DNA from: Pseudomonadota bacterium
GTDB lineage: Bacteria > Desulfobacterota > Desulfobacteria > Desulfobacterales > Desulfobacteraceae
DNA length: 64,000 nt
Assembly (NCBI GenBank): GCA_018821715.1
Contig: JAHJLN010000344.1
Location: 24,165 to 88,164 of the forward strand
Direction of reading: 5' to 3'
Below the pieces are notes generated by a model that was not told the origin of the DNA, did no database searches, and was given only the letters and a program-made list of their open reading frames with translations. Below, in pieces: positions 1 to 64,000 of this stretch. Position numbers and translations under genes: made by a program. Within the stretch, counting starts at the first letter, position 1. Each line of letters starts with the position of its first letter.

Positions 1-420
1 AATTTTTTTGATCAGTTTGTTGGAACAAGATATTTCGCCGAATATGGCATCCATATCCTTCCAGATCACCTTTAATCCCATCTCAATCTTATTGTCCATC
101 TCCCTGAAAAGTCTTTTAAATTCAGGATAGCGCCTTCTAAGAAGGCTTCTTATCTCTTCTAAATTTGAAGCAATGGTACAAAATCGAACCGGCAATACTG
201 TGTAATCTTTCATTACCTGCTCAATGACCATTTCATGGGCAGTAAGATTTTCCCTGTTGATGACATACTTGGACATAGGGGTGTTGCTTATCACAGCAGA
301 GATACCATCATAATTAAGGGTTGAAACCAGATCCTTTCTGTTCCCGATCCCGATGGTGCCAAAGTTGCGGTCATATTTTTCTTCAATAATGCAGTATATG
401 TATTTGCCTATCTGAGACAT
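1..420 (-). CDS. gvpF/L: Gas vesicle protein GvpF/GvpL family (truncated by window start)
   Basis: Reverse complement from 420 reads MSQIGKYIYCIIEEKYDRNF..., typical GvpF/L N-terminus; next to gvpN and gvpA. Confidence 0.8.
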   Translation of the reverse strand, partial: MSQIGKYIYCIIEEKYDRNFGTIGIGNRKDLVSTLNYDGISAVISNTPMSKYVINRENLTAHEMVIEQVMKDYTVLPVRFCTIASNLEEIRSLLRRRYPEFKRLFREMDNKIEMGLKVIWKDMDAIFGEISCSNKLIKKI

Positions 421-480
421 GGGTCACCTTTTTTAAGTCTTAAAATTTACAAGCCACATCACTTGCCTGAATGGGTTTTA

Positions 481-834
481 TCAGTATTCTAGTTGCATTC
501 TGTTGATGGTATCGGGTTCATTTATTGTATCTATTTCCTTGACGGACTTGATGCTTGTCAAGGGGGACATTGAGCCGATATCTCCTTTGACATCCTTACC
601 CATTTCAGCAATGGCCTTGTCAAGGGATGCAAGCTCTTTATCGATCAAATTAATTCTCCGGGTCAGGTTTGCCTTTTCCTGTCTTAGCCGGGAACGGTGC
701 TTGTCCATTATAAAAATTCCCAGATAACTGGATTTTACAGGACGGGATTTTGCGGTAAGGCTGCGCTTTATTGCGGAATTCCTTTTTAAGCAGCCTCTTT
801 TGATGCTTCTGTTAACGGGGGGGGGATTAGCCAT
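481..834 (-). CDS. Small basic/coiled-coil protein in gas vesicle operon
   Basis: ORF from MANPPPVNRSIKRG...; overlaps gvpN end; helical C-terminal half. Confidence 0.6.
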   Translation of the reverse strand: MANPPPVNRSIKRGCLKRNSAIKRSLTAKSRPVKSSYLGIFIMDKHRSRLRQEKANLTRRINLIDKELASLDKAIAEMGKDVKGDIGSMSPLTSIKSVKEIDTINEPDTINRMQLEY

Positions 835-1774
835 TGGAGTCTCCTTTATAAATGTCATTGCAATACTGATCAATCAATTTTAAAAGGACCTGCATCACCC
901 TTTCCTTGTTTGATTTGCTGCCGATGCGACTGGTTTCCGAAGAAAGGATGTCAAAGCAGATCTGGCAAAAGACTTTGTCATCCTTATGAACTTTTGCATT
1001 GAACACCTGAACGGATTTGGCAATCATAAGGCATCCCCGGACAGTGGGAGAAAATTCAAAAACATCAGAATCTCTTAACCCCCTGACAATATTTACTATC
1101 TTTTTTGAATCTTTATAGGATAGCCCTGATTTACCCTGGACAATTTTTATTTCTGTCTCCTCGTCAAAATATTCAAGATCAATGGTAACCATACGGTCTC
1201 TTAATGCATCCTGACTTCGGTGGACCCCTGCGTATTCTTCAGGGTTGCTGGTGAAAAGGGCCGTGAAATCAGGGTGAACCTTCATATAATTGGAATTTCC
1301 ATGACTTGTGGTTGGAATATCCAGCATTTTCTCCTGGAGGACAGACAAAAGCACATTGTTCGCCTCGGGTCTTGAGCGAGTGTATTCATCATAAAGGAGG
1401 GTAAATCCGAATTTACATGCCATGGTCAACCGGTTATCCACCCATAGTTTACTCATGTTCTCTTCTGTCTTAAGAACGGTATGAATAAAATTGTCCCTGA
1501 TTTTGCGGATGTTGTACCCCTGTTCGCTCCCTACCAGATCAGAGGTTGAAAACTCTTCATCTCCATGGATAAGGATAAGGGGACGTCCTATCCTGGCCGC
1601 GATATGAATGGCAATCGTCGTCTTTCCCGTGCCTGAAATCCCTCGCAGGTGTACGGGATAACCCGCCTTGATATAACCCAGAGCCCTGTCGGTAACATTT
1701 TTTACATATTCAGTTTCCACAAAATCAGGCTGAGAGACAGGTTCTAAAACAGTGTTTGCAATTGCTGTTGACAT
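827..1774 (-). CDS. gvpN: Gas vesicle AAA+ ATPase GvpN (MoxR-like)
   Basis: Walker A GISGTGKTT, LLYDEYTRSRPEANNVLLSVLQE; gas vesicle context. Confidence 0.9.
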   Translation of the reverse strand: MSTAIANTVLEPVSQPDFVETEYVKNVTDRALGYIKAGYPVHLRGISGTGKTTIAIHIAARIGRPLILIHGDEEFSTSDLVGSEQGYNIRKIRDNFIHTVLKTEENMSKLWVDNRLTMACKFGFTLLYDEYTRSRPEANNVLLSVLQEKMLDIPTTSHGNSNYMKVHPDFTALFTSNPEEYAGVHRSQDALRDRMVTIDLEYFDEETEIKIVQGKSGLSYKDSKKIVNIVRGLRDSDVFEFSPTVRGCLMIAKSVQVFNAKVHKDDKVFCQICFDILSSETSRIGSKSNKERVMQVLLKLIDQYCNDIYKGDSNG

Positions 1775-1894
1775 TGTGACTCCTTTTTGTTTTATTTGAT
1801 TAAAAAAGGTATCCTTTTTGTAAGTCTTTATTTTCTTAAGGGTTCCCTTAGGGTTGTGCAAGGGCCGGGATATAAATTCCCGGCCCTGATTATC

Positions 1895-2854
1895 TTATTG
1901 AGCAAAATAAAAGGAGTCTTCCTTTTTTATCAGGTTGCTGTCCATAAGATCCCGCATAACAGGGATAAGCGTTCGCCATTGTTCAATATCAAGCAATTCG
2001 GCCAACTGGGTCATTTTAAGACCCTCGGAATAGCCAGACAGGGTGGACATCACCTTTTCTTTTATTGGCCCTGGATTATAATAGCTGTCTTCTGTTTCAC
2101 CCTCCCCGTCGGACAACGTTTGTCCTTCAGGCTCTTCACTTGTGTCGTCTTCTTTATCAGGTTCAGGTTCAATATCTTTTTGAATTATTTTTGCTTCATT
2201 CAAGCCGGCACTGGTAATGACTTTTTCCCATGCAGATGACATGGCAGACAGCTCCGCCTTTACAGACCTTAGAAAATCATTCACATTTGATTTTCGGCCT
2301 CTTTCATTTGTCTTGATACCTGAAACAAAGGTTTTCAGAAATGATGAAAGCTCATCTCCCATTTTTTTCTGACTGTTACGGATCTGCTTTAGACTGGTTT
2401 GAATATCTTCCTGCATCCTGCCAACCTCGTCCTTCATGGTTTTGATTCCAACAAGACGCTGTGTTTTATCTTCCCTGGCATCTGCTTTACGGTCTTTTGC
2501 ACAACCCTTCATATCCGACATGAAACCTTCCAGCTTTGATTTGAGTTCATTTTTTGATTCTTTGATCAAACTTATGCGCTTATTATGGTCTATTCCCGTT
2601 TCTTTCCGGCGCGTTTTCTCCATTGCACCAAGACTGGCTCTATCTTTGTCCAATTGCCGGTGCAAGGACTGGGTCATATCCTCCCTGTCCTTGCCAATTG
2701 ATTTTAGAAAACTCACAGACTCATGCCGTAACCCTGCCGTCTCCTGTTTGATCCGGCCAAAATTCTCCTTCAGGTTATTTATCAGTACCCCTCGGTCATT
2801 TCTCGCAGTTCCAATTTCCTCTACCAACCTTTCCAAATCTTTAGATGCTGACAT
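1895..2854 (-). CDS. Long coiled-coil protein with C-terminal winged-helix-like segment, gas vesicle operon
   Basis: 319 aa heptad-rich, acidic linker, C-term LSGYSEGLKMTQLAELLDIEQWRTLIPVMRDLMDSNLIKKED. Confidence 0.65.
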   Translation of the reverse strand: MSASKDLERLVEEIGTARNDRGVLINNLKENFGRIKQETAGLRHESVSFLKSIGKDREDMTQSLHRQLDKDRASLGAMEKTRRKETGIDHNKRISLIKESKNELKSKLEGFMSDMKGCAKDRKADAREDKTQRLVGIKTMKDEVGRMQEDIQTSLKQIRNSQKKMGDELSSFLKTFVSGIKTNERGRKSNVNDFLRSVKAELSAMSSAWEKVITSAGLNEAKIIQKDIEPEPDKEDDTSEEPEGQTLSDGEGETEDSYYNPGPIKEKVMSTLSGYSEGLKMTQLAELLDIEQWRTLIPVMRDLMDSNLIKKEDSFYFAQ

Positions 2855-3002
2855 TTTTCTTCTCCTTGTAACCTTGAAAAGACATGCTTAAAGCAAGGCT
2901 TGGTCAGCCAGTGGAGGGAGATAAGCCTCCATAGCGTCAAAGGATATCTTTTATTGTTTTTAAATGCGAATCTGATACTTAGTTCAGATTAGCGATAAAT
3001 TA

Positions 3003-3656
3003 TTATGGACTGTTGATGGCTGCGATTTTTTGCCATTGGTCATTAACCCTGTTTCTGACAAGATCGAAATCATCCAATAAGTCAAACAGCTCCCGGTTAT
3101 ATTCGCTCTGTTGTGTTCGGACAGCTTTGAGCATAGCCTTGTAATCCTTAATCCTTATATCTTCACCTTTTTCCAACAACCTTTTTAACCCTGTTTTTAA
3201 TTCTTCCTGTTCAACCTGAATTTGTTTTAATATCCTGACGATACCATGCTCCCGATTTTTCTGCCGTATCAGCATATCTTCGAGCAAGGCTTCAATATCC
3301 TCAATCGGATCATGGCTTTTGAAGGCAACAAGGTCTCTTAAAGACAATACCATCTCCTGTTCCTCTTCCTGGAAATTAGACAGGCTCAGGGTGGCTTCAT
3401 TTTCAATTTTCCTGTGATGCTCAAGGATATCTTGGATCATGGAATCAAAATCTTTTCGCCGAAGGCTTTGAGAATTCGTCAGGTTAATTCTCAGACGATT
3501 CATCATATCGTCAAGCTCTATCTGGAAAGAATGAAGGAAATTATTGGCCTGGGTCATTAAGGAACAAACCGTGTCTACCCGTGTTTCATAGGAATCAACA
3601 ATACCTTCGGCCAAAGCTCTCAATTGCTGTGTACCATCTAATTTTAGAATGTTCAT
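3003..3656 (-). CDS. Coiled-coil protein, gas vesicle operon
   Basis: 217 aa predicted all-helical ORF between gvpA and gvpN. Confidence 0.65.
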   Translation of the reverse strand: MNILKLDGTQQLRALAEGIVDSYETRVDTVCSLMTQANNFLHSFQIELDDMMNRLRINLTNSQSLRRKDFDSMIQDILEHHRKIENEATLSLSNFQEEEQEMVLSLRDLVAFKSHDPIEDIEALLEDMLIRQKNREHGIVRILKQIQVEQEELKTGLKRLLEKGEDIRIKDYKAMLKAVRTQQSEYNRELFDLLDDFDLVRNRVNDQWQKIAAINSP

Positions 3657-3682
3657 TAATTCACCTTTTGGTTAAAAAAAAA

Positions 3683-3746
3683 CCTCAAACATATCGGACA
3701 ACAACTATTTTTAAAATCAAGGGAGTTTTGTCAGATATGTTTGGGG
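3683..3746 (-). terminator. Intrinsic terminator/attenuator downstream of gvpA
   Basis: CCTCAAACATATCgGACAA ... TTGTCaGATATGTTTGGGG inverted repeat; U-run on minus strand. Confidence 0.75.
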
Positions 3747-3856
3747 TTTTATAAATACCCCGGAGATTCCAGATATGCTCAAGATGACACTGATATATTA
3801 AAGGGGTGCAACACCTTTAACTACCCTAAGGATACCTGCCAATCTCCCTTTATGAG

Positions 3857-4066
3857 TTAGGCTTCGGCTTGGGCTGTGAGACCAACTGCTTCGGCATATT
3901 TCAGATAGGTTTCCACACCGGCCAGAACCACTCTGGCTTCAATGGCCAGAAGTTCGATACCAACGAGAGATACCCTTGCCCAGGCATCAATAACAACGCC
4001 TTTGTCAAGGATACGGTCAATAACTTCAACTAAACTTGATGATGCATTTGTTTTTTCAACAGCCAT
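3857..4066 (-). CDS. gvpA: Gas vesicle structural protein GvpA
   Basis: [54 protein letters not shown]. Confidence 0.97.
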
Positions 4067-4333
4067 GGTAAATCTCCTTTTAAAAAAAAATTAATGGTGA
4101 TGGGTTTTATCTGTTGTATTCTGGCATAACCAATTGCCCACCTCCTTTTCTTGGTATGCAGTGGATCATTCGGATTTGTCTTTTAATCCGAATTTTTCCC
4201 GGTTAAATTTCAAAACGTATCGGTTCATGAACAAAATGATAATATCAACTAAGGTGTCGTAATTAAAAGTATGAGAGAAAACATTTATCGTGATTTTATA
4301 ATAGATCGTTTAATCCTTCATTGATATAGGGTG

Positions 4334-4427
4334 AACACCTGAAAGATTTTTTTTAAACACCCGGTATTCATTTTTTAAAACCCTGGTTTTTGTTAAAAAA
4401 ACCCCTGATTGTCGTTTGAACCCCATA
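4334..4427. promoter_or_regulatory. Array of five AACACCYG-like direct repeats at ~19-22 bp spacing
   Basis: aACACCTGaa, aACACCCGgt, aAAACCCTGG, aAACCCCTGa, gAACCCCAta; motif cores near 4337, 4359, 4380, 4401, 4420. Confidence 0.4.
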
Positions 4428-4521
4428 CGGAAGCTGGATATGAGAGAAGCAGATAGGTAATAAGATTTTGGGATCGGTTTTTTATGAATTTAGGCCATTG
4501 ATGGGGTATGGGACAGGTTTT

Positions 4522-5187
4522 TTATTCTTTTATGATCAATCCTTTTTGGAGAGCATATTGCACAAGTCCTGCCGTTTTCTGGATGTTGAGTCTTTTTTTT
4601 ATCTGTGTCCTGTGGGTTTCAATGGTTTTTATACTCACCGATAAAATATTGGCCGTTTCCCGGTTTGTATAGCCTTCTGCCAGCAGTTGCAAAACTTCTG
4701 TCTGCCGGCTGGTAAGTTCTGTTTCCCTGTCGATTTTTTCATTCTCTGATATTGTGCCGGTCTGACGCAGATATTCCTTAATAAGGGTTTTTGAAACAGA
4801 AGCGCTTAGATAGGATCTTCCTTTATGGACCTCGTGAATGGCAGTGACCAGATCCGAAGGGGCTGCTTTTTTGACAAGATACCCTGAAGCCCCGGATCTG
4901 AGCGCCTGCAGGACATACTCTTCACTTGAGTGCATTGTCAGAATAATAATTTCTATTTTAGGATAATTTTTTTTAAGCTGCCGGGAAGCCTCTATCCCGT
5001 TAAGAATGGGCATTCCAATATCCATAACCACAACATCCGGCCCTATTTCCCCAGATTTTGTGATGGCCTCCCGGCCATTTTCTGCTTCAGCCACAACTTC
5101 AATGTCAGGTTCCTTCTCCAGAAGAGAACGAATCCCCTTGCGAACGATGGTATGGTCTTCTGCAATTAATACTCTAATCATATCCAT
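4522..5187 (-). CDS. NarL/FixJ-family response regulator
   Basis: REC domain (VLIAEDHTIVRKGIRSLL, PDVVVMDIGMP) + LuxR HTH (LTSRQTEVLQLLAEGYTNRETANILSVSIKTIETHR). Confidence 0.95.
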   Translation of the reverse strand: MDMIRVLIAEDHTIVRKGIRSLLEKEPDIEVVAEAENGREAITKSGEIGPDVVVMDIGMPILNGIEASRQLKKNYPKIEIIILTMHSSEEYVLQALRSGASGYLVKKAAPSDLVTAIHEVHKGRSYLSASVSKTLIKEYLRQTGTISENEKIDRETELTSRQTEVLQLLAEGYTNRETANILSVSIKTIETHRTQIKKRLNIQKTAGLVQYALQKGLIIKE

Positions 5188-5475
5188 GATAATTTTAATT
5201 TCCCGGACATTTTGAAAAAATAATCGTGTTCTCTTAAGGGTAAGAACAAGTTAAAGAAGATAAATTACCTTAAAGTATTCATTATAAAAACTCAATAGTT
5301 TTTATAAAACATTTATTGACTTTAACCCTATTTCTATATACTCAAAGGGAAATAAATCCTATAGTTTAATCATAAAAAAATAATCACATATTAAGGAAAT
5401 GGAATCTGAACCAGGATACCCATCATTTGCCTTATTAATAATTTTTAAATATTATCGGGTTGGAGAAAACCTGCT

Positions 5476-7431
5476 ATGAAACAGTTATTAAAGACCATAA
5501 AAACCAAAACTCTGTTTTTTTTGTTTAATGGCTTTTTTATTATTGTACTGCTGATAATCATCGGCTTTGCTACATCATATAATATAAAACAGCATGCTTT
5601 GGATGAAGCAAAAATTAAAGCAGGTATGATAGCTGACCAGTATTTTGCCATCCACACATATTTTTCCCAAAAACTTAAACCCGCAATATCGAAAATGATC
5701 CAGCCGTATCGTTCAAAAGAATATTTTGACCCTTTATGGATGTCATCCTCATATGTTGTAAGACAGATTAATAAAACCATCCTTTCCATAGGAGAAAACA
5801 CCTATTCTATCAAAGACGCAGCCATCAATGCTCGAGCAACTGATAATGAGGCAGATCATTATGAAAGGCAATTTATTTTACAACTAAACACTGATCCGGG
5901 CCTGATGGTAAAAAGTTCTGTTCAGCAGATAGATAATATGCCCTATTATGTATTCTTGAGAAGAGGCGAATTAATAGAGGAATCCTGTCTTCACTGTCAT
6001 GGTTCTCCTGCTCAGGCACCAAAACAATTGGTTGATATTTATGGAGACCATGCAGGTTTTAAACGAAACATAGGAGACTATCCCCACGCCATCGTAATAA
6101 AAATTCCTTTGCCCAAGGCATATTTAACTGCAAACCGTTTTGCTTTAAAACTGTCGTTAATTTGTTGTGCTATTATTTTAGTATTTTTTTATGTTCAGTA
6201 TCTGCTGGCCAATTATCTATTGTTTGAACCGATTTCCAAAGTACACAGTACAATGCAAAAGTTTTTCAATAAACCTGACAAGCTGAAGCAAATAAAGCCA
6301 TTACCCTCTGGCATAGAATTAAACCAGTTGGCAAAAGTCTTTAATTCAATATCAAAAAAACTTTATCAAAATAAAAAAGAGAATGAAGTAAAATATGGAA
6401 ACCTCTTTAATTCGTTAAAAAACTCCGTTCTGGTTTTTGATGCCCAAACAAGACTGTTCGTTAGCAGCAATCAAGCTGCATCAAATTTGTATGGGTATAC
6501 AAAAGATGAATTTTTACAATTACACCACAATGATATTACAGCCGAACATGCAATTTCTGAAGACTCCATCACAAAGGTGATTGAAGGTGAAAAAATCGAA
6601 ATTCCCGTTCGCCATCATAAAAAAAAGGATGGAACCATTTTCCCTGTGGAAATCACACCCGGGCAGTTCAAAACCGATAACAGGATAATGTTATTCGGCA
6701 TAATAAAGGATATCACCGAATCGTTAGAAAATAAAAAAAACAGGCAGAAAGATGAAGATCGACTTCGTTTTATGGCACACCGGTTAATAGAGATCAGGGA
6801 GGAAGAATGCAAGAGGATTTCCCTTGAGCTGCATGATGCCATGGGGCAATCGTTAACCGCATTAGGCTTCAACCTGAATCTTTTTCAAAATGATATCTCG
6901 GACTCTTGCCAGGACTTATTAACTGACAGTATTTCAATTATTGACAATTTAGCAGATCAGGTTCAAGACCTTTCTCTCGATCTGAGACCGAGTATGCTTG
7001 ATGACCTTGGCCTTGTTCCAACATTGCGTTGGTATTTAAATAGATACACTAAGAGAACAAGGATCAAAACAAAACTTGCGGCTGTTGGACTTGAGGAATA
7101 TAAAAACGAAAATCTGGAGATAACCATCTTCAGGATTGTGCAAGAGTCATTAAATAATGTTCTAAAACATGCAAAGGCAAAAAACATTGAGCTCTTCCTT
7201 AAACTTGAAAACACTCGATTCACAGGTTGTATTCAGGATGATGGTAAAGGTTTTGATATAAACGAAATTTACCAGACAATTAAGGGAAAGCGTATAGGTC
7301 TTCTCAGCATGAAAGAAAGAATTTCTTTATTGGATGGAACCTTTGAGATTCAATCTGCTAAAGGACAGGGAACCCGGATAAGCTTTGAAATACCGTTGGA
7401 CCGCTTTGGGGACCATTTCATTAGGGGCTAA
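5476..7431 (+). CDS. Sensor histidine kinase: DUF3365 (heme c) sensor, PAS, HisKA_3, HATPase
   Basis: N-terminal TM, ESCLHCHGSPAQAP (CxxCH), PAS, RISLELHDAMGQSLTALG (HisKA_3), HATPase. Confidence 0.93.
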   Translation: MKQLLKTIKTKTLFFLFNGFFIIVLLIIIGFATSYNIKQHALDEAKIKAGMIADQYFAIHTYFSQKLKPAISKMIQPYRSKEYFDPLWMSSSYVVRQINKTILSIGENTYSIKDAAINARATDNEADHYERQFILQLNTDPGLMVKSSVQQIDNMPYYVFLRRGELIEESCLHCHGSPAQAPKQLVDIYGDHAGFKRNIGDYPHAIVIKIPLPKAYLTANRFALKLSLICCAIILVFFYVQYLLANYLLFEPISKVHSTMQKFFNKPDKLKQIKPLPSGIELNQLAKVFNSISKKLYQNKKENEVKYGNLFNSLKNSVLVFDAQTRLFVSSNQAASNLYGYTKDEFLQLHHNDITAEHAISEDSITKVIEGEKIEIPVRHHKKKDGTIFPVEITPGQFKTDNRIMLFGIIKDITESLENKKNRQKDEDRLRFMAHRLIEIREEECKRISLELHDAMGQSLTALGFNLNLFQNDISDSCQDLLTDSISIIDNLADQVQDLSLDLRPSMLDDLGLVPTLRWYLNRYTKRTRIKTKLAAVGLEEYKNENLEITIFRIVQESLNNVLKHAKAKNIELFLKLENTRFTGCIQDDGKGFDINEIYQTIKGKRIGLLSMKERISLLDGTFEIQSAKGQGTRISFEIPLDRFGDHFIRG

Positions 7432-8171
7432 TGGATTGTAACCTTTTCCATTTGATAGAGTGAAATAGTCGGTTCTTTTCCAGTTTTAAGCATTCCCAGG
7501 AACCAATCACAGAACTTATCTCTTAATTCACTATTCAATGTTTTTGTTCGAACTTACAAGTGAGCACCTTTTGTGGTCCAGCATATACAGTTACTTGCAT
7601 GTATATTAACACTTACATTGATCAACAATTCAAACTGTATCATTGATATTTTCAATAAATAATTTTTCAACTGTGACCCAGGTGAGCCCCATAACGTGAA
7701 CCGCTCAGTTCACAATTTTTCAAGTATTGGGCGACTATTTCTTTCACCAGTCCGGGCTTTTTAAATTATTACCAGGATACAACATCTGGTATTTTAAATT
7801 TCATTGTTTGTCAGCCATGAATTATACTATATGGGAAAGGGCATCATCAAATTAATTAAAATCCCATTATTGTATATTGGAGACACACTTGAATATAGGG
7901 ATCTCAGCCCATCAATTTTGTTACAACATCAAATACACGACTATTTTTTAATTTCAACGCCTGTCCCTGCTCACTTAAAATATTATAAGTGACTTGTAAA
8001 AATTTTTAAAGATCAGTCTTTTCCAAAACAAAATTCCCTTTTCAAATTATATACAAACCGGTTATGATTACCAGTATGGGCGGCGATATATAAATCTCAA
8101 TTATGAACTTTGAAAACAAATTCGATATGACAGATCATCCTTTCTGTAGCTAACCGCTTAAATGTCGAATA

Positions 8172-8639
8172 TTAATTTTTCACTGGGACATAAATTTCAA
8201 TAATTGAATTTTGATTATTCCAGTTAAATTTTGGATCATACCTTTCGTAATGGATGAGCGATCTATTAAAATCTATATCAAGTGGAGAATGTGGAATGAT
8301 TTGTTTGTAAATTTGATTAATCGTTTTACTTAGTGAATATAAAGGACCAGTATGGTTGACTTTTGCAAAATTTCCAGCAGAAATATTTGAATGTTTAAAT
8401 TGTGAAATACGATCCTCTGAAGGGAATGCACATTGATAAAAATATTGATTGTTTATTTTTATGGTTATTCCAAATTTTTCCCATTCCGAATCAAATTTAA
8501 TTTCGTTTAATCTGAGGAGTGAGTTGAATTTTTTCCAATGGTCGGAAATAATAGAAGAATTCTTTTGATGAGAAGTTGTTAACTGCGTTTCAAAATAACA
8601 CACACTAATTTTTGGGATATATTTTATTTCATATTTCAT
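8172..8639 (-). CDS. GyrI-like/AraC effector-binding domain protein
   Basis: Stand-alone GyrI-like pattern (HWKKFNSLL..., GITIKINNQYFYQCAF, EIYVPVK). Confidence 0.65.
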   Translation of the reverse strand: MKYEIKYIPKISVCYFETQLTTSHQKNSSIISDHWKKFNSLLRLNEIKFDSEWEKFGITIKINNQYFYQCAFPSEDRISQFKHSNISAGNFAKVNHTGPLYSLSKTINQIYKQIIPHSPLDIDFNRSLIHYERYDPKFNWNNQNSIIEIYVPVKN

Positions 8640-9015
8640 TATTATTGATAGCAAATAGGTTTATCTGCTCAAAACCGCGACACCCAGTTTCTTCAGCATG
8701 TTTTCTCGACTTCGGATAATTTAGACAATGTTCGGGTTTTACATCTTGAATACGACAAATATATTTATCCAGATTTGGTAATTTTAGTAACCATGGACAC
8801 CGATCCACATCATCTCCAGTTTTTGGATTTATCCAAATATCATGAATATCATGACCATCACCAAGGGGTATTGAATCAACCCATTCAAGGATATCATATC
8901 GTCCTTTTATTTCCCACAATGCAATTTCTTCATCACTGACACTTGTTTGAAAAGCATCGCTGAGGTTGATACAGCAGTTGCCACATTGCTTGCATATGAA
9001 AGTTTTAGGTGGCAT
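8629..9015 (-). CDS. YkgJ-family cysteine cluster protein
   Basis: FICKQCGNCCINLSD... CPWL ... YICRIQDVKPEHCLNYP. Confidence 0.88.
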   Translation of the reverse strand: MPPKTFICKQCGNCCINLSDAFQTSVSDEEIALWEIKGRYDILEWVDSIPLGDGHDIHDIWINPKTGDDVDRCPWLLKLPNLDKYICRIQDVKPEHCLNYPKSRKHAEETGCRGFEQINLFAINNNEI

Positions 9016-9109
9016 GGTTATCCTTTATTTGTGAATCAGATGCCTATACTTCACTTCAAACCTTTTGCACTGCACTTTATCAAAGTCGGGAATGGATTCA
9101 ACAGTTTTT

Positions 9110-9376
9110 TTATTTGCTTGTAAGAGCAACCCTCATCTCTGAAAATTCTTGCTCATTTATTTCTCCAGCAGCATATCTTTTCTTCAAAATATCTAAAGCG
9201 CTTTCACTTTTTGAAAATTGATTCCCGGAAATTAATCGTCGTATGATCGAAATAACCCCATAGATGATCAAACCCCAGAATAATAACGGGAATATCCATC
9301 CAAACAAACCGTGTCCAAAACCAAAGAATGATGCTCCATTACAAAATCCATCACCCCAATTTCCTGAATGCCACAT
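9110..9376 (-). CDS. SHOCT-domain membrane protein
   Basis: TM segment + ALDILKKRYAAGEINEQEFSEMR. Confidence 0.85.
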   Translation of the reverse strand: MWHSGNWGDGFCNGASFFGFGHGLFGWIFPLLFWGLIIYGVISIIRRLISGNQFSKSESALDILKKRYAAGEINEQEFSEMRVALTSK

Positions 9377-9378
9377 AT

Positions 9379-9570
9379 TTATCTCCTGTAATAATTTCTG
9401 TCATAACTTTTATGATGATCATACCCATGGTGATCCCTGTCATAAGAACCTTTATATGAATTATAATGATGATAGCCACCATTGAATCCTCTTGCGTGAA
9501 AACAACCTGATATTGTCAGAAGAAGAATCAAGGTTAAAAATAATAGACTGAAACGCTTGGAATTTGACAT
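9379..9570 (-). CDS. His/Tyr-rich lipoprotein
   Basis: Lipobox LTISGC, H/Y-rich tail. Confidence 0.65.
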   Translation of the reverse strand: MSNSKRFSLLFLTLILLLTISGCFHARGFNGGYHHYNSYKGSYDRDHHGYDHHKSYDRNYYRR

Positions 9571-9989
9571 AAATCCTCCTTGTGTTATTTGTGCTTCTTA
9601 GTATTTATATTGCAACATAGATGCCGAGATTTAAAATTAATACTTAATATTTCTAACCATCTAATATTAATGTCATTGTTTTGTTTAAACAGTATTATTT
9701 AAAGATATAAGCGGATATGGTTGTGGATATTTATTACACAGTTGGGAAATTGGTTGGGTATTAAGTATACGGTTTGCATGATTAAAGGCAAAAAATTTAA
9801 AAGATCCTCTATCCTACAACAGCAGATCAACAGTTCAAAAATAAGAATTCTGAATTTTTAAACCATATTCCTTAAAAAAAACTGCATTTATTTTCAAAAC
9901 TAAGGGTTTACCCTGATTGAATTGAAGTTTCATCCTTGATATAATCACCAAAAAATAATTCCTATCCAAAATTATTAATAAAGGTTGAG

Positions 9990-10250
9990 ATGAACATGGA
10001 AAAACAATTGGAAAAAGTTCCATTTACAGAGATCAACAGAGCAATCACCGATGGAATAGTTAATGATTTAAATAATTATTTAGCAGCAATAAAAGGGAGG
10101 ACTTATTTGATGAAACACAGTGTCCATGAGTCTAATCCTATTCAGAAACATTTAGATGAGATAATATATTGCATTAATGAAAGCATTGAAACTGCTGATA
10201 TTTTATCGAGTTTTTCTCAGGTTGATGAAGATTTTGATCTGATTGAATAA
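9990..10250 (+). CDS. Small protein resembling a stand-alone histidine-kinase DHp domain
   Basis: ITDGIVNDLNNYLAAIKGRTYLM resembles HDFNNLLTAI H-box with His replaced by Asn. Confidence 0.5.
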   Translation: MNMEKQLEKVPFTEINRAITDGIVNDLNNYLAAIKGRTYLMKHSVHESNPIQKHLDEIIYCINESIETADILSSFSQVDEDFDLIE

Positions 10251-10382
10251 TTCTTTTTTTAATTAATTATTGATAAGATTTTCTATCATTTCAATAATCC
10301 TTGAAAATCCCACCTCCAGGTGCAATATACCTATAACAAACTCAGTTCCACATTCGTCATAATCTGAAACAGGAGACACCTC

Positions 10383-10559
10383 ATGTATTTATCTGAAGAA
10401 CAACGTGCCGAGATCCGGAAATGTATTGAAAATCAGCGATCTTGTACAGAGCTCAATTCAGGAAAAAATAAAAAATTCCACGATACAGTTCGGGGGCGGA
10501 AAGCTTCTCAGATTTTATTTGACGCCAGGGATGGGAAAGAAGTGTTTACACCGTTTTAG
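10383..10559 (+). CDS. Small hypothetical protein (58 aa)
   Basis: MYLSEEQRAEIRKCIENQRSCTELNSGKNKKFHDTVRGRKASQILFDARDGKEVFTPF; in a different frame from the tracked ORF 10405..10590; preceded by aggaga. Confidence 0.5.
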   Translation: MYLSEEQRAEIRKCIENQRSCTELNSGKNKKFHDTVRGRKASQILFDARDGKEVFTPF

Positions 10560-10579
10560 CTTTGATGGGATGAATTGTC

Positions 10580-10762
10580 ATGACATATAATTTTGATCCG
10601 GATAAATGGTATGACAATGAATTAGTTTTAATTCAATTAAAACTAAAAACTGGTGAAATGAATCAGAATGAATATGATGAAGCGGTTGAGATTCTGGATA
10701 AAAAACTTGAAGAAATGTGGAAACGTCTGGATGGAAGTTATCAGATAAACAACGGGAATTGA
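10580..10762 (+). CDS. Small hypothetical protein
   Basis: ORF immediately upstream of 10765 gene. Confidence 0.55.
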   Translation: MTYNFDPDKWYDNELVLIQLKLKTGEMNQNEYDEAVEILDKKLEEMWKRLDGSYQINNGN

Positions 10763-10764
10763 TA

Positions 10765-11688
10765 ATGGGACCAATATCAAAAAAAGTAATTGCAGGATTT
10801 AAAAAAGCTAAGAATCAAAAAATTATAGACTTTAAAGAGCTTAAAGAAGCAAAAACATATGCACAAGGTCTGGATAAAACAGTTATCTCAGAAGATCAGC
10901 TATCAAAGTATGATCCTCTCCATGCAGTTTATATCTATGCACAAAATAAGGTTTCAGTCCTTGTCGAACAATTATCCAATTTGCCTGCTTTATCAAAACT
11001 AACAGATAATCTTGAACAGGCAGATGATATTTATTTGCCATCATCTCCCCCAAGGAGTCCACTTACACAGTCTTATTTTACATGCTGGGGATTCTTCGAT
11101 CTATGTGTCGGAATTAAAAAAGAATCATTTGGAACAGTCATAATTGATCTTTTGAAAAATATAAAAGCAGACCAGGGATTAATCAAGATTATTGAATATA
11201 TGCAAAACTCCAGGATGGGCATTTTTATCCACAGGGGTAACATTGATCGATATGTGATTTTAGAAGAATTGATCACAGGTGAGGAAGTAAAAGTTTTTGT
11301 TCCCGCAGGTTATCAAGGGAAAGAAAATGAGATCTGGTATGTTCGCTTGATGCCGGCACCATTTCCAGAATTAAATTATGGGTACTCTGTTGCTTTCACA
11401 ACTCCATATATTCTTATAGACTTAGATGGTGATATAGGGTCTTCGGCAAAACGGGATGATTGGGAAGCTTTCTTTGCTCGGAATTTAAAAGCAGTGAGGG
11501 AAAAAGACAAAATCAAAACTTATGATTCTTTTATGAAATATGGGAAAAACAAACATTTTTGGAATGAATATATTTTCGAAGGTTATGTGAATTATGAAGC
11601 TGATATGATCATGCTTGCAGGAATTCCGGATATTCCATTGAGCATGCCCCATTCAGAAGCAAGTCAAAGAGAACGGGGGGAGATATAA
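10765..11688 (+). CDS. Hypothetical protein (~307 aa)
   Basis: MGPISKKVIAGFKKAKN...; operon position. Confidence 0.75.
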   Translation: MGPISKKVIAGFKKAKNQKIIDFKELKEAKTYAQGLDKTVISEDQLSKYDPLHAVYIYAQNKVSVLVEQLSNLPALSKLTDNLEQADDIYLPSSPPRSPLTQSYFTCWGFFDLCVGIKKESFGTVIIDLLKNIKADQGLIKIIEYMQNSRMGIFIHRGNIDRYVILEELITGEEVKVFVPAGYQGKENEIWYVRLMPAPFPELNYGYSVAFTTPYILIDLDGDIGSSAKRDDWEAFFARNLKAVREKDKIKTYDSFMKYGKNKHFWNEYIFEGYVNYEADMIMLAGIPDIPLSMPHSEASQRERGEI

Positions 11689-11690
11689 AA

Positions 11691-12020
11691 ATGAAAACAA
11701 TTAACAGAACAGCAATCACAATCATTCCCAAACAGCCATACATTAACTGGGCGGATAGCTTTAATGATGTAAAGGTATATTATAAAGAGGCTGTAACAAC
11801 AATCCTGATTCCTGATAAATATGGCGAATTCGATTATGAAAAGTATTTGAAAAAGATTTTCAAACAAATATTTGAAGAACAGCTTGAATCCTGGATGGCT
11901 GATCCGGATGTTTGGCCAAAGAAGAGAGATTATAAAGCTTTCAAAAGATGGTTCGATGTTCTTTGCTCTGATATGACCTGGGACTATGGAGATGGAGATA
12001 TTGAGCATGATGAATATTGA
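11691..12020 (+). CDS. Conserved-looking hypothetical protein (INRTAITIIPKQPYINWA... type)
   Basis: ORF two bases after previous stop; DPDVWPKKRDYKAFKRWFDV motif. Confidence 0.75.
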   Translation: MKTINRTAITIIPKQPYINWADSFNDVKVYYKEAVTTILIPDKYGEFDYEKYLKKIFKQIFEEQLESWMADPDVWPKKRDYKAFKRWFDVLCSDMTWDYGDGDIEHDEY

Positions 12021-12034
12021 AAAGAAGGATTGAT

Positions 12035-12343
12035 ATGTTTGATTTGAGTTTGCCAGATTTCGAAATAATTGTCTGGATCAAGAATAATGATTTTGGAAAA
12101 AAATTTGAGAAAGAAATATTGGTAACAATAAAAGACCTTGAGATCGATGATTATTCTGAAACTAAAGATACAATAGTATATCAGTGGATAGTGCCTTCTT
12201 GGATACAAACAATGGTTATCGGCGGACAATTAAAAGATTTTATTGGTAATCCTAATTTAATTTTCTTAAAGCTCAAAGCTAATAATGATTCAAACATTCA
12301 GGATGTAACCCTAAAAGATGACAGGAAATATAAAAAATTATGA
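12035..12343 (+). CDS. Hypothetical protein
   Basis: MFDLSLPDFEIIVWIKNN...; overlaps downstream start. Confidence 0.65.
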   Translation: MFDLSLPDFEIIVWIKNNDFGKKFEKEILVTIKDLEIDDYSETKDTIVYQWIVPSWIQTMVIGGQLKDFIGNPNLIFLKLKANNDSNIQDVTLKDDRKYKKL

Positions 12344-12579
12344 CAAAGCGGAAAATTAAACCTGAAAGAGATCTTGAAAAAGCATACTCCACAAAGGACT
12401 TCGTGGCCAAATTAAGGAGACTTGCTGATTCTATTGAACAGAATGAGAGGTTCAGGATACAAATTGCTGGTGAAAGAATTACAGTGCCACCAAATGCTGT
12501 TTTCAATATTGAGCATGAAAGAGAGGGAAATAATGAGGAGATTGAGTTTCAGATGAAATGGATAGTGCCTGAGAAGTAA
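12340..12579 (+). CDS. Amphi-Trp domain protein
   Basis: LEKAYSTKDFVAKLRRLADSIEQNERFRIQIAGERITVPPNAVFNIEHEREGNNEEIEFQMKW. Confidence 0.75.
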   Translation: MTKRKIKPERDLEKAYSTKDFVAKLRRLADSIEQNERFRIQIAGERITVPPNAVFNIEHEREGNNEEIEFQMKWIVPEK

Positions 12580-12582
12580 CGT

Positions 12583-13104
12583 ATGAAATACAAAGAAAAA
12601 TATTTTCATTGCGGTGATTTCCTGCAAAACAGTTTAAAGTCCCAAATTGATGAAATTTATCAAGGCATTTCCAAAATAGAATGGAAACCTGATTTTGGTT
12701 TTGACTCAAATAATGGTAAGGCACTACAACATCAAAGAGCTTATAATAAAGCATTTGAACAAGAATTCTTAAAATTTGGTTGGGAACAGCAACCCCTTCT
12801 TTTGCAGAATCCTCGTTTGATTGGTGATTTCAGAAAAGATCTTGTTTTTGTTGAAATTCAATTTGGGAACAGCGCCACACTATATCGGGATTATTACAAA
12901 TTCCAATACGGTCATGCGAATGGTTTGTTATCTCTGGCGGTTCTAATTGTTCCAACAAATCCTGCAGAATTTTTCCCGACACGACCATCCAGTGTTGTTA
13001 ATATGGCTGAATTTGAATTAGCTGATCGATATCTGACAATATTGCCACTACGAGTCCCTGTTCTATTGATTGGGTTGTTACCGGAGAATCAAATGGAATC
13101 TTAA
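12583..13104 (+). CDS. BglII/BstYI-like restriction endonuclease
   Basis: LIGDFRKDLVFVEIQFGN (D...ExQ core) and RVPVLLIGLL C-terminal pattern. Confidence 0.75.
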   Translation: MKYKEKYFHCGDFLQNSLKSQIDEIYQGISKIEWKPDFGFDSNNGKALQHQRAYNKAFEQEFLKFGWEQQPLLLQNPRLIGDFRKDLVFVEIQFGNSATLYRDYYKFQYGHANGLLSLAVLIVPTNPAEFFPTRPSSVVNMAEFELADRYLTILPLRVPVLLIGLLPENQMES

Positions 13105-13981
13105 TATGATAGAAAAATTCAAAAAACTAAATCAATCTGTCTATAAGGGAAAAAGAGCACCACATAAGCCCTTGTTGATTCTGTTGGCATTGGCAAGGTT
13201 TCAGCAAACAAAAAAACAATATATTCCATATGAGACTGTTGATAGTGAATTACGGGAATTATTGATTGATTTTGGACCTCTACGAAAAAGATATCAGCCA
13301 GATCTCCCATTTTTTCATTTGCAACATGATAACTTGTGGGAAATAAAAGGTCACACCCCAGAAGACGCTGAGTATCTTAAGAGTCTCTCCAAACCAGAGA
13401 GAAAATATTTCCTTGAAAACAACATTATGGGCGGTTTTCCGGATGATATATATACAGATCTTATAAATAATCAAAATGAAATCAGTGGGACAGCTGAATA
13501 CCTTCTAAATACACATTTTCCTGAATCTTATCATGAAGATATTTTATCAGCAATTGGTCTTACTTTAGATAAAAAGGAAAGTAGAAAAAGAAATCCAAAA
13601 TTTAGAACAGATACTTTGGTGGCATATGAATATAAATGTGCAATATGCGGATTTTCATCTTTGTTGAATAGAAAGTATGTTGGATTGGATGCTGCACATA
13701 TTAAATGGTTTCAAGCTGGAGGTCCGGATAATATCAACAATGGGATACTTCTTTGTGTTCTCCATCACAAACTTTTCGATATGGGATTGATAACAATTGA
13801 TGATTCTTTTGATTTGAGAGTTTCAGAAAACGCACATGGAACTGATTTTTTTGATAGCATGGTGCTAAAATTCAATGGTCAGAAATTAAGAAACCCTATC
13901 CGGAAAAGCTATTATCCTAAAAATGAATATTTAGATTGGCACATTTCTGAAGTGTTTCATGGTCCGATGAGGGAAAAGTAA
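13097..13981 (+). CDS. HNH endonuclease with N-terminal PHKPLLLL-type (sulfur-binding/ScoMcrA-like) domain
   Basis: KRAPHKPLLILLALARFQ...; CAICGF...LDAAHIKWFQAGGPDNINNGILLCVLHHKLFD HNH motif. Confidence 0.82.
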   Translation, partial: NLNMIEKFKKLNQSVYKGKRAPHKPLLILLALARFQQTKKQYIPYETVDSELRELLIDFGPLRKRYQPDLPFFHLQHDNLWEIKGHTPEDAEYLKSLSKPERKYFLENNIMGGFPDDIYTDLINNQNEISGTAEYLLNTHFPESYHEDILSAIGLTLDKKESRKRNPKFRTDTLVAYEYKCAICGFSSLLNRKYVGLDAAHIKWFQAGGPDNINNGILLCVLHHKLFDMGLITIDDSFDLRVSENAHGTDFFDSMVLKFNGQKLRNPIRKSYYPKNEYLDWHISEVFHGPMREK

Positions 13982-13983
13982 AA

Positions 13984-14781
13984 ATGGACCTGACTCCTGC
14001 ATTTTTTCTATCAATAATGATTGAATATTGGTATTTTTTCTTATTAGTGATTATACTCGCCTTTCTTAAAACACCCTTATTTAAAGGTTTCATTGGAGAA
14101 GTGATAATCAATTTAGCTTCGAGTGTATTCCTGGATAAAAACAAATACCACCTAATCAAAAATGTGACATTGCCCTCAAAAGAGGGGACAACGCAAATTG
14201 ATCATATCATTGTTTCTCAGTATGGTGTTTTTGTTGTTGAAACCAAGAATATGAAGGGTTGGATTTTTGGAAGTGAACACCAGAAAATTTGGACCCAGCA
14301 AATATATAAACATAAAACAAAGTTCCAAAATCCATTACATCAGAATTACAAACACGTCAAAACGCTTGAAAATATATTGAATCTCGGACCAGATAAAATA
14401 ATTTCTGCCATTGTTTTTGTCGGTGATGCTACTTTTAAAACTTCGATGCCAGCAAATGTCAATTACCCCAGGGGATATATTAATTTTATCAAATCAAAAA
14501 ATGAAATTTTACTATCCGATGATGAAGTTAAACAAGCAATCAAGGTAATTGATTCTGGAAGATTTGAGCGCTCTTTTAAGACGAATCGTGAGCATGTAAA
14601 ACATGTTAAGGATATTGTCCAGAAAAAGCAGAATGAGAAAGCTTGCCCGAAATGTGGAAGTGCAATAATTTTACGAACTGTTAATAAAGGCGTTAATGCT
14701 GGTAATCAATTTTGGGGATGCTCTCAGTTTCCTAAATGTCGAGGAACACTGGAATATTCAAAAACCGGAATAGAGCTTTAA
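13984..14781 (+). CDS. NERD nuclease-related protein with topoisomerase-type C4 Zn ribbon
   Basis: TM + IDHIIVSQYGVFVVETKNMKGWIFGSEHQKIWTQ; CPKCGSAIILRTVNKG...GCSQFPKCRG. Confidence 0.9.
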   Translation: MDLTPAFFLSIMIEYWYFFLLVIILAFLKTPLFKGFIGEVIINLASSVFLDKNKYHLIKNVTLPSKEGTTQIDHIIVSQYGVFVVETKNMKGWIFGSEHQKIWTQQIYKHKTKFQNPLHQNYKHVKTLENILNLGPDKIISAIVFVGDATFKTSMPANVNYPRGYINFIKSKNEILLSDDEVKQAIKVIDSGRFERSFKTNREHVKHVKDIVQKKQNEKACPKCGSAIILRTVNKGVNAGNQFWGCSQFPKCRGTLEYSKTGIEL

Positions 14782-14860
14782 ATATTCTTAATTTAGCGGT
14801 TTAAGGGGTTTGGGCTATAGAAGTGCTCAGTAAATTTGATATTAGGTTGAAGGCAAGAAA

Positions 14861-14889
14861 AACCCGGGATAACAGGCTTAACCCGGGTT
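14861..14889. terminator. Inverted repeat between convergent genes
   Basis: AACCCGGG ... CCCGGGTT. Confidence 0.5.
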
Positions 14890-14916
14890 ATAATATTTGA
14901 AATCCTACGGCTTTAT

Positions 14917-15096
14917 TTAAGAATGCTTACACGCCTGTTCTCTTTTTTTACTGGCTTCCTTGGATTTCACATGGCATTTATCGCGGTCTTCTTCGCTTTT
15001 GGAATTTGCATCGCATTCAGACAAATCGTTTTGCAGGTGTCCTCTTTCAATGACACTGCAATGATGGTCATCTTGTTTTTTATTTTCTTGTTTCAT
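14917..15096 (-). CDS. Small Cys-containing protein
   Basis: MKQENKKQDDHHCSVIERGHLQNDLSECDANSKSEEDRDKCHVKSKEASKKREQACKHS. Confidence 0.55.
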   Translation of the reverse strand: MKQENKKQDDHHCSVIERGHLQNDLSECDANSKSEEDRDKCHVKSKEASKKREQACKHS

Positions 15097-15643
15097 ATCA
15101 ATATCCTCTTTTATATGGACTTTAAGGTTTTCGATGAGCAGGCAGGGATGGTCAATGATTACAGATATCTTTAGCCTTGTCCTATACATTAACCCTGATA
15201 CAGACGATGTCAATACATAGGACACCCATATTTTATGGTATAAAAGCTCGCACAGCTTGACAGTTTTTAGCAAAACTCAGAAGGTCAATTATGATTTTGT
15301 TACGTCACGTTGGAGATAATCGTTCTTGGTGCTGAAACACAAATTATAGGGTAATCTACATACTAAACGTTAATTTTGCTCAAACAGAAATAGGAAGCCT
15401 ATAGCCAGTGTTCTCTTTGTGGAATTTTAAATATCCATCAAATTTTTATAAAGATTAGAAATGGTATCATTGATACTTTAAAGGGCAAATGAGATTTTCC
15501 ATAGGATAATAATATTAGAGGACCACATCGATGTCCAAGCTAATGTATAGAATTTTTTAAACGCTCAAATTCGATCGCTAAATTTAGGGTAATCACCCCA
15601 TCTCCGTTGTTACTAAAAATGGGGTGAGTGGTATCGATTTATA

Positions 15644-15811
15644 TTATAACTTTTGTGGTTTACAAACATTTTCGGCTTTTGCTGCACTTCGCCCACAGCC
15701 TTCGCAGTAGTGGGTGGCTGGTTTGATAAGCGATATATAGGCCTTGGGATCTTTGACCTGTAGTTCATCTTCTACATGACCACATAATGTTTTTTGATTA
15801 TCATCACTCAT
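15644..15811 (-). CDS. Small putative metal-binding protein
   Basis: MSDDNQKTLCGHVEDELQVKDPKAYISLIKPATHYCEGCGRSAAKAENVCKPQKL. Confidence 0.65.
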   Translation of the reverse strand: MSDDNQKTLCGHVEDELQVKDPKAYISLIKPATHYCEGCGRSAAKAENVCKPQKL

Positions 15812-16186
15812 TGTTGTCTGCCTCCATTTTTGTATATATAATTGGATTGTATTTGCCGCTATTGTAAAGATATGAACTGGTTTTGATCTATACGGCATTA
15901 CAAAACAATAAAATAAACACTGGGTTGCACAAGTCAAACAACCCATCATAGCAAATCATATTATTTTATCCTGGCGTCAAATTGGATCTTTTTTTGTTCA
16001 TGGTTTCTCTGTTATGCGATGATATGGTTAAAGCTTGGTTTGAACACTGAGGGCCACAAGTTGCGGTAATGATTTTGAAACATTCTGAATTGTTTAATAT
16101 TTACATTACCTGAAAAAGGATTACCTTTAATATACCATTCCCAATGTTTCTGTCTTAACAACTCCCGGAAATAGCAAGGAGGAGAA

Positions 16187-16435
16187 ATGTATACCAAAGA
16201 TCAATTATGCGAAAAAATAAGATCCGTTCATCCCGATATCGGAGTGTGTGGAATAGATATAAATGTGGAATACAGCTCAAAAAAAAAGGTATGGGTTGTA
16301 GATCTAAAAAAAGATAATCATCGGTTAAAAACCTATCTTGAACCTGTAGATGCAAATACTTGTATGGATGGGAAACAATGTATAGGGCTTGGATTACAAA
16401 TATCTCAACTTAAGGATAATATAAAAAACATGTAA
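16187..16435 (+). CDS. Hypothetical small protein
   Basis: MYTKDQLCEKIRSVHPDIGVCGIDINVEYSSKKKVWVVDLKKDNHRLKTYLEPVDANTCMDGKQC; upstream AAGGAGG. Confidence 0.65.
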   Translation: MYTKDQLCEKIRSVHPDIGVCGIDINVEYSSKKKVWVVDLKKDNHRLKTYLEPVDANTCMDGKQCIGLGLQISQLKDNIKNM

Positions 16436-16486
16436 TATTTATAGAAACAAGTTTTTTAAAAATACAAGATTTTTCAGAGGTGTGAT

Positions 16487-16831
16487 ATGGCAATTTTAAA
16501 TCAAAACAATACAAATATGACAGTGGACCTGGAAGGCTATCTTGAAGATTTCGAGTCCTGGACAGAAGAAACCGCATGTGAGTTGGCAGCCCGGGAGGGT
16601 GTGTCACAGGAGTGTCCCTTAGGCAATGATCGTATGGATATTTTAAGATTCATTCGAGATTACTACAAAAAATTCGAAGCATTCCCAATCGTGCGTGCTG
16701 TATGCAAAAATATTAAACAACCAAAGGATTGCCAGTATCAACAATTCCCTGATCCGCTCGTGGCATGGAAAATAGCTGGACTCCCAAAGCCGACACCGGA
16801 GGTATTTGCAAAAATCAAACACCATGCGTGA
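16487..16831 (+). CDS. DsrC/TusE-family paralog lacking both canonical C-terminal cysteines
   Basis: LEGYLEDFESWTEETACELAAREGV...ILRFIRDYYKKFEAFPIVRAVCKN...VAWKIAGLPKPTPE. Confidence 0.85.
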   Translation: MAILNQNNTNMTVDLEGYLEDFESWTEETACELAAREGVSQECPLGNDRMDILRFIRDYYKKFEAFPIVRAVCKNIKQPKDCQYQQFPDPLVAWKIAGLPKPTPEVFAKIKHHA

Positions 16832-16993
16832 AGGTTGTAGAAATTTTAACAAAAAAGGAGGTTTTTTCTATTGCGCTTGAGCGGAGTAAGACAGTGCTAC
16901 AGATAAGGCAGCACAATACTATGATCTTGAATTGAAAAATTTAAAGGAAACAGTTCTTAATCGTTTAAGAAGGTGAATATAGTTGAAGAGTTA

Positions 16994-17037
16994 AACCCCA
17001 TATGCGAATGACAAAAAAGGCATCCGCATATGGGGTT
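16994..17037. terminator. Bidirectional intrinsic terminator
   Basis: Perfect 13-bp stem AACCCCATATGCG / CGCATATGGGGTT with T-rich flank. Confidence 0.75.
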
Positions 17038-17048
17038 GTTTATTGTTT

Positions 17049-17183
17049 TTAGCAAGAGCAGTCGCAATGAGCTCGTTTCATATTACAGACCGATTCGTGT
17101 TCACCTTTGTCAATGCATTTAAAATATTCCTGATGGCATTTTATCGAGCAAGCATTTTCTTTTTTTTCGGATTTTTTCTCCAT
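17049..17183 (-). CDS. 44-aa Cys-rich protein (not in supplied ORF track)
   Basis: Hand translation: MEKKSEKKENACSIKCHQEYFKCIDKGEHESVCNMKRAHCDCSC; 7 Cys. Confidence 0.5.
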   Translation of the reverse strand: MEKKSEKKENACSIKCHQEYFKCIDKGEHESVCNMKRAHCDCSC

Positions 17184-17670
17184 GACAATCTCCCAGAAAA
17201 ACTTATCTTTATTTCTTAATCAAAATTCATTAGCATTTTGATTGATTTTATCCAAGCCTGGCTTGAAGCCAATAATTTCACTGGCAACAAGGTATAAGTA
17301 TAAAATAAGCATCAAATCCCTTTTTCCAATCTTAAATTCGTCAACCCATATGTTTTTAATCCAAACGTTAAAAAAGAATGAGATTTTTAGGCATACAGAC
17401 CTTATTTCAGTCGATTCAATAAAACAAAAATACTTACATGATCATGGCTTCAATTTTTAACGTCCTCTTTTTCGGCTTTTTTGATATCACAAACAGAAAT
17501 CAAGATTAGAAATTGTATTGTTGAAATTGAGAACGTCTCCTGACAATTTCAATTAGGATAATGATCCTTGACTTCAGGTGAGGTCTATTTTCTAATATAA
17601 AAAGATCATTTTTTTATTGCAATTTCATATAGTGAATAGTAAAATTTTAACGTCCGATGGGGGATAGGGC

Positions 17671-17742
17671 AATGCTGAGGAGCAACCCGAGCACCGGAGG
17701 ATAACGAAGCATTTAGGCGGGGTGAAAACCCCGCCCTTTTTA
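17671..17742 (+). ncRNA. Structured intergenic element ending in intrinsic terminator (candidate small RNA)
   Basis: AATGCT...AGCATT closing stem followed by GGCGGGG tgaaaa CCCCGCC CTTTTT. Confidence 0.35.
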
Positions 17743-17822
17743 TAAGGGACTCAAGCTCAAACACAGTAAAATCAGACAATGATAAACTTCCGTAAGGGGC
17801 ATCACAGCTAAAAAAGAAAGGA

Positions 17823-18161
17823 CTATGGTGGAGGCTGATCCGTTTTGAGGGGCGACATGATTGCCTCATAATCTTGACCACCATAAAATATATTCAGAAT
17901 TTGCACCGCTTGTTTATCTTCATCGACAAGAAATGCTGCGACTGTCTTTTTTTCAAGGGGATATATTCTTAATCCTTTCATTAAATCATTGCGTTTTTGA
18001 CCTCTTATTGGTGCTATCTCCAGTTTTTGGCATTTGAATTTTAGCTTTTCAATATAAGACCATCCCCTTTCGGGAAAGCCGCTTTTTTCAGTGATATAGT
18101 TATATATATTTTCAAGATCTTTGATTGCATCCGGCATCAAAGAAACATCATATTTTTTCAT
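17823..18161 (-). CDS. parE: ParE/RelE-type toxin
   Basis: YDVSLMPDAIKDLENIYNYI...LEIAPIRGQKRNDLMKGLRIYPLEKKTVAAFLVDEDKQAVQILNIFYGGQDYE. Confidence 0.88.
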   Translation of the reverse strand: MKKYDVSLMPDAIKDLENIYNYITEKSGFPERGWSYIEKLKFKCQKLEIAPIRGQKRNDLMKGLRIYPLEKKTVAAFLVDEDKQAVQILNIFYGGQDYEAIMSPLKTDQPPP

Positions 18162-18442
18162 GAGACGTTCTTTTTTATCCGTTTTTTGTGGAGCTCTTCA
18201 ATGCTTTCAAATGCTGTGTCAAGTGGGACAGGGTTTCCATTTTGGGCCGAATGTTCCAAGCGTTCACGGATAGCAGAAAGTCTTGCTTGGTGTTCTTCTT
18301 CTCTTTTTTGCCATAGCCTAACGGCTTCCCTGATCAATTCACTTGTGGACCCGTAAGAGCCAGAGCCGACTTTTTCCTTTATTGTGGCCAGCATATCAGG
18401 GGGAAGGGTTATTGTAATTCTCTCGGCTTTTTCTTGTCGCAT
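18158..18442 (-). CDS. parD: ParD-type antitoxin (CopG-like)
   Basis: ERITITLPPDMLATIKEKVGSGSYGSTSELIREAVRLWQKREE; 4-bp overlap with toxin. Confidence 0.9.
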   Translation of the reverse strand: MRQEKAERITITLPPDMLATIKEKVGSGSYGSTSELIREAVRLWQKREEEHQARLSAIRERLEHSAQNGNPVPLDTAFESIEELHKKRIKKNVS

Positions 18443-18716
18443 GGTTTGCCTCCATATAGCAGTATGACTTTATCATACTGCTATAGAAGAAAAATCTCAA
18501 CCTATTTCATAATTTAGAAACATTAATTGGTTTTTGGGCGTATTTGCCTTGTCTTGTTTTTCAGATTGTCAAATAACCTATACCTTTTTTAACAACCACC
18601 CAAAAACCCAAGACCCGCATTCCTTCATGTAAAAAAAGGTCCGTAATTAATTTATTGACGCCATGTAAAGAGTGTTCTATAACCTTGTTTAACACTCACA
18701 TTAAAAAAGGTGCTCA

Positions 18717-19289
18717 ATGACAAACATCGGCTATATCAGAGTCAGTTCAATTTCACAAAATGATGCAAGGCAACTTGACGGTGTTCCCCTGGATAAAGTC
18801 TTCAAAGAAAAAATATCCGGAAAATCAATTAAAAGGCCAGGCCTTGAAAAATGCCTGGATTATATAAGAGAAGGCGACACCCTTCATATCCATTCCATGG
18901 ATCGCCTGGCCAGAAATCTTAAAGACCTTCAAAATATAGTAGATGATTTAACCGGCCAGGGGGTTACCATTCAATTTCATAAAGAAAACCTTATCTTCAG
19001 CAACACAGCAAACGCCATGAATAAACTCATGCTGCAGATGATGGGAGCATTCGCTGAATTTGAAAGATCCTTAATTAAAGAAAGACAACTTGAAGGCATT
19101 GCAGCAGCCAAGAAAAAGGGGAAACATTTAGGCCGGCTCCCGTCTCTATCAGTGGATCAGAAAAAGGAAGCCATTTCTATGGTAGAAACCGGAACACCCA
19201 AAACTGAAGTAGCTAAACATTTTGGGATAAGTCGTCCAACATTATACAGTGTTCTAAAGCAAGAAAAAAAAGAATGCGTTCAAGAATAA
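18717..19289 (+). CDS. Serine recombinase (resolvase/invertase family)
   Basis: IGYIRVSSISQNDARQL..., HSMDRLARNLKDL, C-terminal HTH. Confidence 0.95.
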   Translation: MTNIGYIRVSSISQNDARQLDGVPLDKVFKEKISGKSIKRPGLEKCLDYIREGDTLHIHSMDRLARNLKDLQNIVDDLTGQGVTIQFHKENLIFSNTANAMNKLMLQMMGAFAEFERSLIKERQLEGIAAAKKKGKHLGRLPSLSVDQKKEAISMVETGTPKTEVAKHFGISRPTLYSVLKQEKKECVQE

Positions 19290-19588
19290 TTCTGAAAGCG
19301 TATAGACATAGGGCTCTTCTAAAGATTAACAGGGATAGTCTGGGGGTTAATCCCCACCCGAAAAAGGACCTTGACTGATAGGTAGTCCTCACCACAATAT
19401 ACCTCGATTTTATCTGTCAAATTTTCGATTCAGATAGGCCACGACAGCCATGACAAATAAAAAAAGAAACCAATACCATTTTGAAAGATGACTTTGGATA
19501 TCGGCCGACTGTCCTATATATGGCCTATTGTCAAATATACAAATGGATAAGATTTTACAGCCAGGTAATACACTGATATCACACAAAT

Positions 19589-20266
19589 ATGAATAATATC
19601 CTGATACCAGCATCAAACCCTGAAGATTGGAAAAAATTCCTTGCTGACCCTGAAAAACAGTGGAAAAAGGGTTATTCAGCAAGGACTCTTGCTTATTGTT
19701 GGCATGCTGCTAATGGTATTCCCGCTGAAGTATTGTCTGTTTTGAAACAATTGCCGGAACTATCCAGAATCGAACCATTATTTATTATCCCTGAGCATAA
19801 AGTTTCACTGCCAGGTGGTGGAGCGCCTTCACAAAATGATATCTGGGTTCTTGGAAAAACCGACATGCATTTGATATCAATCACAGTTGAAGGGAAAGTT
19901 TCTGAACCATTCGGGCCTACAGTCGAGGAGTGGTTTAAAAACCCATCTCCTGGCAAAGAAAAACGACTTAAGTTCTTGTGCGAAGAATTAGGTCTGTCTT
20001 ATCCGATTCCAAACAATATTCGATATCAATTGTTACATAGGACTGTATCTGCCATACTGGAAGCCAAACGATTTCAAACTGACCGGGCGGGAATGATTGT
20101 ACATTCGTTCAGCCCTGCAAATGAGTGGTTTGAAGATTACCAGACATTTATTGATCTATTCAAACTCAATGCTGATATAAATAAGTTGGCTTTGACCACC
20201 TTGCCAAATGGGATAGTGTTGTATTTTGCATGGATTCACGGGGATGAAAAATACTTGGAAATTTAA
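19589..20266 (+). CDS. DUF6946-like protein
   Basis: DWKKFLADPEKQWKKGYSARTLAYCWHAANGIP..., PEHKVSLPGGGAPSQNDIWVL, VEGKVSEPFGPTVEEW; family name recalled, not searched. Confidence 0.6.
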   Translation: MNNILIPASNPEDWKKFLADPEKQWKKGYSARTLAYCWHAANGIPAEVLSVLKQLPELSRIEPLFIIPEHKVSLPGGGAPSQNDIWVLGKTDMHLISITVEGKVSEPFGPTVEEWFKNPSPGKEKRLKFLCEELGLSYPIPNNIRYQLLHRTVSAILEAKRFQTDRAGMIVHSFSPANEWFEDYQTFIDLFKLNADINKLALTTLPNGIVLYFAWIHGDEKYLEI

Positions 20267-20286
20267 CTTGGGATAGACTTTAAATT

Positions 20287-20427
20287 AAAATAAATGAAGA
20301 ACGTTTGACAGAAATCGAGATAAAATTAGCTTATCAGGAAAAAACCATCAAAGATTTGAATGATGTTATTTGTGATCAGCAGAAGGAAATTGAAAAACTC
20401 GGTTCAATCTGTAGCGTTTGGATTTAA
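20287..20427 (+). pseudogene. slyX-like: Degenerate/truncated SlyX-like ORF without ATG
   Basis: Frame reads (I)NEERLTEIEIKLAYQEKTIKDLNDVICDQQKEIEKLGSICSVWI*; SlyX N-terminal signature. Confidence 0.5.
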
Positions 20428-20461
20428 AATTTGATATTTGCTTGCATGTAGTTTCACAAAA

Positions 20462-20502
20462 TGATAGCTGACAGGCTGATGATAAAAAACTGTCAGCTAT
20501 CA
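20462..20502. repeat. Perfect 13-bp inverted repeat
   Basis: TGATAGCTGACAG-N15-CTGTCAGCTATCA. Confidence 0.7.
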
Positions 20503-20987
20503 AGCGAATATATTCCTATGATTCAAGATAGTTGAATGGCCAGTAAGTTGACAGATTGCGCTTTTTAGTGCGAAGGTTGGGGTTACCCCTATAAAGCAAG
20601 AGGGAAAGGAATCTGTTCGGGAATAATTTTGACAACGTAAGACATAGTCAACTCCTCAAAACCTTTAACATCCCGATATAAATAAAAACAGTTTTTCGTT
20701 AAAGATTGAAGTCAAGATTATGCATTTTATCTTTGAATGCTGAACGGTCAATTAAACTACAGATTGAATTTTCCTGTTGCTTTTCGCTGTCAGGAATGAT
20801 TATCTCAGGTTATGTTGTAAGCTTTTGATAAAATATCACAATTATTCCATCTGGATATTATTCTAACATAAATGATATCCGGATAGTATTAATACACGAA
20901 AGATATGCACCACCTACATATCATAAAATATGCGGAATCGTTCAGTCACTTTTTAGGTATAGAACAAAATATATATGGGGTTTGACC

Positions 20988-23900
20988 ATGGAACCAATTT
21001 TCAAGAATTCTGATAAATTGTTAGAGGACGCTTCAAAAGGCGAATTAGTACTATTTCTTGGCGCCGGGATAAATGTTGGTTGTAAAATGGGAGACCCCCC
21101 ATTAGACGCACCTCTTGGTAATACATTGCCAGCTGATATTTCTAACCATTTTTTTCCAGAAGAACCATACACCGGCGAAAGCTTAAGATCTGTCTCCGGG
21201 AAAATACAAAAGATTAAAACTGATAAAAAATTACGTGAATATTTAGCTAAAAGACTGCACCCGGTTGAGTTATCAAACGCTCTATCGTTAGTACCCTTAA
21301 TCAAATGGAAAAGCATTTATACGGTAAATATAGATTACGGTATTGAAACCGCGTATGCTAAAATCAGTGATAAAGTGCAAAACATACATCCAATTATTCT
21401 CCCCAATGATCCTGTCGCTGCTGATATTGATATGGAACTCCCCTATTATAAGTTGCATGGTTGCCTAATGAATAATGAAAGCAACGTAATTTTTTCGCAT
21501 AGAGATTATACAAAAGCTCGAGAAAAAAATTTAAGATTGTTTGCTCATCTAACAGTTACTCTATGCGAATCATCTTTATTATTCATTGGTTTTGGATTCG
21601 AAGATTCTGATTTCTTCGATCTTTGGGAGAGTGTAAAAGATTATGGAGGGTCATCATCTAAGTTTAGAACTCATTATTTAGTTAAGCCCTCCCCCCTTCC
21701 AAGCTATATTGAGTCAATGGAGATTGATGGTGTCACGGTAATAGACTCAAAGAGTGAAGATTTTTTACCTTGGCTTAAAGCAAATCTACACAAAACTCCA
21801 GTATCCATAGCAAACAAAATTGTTGAAAGAAGCGCCAGCATTACTAGATGGGCTCAAGAGCAGTATTCAGTTTCTCTGCCCCCAAATATTGCAGATTCAT
21901 TAAAAAAGACCTGTCAAATAGTATCTGAATTAAAATCACCAGTCCGCTTGCCTGAAAATAGCAATTATCTCAAGGGAGCACAACCCTTTTGGGATGATAT
22001 CCAAAATGGTTTGCTTATTAAAAGAGAAATCCAGGAGGATTTGATAGAAGATATCCATGACTGGGAAAGATCAAAAAAACCTAAAATCAGTTTACTATTG
22101 GGTGCTGCTGGCTTTGGAAAAACCAGTGTCTTGATGCAAACTGCTTATGATATCTCAAAAGAAAACGGGCCCATTGTATTATGGGCAAGGCAAAATACTG
22201 AATTTAACCCCATTGCAGTTGCTGAATTCTGTGCCTTTCTCAAGCAGCCCGCAATACTATTTATAGACGATGGTCCAAAATATATGGCCGCAATTCGGAA
22301 ACTTCATTTCGATGCTGTAAGTCATAAAATACAACTATACATTATCGTGGGTGCTCGGCCTAGTGAATGGAATTCTGCACGTGGGACAAGCTCACTATCA
22401 ATTCTTTCAACCTTTCGATTACAAAGGCTTTCTGAAAATGAAATACGTAATTTGTCAATAACATTAAAAAAATCTGGTTTGCTGAAAGAAAAAAATGAAA
22501 ACCTAACCATCGATGAAATTCAAGAGCACTTTGTTAATGTCGGAGAAAATCACATTATCGCAGGTTTGAGAACTGTGTTGTTTGGGAATGATACAAAATT
22601 TAATGAAATTATTGCTGATGAATATTATCGGATACAAAATGAGATAGCTCGAAAAATTTATTTGTCTGTAGCCCTCTCACACAGTCTAGGAATATTTATG
22701 CCTGCGGCGCTGGCTAGCAGATTAACAGAGTTACCGATTATTGATTATCATACAAAAATTGAACTGTATCTTGAAGATATCGTTCTAGAGGATAGCGATA
22801 AAATCTCTGGGGATTTATTGTTTTTTACACAGCATAGAGTGATCGCAGAATCATTGCTTGAATCAGTCGCAGACCCGGAAAGTATTATTCAGTTACTTCA
22901 AAGAATTTCGAAAGCGGTTAACCCACACTCATTTAATGAATATAAACTGTTAACAAGAATTTACGATGAAGATTATTTAGGAACAACTCTAAAAGAAACA
23001 GGGCGGATAAGATCCTTTTATAAATACTTGATGGAAGAATTCCCGGCAGACCCATACATTAAACAACATGCTGCAATTTTTGAATCGAAAGACAAACAAT
23101 TTGATACAGCACGAAACCTTGCGGATGAAGCGATCAAATTGGGTGATAGGCATCCTCATTTTCTAAATACAAAGGGTACAATTTGGTTGCGAGAAGCCAT
23201 TGATGAGTCAAAGCCGGATAGAGCTGAGTATGCCTTAAAGCAAGGGGTATCTTTAATCAGAGAGCGAATTTCGAAAGATGCCGACAAAGAGATACATTAC
23301 CATAGCCTCATTGACAAACTTCTTGATTGGGCTATAAGAAAACCGCATTTATCTGAAGAACAAAGATTGCGTGCCCTTGAGGAAGCTCAAGCAGATTTAG
23401 ATGATGCATTAAGGCTATACCCTATGAGTAGTGAACTTAGCACGTTGATGGGTAGGCTTAACATCGGAATTGAAAGAATTCCAGAGGCCGAAGATAGACT
23501 TAAAAGAAGTATATATTTAGATGCTGGAAATATAAGAGCAATCTTACTCTTAGCAAGCCTTTTAATTAAGAAAGGGGAAGATGATATCGCATTAACCTAT
23601 TTGAATGATGGCATGTCTTATGCTCCCAAAAGTTCAGGTTTATTAAGACTAAAATTAAAATGTTTGATACGATTAAACAAAAGCTGGGACGAACAAAAAA
23701 GAGTATATCTTGAGTATTTAAGGCTGACACAAGATGACTACAGTAAAAGAATTGTTTTTATAAAGGGATTAATAGAACATGGAGACTATACCACAGCAGC
23801 AAGGCAAATTAAGACGATTAAAGATTCAACTATTTCGTTTCATAATAAGCTTAATCTCAGAGCAGATTTGAACTCTGAGGACGGAAGCCCAATGATTGTC

Positions 23901-24089
23901 TCTGGAACATACACATCCTATCGGCTTGGAAAGGGCTTTATTGCTATCCAGGGTTTCCCCCGTAATCTTGATGCTCATTTACAATTATCAACAATTTCGA
24001 ATAGGAGTTATCCTCGTGATGGTGAAATCCTAAAAATTGAAATCGCAGTTAATGGATTGGGTATACATGTAAAAAAAATGGTTTCATAA
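20988..24089 (+). CDS. SIR2-domain / STAND NTPase / TPR-like protein (candidate anti-phage effector)
   Basis: LVLFLGAGIN, YTVNIDYGIE, YYKLHG, LFIGFGFEDSDF (SIR2); LLLGAAGFGKTS Walker A; helical repeat C-terminus. Confidence 0.85.
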   Translation: MEPIFKNSDKLLEDASKGELVLFLGAGINVGCKMGDPPLDAPLGNTLPADISNHFFPEEPYTGESLRSVSGKIQKIKTDKKLREYLAKRLHPVELSNALSLVPLIKWKSIYTVNIDYGIETAYAKISDKVQNIHPIILPNDPVAADIDMELPYYKLHGCLMNNESNVIFSHRDYTKAREKNLRLFAHLTVTLCESSLLFIGFGFEDSDFFDLWESVKDYGGSSSKFRTHYLVKPSPLPSYIESMEIDGVTVIDSKSEDFLPWLKANLHKTPVSIANKIVERSASITRWAQEQYSVSLPPNIADSLKKTCQIVSELKSPVRLPENSNYLKGAQPFWDDIQNGLLIKREIQEDLIEDIHDWERSKKPKISLLLGAAGFGKTSVLMQTAYDISKENGPIVLWARQNTEFNPIAVAEFCAFLKQPAILFIDDGPKYMAAIRKLHFDAVSHKIQLYIIVGARPSEWNSARGTSSLSILSTFRLQRLSENEIRNLSITLKKSGLLKEKNENLTIDEIQEHFVNVGENHIIAGLRTVLFGNDTKFNEIIADEYYRIQNEIARKIYLSVALSHSLGIFMPAALASRLTELPIIDYHTKIELYLEDIVLEDSDKISGDLLFFTQHRVIAESLLESVADPESIIQLLQRISKAVNPHSFNEYKLLTRIYDEDYLGTTLKETGRIRSFYKYLMEEFPADPYIKQHAAIFESKDKQFDTARNLADEAIKLGDRHPHFLNTKGTIWLREAIDESKPDRAEYALKQGVSLIRERISKDADKEIHYHSLIDKLLDWAIRKPHLSEEQRLRALEEAQADLDDALRLYPMSSELSTLMGRLNIGIERIPEAEDRLKRSIYLDAGNIRAILLLASLLIKKGEDDIALTYLNDGMSYAPKSSGLLRLKLKCLIRLNKSWDEQKRVYLEYLRLTQDDYSKRIVFIKGLIEHGDYTTAARQIKTIKDSTISFHNKLNLRADLNSEDGSPMIVSGTYTSYRLGKGFIAIQGFPRNLDAHLQLSTISNRSYPRDGEILKIEIAVNGLGIHVKKMVS

Positions 24090-24201
24090 CTATCATAACG
24101 TGGTCAGATCTAAGTTTGACTCTTGTGAGGAATTAACAAATGTACCGGACTACGCAGAACCCCATACCCCAGTCTGATAAAATCAAATCAAACGAATACC
24201 T

Positions 24202-24375
24202 TTAATCCATCAATATAGCTTTTTGCATAAGCATCTGGTTGTTCTGATAGAAAGGGACATCGGTGTTTCCAAGTACTGTCGGCGGAACATTTGACAATTC
24301 TGACAAATTATCCATTGGTACAATGACCGTTTTAGCACCATTTTGGGGTATTTTGAGCAGTCCCTCGAAATTGCC
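24202..24375 (-). pseudogene. C-terminal fragment of Lon-related (BrxL-like) protein truncated by Tn3 end
   Basis: ...NGAKTVIVPMDNLSELSNVPPTVLGNTDVPFYQNNQMLMQKAILMD reading out of the left IR. Confidence 0.65.
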
Positions 24376-24379
24376 TAGT
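24345..24379. repeat. Tn3 left terminal inverted repeat
   Basis: 34/35 match to right IR. Confidence 0.93.
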
Positions 24380-24932
24380 GTTGCGCTGAAGCTGGTACCC
24401 AACGATACAGAGTGGGGATAGATACGCCCAGGTTCTGAGCTACATCGCGGGGTGGGATCCCATTAGCCAACAGTTTTTTTGCTGATTCGATCTTGCTGTC
24501 TGTCATCTGCCGTTTACGCCCGCCCTTTCGTCCGAGCCGCCGGGCTGCCTCCAGTCCTGCACGGGTACGCTCTACCGTCAATTCTCGTTCCATCTCAGCA
24601 AGACTGGCCATGACATGGAAGAAAAATCGTCCCGACGTTGTGCCGGTATCAATAGCGTCAGTTACACTCTTAAACTGGATGCTTTTTTTATGCAGCTCAC
24701 TGATTAAATCAACCAGTTGTTTTACACTGCGCCCAAGCCGATCTAATTTCCAGACGACAAGGGTGTCACCTTCGCGCAATATTTCCATTGCTTTGATAAG
24801 TCCTGGCCGATCGGCTCGAGTCCCGCTGACTTTATCTTCAAAAAGTTTTTTGCATCCGGCTTTTTCCAACGCATCACGTTGAAGGTCCAAATTCTGGTCT
24901 TGGGTTGAGACGCGTGCATATCCGATCAACAT
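24375..24932 (-). CDS. tnpR: Tn3 resolvase (serine recombinase)
   Basis: MLIGYARVSTQDQNLDLQRDALEKAGCKKLFEDKVSGTRADRPGL... Confidence 0.96.
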   Translation of the reverse strand: MLIGYARVSTQDQNLDLQRDALEKAGCKKLFEDKVSGTRADRPGLIKAMEILREGDTLVVWKLDRLGRSVKQLVDLISELHKKSIQFKSVTDAIDTGTTSGRFFFHVMASLAEMERELTVERTRAGLEAARRLGRKGGRKRQMTDSKIESAKKLLANGIPPRDVAQNLGVSIPTLYRWVPASAQH

Positions 24933-24938
24933 AACCGC

Positions 24939-25313
24939 TCACTTTCTCGTTGGAAACGGCAGCAAACGTAGACGCGTGCGTTTTGGATCAACGGTTATCA
25001 ACGCACCTTCTTCCAATTCGGCAGCCATCTGCCTTAAGGCTGCAATAACTGGCCAGCCAATAACATCTGGGCTGACATTTTCTGCACGGATTTGAACGAC
25101 ACTAGGTTTCTCACCATGTGTTACTGCAAGAATCGCACTGAAATCAAGATCGTGGGTGAGTACAACATAATTGTTGGCTTTTGCATAATCCATGATTTCT
25201 TTGTCCGGTGCATTCGCCGCTCCAATTGTCGACCAATGCGCTGACTCAACGCTGGCATCGTCAAACAGTTTCACCCAACGTGGTGACAAGTTCATATCGA
25301 TCAGGATCTTCAT
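24939..25313 (-). CDS. DUF5615 PIN-like toxin
   Basis: MKILIDMNLSPRWVKLF...YVVLTHDLDFSAILA. Confidence 0.88.
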   Translation of the reverse strand: MKILIDMNLSPRWVKLFDDASVESAHWSTIGAANAPDKEIMDYAKANNYVVLTHDLDFSAILAVTHGEKPSVVQIRAENVSPDVIGWPVIAALRQMAAELEEGALITVDPKRTRLRLLPFPTRK

Positions 25314-25540
25314 GCTTGGATCAGCTCGATTTCACGTTCTTCGGCTCGCCACGCAGCATAACGTATCGCCTGCATGATATCTTCTCGTTCCAGATAGGGA
25401 TAGTCGGCGAGGATAGTCTCGATATTGCTTCCTGCTCCGATCTGCCCAAGGATCATCCCCACCGTCACTCTCATACCACGAACACACGCTTTGCCGCCCA
25501 TAAGATCAGGCTGCTGGGTAATACGATTAAATTGTCCCAT
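25310..25540 (-). CDS. DUF433 antitoxin
   Basis: RITQQPDLMGGKACVRGMRVTVGMILGQIGAGSNIETILADYPYLEREDIMQAIRYAAWRA. Confidence 0.9.
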   Translation of the reverse strand: MGQFNRITQQPDLMGGKACVRGMRVTVGMILGQIGAGSNIETILADYPYLEREDIMQAIRYAAWRAEEREIELIQA

Positions 25541-25684
25541 ATAATCCTCCTTATCGAATCTCATTGAAATAATATTCAATTGAGAATATTATTTCAAGAA
25601 CTATTTTTGAGAATGTGAGAGTCTTGTTTTTGTGTGTGCTCATTATAAATCAGTGAGACTTATCATAAACCTGGGTTATTGAGA

Positions 25685-28600
25685 ATGATTCCTTCAAATG
25701 AAAACAGTAGGCGTATAAGCATTCTTAACCAATCCGAAATAAATGAGCTATATGAAATACCTAAATTTACTGATGATGAAAGAAAATGGTATTTTGAATT
25801 GCATGGCAGTGAACCAAAGTTGCTGAAATTATCAGTTTCCCAGAAAACAAAGGTCGATGCTATTTTACAACTTGGATATTTTAAAGCAAGAAATCAATTT
25901 TTCCAATATCAGCATGAAGACATCCTGATGGATATTGATTACATATTAAATCAATACTTTGATAAATCAGAGATCGGCACAATAAATATCAATCGCGAAA
26001 TAAAACGACAGAATAAAAAAAGGATTCTCGATCTTTTGGGATTCCAATATTTTAGAAAGACAAAACACGGTGAGTCTCTTTTGGCGAAGGCTCGTGGACT
26101 CAACAGGTTGTCGGCCGATCCAATTTTTATTTTCCGCGAACTGATGGAGTTTGTTTACAAAGAAAAAATGACAACTCCAGGATACACAACATTACAAGAT
26201 ATTATTTCTAAAGCCTTATCCTTAGAGCAACAAAGAATCGAACGGATTTTAGAAAAACAATTATCGCCGGAAGAGAAGCAAGAGCTGCTTCAATTAATGC
26301 AAAAAAAAGATAGTTTTTATGCGGTTACCTCATTAAAAAAAATGCCGAAGAATTTTAAACCGAAAGCGATTTATCGGGAAATAGAGCATTACCGGAATTA
26401 TTTATCCATTTATCAAACTACCAAACGATTATTGCCTATGCTCAGGATCTCAAACAACAGCATTGTTTATTACGCCGGGCTTATTGACCACTATACAGTG
26501 AGATCTTTATCCCGCATGAATAAAGGGCCTAAAGCGTATTTATGGCTGTTATGTTTCATTTTCAATCGGACAAAACGGATATTGGATAATTTAGTATTGA
26601 TGTTTAGCTATGTCGCCAATCAATACAAGGTTGATGTTGAAGTGGCGGCCAAAGCCTTAATCATTGCTGATGCAATTGAAAAGGATTCTCAGAATATTTG
26701 TGTTGCCAAACTATTAAGAATATTTATCGACACCAGCATTGATGATTCGGCACCCTTCAATGTTATAAAAGAAAAAGACGTCTATGCAATCGCCCAGCCT
26801 GAAACAATAAATCAAATATCTGCCAGCCTGGAAAACAAAAACGTAGATTATCAGGCAAAATTTACCTGGAAGGCTGTCAGTAAGGTATCATCGGGCTACA
26901 AATTATTGCTAAGAGCCCTTTTGAAAGTCTTGCCTTTTGAAAGTGACCAACATAGAGCATTAATGAAAGCCATGGATTTTTTAAAAACAACATTTTTGAA
27001 CGAAAAGCCTTTATCTAAAGTTTTATTAAAGGATTTCCCCAAACAGCATATCAGTAATAAAATAAGGCCGTTCATTTATAATGATAATGAAAACACTATT
27101 TATACAGATCGTTATGAATATTATTGCTATCAACAGATAAGAAAATACACCGATGCCAGCTCAATTTTTCTAAATGAAAGTATTAAATATCGATCTATAT
27201 CAACAGAACTTATTCAAGAATGGCCAAAAAATAAAAATCAGGTAATTCATAAAATCAACCGACCGATGTTGAGCCAGCCCCTAATCGAGTTTATCAACAA
27301 AAAAGCACGGCCTCTTGATGATAAAATAATTCGGGTGAATGAAGCGATAATTGACGGCAGTAACAACGATGTAAAAATAAAGACGGCAAAAGATGGATCA
27401 TTTCTGTGGACCTTGCCGTATCAGAAAAAAGAGTTTGAAATTAATAATCCATTTTACAATAATTTACCACAAGTAAGCATCGCAAGGCTTTTGCGTTTTG
27501 TAAATCAAAAAACATCATTTATAAATCAATTTACGCATATAAAACCGCACTATGCAAAAGCAAAACTTGATGAAATGGGCATATACGCCTGCATAATTGC
27601 AAATGGAACCAATCTTGGCGTGCTGCAAATGGCCGGAATTAGTGACCTTCGTTTAGCGACTCTTCAAATGACAGATAGAAATTATATCCGTCTTTCAACA
27701 TTAATAGCCGCCAATGATGTTATAAGTAATGCTGTTGCGGCTCTACCCGTTTTTAAATTTTGGGACTTTCAGAAAGGCCTTTTGCATGCCAGTCTCGATG
27801 GCCAAAAATTTAAAACTCAACGCGATACATTGCTTTCTCGTTATTCAAGCAAATATTTTGGATTTGAAAAAGGAGTGGTAGCCTATACGCTGGTTGCTAA
27901 TCACGTCCCTGTCAACGCAAGGATTATAGCAGCGAATGAACATGAGAGCCGTTATTTATTTGATTTGGTATACAATAATACATCTGAAATTCAGCCGGAT
28001 ATTTTTTCATCAGATACAGAAGGTACCAACCGCCTTAATTTCCTACTTTTAAATGTTATAGAAAGAGTTTTTGCTCCACGATATCGATCCCTTCCTACTA
28101 AAACTGAGTCTATCATTTCTTTTTCTGACACCAAAAAATTTGAAAGGTATTTGATCAAACCCCAATCTCGGCTCAATCAAAAACTTGTTTTAAATGAAGA
28201 GGACAACATTAAACACATTCTGGCCTCGTTGCTTTTTGGCGAAACAAATCAAAGCAATATTATTGGGAAGCTTGGTTCGAATAATTTTAATAGCAAAACC
28301 AAACGGGCTCTTTGGGAAATGAATGCTGTTTTAATGACTGATTATTTATTGGATTACGTTGATGATGTCATTCTGCGACAAGCTGTACAGGGTGCACTAT
28401 GCCGAGGAGAAGCCTATCATCAATTACGACGTCACATCTCCATCATTAATGGCAGGCATTTTCGAGGATCAACAGAAATGGAAATAGCTGTCTGGAATGA
28501 GTGTGCTCGCCTGTTAACAAATTCAATTATTTATTACAATGCGTTATTGTTGACAAATTTAATGGGATATTTTGAAAGAACTGGGCAAAAAGAAAAATAC

Positions 28601-28768
28601 GAATTTGTAAAACGGCTATCTCCGGTGGCGTGGATACATATCAATTTTTACGGGCAATATTCATTTATGGGCAATGAGATTATCGATATTGATGAATTAC
28701 TGAGCCAATGTAAAATTAATGACCTTTTTTGTATGGACAAAAATAATAGAATCATCGTACCAAACTGA
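25685..28768 (+). CDS. tnpA: Tn3-family transposase
   Basis: ~1027 aa, DUF4158-like N-term and Tn3 DDE C-term (SLDGQKFKTQRDTLLSRYSSKYFG...; LLTNLMGYFE). Confidence 0.96.
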   Translation: MIPSNENSRRISILNQSEINELYEIPKFTDDERKWYFELHGSEPKLLKLSVSQKTKVDAILQLGYFKARNQFFQYQHEDILMDIDYILNQYFDKSEIGTININREIKRQNKKRILDLLGFQYFRKTKHGESLLAKARGLNRLSADPIFIFRELMEFVYKEKMTTPGYTTLQDIISKALSLEQQRIERILEKQLSPEEKQELLQLMQKKDSFYAVTSLKKMPKNFKPKAIYREIEHYRNYLSIYQTTKRLLPMLRISNNSIVYYAGLIDHYTVRSLSRMNKGPKAYLWLLCFIFNRTKRILDNLVLMFSYVANQYKVDVEVAAKALIIADAIEKDSQNICVAKLLRIFIDTSIDDSAPFNVIKEKDVYAIAQPETINQISASLENKNVDYQAKFTWKAVSKVSSGYKLLLRALLKVLPFESDQHRALMKAMDFLKTTFLNEKPLSKVLLKDFPKQHISNKIRPFIYNDNENTIYTDRYEYYCYQQIRKYTDASSIFLNESIKYRSISTELIQEWPKNKNQVIHKINRPMLSQPLIEFINKKARPLDDKIIRVNEAIIDGSNNDVKIKTAKDGSFLWTLPYQKKEFEINNPFYNNLPQVSIARLLRFVNQKTSFINQFTHIKPHYAKAKLDEMGIYACIIANGTNLGVLQMAGISDLRLATLQMTDRNYIRLSTLIAANDVISNAVAALPVFKFWDFQKGLLHASLDGQKFKTQRDTLLSRYSSKYFGFEKGVVAYTLVANHVPVNARIIAANEHESRYLFDLVYNNTSEIQPDIFSSDTEGTNRLNFLLLNVIERVFAPRYRSLPTKTESIISFSDTKKFERYLIKPQSRLNQKLVLNEEDNIKHILASLLFGETNQSNIIGKLGSNNFNSKTKRALWEMNAVLMTDYLLDYVDDVILRQAVQGALCRGEAYHQLRRHISIINGRHFRGSTEMEIAVWNECARLLTNSIIYYNALLLTNLMGYFERTGQKEKYEFVKRLSPVAWIHINFYGQYSFMGNEIIDIDELLSQCKINDLFCMDKNNRIIVPN

Positions 28769-28769
28769 A

Positions 28770-28804
28770 ACTAGGCAGTTTCGAGGGACTGCTCAAAATA
28801 CCCC
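28770..28804. repeat. Tn3 right terminal inverted repeat
   Basis: ACTAGGCAGTTTCGAGGGACTGCTCAAAATACCCC. Confidence 0.93.
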
Positions 28805-29422
28805 ATTACGGCCCTGGGCAGCTCCTGGAAAGACCTGGACCCTGAGGTGGTGGACCATTATGAATTCGGCGTGTCCATGACCCCCTGCCGTCAGGCCCTG
28901 TTAGACCTGGTCTTTTTTTACGAGGACGGAAAAGATCGCTACGTTATCGTGCCTTTTGCTTCAGGGATAATGCCCCACTATGACAATGTTGAAACTTTCA
29001 CCATCCGAGGCCTGGAGGCCACGGCCAACTGGCAGCCGGTGCCGGAGCTGTCCCTTTTTACGGGCGTCACTCTTCTGGACACGGATCCTTCTGACCTGCC
29101 CTATGCACCGGATGTCACCGTGAGCGCCGGCATGAACTGGCGCTTTCTTGAGCGCTTCAAACTGAGCCTGGATGCCTCCTATGTATCTTCTGCCCATGTC
29201 GGCTCCCAGATCCGGAAGGTGAATACAGACAACAGCACCACTGTTGACAGTTCTTTCCTGATTAACGGAAAAATAAGCTATGCCCTGGATTTGAAAGGTG
29301 CTGCCTGCAAAGCCAATATTTTCCTGGCCGGAGAAAACCTCTTGGATACCGATTACGAGTATCAGTCCGGATACCCCATGCCAGGCATCAATTGCATGGT
29401 CGGGATTCAGATTTCTCTTTAG
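28805..29422 (+). pseudogene. C-terminal fragment of TonB-dependent receptor truncated at Tn3 right end
   Basis: Frame open from the IR: ITALGSSWKDLDPEVVDHYEFGVSMTP...NIFLAGENLLDTDYEYQSGYPMPGINCMVGIQISL*. Confidence 0.85.
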
Positions 29423-29437
29423 ATCTTGCCTTAATTT

Positions 29438-29674
29438 TTACTTATGTGAATGATCATGGGGTTCTTTTTTGTGGTTCCCATGATCATGATCATGAGGCCC
29501 ATGTGTATCTTTATGGTCATGAATCTTCTCTCCGTCATGGCTATGGCGGTGTTCGTGAGCATGCGCATGGCTATGGTTGTGCGCATGGTTATGTTCCTTA
29601 CCATCATGCTGATGGAGATGGTCATGCTCATGGGTATGGTCATGGTCGTGTTTGTGACTGTGCTTGGTTTCCAT
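29438..29674 (-). CDS. Histidine-rich small protein (30 His of 78 aa)
   Basis: METKHSHKHDHDHTHEHDHLHQHDGKEHNHAHNHSHAHAHEHRHSHDGEKIHDHKDTHGPHDHDHGNHKKEPHDHSHK. Confidence 0.75.
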   Translation of the reverse strand: METKHSHKHDHDHTHEHDHLHQHDGKEHNHAHNHSHAHAHEHRHSHDGEKIHDHKDTHGPHDHDHGNHKKEPHDHSHK

Positions 29675-29751
29675 TGCATTTCTCCTTTTTACTAAAATTT
29701 AAAATAAACAAAAACTTTTGTGTTTCAGAGTGTGATAATGGGGTATGTATT

Positions 29752-29854
29752 TTTATCAGTATAATTGCTTTACGCATGAAAATCAATTTTAAATTTGAGT
29801 TATGATAGCAGCCTCCAAATCGTCCAGAAGCCTGTGTTCAGCTCAAAACCATAC
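29752..29854. repeat. Direct repeat copy 1 flanking HAD-selD segment
   Basis: tttatcagtataattgctttacgcatgaaaatcaattt...ccaaatcgtccagaagcctg...aaaaccatac; partner 31828-31927. Confidence 0.75.
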
Positions 29855-30038
29855 TATGACTGAACAGAAAAGCATGCTTTTTTATTTAAGCAATTTTCAC
29901 ATTTTTTTATGAAGTAATATGATAAAATTCTTGTGTGGTTCAATAATTCCACTATATGTTTAATTTTTAACATAGCAGTATTGATGAATATTGGAAGAAA
30001 TAATGAAAAAGGATTTACTGATTTAAAAAGGATAACTT

Positions 30039-30509
30039 ATGGTAAGTATAAGAATTCCCGGTTTTGGTCACCAGGATATCAGGCATGTGGTGTTTGATTA
30101 TAACGGGACCATAGCCCGGGACGGTATTTTGATTAAAGGCGTGAAAGAACAAATGGAAAAGTTTACAGATCAGGTTAAATTCCATGTGATCACGGCAGAT
30201 ACCTTTGGTTTCGTAAAAAAGGAACTGTGTGATGTTGATTGCACCTTAACCATCATCCCTGAAAAGGGCCAGGCTGTCAACAAGCTTGAGTATATCCGGC
30301 AGCTTGGGCCGGAACAGACCCTGTGCGTGGGAAATGGGGCCAATGACCGGATGATGCTTGAACAGGCGTGTATCGGTATTGCCGTGTTGCAGGAGGAAGG
30401 ACTTGCGATATCTTCCCTGATGGCGGCAGACCTGGTTATCAGGGATATCCTGGAGGTTTTCGGTTTTTTCCAGACTCCGGAACGATTGATTGCAACATTG
30501 AGAACTTAA
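30039..30509 (+). CDS. HAD-family phosphatase (soluble P-type-ATPase P-domain-like)
   Basis: VVFDYNGTIARDG..., VITADT, LCVGNGANDRMMLEQACIGIAV. Confidence 0.88.
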   Translation: MVSIRIPGFGHQDIRHVVFDYNGTIARDGILIKGVKEQMEKFTDQVKFHVITADTFGFVKKELCDVDCTLTIIPEKGQAVNKLEYIRQLGPEQTLCVGNGANDRMMLEQACIGIAVLQEEGLAISSLMAADLVIRDILEVFGFFQTPERLIATLRT

Positions 30510-30739
30510 AGGTGTTGCTATTTTTTTATCAGTTTATGGACGACTTATCTATTTGTGAACAGAGGATAGAAAAGAATTCAGAAAACCTGGGATCTCATCA
30601 AGACAAATGAACTTATCACTAAAATGAATGTGCCGCTTTCGCACAAGTCCCAGCTTTAATAAATCAGTGACAACGCCGCAGTGTCATGATAAAATTATTT
30701 TCCTTTAACAAGGAAAGAACATTCAAAGGAACATTTCCA

Positions 30740-31789
30740 ATGACAGATGTTAAAAAAATACGGCTCACCGAGTCTGTTGCAGGTGCCGGTTGAGCGTCCA
30801 AACTTTCTCCAGGGGACCTGGATAAAGCATTATGTGGGATGGTGTTTCCAACGAATAAACATGTTCTGGTCGGGCTTGAGAGAGCCGATGATGCCGGTGT
30901 CTACAAAATATCCGATGACCTGGCCCTGATTCAGACCGTTGATTTTTTTACACCCATTGTGGATGACCCATACTGGTTTGGACAGATTGCGGCCGCCAAT
31001 GCGCTCAGCGATGTCTATGCCATGGGCGGCACCCCGAAAACCGCTATGAACCTGGTAGCGTTTCCGGTCAAAGAAATGGATTTATCGGTGCTGCGCCAGA
31101 TCATCCAGGGGGGAATCGATAAGCTGGTCGAGGCTGATGTGGTGTTGCTCGGTGGTCACAGCATCGAGGACAAGGAATTGAAATACGGGCTGTCCATTAC
31201 CGGTTTTGTACACCCCCAAAAGGTGTTGATTAAAGGGAACCTGCATCCGGGAAACCGGCTGATTTTGACCAAACCGCTGGGAACGGGAATTATCAACACT
31301 GCCATAAAAGCGGCAATGGCTTCTCAGGCACTCACAGATACGGTCACCCGGCTGATGGCCACACTCAACCGGCAGGCCGCCGAGGTCATGGCCAGTTTTG
31401 ACGTCACCGCCTGCACGGATGTGACCGGATTCGGACTGATCGGACACTTGGCAGAAATGGTTCTAGGATCGGGCATGAGTGCTCGCCTGTTTTCTAAAAA
31501 TGTACCTGTAATCCGGGATGCCTTGACATTTGCTTCCATGGGGCTGATCCCGGCCGGTGCTTATAAAAACAGAGAATTCCGGGAAGCCATGACTCAGTTT
31601 TCCGAAAACGTGGACCGATCTCTCCAGGCGGTTCTGGTGGATCCCCAGACCTCGGGCGGACTGTTGATCAGTGTGAAGGCATCCCAGGCATCCCAATTGC
31701 TTTCAGCACTGAAGGATGCCGGAATCAGTGACGCGGCTCAGATCGGGGAAGTATTTGACGGGCCGGAAGAAAAAATATTGATTGAATGA
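30740..31789 (+). CDS. selD: Selenide, water dikinase (selenoprotein; Sec at codon 18)
   Basis: MTDVKKIRLTESVAGAG-U-ASKLSPGDLDKALCGMVFPTNKHVLVGLERADDAGVYKI...; in-frame TGA 30791-30793. Confidence 0.95.
30803..30827 (+). promoter_or_regulatory. Candidate bacterial SECIS hairpin
   Basis: CTTT-c-TCCAGG-GGA-CCTGGA-t-AAAG hairpin, apical loop 21-23 nt after UGA. Confidence 0.75.
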
Positions 31790-31827
31790 TAACAGCGCCC
31801 GTTTTGTCGGCCGGGATTACAGATTCC

Positions 31828-31927
31828 TTTATCAGTATAATTATTTTACGCATGAAAATTAATTTAAAATTAATCTGCTGCAGCGGTTTCCAAATCGTCC
31901 AGAAGCCTGTTCAGGTCAAAACCATAC
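31828..31927. repeat. Direct repeat copy 2 (overlaps 3' end of DUF1858-like gene)
   Basis: tttatcagtataattattttacgcatgaaaattaattt...ccaaatcgtccagaagcctg...aaaaccatac. Confidence 0.75.
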
Positions 31928-32100
31928 AGGATTGAGACACTGTGAATGGTTTTAAAAAGCGATTTGCAGCAGATGCATTCCCCTGCAAGACCATCATATT
32001 TTTTAAATACCGGCAGAGTTTGCTTATATGCAGACACAACATCAAGGACTGTCATTTCCGGATGGATGAGTTTTCGGTCTTCATTTTTTTTATTGCACAT
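31870..32100 (-). CDS. DUF1858/ScdA-N-like small protein
   Basis: MTVLDVVSAYKQTLPVFKKYDGLAGECICCKSLFKTIHSVSILYGFDLNRLLDDLE. Confidence 0.75.
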   Translation of the reverse strand: MCNKKNEDRKLIHPEMTVLDVVSAYKQTLPVFKKYDGLAGECICCKSLFKTIHSVSILYGFDLNRLLDDLETAAAD

Positions 32101-32959
32101 TATATTCTTTTAACACCTTTTCCAGGGCCCGGGGGATATGCTGGATAATTTCACCCACCTGGGTGGCAGGGGTCGGCCTGGCATTAAATCCGGCAACCCG
32201 GTTAACTTTTGCTGCGATCTTTGCTGCTTTTGAAATTTGCATTCCTGTCCCGGCAAGGGCAGTGACAATGCCGGTAATGGTATCTCCTGTCCCACCCATG
32301 GCTTCCATGGCTTCGACTATTGGGTTGTCTACAGAAAAAACGATCCCGCTTTTATCTGCAACATAGTCTGTTGCCCCTTTTACAAGCAAAGTTTTTGCAG
32401 CATTTCCATGCTGGTAAGCCCGGCTGATAAGATCAGGAACCTTATTGTCATCGTGAAGGATAAACCCACGGGTATAAAACGGATGAGGCGCGGTTTCATC
32501 AGCAAGAAACGCAAGCTCGCCCACATCCGGTGTAAAAAGATCATAAGATTGCGCCTGACCGCTCATCTTGGCGGCGTACATATACCCTGCATCTGCGATC
32601 AGCACGGGTTTTTTTTGTAAATCATTCAGCATGAACAGAATCCGGTTATGCCAGTCTACATCTGGTTGAAGGTAATGGAATGCAAGGGTATGAAAATCCA
32701 TTTTGGGCCCTTTTTCGACCAGGTATTGATATAGTTTTCGGCTACCGTCCCCAAGTCCGATATCCCCTGCAATAAACCCGATGATGTCCTTTTGACCCAC
32801 AACTTTCAACGTATTGACCATAGCGCCTAAAAGTGCCGGGGTTCCCCGGTTCACCGGAACATGTCGGCCATCAATACAAAGTCTGTTTGCCTCCATAACC
32901 ACTTTGCCGACAGTCAGGGGAAAATCAGGATCAGGGATAGTTCCTACCACTGCGAGCAT
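32090..32959 (-). CDS. NAD(P)H-hydrate dehydratase-like / ribokinase-fold protein
   Basis: IADAGYMYAAKMSGQAQSYDLFTPDVGELAFLADE..., LLVKGATDYVAD, MGGTGDTITGIVTALAGTG. Confidence 0.75.
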   Translation of the reverse strand: MLAVVGTIPDPDFPLTVGKVVMEANRLCIDGRHVPVNRGTPALLGAMVNTLKVVGQKDIIGFIAGDIGLGDGSRKLYQYLVEKGPKMDFHTLAFHYLQPDVDWHNRILFMLNDLQKKPVLIADAGYMYAAKMSGQAQSYDLFTPDVGELAFLADETAPHPFYTRGFILHDDNKVPDLISRAYQHGNAAKTLLVKGATDYVADKSGIVFSVDNPIVEAMEAMGGTGDTITGIVTALAGTGMQISKAAKIAAKVNRVAGFNARPTPATQVGEIIQHIPRALEKVLKEYNVQ

Positions 32960-33492
32960 TTTTGTTGCATCTCCTTAAAAGCAAGTCCAAGGGCATAACC
33001 GCAGAGGGTATGGCCGATGTCCATGGGATTGGGAGCCTGTGCCATGGTTTTGCCAACCAGGATGAACGCAAGATATGGCACATCCGGGCAACCGCCTCCG
33101 GAAACATTGACGATTATCCGGGTGCTTTTTTCCACAGTGATTTTCATATTGGCCGCTCTGATCATGAGAAACTCTCCAAAATCCTTTATCTGAAAAAGGT
33201 CCACCGGCTGGAGCAATGGATCGGTTACAGGAACCGTCTCAATGGGCGGAATCCCTTCCTTTTCAAGGAGTCTAAGAATATTGAGTTCCTGGATCAAAGG
33301 AAATTCTATCACAAGGTCACACCCGCTTTGAATCTCCGGTGGCGGACCCATCACCCTGATGTCCCAGTTATTTGCCAGTAAAATTTTTTGGGCTGCAATG
33401 ACTTCGCTTGTATTCTCAAATACAAGGATGCCCAACTCTGACCGGGAAAGACGTTGCTGTTTTTTCCCTTTGAATAATTTTAATTTAAACAA
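32944..33492 (-). CDS. DUF3343 (putative Se/S carrier-like) protein
   Basis: LGILVFENTSEVIAAQKILLANNWDIRVMGPPPEIQSGCDLVIEFPL. Confidence 0.8.
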   Translation of the reverse strand: MFKLKLFKGKKQQRLSRSELGILVFENTSEVIAAQKILLANNWDIRVMGPPPEIQSGCDLVIEFPLIQELNILRLLEKEGIPPIETVPVTDPLLQPVDLFQIKDFGEFLMIRAANMKITVEKSTRIIVNVSGGGCPDVPYLAFILVGKTMAQAPNPMDIGHTLCGYALGLAFKEMQQKCSQW

Positions 33493-33507
33493 AATGCCTT
33501 TACGTCA

Positions 33508-33726
33508 TTAATTTTTTACAATGGTCATCCGGTATTCATCTCCCTGCTGCAGGATATCCGAGACCTTGTATTGTTTGCTTTCTGCCGCCCTTGAGACATT
33601 CTCTTTTGAAGCATCCGTATCCACCAGTACAATGATCTGGCTTTCATTTCCTGATTTAATCGCTTCCATAAACATTAACACGGGTTGAGGACATGAAAAT
33701 CCTCTTGCATCAATCGTTATACTCAC
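33508..33726 (-). CDS. yedF: TusA/YedF-family sulfurtransferase-like protein
   Basis: MSITIDARGFSCPQPVLMFMEAIKSG... Confidence 0.93.
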   Translation of the reverse strand: MSITIDARGFSCPQPVLMFMEAIKSGNESQIIVLVDTDASKENVSRAAESKQYKVSDILQQGDEYRMTIVKN

Positions 33727-33728
33727 GG

Positions 33729-34823
33729 TTATACTCCTTTGATATTTTTTCTCATTGTAAATCCGATAAACAGGCAGACGATAAGTCCGACGACCACCGC
33801 AGCAATGCCATGGGGGCCAACACCCTTGGGAGAACTTGCCAGTCCGAAATTATGAGCAATGCCAGCGCCCATGATCATTCCGAGAACAAAAACAGCGGCA
33901 TCCCCATCCCCTTCACCTGAAAGAAACAGTTGACGTCCGGGGCATCCTCCTGCCAGTGCAAAGGCAAGGCCGGCAAGCACCATCCCTGCAAAATTCCAGA
34001 CCTGCATGGTATGGGCAACCGGCTGTCCTTCAAACCCGGGGTGGAACTGGCCCAGAATAAAATTTGTAATAAATGCAAATAGTACAAGAGCAATCAATCC
34101 GGTTAACAAATGAATATGGCGAAACAAAATTAAATCCCGAAAAGCGCCCATGGTGCAGAACCGGCTTCTTTGGGCGATAAACCCGATGATAAGTCCAATC
34201 ACAAGGGATATAAACAAGGGTGCATGCATGGCACCTGGGCCTTTAAGGCTGTAAAACAAGATCCCGCTTTTATCTTCTCCTGTTACCTGGGGATAAATCA
34301 GCATCAAACATAAAAAACCCAGCATGATAAGCGGGAACAACAGGCCCACGCTTTTATAAGTTGCCTGGCTTCTGCCCAGGTTGTACCCGTTTTTTAAAAA
34401 AAGAACACCGATCCAGATTCCTCCTGCCAGTCCCAGCAGGCCGATGATGGCATTACCGTCTCCTCCTGCAAGACGAAGCAACGCCCGCCAGGGGCAGCCT
34501 AAAAAAACCAGGGCTCCGATCATGGCAAAAACACCCAGAACAAACCGGACAATGGGTGCAGATCCGCTACGGGGTTTAAATTCCTTAAAACTGAATGCAG
34601 CAATTAAAGCGCCTAGAACAAAACCAATAATCTCCGGACGCAGATATTGCACCACGCCTGCCCTGTGAAGTCCTATAGCACCTGCTATATCCCTTTCAAA
34701 GCATGCCACACAGATCCCCATGTTTCCCGGGTTCCCTATTTTCTGCAGGACCCCTGCTAAAATACCGATAACCGCGCCTACACAGATAATACCCCATCGG
34801 CCGGCAAAAAAGTTTTTAACCAT
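33729..34823 (-). CDS. yedE: YedE/YeeE-family putative selenium transporter
   Basis: Multi-TM; GCPWRALLRLAGGDGNAIIGLLG, RSRFCTMGAFRDL, AGGCPGRQLFLSGEGDGDAAVFVLG. Confidence 0.95.
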   Translation of the reverse strand: MVKNFFAGRWGIICVGAVIGILAGVLQKIGNPGNMGICVACFERDIAGAIGLHRAGVVQYLRPEIIGFVLGALIAAFSFKEFKPRSGSAPIVRFVLGVFAMIGALVFLGCPWRALLRLAGGDGNAIIGLLGLAGGIWIGVLFLKNGYNLGRSQATYKSVGLLFPLIMLGFLCLMLIYPQVTGEDKSGILFYSLKGPGAMHAPLFISLVIGLIIGFIAQRSRFCTMGAFRDLILFRHIHLLTGLIALVLFAFITNFILGQFHPGFEGQPVAHTMQVWNFAGMVLAGLAFALAGGCPGRQLFLSGEGDGDAAVFVLGMIMGAGIAHNFGLASSPKGVGPHGIAAVVVGLIVCLFIGFTMRKNIKGV

Positions 34824-35162
34824 TTTATCTTATCCTCGAAAAAATATTAGTATATTTACCCCACCATTAGCCTGAATATTTTTTTCATATATATTTTTTA
34901 AAATCTAATCGATAATTAATATATGAAAGCCAAGTTCCATAGAATAACTCAATGCAGGCCATTGGGCATGTGAAGAAATATTTTGGAAAACTGGCTGACG
35001 GCAGCCTGGTTAAAGAGGGACCCCAAAATATAAAAGCGGCTTAATGCTTTTTTAAAATAGAAATAACCTTGACAAGGGATTCTGAATCCAGTATTACTTT
35101 TTGCAAAATGCAATAGAAATTGCAGTAAAAAATATAGCAGTAAAAAATTAATAATTGAATAT

Positions 35163-35215
35163 AAGCCAGGAAGGCCTGATAGAAAGAATTCTATTTTGGA
35201 CTCCTGGCTTTTTTT
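35163..35215 (+). terminator. Intrinsic terminator in otherwise ORF-poor intergenic region
   Basis: AAGCCAGGA ... TCCTGGCTT + TTTTT; nested TAGAA-agaa-TTCTA. Confidence 0.6.
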
Positions 35216-35273
35216 ATTGGGAGAAATGCAGGCTGTTTAAAAAGGGAATATACAGATTTTTAATATAAAAATA

Positions 35274-35353
35274 GGAAGACAGCACAGATCCGGTCAAAGA
35301 AACATGCTGTCTTCCGGGGAAGTCTCCTGATATCCAATTGATATTCAGGGGAC
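35274..35353 (+). promoter_or_regulatory. Two strong tandem stem-loops in leader of CobN operon (candidate structured leader)
   Basis: GGAAGACAGCA(35274)/TGCTGTCTTCC(35315) perfect 11-bp stem; GTCTCCTGATATC-caatt-GATATTCAGGGGAC 35322-35353. Confidence 0.5.
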
Positions 35354-35477
35354 CTGAACCCTTCTTATATCACCATGATAAAATTGCGTCAATCATCATG
35401 GGTTTATCGGTATTCTCATGCCAGTCTACAGATCATTGCCTGAAAATCAGTGAAGTTTAAATAAAAAGAGGTCAGCC

Positions 35478-38400
35478 ATGACTGAGAATAAAAAAACAAA
35501 TGTTGTATCCATCATGTGGGGGTCATACCTGCCTGCATTTATAAAAGCGGCAAAAGAAAGCCTTTATGTGGATTTGACAATTTTTTCTCAAAAAGAAATC
35601 AACAATGATTCAGATGTGCTTGAAGCTTTTTTCAAGGCTGCAAAAACAGCTGATGCGGTTCTTTTTTACTGGACCCATGATGCTTTTTTTGAAGAAATCA
35701 GGGCAAGAATAGATGAGATCAATAAAGATGCTGTTATTGTAACCGTGTCTTTTGACCCGACCCACTGGGGGCTTTGCGCCACGGTTTCACCGGCAGACTG
35801 TGCAAGAGCCTATGGTTACATGGCAGAAGGAGGGCCTGAAAATTATAGACGGCTTCTGGAATTTACAGCCCATTTTCTGCAGCCTGAAATCAACACTCAG
35901 GACCCGGTTCCCATGCCCTGGCAGGGGATTTTATTGCCGCCTGATCGTCAGGTATATGATACCATTGAAGATTTTGCGGCAATTCATCCGTTTGACCAGG
36001 ATGCCACCGTGGGCATTCTTTTTTCCAGGCACAGTTTTACCAACGGGGATGCCTGCCTTGAAGAGGCATTGATCAAGGCGTTTCAAAAAAGAGGCCTTAA
36101 TGTGCTGCCGGTGTTCTGCAATGGAACACCAGATCCTGAGGCAGGGTCGCTCGGGCCTGTAAAAACGGCTGAGGCTTATTTTTTTGACAAGCAGGGAAAG
36201 CCCATTATTCAGGCCCTGATCAATCTGCATTATTTTTTTCTGGGCCGCGATAAGAATAAAGATATCAGTGAAACCGGTGTTGCAACCCAGAGCGTGGCAT
36301 TGTTTAAAAAACTCAATGTGCCGGTGTTCAAGCCTTTGGTTTCTTATTCCAGGTCTGTAGAAGAATGGGAGCAGGATCCTCAAGGGTTGACGGCAGAGGT
36401 GAGTTTCGGCATTGCCATGCCAGAATTTGAAGGCAATATCGAGCCGGTGATGGTGGCGGCCAGCCGCAAAATAACAGATGAAAAAACCGATACCGGTTTT
36501 GAAATCCGTGAAGTTATCCCGGAACGGGTTGAATACCTGGCAGACCGGGTGACGAATTACATCCGGCTTGGTCAAAAAAGCCCTGAAAACAGAAAGGTAG
36601 TTTTTATTTTTCACAAGAATGAATGCGCGGGCCTTGAGGCCAATATCGGGGGCGCTGCAGGCCTTGATTCCGGGCAGAGCGTTGTCGGAATCATGAAGGA
36701 GATGGCAGGGCAGGGCTATGATGTCAGGGATATCCCGGATTCTGGTGAAGAGTTAATGCAGCTCTTTCTTGAACGAAAAGCCATTGCAGAATTCCGCTGG
36801 ACCACTGTGGATGAGATCATCAGCAAAAACGGGCACCTGGCCCTGCTGGACAATGACATATACAGCCAATGGTTTGATGCGCTTCCTCAAAAAGCTCAGG
36901 ATGAAATGATTCAAGGATGGGGCCGTCCGCCGGGACAGGAAATGAACGGGGTGCCCCCGAGCATGGTATATGACGGAAAACTGGTGATCACAGGATTGAA
37001 TTTCGGAAACGTCAATGTGATCATGCAGCCCAAACGAGGGTGCGCGGGCAGCCGGTGCGACGGCCAGGTCTGCAAGATTCTCCATGATCCTGATATTCCG
37101 CCGCCCCACCAGTACATTGCCACTTACATGTACATGGAAAAAATATTCAAGGCTGATGTCATTATCCATGTGGGAACCCACGGGAACCTGGAATGGCTTC
37201 CGGGCAAGGGCGCAGGCCTGTCAGGCGCCTGCTGGCCGGAAATTGCCATCGGCAGGCTGCCGCACCTGTATATCTACAATTCCGACAACCCGGCTGAAGG
37301 GGTGGTTGCCAAACGGCGCAGCTATGCCGTCACTGTGAATCATCTCCAGGCCATGCTCACCATTTCAGACACCTATGAAGGGCTTAAGGATCTTGAAGAC
37401 CTGCTAAATCAATATTCCCAGGCAAAGACCACAGATCCTGCAAGGGCCCACCAGCTTGAACACCTGATCCATGAGGCCATTGATAAAAATAATTTGAGAA
37501 AAGAAGTGGATGCCTGTTTTCCCAAAAATTTTGAGGCTGTGGCAGAACGCTGCCACGCACTGATATCATCGGTAAAAAACAGCCAGACAGCCGTCGGCAT
37601 GCACACGTTCGGTGACATTCCCCAAAAAGATGATTTGGCCGAGTACATCAACACGATTTTACGGTTTGATACCAATAATGAATTCAATACCAGAAGACTT
37701 GTTTTTGATCTCTGGGGAGAAGATATTTTTGACGCGCTCAAAAATCCGGGCGGGTATGGAAAATCCAACACGCCATATTCAGATCTCCTGTTTGAGTCGG
37801 ACCGGACAGCAAAAGAAATTATTTTCAGGATTATTGAACATGAAGATCTTGAAACCATTTTAATCACCGAATCCGGGAGCCTGCCGGAAAAGGATCTTTT
37901 CAAACGGTTCCAGGGGTTTTCAGACCTGGTTCTGGACGCAGCAAGCCGTATCAATGATTCAAGAGAAATTGAATCCCTGCTCAATGCCATGGCCGGCGGC
38001 CATGTCCCGGCCGGTCCGTCCGGCTTTATTTCCAGAGGACGGGTGGATATCCTGCCCACAGGCCGCAACCTGTATAATGTGGATCCCACCCGCATTCCTA
38101 CAAAAGCGGCCTGCAGGGTGGGGGTCAAGCTTGCCGACGCTCTGATTGAACGGTACAAAAACGAAGAAGGCGGATTCCCTAAATCCGTGGGCATGGTCTG
38201 GTTTGCTTCAGATATCATGCGGTCTGACGGGGAACAGATCGGCCAGATTTTTCATCTTCTGGGCGTGCGGCCCAAATGGAAACCCAACGGCCAGATTAAC
38301 GGGTTTGATATCATACCCCTTGAAGAACTGGGCCGTCCCAGGATTGACGTCAATATCCGGGTATCCGGCATTACCCGTGACTGCTTTCCGGATACGGTCA

Positions 38401-39380
38401 AATATGTGGATGAGGCCATCTGTGCTGTTGCCATGCTCAATGAAGACCAGCAAAGTAATTTTGTCAGAAAACACGTTATGGAACAGGCTGTCCAAAAAGG
38501 GCTTGACCCTGAAAACAGGGAAGATTTCAGGCGGCTGTCCTTCAGGGTTTTCTGTGCCCAACCCGGCGTTTACAAAGCCGGGGTCAACCTGGCCGTGTAT
38601 GCATCAGCCTGGAAAACAGAGTCTGATCTGGCCGATGTCTATCTGTTCTGGAACGGATATGCCTATGGCTCAGGAGACAATGCCTTTGGGGTTCAGGCCC
38701 ATCCTGAACTTGTGGAAAACCTTAAACGGGTCCAGGTAACCTTTGACAAGCACATTTCCGATGAAACCGATTTTTTAAAATGCTGCGGGTTCTACAGCAA
38801 TTACGGGGGCATGACCGTTGCTGCCAAAGCATTGTCGGGCAAAGCGCCCAAAACCTATTATGGCGACACCCGGGACCCTGCCAATGTGTCGGTGACTGAT
38901 TTTGCCGACGAACTTCGGCGGGTGGTCCGGGCAAAACTGCTCAATCCCAAATACATAGAAGGCATGAAGCAGCACGGATATAAGGGGGCGGGCGATCTGA
39001 ACAAACGCATCGGCCGGGTTTACGGATTCGGCGCCACCACCGGCGAAGTGGACAACTGGATTTTTGATGAAATCGCTGAAAAATTTATGCTGGACCCTGA
39101 AATGAAGGAATGGTTTGAAAAGGTCAATCCCTGGGCCATGGAAGAGATCGGCAGACGGTTGCTTGAGGCTGAAAGCCGGGACATCTGGGAACCTGATCCT
39201 GAGTTGTTGGAGCGTTTAAAACAGGCCTATCTGGATACGGAAGCCTGCCTTGAAGACCGCATGGGCGATGTGACCGGGGATTTCCAGGGAGGTGCCGTGG
39301 ATATCATGACCAGTGAGGATGTTGAATCCTGGAGCGAGAAGATGAAAGATATCAAAAAGATCATTCAGGAAGCAGAATAA
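35478..39380 (+). CDS. cobN: CobN/ChlH-family chelatase large subunit (cytosolic)
   Basis: VIIHVGTHGNLEWLPGKGAGLSGACWPEIAIGRLPHLYIYNSDNPAEGVVAKRRSYAVTVNHL; no signal peptide. Confidence 0.93.
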   Translation: MTENKKTNVVSIMWGSYLPAFIKAAKESLYVDLTIFSQKEINNDSDVLEAFFKAAKTADAVLFYWTHDAFFEEIRARIDEINKDAVIVTVSFDPTHWGLCATVSPADCARAYGYMAEGGPENYRRLLEFTAHFLQPEINTQDPVPMPWQGILLPPDRQVYDTIEDFAAIHPFDQDATVGILFSRHSFTNGDACLEEALIKAFQKRGLNVLPVFCNGTPDPEAGSLGPVKTAEAYFFDKQGKPIIQALINLHYFFLGRDKNKDISETGVATQSVALFKKLNVPVFKPLVSYSRSVEEWEQDPQGLTAEVSFGIAMPEFEGNIEPVMVAASRKITDEKTDTGFEIREVIPERVEYLADRVTNYIRLGQKSPENRKVVFIFHKNECAGLEANIGGAAGLDSGQSVVGIMKEMAGQGYDVRDIPDSGEELMQLFLERKAIAEFRWTTVDEIISKNGHLALLDNDIYSQWFDALPQKAQDEMIQGWGRPPGQEMNGVPPSMVYDGKLVITGLNFGNVNVIMQPKRGCAGSRCDGQVCKILHDPDIPPPHQYIATYMYMEKIFKADVIIHVGTHGNLEWLPGKGAGLSGACWPEIAIGRLPHLYIYNSDNPAEGVVAKRRSYAVTVNHLQAMLTISDTYEGLKDLEDLLNQYSQAKTTDPARAHQLEHLIHEAIDKNNLRKEVDACFPKNFEAVAERCHALISSVKNSQTAVGMHTFGDIPQKDDLAEYINTILRFDTNNEFNTRRLVFDLWGEDIFDALKNPGGYGKSNTPYSDLLFESDRTAKEIIFRIIEHEDLETILITESGSLPEKDLFKRFQGFSDLVLDAASRINDSREIESLLNAMAGGHVPAGPSGFISRGRVDILPTGRNLYNVDPTRIPTKAACRVGVKLADALIERYKNEEGGFPKSVGMVWFASDIMRSDGEQIGQIFHLLGVRPKWKPNGQINGFDIIPLEELGRPRIDVNIRVSGITRDCFPDTVKYVDEAICAVAMLNEDQQSNFVRKHVMEQAVQKGLDPENREDFRRLSFRVFCAQPGVYKAGVNLAVYASAWKTESDLADVYLFWNGYAYGSGDNAFGVQAHPELVENLKRVQVTFDKHISDETDFLKCCGFYSNYGGMTVAAKALSGKAPKTYYGDTRDPANVSVTDFADELRRVVRAKLLNPKYIEGMKQHGYKGAGDLNKRIGRVYGFGATTGEVDNWIFDEIAEKFMLDPEMKEWFEKVNPWAMEEIGRRLLEAESRDIWEPDPELLERLKQAYLDTEACLEDRMGDVTGDFQGGAVDIMTSEDVESWSEKMKDIKKIIQEAE

Positions 39381-39414
39381 ATTGACCATATTAAAAATTA
39401 TGAAGGAAAAAAAT

Positions 39415-41574
39415 ATGACGGCAAGGAAAAGAATAAAATGGATATTATTGATGAGCATATTCAGCCTGGTTTTATCACAGGCTGTCTGGGCCGCAGAAGA
39501 TGACGTAACTGTACTGGATACCGTAATTGTGACGGATTCAGGATCAAAAATAAAGCTGCTGGACACCAATGCCTCCATCAGCGTGTTAACAGAAAAGGAT
39601 ATTAAAAACAGCGGCCAGATCAAAGCATCCGAGCTGATTTCTTCGATTCCCGGTGTTATTAACCAGAAAGCCGGATCCAAAACCTATTTCAGCATCCGCG
39701 GCACACGAAGCAGCCTTTCGGGCGGGCCGACAATTTATGTTGACGGACGGCCCATCAATACCGGACAGAACGGATACAGCAAGATCGACACGATCCCTTT
39801 GGATAACATCGAAAAAATCGAGGTTATTAAATCTCCACCAGCATCAAAATACGGTCTGAACGCTGCCAGGGGCGTTATTTTGATTACAACAAAAACCGGG
39901 AAGTCTGCTGAAGATACAACACAAGGCTTTGTGTCTGCCGACTATGGATCATGGAACACGGTCAAGGCCACGGCCGGTATTTCCGGGAAAAAGGGCAAAT
40001 ATGATTACAGCATTTCCGCGTATGAAATGGAAACTGACGGATACCGCGGCAGTGACGATGAAACCAAAACCGCCGACGGTCAGGTCGGGTACAAATTTGA
40101 CGGTGGTCATCTGGATTTTCTGGCAGGGTATAATAATTCATTTACCAAATATGTCTCAGGTCTGCCTTACTGGCAGATTGTTCGTGACAGGACGGTTGCA
40201 ACCTGCAACACAGTCGACGGCGGTGGTTTTGAATATCGTCCGTCGGAGACAGATCAGGAAATGTTCAATGTCGGCTTAAAATTTGATTATGACAAAAATA
40301 ACCTGCTGTTCAACGGCAGTCTGACCTATACTCAGGATAATGAAATTTACACCGAGATGCAAGATTTCTACAATCCCGTTCTCGCCTCCAAACAGGATGA
40401 CTACCAGGATGACCGGGATGATCAGCAGTATGACATCAAGCTCAGCGGCGGCAAGGTCTTCGGGAGTGGTAACCTGTCCGACACCCTGACTTTGGGAGTG
40501 GATTACAAATACAACGATGTGGACCAGGTCAGAGCCTATCCGTTCAACAGCGGCGCCTTGACCCCGGCCATGGTCATTGACAAGGAAAAGGCTGATATTG
40601 AGGGCACCAGAAAATTTTTTGGGGCAAACCTCAATAATGATTTTTCCCTTGAGCGGTTCCGCTTGCAAACCGGCCTCAGGCTCAATAATGTCAAATACGA
40701 ACTGTCCAACAAGGTCCCGGCATCGGTCAAGGCCGACTATGACTGCGACCCGGACTGGAGTATTTCGCCCTCTTTGCGCATTGTAGACAACGGCAATCTC
40801 TTTATCACCTATAACCATTCCAATTATTATCTGCCCATTGGATATTACAAATATGACATGCAGTATGACCACGCTGAAGCACAAGCTAAAGACCTGAAAC
40901 CGGAAGTATACGATACCGTGGAAGCAGGGTTCAAACACCAGCTCCACAAGGCCTTGAATTATTCCATTATCTATTATTACACCCAGATCGATGACAAGAT
41001 TGTTTCTTTTTATGACGGCACCAGTTTTAAAGGATACCGCAACGCAGGCAACAGCATCCATCAGGGAATAGAAGCTGAAATCGACGGCCGGCCCATTTCA
41101 TGGATAGGGTACCGCTTAAACTTTACCACCATTGACGCGGAATGGGATTCCGGATGGGCCAAGACCTATACTACCCCCACTTCCGGCACCACCACCCTCA
41201 CCAACCTTTCCGGAAAAAAAGTCAATTCTGTACCTGAATATGAATATATGGCAGGTGTGGATTTTTATCCGTTTCAGAACAAGCCCTATGGTTCTTTGAT
41301 CCTGTCCCTGGATGTTCACGGGTTCGGCAGACAGTATGAAGACTATACCAACAACCTGGAAATGCCCTCAGCCCATTTTGTTGATATGAAACTTGCCTGG
41401 ACCCTGGGCATGTTTGAATGCTACCTGAACTGCACCAACCTGTTTGACAAGGAATGGGACAAAGTCTCTAACGCTACAGGTAAAGCCCACAACAGATTTA
41501 CTTCCCCTTCCACCTCGGGTTTTTATCCCCAGGACGGGCGTTATATCGGCATTGGCGCTTCTTATAAATTTTAA
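39415..41574 (+). CDS. TonB-dependent outer-membrane receptor
   Basis: Signal peptide; TVLDTVIVTDSG TonB box region; plug YVDGRPINTGQNGYSKIDTIPLDNIEKIEVIKSPPASKYG; C-term aromatic beta strand. Confidence 0.93.
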   Translation: MTARKRIKWILLMSIFSLVLSQAVWAAEDDVTVLDTVIVTDSGSKIKLLDTNASISVLTEKDIKNSGQIKASELISSIPGVINQKAGSKTYFSIRGTRSSLSGGPTIYVDGRPINTGQNGYSKIDTIPLDNIEKIEVIKSPPASKYGLNAARGVILITTKTGKSAEDTTQGFVSADYGSWNTVKATAGISGKKGKYDYSISAYEMETDGYRGSDDETKTADGQVGYKFDGGHLDFLAGYNNSFTKYVSGLPYWQIVRDRTVATCNTVDGGGFEYRPSETDQEMFNVGLKFDYDKNNLLFNGSLTYTQDNEIYTEMQDFYNPVLASKQDDYQDDRDDQQYDIKLSGGKVFGSGNLSDTLTLGVDYKYNDVDQVRAYPFNSGALTPAMVIDKEKADIEGTRKFFGANLNNDFSLERFRLQTGLRLNNVKYELSNKVPASVKADYDCDPDWSISPSLRIVDNGNLFITYNHSNYYLPIGYYKYDMQYDHAEAQAKDLKPEVYDTVEAGFKHQLHKALNYSIIYYYTQIDDKIVSFYDGTSFKGYRNAGNSIHQGIEAEIDGRPISWIGYRLNFTTIDAEWDSGWAKTYTTPTSGTTTLTNLSGKKVNSVPEYEYMAGVDFYPFQNKPYGSLILSLDVHGFGRQYEDYTNNLEMPSAHFVDMKLAWTLGMFECYLNCTNLFDKEWDKVSNATGKAHNRFTSPSTSGFYPQDGRYIGIGASYKF

Positions 41575-41575
41575 G

Positions 41576-42553
41576 ATGAAGCATAGAAAAAAAATAAGGT
41601 TCAACGTTGTTATCTGTCTTGCCATGGGTTATATCATGGCAGGATTGGCCGCAGCCGGTTTTGCCGGGACAGGGCAGATTGCCGGACCGGATGATTTCGG
41701 CAGGCAGGTCGTATTGGAAAAACCGCCTGAACGGATTGTGCTTTTGTCAGGAAGTCCCATTGACACTATTTACGAGCTGGGTGCAGGAGATAAGCTTGTT
41801 GGGGTCGTGGACAGTATTGATGCATCTTATCCGGATATCTGCAGGCGATACCCGTCTGTCCTTGAAAAAGAACGGGTGGGACGGTTCAGTGATCCCAATA
41901 TTGAAAAAATTATTGCCCTTGATCCTGACCTGATTATTCCTTTTGCATCATCTGAAACACCAGGCAAATACACGGCTGTGTTTGAAAAAAGAGGTCTGCC
42001 CTATGCGGCTTTTGTTTCAGTTGAAAATACCGCTTTTGGAATTGAACAGGTCAAACGCATGGGTAAACTTTTAGGCAGGGAAAAGCAGGCCGCAGCACTT
42101 GCGCACAAAATCAGGACAGAGGTGGACACCTTAAGCCGGATGATTGCTTCAAAAATTAAAAACAAACCTCTGGTTTACTACTGGTGGGGAGCCCGCAACG
42201 GCACTTATGGGGGAAATACCGCCATCAATGAGCTCATTGGACTGGCTGGCGGGGTTAATATTGCCGGACAGTTCAATGCCCAGTATATGGAACTGTCCCC
42301 GGAATATGTCATTGCCAGTGATCCGGATGTGATTGTGGTCTCCTTCTGGAAAGAAAACCAGAAGGATGAACGGATCAAAGCCCTTAAGCAAAGGCCCGGG
42401 TTCAGTGATATAAAGGCTGTGAAGAACAACCGGATCTATACCATTGACGGCCATTCATTCCACACCGTGGTCAGATTCGCAGAAGTGATCCGAACACTTG
42501 CCGGATATATTCATCCGGAAATTTTTGATGGCGCAGAACAGGGTGATCATTAA
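41576..42553 (+). CDS. Periplasmic corrinoid/heme/siderophore-type binding protein (BtuF/FecB-like)
   Basis: RQVVLEKPPERIVLLSGSPIDTIYELGAGDKLVGVVDSID...; class III SBP pattern. Confidence 0.9.
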   Translation: MKHRKKIRFNVVICLAMGYIMAGLAAAGFAGTGQIAGPDDFGRQVVLEKPPERIVLLSGSPIDTIYELGAGDKLVGVVDSIDASYPDICRRYPSVLEKERVGRFSDPNIEKIIALDPDLIIPFASSETPGKYTAVFEKRGLPYAAFVSVENTAFGIEQVKRMGKLLGREKQAAALAHKIRTEVDTLSRMIASKIKNKPLVYYWWGARNGTYGGNTAINELIGLAGGVNIAGQFNAQYMELSPEYVIASDPDVIVVSFWKENQKDERIKALKQRPGFSDIKAVKNNRIYTIDGHSFHTVVRFAEVIRTLAGYIHPEIFDGAEQGDH

Positions 42554-42579
42554 CCATTAAATCATATGAATGGATTAAC

Positions 42580-43392
42580 ATGAACGATTCAAAGAAAAAG
42601 ACAACAATTGTATGGATTCTGGCAGGTCTCCTGTCATTTTGCGGAAATCTTTTTTTATTTTCCTCAACAGGCCAATGTCAGGCCAGCAGGACAGAAGATG
42701 TCAAACAGCCGGTTGAGCAGTCGGTTAAAATCCGGCAGGAAACCCAGAGAGAAACAGATCAGTGGGAACAGGAAAAAGCAAAACTGATCTATCTGTATGA
42801 TCAGCTCAAGGCCGAGCATGAAGCCCTGGCAACTGAAAACAAGACGCTTTCATCCGCAGAATCTGAAGCCGAAACCCTGAACCTCAAGCTTTTAAAGCAG
42901 AAACAAGAATCTGTGAGGATACAAAAAGAACTGCTGCCTTTTTTAAACAATCTGTATGCAAGGCTTGCAACCCTTGTTTCCAATGATACACCTTTTTTAA
43001 AGGAGGAACGGGCATTGCGCCTTCAAAACCTTGAAAAAATTCTGGCAAGTCCGGAAGTCACGGTTGCGGAAAAATACCGTAAAGTCATGGAAGCGCTTTT
43101 TATTGAGGCGGATTACGGCAATACCATTGAGATTTATCAGGAAAAAGTGCTCATCAACAATGAAGCGGTACTGGGCGACATTTTCCGGCTGGGACGGGTT
43201 TGTCTTTTCTTTCTGTCTCTGGATCAGACTTCCTGTGCGTATTACAACGTGACCCAAAAAAACTGGACACCCCTGGAAAAAGAGTCTCTTGCAGCCATCC
43301 GGTCCGGTGTTGAGATCGGCCAAAAGAGAAAACCTGCCCAGCTTTTAGCCCTGCCCCTGGGACGGCTGGCTGTACAAGGAGATGAACAATGA
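42580..43392 (+). CDS. DUF3450-like coiled-coil periplasmic protein
   Basis: Signal peptide, coiled coil, position upstream of TtpC-ExbB-ExbD-TonB. Confidence 0.75.
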   Translation: MNDSKKKTTIVWILAGLLSFCGNLFLFSSTGQCQASRTEDVKQPVEQSVKIRQETQRETDQWEQEKAKLIYLYDQLKAEHEALATENKTLSSAESEAETLNLKLLKQKQESVRIQKELLPFLNNLYARLATLVSNDTPFLKEERALRLQNLEKILASPEVTVAEKYRKVMEALFIEADYGNTIEIYQEKVLINNEAVLGDIFRLGRVCLFFLSLDQTSCAYYNVTQKNWTPLEKESLAAIRSGVEIGQKRKPAQLLALPLGRLAVQGDEQ

Positions 43393-44825
43393 TCAAGCAC
43401 TCTTTTTTAATTGCCTTTATCCTGGTCAGCCTTACTGGTTTTTCTGTTTTTGCTCAGTCAGACATGCGCCAGGATTACAAGATATTGGAACAGCAGCAAC
43501 AGCAGTTGATGGATAAAGCCCTGGATGAAAAAAAACAGGCCAAAAAAGAAGCGCAGGAGCAGCAGCTATTAATTAAAAATGACAAAAAAGCGTTGCAGGA
43601 CGCTATTGCCAAATTAAAAACACAGATTGCTGCTTTAAAGGACGGGAACAAACAGATTCAAACCCGTGTCCGTGACCTGAAAACCCAAACTCAAAAACTT
43701 AACCAGGAACTTGAAAAAACCAGTGCCGTAAACCGGGAATTTGAAGGTGTGGTCAGGATCAATGCAAAGGATTTGAAAGCTCTTTTGATTCAGAGCATTC
43801 AAAGCGGTATCACACCGGACCGGCAAACCTTTCTGAAACCTTTGATTCTCCAGGAAAATTTTCCTTCCATGGATGATATCACGCTCTTGTCCGACCTTCT
43901 CTTTGAAGAAATGCATGCATCCGGACAGGTCAAAGTCACAAAAGGCATGATCGTTGACCGTCAAGGCAGGGAACAGGAGGCAAACCTTCTGGTTCTGGGA
44001 AATTTTACCGGGATTTACATGCTGGACAAAGAGGTCGGGTTTCTCTTGTATTCCGATCAGAGCCAGCGATTTTTTGCCCTTTCAAAACTGCCGTCCAAAA
44101 GGATTAAAGACAAGATCATTGATTATATGCAGGGCAAAAGCAATGATGTTTATCTGGACATCACCAAAGGCGGGGCCATCCGTCAGCTGACCCATGAACT
44201 CAGCCTGATGGAACAGGTTCCAAAGGGCGGCGCCATTGTCTGGCCCATACTGATGATCCTGATGCTGGCTGTGCTTATCCTGATTGAAAGGGTGATCTTT
44301 TTTTCAACAAGACGGGTCAATCCAGACCAGTTGATGAACAGATTAAGAGAATTGATCATAGCCGATGACTGGGACGGATGCAGGACTTACCTTGAAGCCA
44401 TGCGTCATAAATTTTTACCCAGGATACTGCTGACGGCCCTTGCCCTTAAAGACAGGACCCGGCCTGAAATGGAAAACGCGCTTCAGGAGGCAATTTTGGG
44501 TGAGATTCCGAAAATTGAACGGTTTTTATCCACCCTTGGCATGCTGGCTGCCATAGCCCCGCTTCTGGGGCTTTTGGGAACCGTCACAGGCATGATCAAT
44601 ACATTCCATGTGATCACCTGTTACGGGACTTCAGATCCCAGGATGATGTCCGGCGGCATCTCGGAAGCGCTTGTCACCACCATGCTGGGCCTGACCGTTG
44701 CCATCCCTGTCATGCTGGCCCACACGCTTTTAAGCCGCAGGGTTGAAACCCAGATTTCCAGGATGGAAGAAAAATCCGTGGCATTTGTCAATATGGTGTT
44801 CAAGACCTGGGCCCAGAGGCACTAA
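43389..44825 (+). CDS. MotA/TolQ/ExbB-family protein with N-terminal periplasmic coiled coil (TtpC-like)
   Basis: APLLGLLGTVTGMINTFHVIT...ISEALVTTMLGLTVAIPVMLAHTLLSRRVE. Confidence 0.9.
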   Translation: MIKHSFLIAFILVSLTGFSVFAQSDMRQDYKILEQQQQQLMDKALDEKKQAKKEAQEQQLLIKNDKKALQDAIAKLKTQIAALKDGNKQIQTRVRDLKTQTQKLNQELEKTSAVNREFEGVVRINAKDLKALLIQSIQSGITPDRQTFLKPLILQENFPSMDDITLLSDLLFEEMHASGQVKVTKGMIVDRQGREQEANLLVLGNFTGIYMLDKEVGFLLYSDQSQRFFALSKLPSKRIKDKIIDYMQGKSNDVYLDITKGGAIRQLTHELSLMEQVPKGGAIVWPILMILMLAVLILIERVIFFSTRRVNPDQLMNRLRELIIADDWDGCRTYLEAMRHKFLPRILLTALALKDRTRPEMENALQEAILGEIPKIERFLSTLGMLAAIAPLLGLLGTVTGMINTFHVITCYGTSDPRMMSGGISEALVTTMLGLTVAIPVMLAHTLLSRRVETQISRMEEKSVAFVNMVFKTWAQRH

Positions 44826-44826
44826 C

Positions 44827-45429
44827 ATGATGATCAAAGAGCTTTTATTTTCCATTGAAAATTATATGCAGGCAGGCGGGGTTGTCATGATCCCGATCCT
44901 GGTTATATCCCTTTGTATGTGGACCCTGATCATCAACCGGCTTTTGGTTCTGCATCGACTTTATATTAAAAATATTTCCCGGGATACGGCAGGGCAGCTT
45001 GTAAAGGCAAACCAGCAGCCGGAAGAAAACTATCGGGGCATCAACTCGCTTCTGGTCAGGCAGTTCCTTGCTGCCCGCAGCCATGACCCGGTCCTGGACA
45101 GTTTTATCCTTGATGAAACCGTTGTCCGGCTGGTTTCGTCCCTTGACACCCATCTTGGCGCCATCCGGGTGATGGCAGGCGTTGCCCCGCTTCTGGGGCT
45201 TTTGGGTACTGTCATCGGTATGATGGAAACCTTTGATGTGATCACCATTTTCGGCACTGGAAATGCCAAAGCCATGGCAGGCGGAATTTCCGTGGCATTG
45301 ATCACCACCCAGACAGGACTCATGGTCTCCATTCCCGGCCTTTACATGAGCGGGTTTTTAACAAAAAGAGCCAACAACTTGAAATATAAAATTGCTGCAA
45401 CCGGTATGTATTTAAACCGGTTTTTATAA
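44827..45429 (+). CDS. exbB: ExbB/TolQ proton channel
   Basis: APLLGLLGTVIGMMETFDVITIFGTGNAKAMAGGISVALITTQTGLMVSIPGL. Confidence 0.93.
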   Translation: MMIKELLFSIENYMQAGGVVMIPILVISLCMWTLIINRLLVLHRLYIKNISRDTAGQLVKANQQPEENYRGINSLLVRQFLAARSHDPVLDSFILDETVVRLVSSLDTHLGAIRVMAGVAPLLGLLGTVIGMMETFDVITIFGTGNAKAMAGGISVALITTQTGLMVSIPGLYMSGFLTKRANNLKYKIAATGMYLNRFL

Positions 45430-45439
45430 GGAAATTTTT

Positions 45440-45859
45440 ATGCTCAACATTACAAGTGCCAGACGGGCAAATTCAAAAAACCTTGAGCTGAACATCGCTC
45501 CCCTGATTGACATGGTTTTTATATTATTGATTTTTTTCCTGGTCACAACCAGTTTTGTCAAAGAGACGGGCGTGGACATTTCAAGACCCACCGCTGCAAC
45601 AGCGGTCAGCAAAGCCCGGGCCACCATTCTGATCGGCGTGACAAAAGACAACACCATCCACATTGACCAGCGTGCCGTGGATATCAGGGCGGTCCGTGCC
45701 AATGTGGAACGGGCGCTTGCAGAAAACCCGGAAGGCAGTGTGGTAATTGTGGCGGACAAACAAAGCCTGACCGGTCTTGTGATCAATGTAATGGATGCCT
45801 GCAAGCTGGCCGGTGCCCAAAATGTGGCCATTGCTGCAAGTCTGGACCAGGGGGAATAA
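45440..45859 (+). CDS. exbD: ExbD/TolR protein
   Basis: LELNIAPLIDMVFILLIFFLVTTSFVKETGVDISRP. Confidence 0.95.
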   Translation: MLNITSARRANSKNLELNIAPLIDMVFILLIFFLVTTSFVKETGVDISRPTAATAVSKARATILIGVTKDNTIHIDQRAVDIRAVRANVERALAENPEGSVVIVADKQSLTGLVINVMDACKLAGAQNVAIAASLDQGE

Positions 45860-45869
45860 AACCAGGGTG

Positions 45870-46547
45870 ATGACTTTTTTCAGGTTTCTTCAAAACTGGG
45901 GCCTTGCCATGACAGGGTCTATTCTTCTCAATATCAGCCTTTTCGGGCTCATGCCCGGCCTGATCCAGGGCGTGCCTGACAGCCCGGATAAACTTGATAA
46001 GATTCAACAGGTACGGGTTGTCCGGATCAAACCGGCGCACCCCCATGTTCCTGAAAAAGAACTTGAAAAAATAAAACCGGCAGAACCTGAAAAAAAGATT
46101 ATCGGGTCAAAGACCGCCCCCTCCAGACCGCAACCTTTAAACTTGAATCTTAAACTTGATTTTGCACTGAATCCAAAACTTCCGGCAGCTCCCACAGATC
46201 TTGTGATGCCGGCCATCGAGCCGCTTCCAATGGATCTGCCGGCCCTGAAAGATCGATACAGTATGGGAGAGTTGGATTCACCGCTTGTCACGCTTGTGAG
46301 GATACCGCCCCTTTACCCGGTTCGGGCAAGCCGCAGGGGCATTGAAGGATCGGTTGATGTTGAGTTCCTTGTCACAAAAACCGGGCATGTGGAACAGATC
46401 CGTATTGTTCACGCAGAACCTGAAAATATATTTGACAAAAGCGTGATCAACTGTGTTTCAAAATGGAAGTTCAAGCCCGGAACCGTTGGAGGAATCCCTG
46501 TTGCAGCAACGGCCCGGACAACCATACGGTTCAAGCTGGAGAACTGA
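45870..46547 (+). CDS. tonB: TonB-family energy transducer
   Basis: Single TM, Pro/Lys linker, IPPLYPVRASRRGIEGSVDVEFLVTKTGHVEQIRIVHAEPENIFDKSVINCVSKWKFKPG. Confidence 0.94.
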   Translation: MTFFRFLQNWGLAMTGSILLNISLFGLMPGLIQGVPDSPDKLDKIQQVRVVRIKPAHPHVPEKELEKIKPAEPEKKIIGSKTAPSRPQPLNLNLKLDFALNPKLPAAPTDLVMPAIEPLPMDLPALKDRYSMGELDSPLVTLVRIPPLYPVRASRRGIEGSVDVEFLVTKTGHVEQIRIVHAEPENIFDKSVINCVSKWKFKPGTVGGIPVAATARTTIRFKLEN

Positions 46548-47242
46548 TGAAAAATTTTATAATCATGATCATTCTTTCATTCATATTGCCCGTTCCGATG
46601 ATGGCCCAGGAACGTCCTCTTACAGCTGTAGTATGGATCAACCAGGCCATAACCCAGTATGAAAAAGATGATTTTGCTGATGCAGCCCTGTCATTTGAAA
46701 AAGGATATGACCTGTCAGGCATTAAAAACCCGGATCATCTTTATTATGCGGCAGTGTGTCATGTTCAGGCACAAGCCCCTGAAAATGCATTGGCTATTTT
46801 TAACAGACTGATCAAGGCCCATCCGGACCACATAACCCTGTCTTTTAAAGAAACCCTGGTCAATATCCTGTTTTCCCTTGAACGGTATAAGGATGCACTG
46901 CCTTATCTTGAGCAGCTTGCTGAAAAATCCGGTAAAGACCAGCAGAAAAACTGGCAGGAGATTCTGCTGTACCAGTATTTTTCCCTGGGCATGAATGACA
47001 AAGCGCTTGCCTATGCAGGTTTTCTGACAAAAACAGACATGCTTGAATCCAAATGGTGGAAAGCACTTTGTCATATTCACCTGAACAACCAGGACTATGA
47101 AAAAGGGTTAACCGCCCTGATCATTTACGGATATTTAACCCCCATGACCCAGGAAGAGCTCAGGCTGACCGCAGACCTTTATCTTACCCTGGGCATATCG
47201 GCAAAAGCAGAACAGATTTATGAACAGATCAAGGCACAATAA
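46547..47242 (+). CDS. TPR-repeat periplasmic protein of TonB2-type system
   Basis: Signal peptide, TPR-like helices, operon position after tonB. Confidence 0.8.
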   Translation: MKNFIIMIILSFILPVPMMAQERPLTAVVWINQAITQYEKDDFADAALSFEKGYDLSGIKNPDHLYYAAVCHVQAQAPENALAIFNRLIKAHPDHITLSFKETLVNILFSLERYKDALPYLEQLAEKSGKDQQKNWQEILLYQYFSLGMNDKALAYAGFLTKTDMLESKWWKALCHIHLNNQDYEKGLTALIIYGYLTPMTQEELRLTADLYLTLGISAKAEQIYEQIKAQ

Positions 47243-47298
47243 AATGGTCATACAAAAGTATGATATTGCCACGAAAAACCGCAGGGAAGCAGAAAATC

Positions 47299-48336
47299 AT
47301 GAAAAATAAAAACACAGTTCTGATCTTTATCCTTCTTGGCACAGCTCTTCTGGCTGCTGCCTGTCTTGCGGTCATGACCGGGCCTGTGGTGATCAAGCCG
47401 CTGCTTGTGATCAAAATATGGGTGCATCAATTGGGTTGCGGCCTTATAGACAAAGACTGGACACGGATTCCCGAAGTGATTGTTCTGGATGTCAGAACCC
47501 CCAGGGTGGTTCTTGCCATTCTTGTCGGTATGGGGCTTTCAGTTTCAGGGGCGGCCATGCAGGGGCTTTTCAGAAATCCCATGGCAGAGCCCTATGTGCT
47601 TGGCATGTCATCGGGCGCTGCTGTCGGGGCGTGTCTGGCCATTGTTCTGGGAGTCGGAAAGGTCTTAGGCCCTTTTGCCATCCCGGTTCTTGCCTTTACA
47701 GGGGCCACTGCAACCATCTTTGTTGTGTATAACATTGCCAGGACCGGCAACCGGGTGCCCACGGAAACACTGCTGCTTGCAGGTATTGCCGTGGGGCTGT
47801 TTCTTTATGCTGTGGTATCGTTTTTAAAGATTACAGCTTCCATGGAAAGCCTTCAGAATGTGGTGTTGTGGCTCATGGGGTCTTTTGCCATGGCCACCTG
47901 GGTGGACGTCAAAATTATTATCCTGCCGATTTTAGCCGGGATCAGCATACTCTGCCTTCTGGCGCGGGAACTGGATATTTTTCAGTTTGGCGAGGAAACC
48001 GCTGTTCATCTGGGCTTGAATGTGGAAACCATCAAACGGATCCTGCTGATCTCCTGTGCCCTTGTTACCGGGGCTGCTGTTTCGGTTTCAGGTATTATCG
48101 GATTTGCCGGTCTGATTGTTCCCCATATGGTAAGGATGCTTATCGGCAGCCGTCACAGAATACTGTTACCGGCCAGTGCCCTGTGTGGGGCCATTTTTCT
48201 GGTCTGCTGCGATACCTTGTCCAGAATTATTGCACAGCCGTCTGAAGTGCCCATCGGCATTATTACGGCAGCCATCGGGGCACCCTATTTTGTTTATCTG
48301 CTTAAACGGAGAAAAAAAGCTGTCAAATGGTGGTAA
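47299..48336 (+). CDS. FecCD/BtuC-family ABC permease
   Basis: RTPRVVLAILVGMGLSVSGAAMQGLFRNPMAEPYVLGMSSGAAVGA; SGIIGFAGLIVPHMVRMLIGSRHR. Confidence 0.96.
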   Translation: MKNKNTVLIFILLGTALLAAACLAVMTGPVVIKPLLVIKIWVHQLGCGLIDKDWTRIPEVIVLDVRTPRVVLAILVGMGLSVSGAAMQGLFRNPMAEPYVLGMSSGAAVGACLAIVLGVGKVLGPFAIPVLAFTGATATIFVVYNIARTGNRVPTETLLLAGIAVGLFLYAVVSFLKITASMESLQNVVLWLMGSFAMATWVDVKIIILPILAGISILCLLARELDIFQFGEETAVHLGLNVETIKRILLISCALVTGAAVSVSGIIGFAGLIVPHMVRMLIGSRHRILLPASALCGAIFLVCCDTLSRIIAQPSEVPIGIITAAIGAPYFVYLLKRRKKAVKWW

Positions 48337-48356
48337 CCTTTGGTGGTGGTAAAAAT

Positions 48357-49139
48357 ATGATCAAATTATTCAATATCAGCGCTTCATACCAGGATTTTTC
48401 TGTTCTTGACAATGTCAGTCTTGAAATCAGCGCACAACGGTTTTACGGGATTATCGGGCCGAACGGTGCAGGTAAAACAACACTTCTTAAAATCATGACC
48501 CGTGTCAAACGTCCTGAATCCGGCGAAGTGCGGCTTTTGGATAAGGATATCAGGGGACTTACAAACAAAACAATTGCAAAAATCATGGCTGTGGTTCCCC
48601 AGAGTTCTTTTATCCCGCCATTGTTTACCGTAGAGGAAGTGGTGGCAATGGGACGGTATCCTTTCCAGAATTTTGGCTTTTCAGATACAAAAGAGGACAA
48701 AACTTTTGTGGAGGCAGCCATTGAAAAAACCGGCATCCATGCGTTTCGTTCCAGGATGATCAGTGAACTGAGCGGGGGACAGCGCCAGGAAGTGATCATT
48801 GCCAGAGCCCTTGCCCAGACCCCTCAGATCCTCATGCTGGATGAGCCAACGGCAAATCTGGATATCAAACACCAGATGAAAATTCTTGGGCTGACCGCCT
48901 CTTTGGTCAAAAAAGACGGTCTGGCCGGGGTCATGGTTATTCATGACCTGAACCTGGCAGCCCGGTTCTGCGATCAGCTGATCCTGCTTCATGACAAAAA
49001 AATCCTGGCCAATGGGTCGCCTGAAACAGTCCTGACCCCGGCCCATTTAAAAATTGCCTACGGAGTGGATACAGCTGTTATGGAAAATCCGTTGACAAGG
49101 TCCCTGGAAGTAACGGTACTGGACAGTGAAGCGGCATGA
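48357..49139 (+). CDS. BtuD/FecE-family ABC ATPase
   Basis: GPNGAGKTTLLK, LSGGQRQEVIIARALAQTPQILMLDEPTANLD. Confidence 0.96.
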   Translation: MIKLFNISASYQDFSVLDNVSLEISAQRFYGIIGPNGAGKTTLLKIMTRVKRPESGEVRLLDKDIRGLTNKTIAKIMAVVPQSSFIPPLFTVEEVVAMGRYPFQNFGFSDTKEDKTFVEAAIEKTGIHAFRSRMISELSGGQRQEVIIARALAQTPQILMLDEPTANLDIKHQMKILGLTASLVKKDGLAGVMVIHDLNLAARFCDQLILLHDKKILANGSPETVLTPAHLKIAYGVDTAVMENPLTRSLEVTVLDSEAA

Positions 49140-49213
49140 CAGGGTAACCCATGAATCAATATTATCATTACAGCCTTTTTAAGAGGCATTATCACCATAG
49201 GAAGATCTTATAA

Positions 49214-51187
49214 ATGAAACATCATCATATTTTTTCATTTTCAGCTGTTGTGGGACAGGAAAAGCTCAAGCTTGCCCTGATACTCAATGCAGTCAATCCG
49301 CAAATTGGCGGCGTTTTGATCCGGGGGGAAAAGGGCACGGCAAAGTCCACCACAGTCCGGGCCCTTTCATCCCTTCTGCCCGGCACACAGGTTGTGACCC
49401 TGCCGTTGAATGCAACAGAAGACCGGGTGGCAGGCGGCATTGATTTCAGCCTGGCCGTAAAAAGCGGGAAACGGGCATTCCAGCCGGGGCTTCTGGCCAA
49501 AGCCCACCAGGGAATTCTGTACGTGGATGAAGTCAATCTTCTGGATGATCACATCGTGGATATCATCCTGGATGCGTCTGCTTCAAAGGAAAACCGGGTT
49601 GAACGGGAAGGCATCTCTTTTTGTCATGATGCTGATTTTATCCTTGTGGGGACCATGAATCCTGAAGAAGGAGAACTTCGGCCCCAGCTCCTGGACCGGT
49701 TCGGGCTTTGTGTGGAAGTGACATCGGAAAAAGACCTTGAAACAAGAATCCTTCTGATGCTTAGAAAGGAAAGTTTTGATGCTGATCCCGAAGGGTTCTG
49801 CAACCAGTATCAAGCTGATAATACAGCATTATCCGAACAGATCGCAACGGCCCGTACGCTTTTAAAAGAGGTTCAATTTCCTGACAGCTTAAGGGCATTG
49901 GTGGCCGGGCTGTGTGCCCAGAACAACGTGGCCGGGCATAGGGCCGACCTAGTGATTGAACAGACAGCCAAGGCTTTGGCGGCTTTTCATGGCAGAGTCG
50001 AAGCCGGGATGGATGAGGTCAAGCAGGTGGCATGGTTTGCTCTGGCCCACCGGAAACGGGACCAGTCTCCCGCACCGCCGCCACCACCTGATCATTCCCC
50101 GGATAACAATAATGAATCCAACAACAATGAGCCTGAGGAAAACAAAGAAAAGCCTGAGTCGCCTGAGCCCAATGAGCAGGATCAGGACAAGCAAGATCAG
50201 GGCAGGCATGATCATGGCGAACAGGAACAGGATGAAAACAATACGGATGAGGATCAGGACGGGCAGGACGAAGAACAGCCCGCACCAGAACCTGAACCCC
50301 GTGGGGAAAATCAGGAACAGGACAAAAAAGATGTGCTGGAAAAAATATTTGAGGTGGGAGAAACCTTTAAGGTGAAAAAATTTGTCTCTCCCAAGGATCA
50401 GATATTTCGAAGGGGATCAGGCAAACGTTCCCGGTCCAGGACGGCTGCAAAACAGGGCAGGTATGTGAGAAGCACCACCCCTAAAGGCAGTAATGATATT
50501 GCCTTTGACGCTACCTTGAGGGCGGCAGCCCCTTTTCAGATTCAGAGAAAAGACAGCGGCAGCGCCATGGCAGTTATCCTTAAAAATCAGGATATCCGGG
50601 AAAAAATCAGGGAAAAGCGCATTGGCAATTTTCTGCTCTTTATTGTGGATGCCAGTGCTTCCATGGGTGCCAGGGGACGGATGAAGGCCTCAAAAGGGGC
50701 CATCATGTCGCTTCTTTTAGATGCTTATCAGAAACGGGACAAGGTCGCCATGGTGACCTTCAGGAAAGAACAGGCTTTTGTCAACCTGCCGCCCACCTCG
50801 TCTGTGGAGCTTGCCGGCAAATTATTGGAAGAAATGCCTGTGGGCGGGAAAACGCCGTTGTCATCAGGGCTTGTCAAGGGATTTGAACTGTTGCGCAACC
50901 ATCTTCTCCGGGAGCCTGAAGCAAGGCCCATTGCCATTATCATTACCGACGGCAGGGGCAATGTGGCTTTGGGGAATAAGAAACCGTTTCAGGAGGTTCT
51001 TGACCTGGCAGAGAAGATGGCCCTTGAACCAAGAATACAGTTTATCGTGGTGGATTCTGAAAGCCAGGGGGCGGTTTCATTCGGCCTGGCGCAAAAACTT
51101 GCCGCCAACCTGAACGCGGAATATTGTAAAATACAAGATCTTAAAGTCAACCAATTGATCGATATAGCAAGAGGAGATTTGTTTTGA
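49214..51187 (+). CDS. ChlD/BchD/CobT-like fused AAA+ and VWA chelatase subunit
   Basis: [14 protein letters not shown]; acidic/Pro/Gln linker; [29 protein letters not shown]. Confidence 0.92.
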
Positions 51188-52254
51188 AAAAAAAGATTGT
51201 CTATCCCTTTATGGCCATCCAGGGCCAGGAAGAGATGAAACTGGCACTGATACTCAATATTATCAATCCGACCCTTTCAGGCGTGCTGATCCGGGGGGAA
51301 AAGGGAACGGCAAAGTCTACGGCTGTCCGTGCCCTGGCCCGGATTTTGCCGGAAATTGAAAAGGTGAAGGATTGTCCGTTCCAGCATGATCCCAAAGGCA
51401 AACATGCTGTCTGCATGGACTGCGTCCGCACCGAGTGCCGGGATATCATCCTGGGAAACATCCGGAAGCCTGGCCAGGTCCTTGAAACCGTGATGGAAGG
51501 CATAAGGGTGATTGAACTGCCTGTAGGGGCCACTGAAGACCGGGTGGTGGGAACAATGGATATGGAGCAGGCCCTGAAAAAAGGAGAAAAACAGGTGGAA
51601 CCCGGCATCCTTGCTGCGGCTCACCGGGGCATTCTTTACGTGGATGAGGTGAATCTTTTAGACGACCATGTGGTGGATGTGCTGCTGGATTCTGCAGCCA
51701 TGGGGGTGAATACCATTGAACGCGAAGGCATCTCTTTTTCCCATCCTGCACGGTTCACCCTGGTGGGCACCATGAATCCTGAAGAAGGCGAGCTGCGGCC
51801 CCAGCTTCTGGACCGGTTCGGGCTTTGTGTCAATGTGACCGGAATTTTGGATCCTGACGACAGGGTGGCTATTATGGAACGGCGCATAAGCTTTGATGAA
51901 GACCCGGAAGCCTTTGTCAAACAATGGGAAGACGATTCCCAGAAACTTGTGGAAAAAATCAAACTGGCAAAAACGCTTTACCCGGATGTCATCTGCGAAC
52001 GCCCCAGGCTTTATGAAATTGCATCATATTGCCTGGATGTGGGCGTGGACGGACACAGGGGTGATATCATTATCCTAAAGACCGCCAAAACCCTGGCCGC
52101 TTTTGACGGCAGGACACAGGTTGAATCAAAGGATATTGAAAAGGCAGCGTCCCTGGCATTGCCCCACAGGGTCAGGCGTCAGCCGCTGCAAGATATTGTA
52201 ACCGATGTGTCTGCCATGCGAAACCGGACAAAAGCCACAGGATTTTCATCATGA
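51184..52254 (+). CDS. ChlI/BchI-like AAA+ chelatase subunit
   Basis: [27 protein letters not shown]...CPFQHDP...CMDC...[43 protein letters not shown]. Confidence 0.93.
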
Positions 52255-53087
52255 TTCAGGTACTCAATCTCAATAAAACCTATAAATCCACCCAGGCGCT
52301 CAAGGATGTCAACCTCCAGGTGGACAAGGGAGAACTTTTTGCATTCCTGGGCCCCAACGGTGCCGGCAAGACCACCACCATACGGATATTGACAGGCTTG
52401 ACCAAACTGGACTCCGGAACCGTGCGGCTTAACGGATTTGATGTGAACACCCCGGGAATTGACAGCCGCAGGCAGTGCGGGCTTGTGCCCCAGTCCATCA
52501 ATCTTGACCGGGAATTGTCCGTTGTTGAGAATTTAAACATTCACGGCAGGCTTTTCAGGATGAACAAAGAACAAAGAATGTCCAGGATTGAAGAGCTGCT
52601 TGATTATGTGGAGATGGGCGACCGCAAGGCAACCCTGGTCAAGAACCTGTCGGGCGGCATGAAGCGGCGGCTCATGATTGCAAGGGCACTGCTGCATTCT
52701 CCGGCCATCCTGTTTCTGGACGAACCCACAGTGGGGCTTGACGCAGGCATGCGCCGCAAGATCTGGGCGCTCATTAAAAAAATCCAGCAGAACGGCACCA
52801 CCATTTTTCTGACCACCCATTATATTGAAGAAGCTGAGTTCCTTGCAGGCCGAGTGGCCTTTATTGACAAAGGGGCCATTGTGGTGGTGGATACGCCGGA
52901 AAGTCTGATGAAACAACAGGGAACCTGGGCTCTGGACCGCCTGAAGGAAGATGACATGGAAACACTTTATTTTAACGACCGGAAAGAGGCCAATGACTAT
53001 ATTGCCGCCCAAAAAGACAGCTTTACCCTGCGGCGGGTCAATCTTGAGGATTCTTTTCTGGCATTAACAGGGAAAAAAGTACAATGA
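52251..53087 (+). CDS. ABC-2 exporter ATPase (CcmA/NodI-like)
   Basis: GPNGAGKTTTIRILTGLTKLDSGTVRLNGFDV; LSGGMKRRLMIARALLHSPAILFLDEPTVGLD. Confidence 0.95.
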   Translation: MIQVLNLNKTYKSTQALKDVNLQVDKGELFAFLGPNGAGKTTTIRILTGLTKLDSGTVRLNGFDVNTPGIDSRRQCGLVPQSINLDRELSVVENLNIHGRLFRMNKEQRMSRIEELLDYVEMGDRKATLVKNLSGGMKRRLMIARALLHSPAILFLDEPTVGLDAGMRRKIWALIKKIQQNGTTIFLTTHYIEEAEFLAGRVAFIDKGAIVVVDTPESLMKQQGTWALDRLKEDDMETLYFNDRKEANDYIAAQKDSFTLRRVNLEDSFLALTGKKVQ

Positions 53088-53821
53088 TACACGGTGCATC
53101 AGCAGTTTATTACAGGGAAATATTGATATTACGGCGGCGGTTGACCCGGCTTGTTCCCTCCTGGTCCGTATCCCCGCTGCTCTATTTGATTGCTTTCGGG
53201 TATGCCATGGGAAAGCATGTGACTGTGCAGGGTCACTCTTATATGGAATTTCTCATCCCGGGCCTGATTGCCATGAGCAGCATGACCCAGGCCTTTGCCA
53301 TTTCCAGCGAAATCAATATCGCCCGGTTTTACTGGCATATTTTTGAAGAGATCCAGGCTGCACCGGTCAGCGATCTGTCCTATGTGATCGGCGAAGTCCT
53401 GGCCGGGATGACAAGGGCCATCCTGGCTATCCTGGTCATTCTGGTTCTGGGTCTTTTATTCGGGGTTGTGATTTCCTGTAATGTCTGGTTCTGGCTGGCT
53501 GTCATGCTCAACAGCTTTGTGTTTGCCTCCCTTGCCGTGGGACTTGCCATGCTGGTCAAATCCCATGCCGACCAGACCCTTGTGACCAGTTTTGTGATCA
53601 CGCCCATGGCATTTTTAGGTGGCACGTTTTTCCCTGTGGAAAATTTTCCGGCCTGGGCCCAGAAAGCCATTTATTTTCTGCCCCTGACCCATGCGTCCAC
53701 ATCCATCAGGACCGCATCCTTCGGCAATATGCCGTCTGTGTCTTCTCTTGTGATACTGGCTGTGACCGGGGGCGTGTTTTTTTATATTTCCGTTTTATGT
53801 GTCAAAAAAGCAAAGGATTGA
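53084..53821 (+). CDS. ABC-2 type transporter permease
   Basis: SVSPLLYLIAFGYAMG...YMEFLIPGLIAMSSMTQAF...VITPMAFLGGTFFPVENFP. Confidence 0.94.
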   Translation: MIHGASAVYYREILILRRRLTRLVPSWSVSPLLYLIAFGYAMGKHVTVQGHSYMEFLIPGLIAMSSMTQAFAISSEINIARFYWHIFEEIQAAPVSDLSYVIGEVLAGMTRAILAILVILVLGLLFGVVISCNVWFWLAVMLNSFVFASLAVGLAMLVKSHADQTLVTSFVITPMAFLGGTFFPVENFPAWAQKAIYFLPLTHASTSIRTASFGNMPSVSSLVILAVTGGVFFYISVLCVKKAKD

Positions 53822-53830
53822 TAGCCTGAG

Positions 53831-55729
53831 ATGAAAAATAAGCCCTGTTTTTTAAACAAGACCGTTTTCCTTATTATCCTGTTTTTCGTCTTGTCCCAGG
53901 CTGTATTATGGACAAACCGGGCAGCAGCGCAGCAAAGAGATACAGAACCTGTAACCCTGGACACGGTTGTGGTAACCGCCTCAAGAATTGAGGATTACAA
54001 AAAAAACAATCCCCACCTGGTGCAGGAAATGACACGGGAGCAGATACAAAAAAGCAGTTTTACCGGGGTTGACCAGGTATTGAATGCCATGCCCGGCGTG
54101 GAAGTTAAAAAAAGCGGGGCAGGAACCGGATCACGCATATCCATCCAGGGCTCAGGGGGGAACGGCAAAATCCTGGTTCTGATCAACGGCAGGCCTGCCA
54201 GCGCCACCCAGTACGGCAGTGTTGACCTGGATTCCATTCCCCTGGATATGGTTGAAAAGGTTGATGTGTTCAAGCCGCCGGTGCCGGTATGGCTTGGGCC
54301 GGGCAGCACCAGCGGAGCCATTAATATTGTGCTGGCCAATGAAACCCGGAACAAAAACAAACCCTCAAAAAACAGTCGTGTCAATCTTAAGGGTGGTTCA
54401 TTCGGAACCGGCAGTACGTCTGCATCACACATGATGGCTTCAGATTCCCAGTCACTGAAATTGACGGCATCGTTAAGCCACAGGGACGGCAAACGGACCA
54501 ACACGGACCGGGACAGCGGCAGCGTTGGGTTTCAATGGGATCTGCCATCCAAAGGCAACACCCAATATGATCTTTCAGGCCGGTATTACCAGTCTGAGCA
54601 TGGTTCTTCAGGCCCTGTTTATAATCCCACCCCCAATGCCCGCCAGGAATATAAGAAAGGCTCCCTGGATTTTCGTGTAAAAGGCTTCTGGGGAGAAACC
54701 GGAGACTATGACATAAAACTGTTCATGGACGATCTGACTCTTGAAGACCGATCCCAGACAGGGGGTGTTGCCACCCTTGACGAACTGGTTGCCGGATTTA
54801 AGAATGAAGTCACATGGACAGATGAAAATAACGGGTTTTCCCTTCAATTGATGACCAGCGCATCCCATGATCGGATTGATCATACCTTAAGCGGCGATCA
54901 CAAGAGAGAAAATGCCGGTATCGGACTGCAGTCCGACATCAAACAAAAGTCCATGACGATAAGCCTTGGGGCACGGTGCGACTATACATCCGACTTTCAT
55001 TTCCAGCCTGCTGTCAATGCTGGTCTGAACATTCATTTAGATTCCGGAACAAGGGTCAAACTTAACAGCGGGTACAGCGTCAATATCCCGACATTCGGCC
55101 AGCTTTATCAGCCCAGCCACGGTTCCATTGACCAGGTCAGGGGCAACCCTGATTTAAAAGAAGAAGCCGTTCTGACAGTGTCTGCCGGTATCGTTCATGA
55201 GTTTTCTAAAGGCAGGTCCGTGGAGGTCACCCTTTTCAGGACAGATACAGACAACATGATCGGATATGAAGAGGGGCTGGATCTTATTAAACGGCCGGTC
55301 AACATTGATGAGGCATCTCGCCAGGGCATTGAAACAACCCTGTGCCTGAAGCTGTCTGATACTATTTTCCTGGACATGAACCATGTCTGGCAGACCAGCT
55401 GCAACAAGGAAAACAACAAGGATCTGACCTATGCCCCGGACCATAAATTCAAGGCAACAGTCAAATGGACATCCCCCTTTAAAACCCGTGTGGAAACCAG
55501 TTTTTCAGCCCTGGGCAGCCAGTTTTCAGACCTTGCAAATTCAGAAGAAAAAAAACTGTCCAATTATCAGACCGTGGATCTGAAATTTATTCACCCGATA
55601 AAGATTCAATCCTGCAAAACCCAGGCATTTGTCTATTTTGAAAACCTTTTTGATAAAGGGTATGATGTGCATTACGGATACCCGGATGACGGGTTTCGTT
55701 TCACCATTGGGCTGACAATGGAATTTTAA
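53831..55729 (+). CDS. TonB-dependent receptor
   Basis: Signal peptide; DTVVVTASRIEDYKKNNPHLVQEMTREQIQKS; plug and barrel motifs; C-term FTIGLTMEF. Confidence 0.93.
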   Translation: MKNKPCFLNKTVFLIILFFVLSQAVLWTNRAAAQQRDTEPVTLDTVVVTASRIEDYKKNNPHLVQEMTREQIQKSSFTGVDQVLNAMPGVEVKKSGAGTGSRISIQGSGGNGKILVLINGRPASATQYGSVDLDSIPLDMVEKVDVFKPPVPVWLGPGSTSGAINIVLANETRNKNKPSKNSRVNLKGGSFGTGSTSASHMMASDSQSLKLTASLSHRDGKRTNTDRDSGSVGFQWDLPSKGNTQYDLSGRYYQSEHGSSGPVYNPTPNARQEYKKGSLDFRVKGFWGETGDYDIKLFMDDLTLEDRSQTGGVATLDELVAGFKNEVTWTDENNGFSLQLMTSASHDRIDHTLSGDHKRENAGIGLQSDIKQKSMTISLGARCDYTSDFHFQPAVNAGLNIHLDSGTRVKLNSGYSVNIPTFGQLYQPSHGSIDQVRGNPDLKEEAVLTVSAGIVHEFSKGRSVEVTLFRTDTDNMIGYEEGLDLIKRPVNIDEASRQGIETTLCLKLSDTIFLDMNHVWQTSCNKENNKDLTYAPDHKFKATVKWTSPFKTRVETSFSALGSQFSDLANSEEKKLSNYQTVDLKFIHPIKIQSCKTQAFVYFENLFDKGYDVHYGYPDDGFRFTIGLTMEF

Positions 55730-55811
55730 CAAAAGTTGATTTTAAATACCTTTGTTATGAGTATACAGATTATTCTTGACTTAATGGTGCTTTTTTTCTA
55801 ATAAATAACGT

Positions 55812-55985
55812 TATTCAGGTGCCTTGAGAGAGGCTGAAAAGGGAACCCTGTTAAAATCAGGGACGGGCCCGCCGCTGTGATCGGAGACGAACGCTGCATG
55901 AATGTCACTGGCAGTTTTATGCCGGGAAGACGCAGCCATTAGGATGACCCGAGAGTCAGAAGACCTGCCTGGAGAAATGTACGTG
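55812..55985 (+). promoter_or_regulatory. Cobalamin riboswitch
   Basis: AAAAGGGAACCCTG...AGGGACGGGCCCGCCGCTGTGATCGGAGACGAACGC...TGTCACTGG...GCCGGGAAGACGC...GACCCGAGAGTCAGAAGACCTGCC. Confidence 0.96.
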
Positions 55986-56041
55986 TTGTCAATCCTCGTG
56001 GACAAGGGAAAGGCAAATCCAATCTGCGGAAAATCAGGGAA

Positions 56042-56079
56042 CCCCAGATCATTTAAAATGGTCCGGGGATTTTTTTTAT
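56042..56079 (+). terminator. Intrinsic terminator, probable riboswitch expression platform
   Basis: CCCCaGATCATTTaAAATGGTCcGGGG followed by T8. Confidence 0.85.
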
Positions 56080-56120
56080 CAATTCCCCGGGCAAAAACAA
56101 AAATTTGCTAAAGGGGAAAA

Positions 56121-58148
56121 ATGAAAAAAATCTTATTGACAGGTTTGACGGCTGTCATGCTGCTGTCTGCTGTTGACACATGTTTTGCATCTGAAAAAAA
56201 TCTATCCGAAACAAAGCTGGATGAGATTGTGGTTACGGCCACCAGAAGTGAAGAACAAATCAAAACCATACCCGCCAGGGTCGAAGTCATAAAGTCCCGG
56301 GATATTGAGCTGACCACGGGAGAAACCCTGACAGAACAATTAAAGAAAAATGCATCCATTGGTGTTATTGAATATGGCACTGATCTGTCCGGTATCGGTA
56401 TCAGGGGATTCAGGCCTGAATTTTCAGGCATTACCAAGCATTCCCTTATCCTTATTGACGGCCGGCCTGCCGGTGCCACAAACCTGTCTTCTGTGTTGAG
56501 CGATAATATTGAACGTATTGAGATTTTGAAAGGGCCTGCGTCATCGCTTTATGGTGGTGAAGCCATGGGCGGTGTTGTCAATATCATCACAAAAAAGAAT
56601 ACCGGGGAATTGACAGGCCTTGTTGAAGCGGGATTTGGATCCTTTGATACCAATTTCCAGAAAGCTGCTGTTGGCGGAGGTCTCACAGACAGGTTCGATT
56701 TTGATATCTCTGTCAGGCAACGTGACCAGCAAAATGATTTTCAGATGGGCAATGGTGATTCACGTTCAAGCACCAGTTTTACAACCCGCAACGGTGATCT
56801 CCGACTGGGCATGGATTTGGGAGAAACCTGGAGAATCGATATCGGCGCTGACGGATATCAGGGCCTCGATATTGAGCTGCCGGGTGATATCTATAACGGG
56901 GACATCCAGTCCGGGAAAAAAGACGTGGACCGATGGGCCGTGGATACCACCCTGGGCGGCATGATCAATGACCATAACAATGTCTCGTTGACTGCGTACA
57001 GAACAAAAGAACTGAACAAAAATTTTCAGGATTATACCGGTTCCGGACCTTACACTGCTGTGCCCACCTATCATGCTCTTGATTCTGAAACCAACTGGAT
57101 GGGGTTCCAGTTAAAAGATATCATATCCTTTGATACACACAGGATTATTGTCGGCGTTGATTTTCAGGACATCGACAAGGAAAGCCGACGGTATAATGCA
57201 GGCGGGTCAAGCCTGGCCCCGTATTACCCTGATGAAAGCCGCGAAAATATGGCAGCCTATGTTGAAACGGTCTTAAGTTTATTTGATAAACATATGACCG
57301 CCACATTGGGCTGCCGGTATGATACCTTTGATGTATCCACTGAACCCACGCCTTATTTAACCACGTTTACCCCCGGGACAGAATCTTTTGATACCTTCAG
57401 CCCCAGAGCCGGTCTGAATTATCAGTTTGACCGGGGATTCAGACTGCATACCACCATAGGAAAGGCCTTTGTTCCACCCACGGCTGCCCAGCTAGCTGCA
57501 AACATTACTTCCTACGGTACCACCACCACGGGTAATCCCGGCCTGGACCCTGAATCCTCCATCACCTGGGATATGGGTGTCGGGTATGAGACATCCAACA
57601 AAGGATTTAATATGGATGTTACGTATTTTCATACTGATGTGAAGGATAAAATTATCACGGAAAAGATCAGTGCCACCACCAGAACATACAGGAATAGTCT
57701 TGGTGCTGAAATACACGGCCTGGAATATATGGTTTCATTTGATATCGGTGTCCCCCTGAAATGGAACCGTTCCCTTTCTTTCTTTGTCAATGGAACCCGG
57801 ATCTTTAATGCAAAAGAAGAACAGACAGACCATACCATGGAAGAGATTACAAATGTTGCAGAGCACACGGTCAATTACGGTGTCAATTATGATGACGGCA
57901 TGATCGAGGCAAGATTGAATGCCAGATCCCAGGGCGGTATGAAGGACAATGACTGGCATACAACCGGATACCCTGAGATAGAATATCCCGGCTTTACAGT
58001 AGTGGATCTGTCTGGTGGCATAAGTTTTAAAGAACATCATAAAATTATGATCAAAATCGACAATCTGCTGGATCATGACTATTACGAGAAAAAAGGATAC
58101 CCAAAACCCGGGCAAAGCTTTTATGTAAGTTACAGGTACACATTTTAA
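56121..58148 (+). CDS. TonB-dependent receptor (BtuB/HmuR-like) under riboswitch control
   Basis: LDEIVVTATRSEEQIKTIPARVEVIKSRDIEL...; plug LIDGRPAGATNLSSVLSDNIERIEILKGPASSLYGGEAMGGVVNIITKK; C-term VSYRYTF. Confidence 0.95.
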   Translation: MKKILLTGLTAVMLLSAVDTCFASEKNLSETKLDEIVVTATRSEEQIKTIPARVEVIKSRDIELTTGETLTEQLKKNASIGVIEYGTDLSGIGIRGFRPEFSGITKHSLILIDGRPAGATNLSSVLSDNIERIEILKGPASSLYGGEAMGGVVNIITKKNTGELTGLVEAGFGSFDTNFQKAAVGGGLTDRFDFDISVRQRDQQNDFQMGNGDSRSSTSFTTRNGDLRLGMDLGETWRIDIGADGYQGLDIELPGDIYNGDIQSGKKDVDRWAVDTTLGGMINDHNNVSLTAYRTKELNKNFQDYTGSGPYTAVPTYHALDSETNWMGFQLKDIISFDTHRIIVGVDFQDIDKESRRYNAGGSSLAPYYPDESRENMAAYVETVLSLFDKHMTATLGCRYDTFDVSTEPTPYLTTFTPGTESFDTFSPRAGLNYQFDRGFRLHTTIGKAFVPPTAAQLAANITSYGTTTTGNPGLDPESSITWDMGVGYETSNKGFNMDVTYFHTDVKDKIITEKISATTRTYRNSLGAEIHGLEYMVSFDIGVPLKWNRSLSFFVNGTRIFNAKEEQTDHTMEEITNVAEHTVNYGVNYDDGMIEARLNARSQGGMKDNDWHTTGYPEIEYPGFTVVDLSGGISFKEHHKIMIKIDNLLDHDYYEKKGYPKPGQSFYVSYRYTF

Positions 58149-58150
58149 AC

Positions 58151-58885
58151 ATGGAACTTAAATCACTTATTGTGGGGCTTTTTCTGTCAATTGGTGCGTT
58201 TGCCGTAAAAAGCGGCGGCGGCCTTGGCTATGTGCTGGTGCAGGCGCCCGGCAGAGCCAGACAGGCCGTGGCAACTCTGGCGTTCATGGTAATGTATGCC
58301 ATGCTTTTTGGCGCTGTCGCTTTGCTGCTGCTCAGGGTCAACCTGATGGCCCATATTGAGCTGTTGCAGGATTTTTTCAAGAGCGGGATGACCCTGCATT
58401 TTCTTGTGGCAATCCTCCTGCTGATATGGGGTGTCTTTCTTATGAAAAAACCATGGGGGCAAACACAGTCTGGGAGAGGCTGGATTCCCCTGGTATTGCC
58501 TTGCCCGGTCTGTTTTACGGTTGTTCTGTTATCCTGCAGTTTTCTGAATGCAGTTTATCCGGGCAGAATCATGGTGTTTTGCGCCCTTTATGCAGGCTTT
58601 ATCATTGTCAGCCTGACTGTGGCATTTGCCATAACCCGGTTTGTTAAAACCATAGATGCGGCTCACCGTTTTTCAGGGATGCTGATGGTCTATATTGCCG
58701 TTTATTTCATACTTTCCATCATTGTTATTCCGCAGTTTGCAGATCTAAACAAAATTTACACAATCTCCACGCCTGAACCGTTTTTTGTACTTTCCCGGGA
58801 AAAAATCATTTTAATCCTGATGACCATGGCCGGTCTGGCAGCAGGATTTTTTAACCCTTTTAATAAAAATAAACATGGAGAATAA
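58151..58885 (+). CDS. DUF2162-like multi-TM putative transporter
   Basis: GAFAVKSGGGLGYVLVQAPGRARQAVATLAFMVMYA...VLPCPVCFTVVLLSCSFLNAVYPGR. Confidence 0.75.
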   Translation: MELKSLIVGLFLSIGAFAVKSGGGLGYVLVQAPGRARQAVATLAFMVMYAMLFGAVALLLLRVNLMAHIELLQDFFKSGMTLHFLVAILLLIWGVFLMKKPWGQTQSGRGWIPLVLPCPVCFTVVLLSCSFLNAVYPGRIMVFCALYAGFIIVSLTVAFAITRFVKTIDAAHRFSGMLMVYIAVYFILSIIVIPQFADLNKIYTISTPEPFFVLSREKIILILMTMAGLAAGFFNPFNKNKHGE

Positions 58886-58887
58886 TC

Positions 58888-59493
58888 ATGCAGATCATTG
58901 CTGTTTTAAAAACATTTATATATCTTATTGCCTCTTCACTGTTCCTGCCGGTGCTGCTGATTCTGTCCTGCCTGTTTGTCTGGATGGTGGTCTATTCCGG
59001 TGCCTTTTTCCGGCAATGGATTCAAAGAATCAGGATTAGAAAACAGGCCGGAAACCTGGCGCAAAAAATTGCTTCAGGTCAATACCGGGACAGCCTTCCC
59101 TTTCCGGTCGTCAAAATTATCAGGACACTGGAATCCCATAAAGGGTCAGCAGATCATGTCCTGGTTATAAACCTGCTGCGTGATGCTGAACATCATATGT
59201 GGAAAGCTCTTGATCCTCTAAAAATAATGATCCGGATCGGGCCTGGACTGGGATTGATCGGCACCCTCATTCCCATGGGAACCGGGCTTGCATCACTTGG
59301 CCAGGGAAATCTTGGGCAGTTGAGCCAGGATCTTGTGGTGGCCTTTACCACAACAGTGGTGGGCATGGCCCTGGGCCTTTTATCCTATTTTTATTTTACT
59401 GTCCAGCGCCGCTGGGTGGAGCAGGATATTAAAAACATGGAACTTGCGGCTGAACTTTTAACAGGAGAACACACCGGCCATGAGATATCTTAA
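58888..59493 (+). CDS. MotA/TolQ/ExbB proton channel family protein
   Basis: IRIGPGLGLIGTLIPMGTGLASLGQGNLGQLSQDLVVAFTTTVVGMALGLLSYFYFTVQRRWVEQDI. Confidence 0.9.
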   Translation: MQIIAVLKTFIYLIASSLFLPVLLILSCLFVWMVVYSGAFFRQWIQRIRIRKQAGNLAQKIASGQYRDSLPFPVVKIIRTLESHKGSADHVLVINLLRDAEHHMWKALDPLKIMIRIGPGLGLIGTLIPMGTGLASLGQGNLGQLSQDLVVAFTTTVVGMALGLLSYFYFTVQRRWVEQDIKNMELAAELLTGEHTGHEIS

Positions 59494-59815
59494 AACCAGT
59501 CAGGACCGGGGGACCGGATTATCTGACAACGATCCCCTGTCAGGGGTGGCCAACCTGTTTGACTTGGGGCTTGTTTTTATTGTAGGGCTTTTGATTGCGC
59601 TTTTCGGCGCCTATCATCTGGAAGACCTTTTGTCCCAGGATTCTGATATGACTATTGTTAAAAAATCATCTGACGGTCAGATGGAGATCATTTCAAAAAA
59701 AGGCAAAAAAATTGATGCCGTGAAAGTGACAAAAGAAAAAGCTCAAGGCAAGGGAGAACGTCTTGGAACAGCCTATAAACTTGAAAACGGCTCAATGATT
59801 TATATTCCGGATTAA
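59480..59815 (+). CDS. DUF2149 single-TM protein (possible ExbD/MotB analogue)
   Basis: NDPLSGVANLFDLGLVFIVGLLIALFGAYHLEDLL; overlaps MotA-like gene. Confidence 0.85.
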   Translation: MRYLKTSQDRGTGLSDNDPLSGVANLFDLGLVFIVGLLIALFGAYHLEDLLSQDSDMTIVKKSSDGQMEIISKKGKKIDAVKVTKEKAQGKGERLGTAYKLENGSMIYIPD

Positions 59816-59909
59816 CAGCCATGGGCTGTCCTGGTATTTGATCCGGGCATGCCCACAGCAAAAAAGCTGAAATGCTGTTGAGGATCACATAAAAAAAAGG
59901 ACATAGCAC

Positions 59910-62900
59910 ATGAAACGCCTGATATTTTTGATTCTGTTTGTTTTATGGCCGGGGCGCCTGTTTGCGGCAGACATGGCTTTTATGGTATTGGACCAGAATT
60001 CATATATTGCCAATACGGCAGTTCAAACCCTTGGGCTTCCCCTTGATATAGCGGTCATCACCAGTAATGACGTGATAAAAAACCCTGACGCAGTCAAGGA
60101 TGAGGCCAGCCGGGCAAAGATTATTTTAGCAGATGTTATGGGCCGGGAGCTTGCTTCTTTTCTGACCGGACACTATGAGTTTGAATCAAAAACCATATAT
60201 GCACTTCGCAGCTCCCGGGATGACGACACTTTAAAGAAAAAGGGTTTTGTTTTTGACCCCCTGGTGGCGGAGTATTATCAGCATCTGTCTGTGAAAAACA
60301 TTCAAAACATGCTGCGCCTGATTGCACACCGCCACTTTGATAAAACCATCACCTATGCCCCGATAGTTAAACAACCTGGCCCGGGTCTTTACCACCCGGA
60401 TGCCAAAGGCATTTTCATTAATGCCAAAGACTATTTAAACTGGCAGAAAACCCGGCCCGGGTTTAATCCTGATTACCCCAGAATCGGCCTGCTCTTTTTT
60501 TCATCTTTTATGACCCAGGGCCAGAATGCTCCTGTGGATTATATGATCCGGCAACTGGAAAAAGAGGGGTTTAATGTCATGCCCTGTTTTGGCCGGGAGC
60601 AGGACATTTTAAAATCCATTCTTCTGGATGAGAAAGGTTCAGCACGGGTGGATATGGTTATTGCCTGGTCATTTAAATTCTATAATGCCTTGACCCCTGA
60701 ACTGGGAGAGCTTTTAAAAAAGCTTGATGTCCCAATCATCAGTGCTGTCAATCTTTATAAAGACACCATTGACCAGTGGCGTAAAAACCCTGTGGGCATT
60801 GACACCCTTGAAGTTGCCTGGTCCCTGGCCGTGCCTGAACTGTCCGGTCTTATCGAACCTATCGTGCTGTCAGGAAAAGAAAAAATACTTGACCCTGTAA
60901 CCCAAAAATCTGTTTTTATAAGCCAGCCTGTAAAAGAAAACATAGACCGGCTCATGCCAAGGCTTAAAAAATGGATCATACTCAAAAAAAAGCCCAACAA
61001 TGAGAAAAAGATTGCCATCCTGTTCTACAACCATCATCAGGGAAAACAGAATATCGGCGCCTCCTATCTCAATGTTTTTAAAAGTCTTGAAAACATTATG
61101 CATGCCCTTAAAACAGACGGCTACACCATGGGTTTGCCCCTTTGCGAAAAAGAAATAAAAGACCTGATTCTGACCTCGGCAAGAAATATCGGGTCATGGG
61201 CGCCGGGTGAACTTGATAAATTATTGTCTTCCGGCAAGGTGGTGAGACTGCCGGTTGAGACATACAAACACTGGTTTAAAGACCTGCCCCAGGATTTTCA
61301 GGACAAGGTAGTTAAACAGTGGGGGGGACCTGAAGAGCCCGGGATAATGATTCACAACAAGGATTTCATTATTCCGGCTGTTCAGGTTGAAAATATGATA
61401 CTGCTTCCCGAACCTACCCGTGGATGGGGGGATGATCCCATGAAACTGGATCATGACACCACCCTTTATCCCCACCACCAGTATCTGGCAGTTTACCTTT
61501 GGCTGTCAAAAATCTTTAAGGCAGATGCCATGATTCATCTGGGTACCCATTCCACCTATGAATGGACTCCCGGCAAGCAGGCCGGGCTTTCGCCCTCCTG
61601 CCCGCCGGAAATCCTTATCACAGATATCCCCAATATTTATCCTTATATCATGGATGATGTGGGTGAAGGCATCCAGGCCAAACGCCGGGGAAGAGGAGTG
61701 ATGATTTCCCATCTGACCCCCATTCTGAAAAAAGCAGACCTTCATGAAGAATACAGCCGTATGGCAGAATTGGCAAACGAGTATGACCGGGCCAGAGCCA
61801 GAGGAAGCATCACTGCAGAAGAAAAATTTAAGGAACTGATGATCCTTGCCCAAAAGACCGGTATTTTAAAAGATATCCAGGATTCAGATGAAGTCCAACC
61901 AGATAGAGTCCAACCAGATGAATTCCGGGATGAAACCGTCCAAAAACTTGGTCATTACCTTGAAGAAATTAAAGAGAACCTGATTCCTTTTGGCATGCAC
62001 ACCTTTGGCCGTTCACCTGATCCTGACCAAGCCAGTGAAATGGCAGAGGCTATTGTCAAATTCAATCCTGACCAGACAAAAAAAGATATTGCTGCCAGGC
62101 TTACAATGTCCGGGAGCAATGAAATCAACAGCCTTGTCAACGGACTGAACGGCAGGCATATCCCGTCCGGACCGGGAAATGATCCTGTCAGAAATCCTGA
62201 TGCGCTTCCCACAGGCTCAAATTTTTACGGGTTCAACCCGGGCAAAATACCTAGCCCGGCAGCCTGGGAACTTGGAAAAAAAGCAGCCCAACAGATCATT
62301 GACAACCATTTAATGAAAAAAAAGTCCTATCCCCGGAAAGTTGCCGTGGTCCTGTGGGCAGTTGAAACCCTTCGCAACGAAGGGGTCAATGAATCCACCA
62401 TCCTGTATCTGATCGGCATAAAACCCAAGTGGTCAAAAGCCGGAAAGGTGCTTGGCATTGACCTGATTCCCGCAACCCGACTTAACCGCCCGAGAATTGA
62501 TGTCATGATCAATGCTTCAGGCCTGTACCGGGATCTTTTCCCTGAAAAATTACAATTTCTGGACAAAGCGATCCGCCTGGCAGCTCGACAGACTGATGTT
62601 GAAAATTTGATCGCCAGGCATAACCAGCAAATAAAAACACAGCTCATCAAACAGGGCATGGACCCGCAAAAAGCTGCGGAGCTGTCACAATTTCGCGTTT
62701 TTTCAGAAACTCCAGGGTCATACGGAAACGGGATCTCTGAAATGGCCGCAGGTTCTTCCAAATGGGAGAATCCCGGCCAGGTGGTTGACGTGTTTGAAAA
62801 CCGGATGGGTTTTGCCTTTGGCGCAGACCAATGGGGCATCCCGGCAAAAGATCTGTTAAAAGAACAGCTTGTCAATGTTGATGTCACTGTTCATTCCAGG

Positions 62901-63824
62901 TCCTCCAATGTCTATGGCCTTTTGGACAATGATGACATGTTTCAATACCTTGGCGGTCTTTCCATGGCAGTACGCCATGAGTCCCGGAAAACCCCGGAAA
63001 CCCTGATCACCCAGCAACAGAAAAAAGGACAGGTCAATATAGAAGACATGGCAAAAACCCTGGGCCGTGAAATGCGTTCCCGGTATCTGAATTCCAAATG
63101 GATTGACGGCATGAAAAAAGAAGATTATGCCGGTGCCAAAGCAATGGCTGATTTTGTTGAACACCTGTGGGGCTGGAACATGACCACGCCTGAAAAGGTG
63201 GATGCAGCCAAGTGGCAGCAAACCTATGAAGTCTATGTCCAGGATAAATACGGTCTTGAACTGTACAAATTCTTTAAAAAAGCTTCTCCCTGGGCATTTC
63301 AGTCCATAACCGCCAGAATGCTTGAAACCAGCCGGAAAGGCTATTGGAAGCCTGACCGGAAAGTAATGGAAACTCTGGCAGCCCAATACGCCACAAGCGT
63401 AATTGAAAAAGGCGTTGCCTGCTGTGACCACATCTGCAACAATCCCATGCTTAACCAGATGGTAGTCTCCATCATTTCCATACCAGACGTCTTAAGCTCG
63501 GAACTGGTCGAAAAGTTCAAACTGGCAATTGAAAAAATGGCTGGCAAATCCATGGAAAAACAGGTCAAGGACCGGAAGAACCTGTTGAAAAAACTGGCCG
63601 AGCCTGTTTTAAAATCACCGGCACAGAAAACAAAACCCGATCAAAAGGATTTCTCTGAAAACAGTAAAGATACAGGCATTGTTGAAGGTTATAAAATGGA
63701 AAAAATCGACAAGCAAGATGAATCCACCCATATGACCTCATCCGGCATTGAATGGATGGCAGTCCTGGTCGTCCTGGCAGTTATCGGTCTTGCGGCCTAT
63801 GGCGCCGGACGAAAAGAAAAATAA
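59910..63824 (+). CDS. CobN-like chelatase with signal peptide and C-terminal TM anchor (predicted periplasmic)
   Basis: MKRLIFLILFVLWPGRLFAADM signal; AMIHLGTHSTYEWTPGKQAGLSPSCPPEILITDIPNIYPYIMDDVGEGIQAKRRGRGVMISHL; C-term SGIEWMAVLVVLAVIGLAAYGAGRKEK. Confidence 0.93.
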   Translation: MKRLIFLILFVLWPGRLFAADMAFMVLDQNSYIANTAVQTLGLPLDIAVITSNDVIKNPDAVKDEASRAKIILADVMGRELASFLTGHYEFESKTIYALRSSRDDDTLKKKGFVFDPLVAEYYQHLSVKNIQNMLRLIAHRHFDKTITYAPIVKQPGPGLYHPDAKGIFINAKDYLNWQKTRPGFNPDYPRIGLLFFSSFMTQGQNAPVDYMIRQLEKEGFNVMPCFGREQDILKSILLDEKGSARVDMVIAWSFKFYNALTPELGELLKKLDVPIISAVNLYKDTIDQWRKNPVGIDTLEVAWSLAVPELSGLIEPIVLSGKEKILDPVTQKSVFISQPVKENIDRLMPRLKKWIILKKKPNNEKKIAILFYNHHQGKQNIGASYLNVFKSLENIMHALKTDGYTMGLPLCEKEIKDLILTSARNIGSWAPGELDKLLSSGKVVRLPVETYKHWFKDLPQDFQDKVVKQWGGPEEPGIMIHNKDFIIPAVQVENMILLPEPTRGWGDDPMKLDHDTTLYPHHQYLAVYLWLSKIFKADAMIHLGTHSTYEWTPGKQAGLSPSCPPEILITDIPNIYPYIMDDVGEGIQAKRRGRGVMISHLTPILKKADLHEEYSRMAELANEYDRARARGSITAEEKFKELMILAQKTGILKDIQDSDEVQPDRVQPDEFRDETVQKLGHYLEEIKENLIPFGMHTFGRSPDPDQASEMAEAIVKFNPDQTKKDIAARLTMSGSNEINSLVNGLNGRHIPSGPGNDPVRNPDALPTGSNFYGFNPGKIPSPAAWELGKKAAQQIIDNHLMKKKSYPRKVAVVLWAVETLRNEGVNESTILYLIGIKPKWSKAGKVLGIDLIPATRLNRPRIDVMINASGLYRDLFPEKLQFLDKAIRLAARQTDVENLIARHNQQIKTQLIKQGMDPQKAAELSQFRVFSETPGSYGNGISEMAAGSSKWENPGQVVDVFENRMGFAFGADQWGIPAKDLLKEQLVNVDVTVHSRSSNVYGLLDNDDMFQYLGGLSMAVRHESRKTPETLITQQQKKGQVNIEDMAKTLGREMRSRYLNSKWIDGMKKEDYAGAKAMADFVEHLWGWNMTTPEKVDAAKWQQTYEVYVQDKYGLELYKFFKKASPWAFQSITARMLETSRKGYWKPDRKVMETLAAQYATSVIEKGVACCDHICNNPMLNQMVVSIISIPDVLSSELVEKFKLAIEKMAGKSMEKQVKDRKNLLKKLAEPVLKSPAQKTKPDQKDFSENSKDTGIVEGYKMEKIDKQDESTHMTSSGIEWMAVLVVLAVIGLAAYGAGRKEK

Positions 63825-64000
63825 AAAAAAGCCATGACTGCCAAGGCAAGCGGTATACAGGGGTTCTAAGCCCAAAACCGCGGAATTTCCTTTATTCTAT
63901 ATAAACAGATAGTTGGGCCGCGGGAGCATTTGAACAGAAAGTTCAGACCTCCTTACCTCTGGGAAGCTTTATGACACTTCGGTTCTATATCCATCAAACA

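Follow-up and report, generated by a model that had tools for sequence, protein, structure and literature searches.

What does a protein of the CobN fold do outside the cytoplasm, and what could drive it there? The question is raised by five genes at the end of the window, that is, the whole stretch of 64,000 nucleotides analyzed here, taken from a Desulfobacteraceae contig. They encode a TonB-dependent receptor, DUF2162, a MotA/TolQ/ExbB-type protein, DUF2149 and an exported CobN-type protein, CobN2, and we refer to them collectively as the module. According to the authors of the work on HmuS, a membrane-bound heme de-chelatase whose family is defined by Met79, His254 and a methionine-rich insertion, most members of the CobN superfamily cannot be reliably annotated (PMC12583661). 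The published hmuYRSTUV locus comprises HmuY, a TonB-dependent receptor (TBDR), CobN, a hypothetical protein, a MotA/TolQ/ExbB protein and DUF2149 (PMC10434189). In Bacteroides fragilis, hmu-like operons located behind a cobalamin riboswitch were suggested in 2023 to serve cobalamin, not heme (PMC10100974).

Both the composition of the module (hmuYRSTUV) and riboswitch-led hmu-like operons in B. fragilis are already known. As far as the literature searched shows, the new elements are a broad Desulfobacterota-type variant, its link with a BtuF-CbiZ protein, a residue-level split from HmuS, independence of ChlI/D, the presence of a separate ExbBD-TonB system alongside, and genomes that are free of BtuC. 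From these features we infer a periplasmic corrinoid salvage module, powered by the proton-motive force (pmf) and repressed by B12, which would handle corrinoids and take them up across the inner membrane. We give this reading a probability of about one half.

A riboswitch-led operon and its distribution

The five genes lie on the plus strand and are adjacent or overlapping, as the preliminary description had stated; coordinates and Pfam families agree with it (Table 1). Their successive spacings are a 2-nt gap, a second 2-nt gap, a 14-nt overlap and a 94-nt gap. Because the contig, and with it the window, stops 176 nt 3' of the CobN2 gene, the 3' end of the operon is out of view.

Table 1. 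Features of the module and related genes in the window
Feature	Coordinates	Strand	Evidence or remark
Cobalamin riboswitch aptamer (RF00174)	55800..55986	+	119.6 bits, E 2.1e-29; gathering score 31.5 bits
Intrinsic-terminator-like GC-rich hairpin + T8, between aptamer and first start codon	56036..56080	+	-14.7 kcal/mol, z -2.2
TonB-dependent outer-membrane receptor, with signal peptide	56121..58148	+	Pfam Plug 5.7e-20, barrel (TonB_dep_Rec) 3.4e-42
DUF2162 polytopic inner-membrane protein	58151..58885	+	PF09930 8.2e-37
MotA/TolQ/ExbB-type proton-channel subunit	58888..59493	+	PF01618 2.2e-11
DUF2149, HmuV-type	59480..59815	+	PF09919 2.5e-33
CobN2, exported, C-terminally anchored CobN-type class I chelatase-fold protein (BtuS/HmuS-like)	59910..63824	+	PF02514 (CobN-Mg_chel) 1071 bits
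Second CobN (CobN1)	35478-39380		cytosolic type; neither signal peptide nor C-terminal TM
ChlD/ChlI	49214-52254		part of cytosolic CobN1-type cluster
Separate ExbD/TonB-type genes	43389-46544		

The cobalamin riboswitch announced for this operon is borne out. Its aptamer scores above the gathering score of RF00174, and reaches 200 bits with a covariance model trained on the riboswitches of this genome. The terminator-like hairpin that follows is absent from the list of a consensus terminator scan, although sequence and fold do support it, and it is a probable transcriptional OFF platform. Given this succession of aptamer, hairpin and T8, transcription would probably be halted when B12 is plentiful.

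The arrangement is not peculiar to this genome. In a sample of 395 genomes of the phylum, DUF2149 turned up in 48, and a scan of named genomes yielded 80 loci, the majority from Desulfobacterota and the others from Synergistota, Planctomycetota, Lentisphaerota, Mariprofundaceae and one Sphingobacterium. With home-made profiles, DUF2162 was detected at 72 of these loci, the MotA-like protein at 79, CobN at 73 and the TonB receptor at 61, and the order DUF2162-MotA-DUF2149 is almost constant. Since it recurs in 80 named loci, the arrangement is not due to chance; a lack of co-occurrence of the families elsewhere, which would have spoken against the preliminary description, is clearly not what is seen. 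With 5.85% contamination in the assembly, we did not treat a duplicated module on contig C44 (89% nucleotide identity) as a further independent case.

Among loci with more than 6 kb of upstream sequence, a same-strand B12 riboswitch, searched with the covariance model of the genome's own riboswitches, is found no more than 6.5 kb upstream of DUF2149 in 31 of 49 cases, against 1 of 57 for the same span downstream; in several of the 18 others the operon is longer and the riboswitch farther upstream. No cobalamin riboswitch was found in 12 Bacteroidota loci of the hmu type. Between DUF2149 and CobN, many relatives have a gene of some 2 kb, whose product joins a periplasmic-binding protein (PF01497) with CbiZ, an adenosylcobinamide amidohydrolase (PF01955, with E values as low as 1.7e-55). 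This BtuF-CbiZ fusion is present in 52 of the 80 loci and has a hydrophobic N-terminus in all 48 full-length copies; the copy of the window's genome is not in the module, being located on contig C131 under its own riboswitch. One genome (G242) has everything in a single run: riboswitch, receptor, DUF2162, MotA, DUF2149, BtuF-CbiZ, CobN, ExbB, ExbD and TonB. Known substrates of CbiZ are cobinamide and, in bacteria, pseudocobalamin (PMC3541065). The association with the riboswitch and with BtuF-CbiZ makes a corrinoid the probable ligand.

CobN2 compared with HmuS and with cytosolic chelatases

CobN2 starts with a hydrophobic stretch that ends in LFA/AD (hydropathy 2.16), and its C-terminal transmembrane segment (TM), at residues about 1283-1299 (hydropathy 2.44), is followed by a basic tail. 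N-terminal and C-terminal hydropathy are above threshold in 50 and 56, respectively, of 58 CobN2 relatives, a set that takes in the Sphingobacterium protein and one ChlID-linked CobN1-type paralogue (L048). The extracytoplasmic location proposed for CobN2 thus agrees with a predicted signal peptide and C-terminal anchor, both of which CobN1 lacks.

Could CobN2 still be a biosynthetic CobN? It shares with CobNST and ChlHID the CobN fold and the active-site His/Glu region, but it is exported and anchored, and a stator pair takes the place of the usual partners. Indeed, no ChlI/ChlD-type protein was found in 13 of 31 module genomes (best match below 46 bits, where clear ones exceed 230 bits), and the same 13 are without a CobN beyond the module families (G351, G254, G202, G280, G054, G357, G029, G328, G242, G341, G046, G228 and G252). 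In these genomes the module CobN is therefore independent of AAA+ partners, as the preliminary description had supposed. We rejected a biosynthetic CobN on the export signals and the ChlI/D-free genomes.

The likeness to the hmu heme locus, which the preliminary description had pointed out, is confirmed by the published gene set: a TonB receptor, an exported and anchored CobN-fold protein, HmuU (MotA/ExbB-type), HmuV (DUF2149) and a polytopic protein in the place of HmuT. Bacteroidota loci usually run in the order TonB receptor, CobN (HmuS), membrane protein of about 235 amino acids, MotA and DUF2149, whereas the module has a cobalamin riboswitch and its CobN mostly follows DUF2149 or BtuF-CbiZ. 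Also similar to the module are the B. fragilis operons and BtuS (PMC10100974, PMC6460266), which combine hmu-like genes with a cobalamin riboswitch and have no HmuY; such operons were reported there for a few Bacteroidetes, while the module is spread broadly over Desulfobacterota, Synergistota and Planctomycetota and includes DUF2162 and BtuF-CbiZ. The BtuS family is taken here from Rocha 2019.

The best PDB match of CobN2 is HmuS (9d26, 500 bits), with ChlH at 445 and CobN at 430. The catalytic His538 of HmuS corresponds to H547 of CobN2 and is invariant in all 58 module-type proteins as well as in the Bacteroidota set; the equivalent of Glu542 is likewise invariant in the 58. Elsewhere the two groups part. 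The heme-site motif His254-Gly-Arg (HGR), present in 10 of 11 Bacteroidota proteins, is found in none of the 58, which have x-K-F there (F255-K-F in CobN2). Gln299 (8 of 11) is also found in none of them, the residue being mostly W (W304 in CobN2). His1209, again conserved in 10 of 11, is replaced by Asp in 57 of 58 (D1009 in CobN2). The methionine-rich insertion is missing from CobN2: stretches 128-711 and 696-1191 match, and residues 694-888 of HmuS are left unmatched. The head domain is too diverged from HmuS for the Met79 column to be aligned with confidence. In a tree, which is to be read with caution as long branches meet, the module CobN proteins form a clade apart from both Bacteroidota HmuS and ChlID-linked CobN1. 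On heme-site residues, missing insertion and tree, we rejected an assignment of CobN2 to HmuS. The BtuS family itself reportedly goes back to Rodionov 2003.

These differences bear on the ligand. An ordinary hmu-type heme-iron uptake system that lies behind a B12 riboswitch by chance would explain why the gene set equals hmu, why HmuS is the best solved relative of CobN2, and why heme receptor models give the receptor its highest scores. We regard it as very unlikely, since the group as a whole conserves the riboswitch and CbiZ, and both HGR and the methionine-rich insertion are missing. Keeping His538 without the heme-site HGR points to a clade whose ligand is probably a corrinoid rather than heme, in agreement with the earlier proposal, to which the riboswitch and the BtuF-CbiZ link also lend support.

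The window's receptor gives 251 bits with the TonB-hemin model (TIGR01785) and 181 bits with the B12 model (TIGR01779), both under cut-off; it is closer to heme receptors than to BtuB.

Membrane components and their proposed energization

DUF2162 is predicted to have seven TMs, and contains ten invariant residues, including K20, H83, W93 and P117-C118-P119-C121 (49 of 49 aligned sequences). Its multi-helix model is confident (pLDDT 89) and no PDB structure matches it at E<=0.001; a known transporter fold was rejected on this ground. DUF2162, with its CPVC motif, stands where hmu has HmuT. The Bacteroidota membrane protein in that place has no Pfam DUF2162 match, HmuT is without CPVC, and hhalign gives a probability of 91% (E 1e-6) at 9% identity over the C-terminal part only. 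On sequence, DUF2162 and HmuT would be remote relatives at best.

In comparison with BtuB-TonB-ExbBD and BtuFCD, the module shares B12-riboswitch control, a TonB receptor and a BtuF-type protein, here fused to CbiZ, but it contains no ABC permease or ATPase and has DUF2162-MotA-DUF2149-CobN instead. FecCD/BtuC-type transporters are present in most module genomes, the window's own included. In a search with a FecCD/BtuC profile that detects 13 of 14 control genomes, they are absent in only 3 of 30 (G054, G242 and G341, 98-100% complete). Each of these three has the riboswitch, the module and BtuF-CbiZ, which, small as the number is, favors passage of corrinoids across the inner membrane via the module. 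In some relatives the module seems to replace the usual ATP-driven B12 importer.

The MotA-like protein carries pore-type threonines, T126 and T156, that are invariant in all 73 aligned sequences; phmmer against the PDB returned noise only. DUF2149 has one N-terminal TM with an invariant N25-L26-x-D28 and a small beta-rich periplasmic domain (model pLDDT 70). It had been described as ExbD-like, which is right as to the one-TM topology with a conserved Asp, but finds no support as to descent: hhalign against ExbD gives a probability of 4%, only the TM Asp aligns, and the beta-rich domain differs. ExbD homology, having no profile support, was therefore rejected. Foldseek with this low-confidence DUF2149 model found no matches.

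MotA-DUF2149 might still be an extra ExbBD pair that powers the TonB receptor, CobN2 being a passive periplasmic corrinoid buffer; HmuU/HmuV are depicted in this manner, as the energizer of HmuR (PMC12583661). Besides the lack of detectable homology with ExbD, several observations make this improbable. Separate same-strand ExbD/TonB-type genes lie near the module in 18 loci, mostly as complete ExbB-ExbD-TonB sets, and such genes exist in the window as well; MotA-DUF2149 is therefore unlikely to be just the TonB energizer. At two Lentisphaerota loci (L163 and L170) it stays linked to CobN though no TonB receptor was detected. Moreover, a control search found DUF2149 in Methanosarcina, which has no outer membrane. 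The 18 loci argue for a stator-type pair distinct from TonB-ExbBD, as originally suggested.

Corrinoid passage or cobalt chemistry

The corrinoid salvage that we favor could proceed as follows. At low adenosylcobalamin, transcription would read through the terminator of the riboswitch, both elements being visible in the sequence, and the TonB receptor would admit corrinoids to the periplasm. There, the anchored CobN-type protein may hold the corrinoid in its chelatase cleft, and a secreted BtuF-CbiZ, the gene of which is associated with the module in most relatives, might trim the nucleotide loop. Judging from gene content, MotA-DUF2149 would be a stator-like motor that uses the pmf to work on CobN and/or DUF2162, replacing the ATP-driven ChlI/D ring, and would not energize TonB. 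The most likely output would be an energized passage of the corrinoid (or its product) via DUF2162, parallel to or replacing BtuCD, with CobN as the energized corrinoid-binding component. Counted against this explanation were the scores of the receptor with heme models, the proximity of CbiK to CobN, which might reflect cobalt supply, the reported de-chelatase role of HmuS, and the presence of FecCD/BtuC in most genomes.

CbiK genes are located near CobN in 27 of the 80 named loci; in many cases they lie 0-190 nt downstream, and most have no signal peptide. As delta-proteobacteria with CbiK have been reported to be without known cobalt transporters (PMC545781), cobalt salvage is conceivable. 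CobN2 would then be an extracytoplasmic cobalt (de)chelatase that, driven by MotA-DUF2149, strips or swaps the metal of CbiZ-trimmed corrinoids, and DUF2162, by its CPVC and His, would pass Co(II) to cytosolic CbiK for new B12. The invariant Cys pair of DUF2162 and the invariant equivalents of His538 and Glu542 are consistent with such a role. HmuS, which converts heme to PPIX and Fe(II) and to which the module CobN is likened by sequence, provides a precedent (PMC12583661); as the nearest studied relative is a reported de-chelatase, it favors metal chemistry against uptake. However, cobalt corrins resist a removal of cobalt that leaves the ligand intact (PMC6771967), breaking down corrinoids in B12 shortage would be wasteful, the counterpart of His1209 is Asp, and CbiK matches are absent or only weak in some module genomes. 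We consider this alternative doubtful.

Its more specific form, in which the pmf harnessed by MotA-DUF2149 mechanically drives periplasmic CobN as a class I chelatase that takes cobalt out of CbiZ-trimmed corrinoids or exchanges it, DUF2162 moving the metal inward, appears more doubtful still. If true, neither a biological removal of cobalt from a corrin nor a class I chelatase motor independent of ATP would, to our knowledge, have been seen before. The preliminary description was thus right about architecture, likeness to hmu and corrinoid, but the evidence leans to corrinoid uptake and handling rather than to a chelatase proper, and cobalt removal or insertion by CobN2 is a secondary possibility, the removal being chemically demanding.

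Corrinoid salvage would provide the exported CobN proteins, which form a large group, with a role that can be tested. It suggests that proteins of the class I chelatase fold can function in the absence of ATP-driven AAA+ rings, and that corrinoids may cross the inner membrane of some bacteria without the help of BtuCD. A CbiZ amidohydrolase would also be placed outside the cytoplasm, a location relevant to the sharing and remodelling of B12 by anaerobes.

Two CobN clusters and a further module copy

The window's second CobN, of cytosolic type and with neither a signal peptide nor a transmembrane segment, opens a long plus-strand gene run (Table) for which no riboswitch was found; contigs C403 (83-84% nucleotide identity) and C1 carry similar regions. 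Contig C44 carries a complete further copy of riboswitch and module (L047), which is 89% identical to the window module at the nucleotide level over its full length and may be either a paralogue or a contaminating relative; contamination of the assembly is 5.85%. At L080, L084, L086/L111, L136 and L138, two closely spaced cobalamin riboswitches in tandem precede the module or lie in its vicinity.

Table. Coordinates of the features discussed
Feature	Locus	Position	Strand
Second CobN, then TonB receptor, periplasmic binding protein, DUF3450, two ExbB-type, ExbD, TonB, TPR, FecCD, ABC ATPase, ChlD, ChlI, ABC-2 pair	window	35478-53821	+
Receptor ending this run	window	53831-55729	+
DUF2162	window	58151-58885	
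CbiK-type chelatase	L061	13740-14543	
CbiK-type chelatase	L110	17903-18754	
CbiK-type chelatase	L118	17031-17882	
BtuF-CbiZ	L102	10282-12285	
BtuF-CbiZ	L106	4399-6432	
BtuF-CbiZ	L155	5993-8095	
Pterin_bind protein	L102	12361-13131	
Pterin_bind protein	L118	12337-13104	

DUF2162 and DUF2149

No solved structural counterpart was found for the predicted DUF2162 model, whose invariant cysteine pair falls at the predicted start of TM4 and, by the positive-inside rule, would lie near the cytoplasmic side. Among the control genomes, DUF2149 is also present in Methanosarcina acetivorans, an archaeon without an outer membrane, and this version may reveal the core function in the absence of TonB import.

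Neighbours of CobN

Genes for CbiK-type class II chelatases, mostly lacking a signal peptide, begin 2-11 nucleotides 3' of CobN at three loci. Between BtuF-CbiZ and CobN, two loci encode a 256-residue protein with a Pterin_bind domain. The BtuF-CbiZ fusions listed, and others, are predicted to be secreted, which would make their corrinoid amidohydrolase activity extracytoplasmic.
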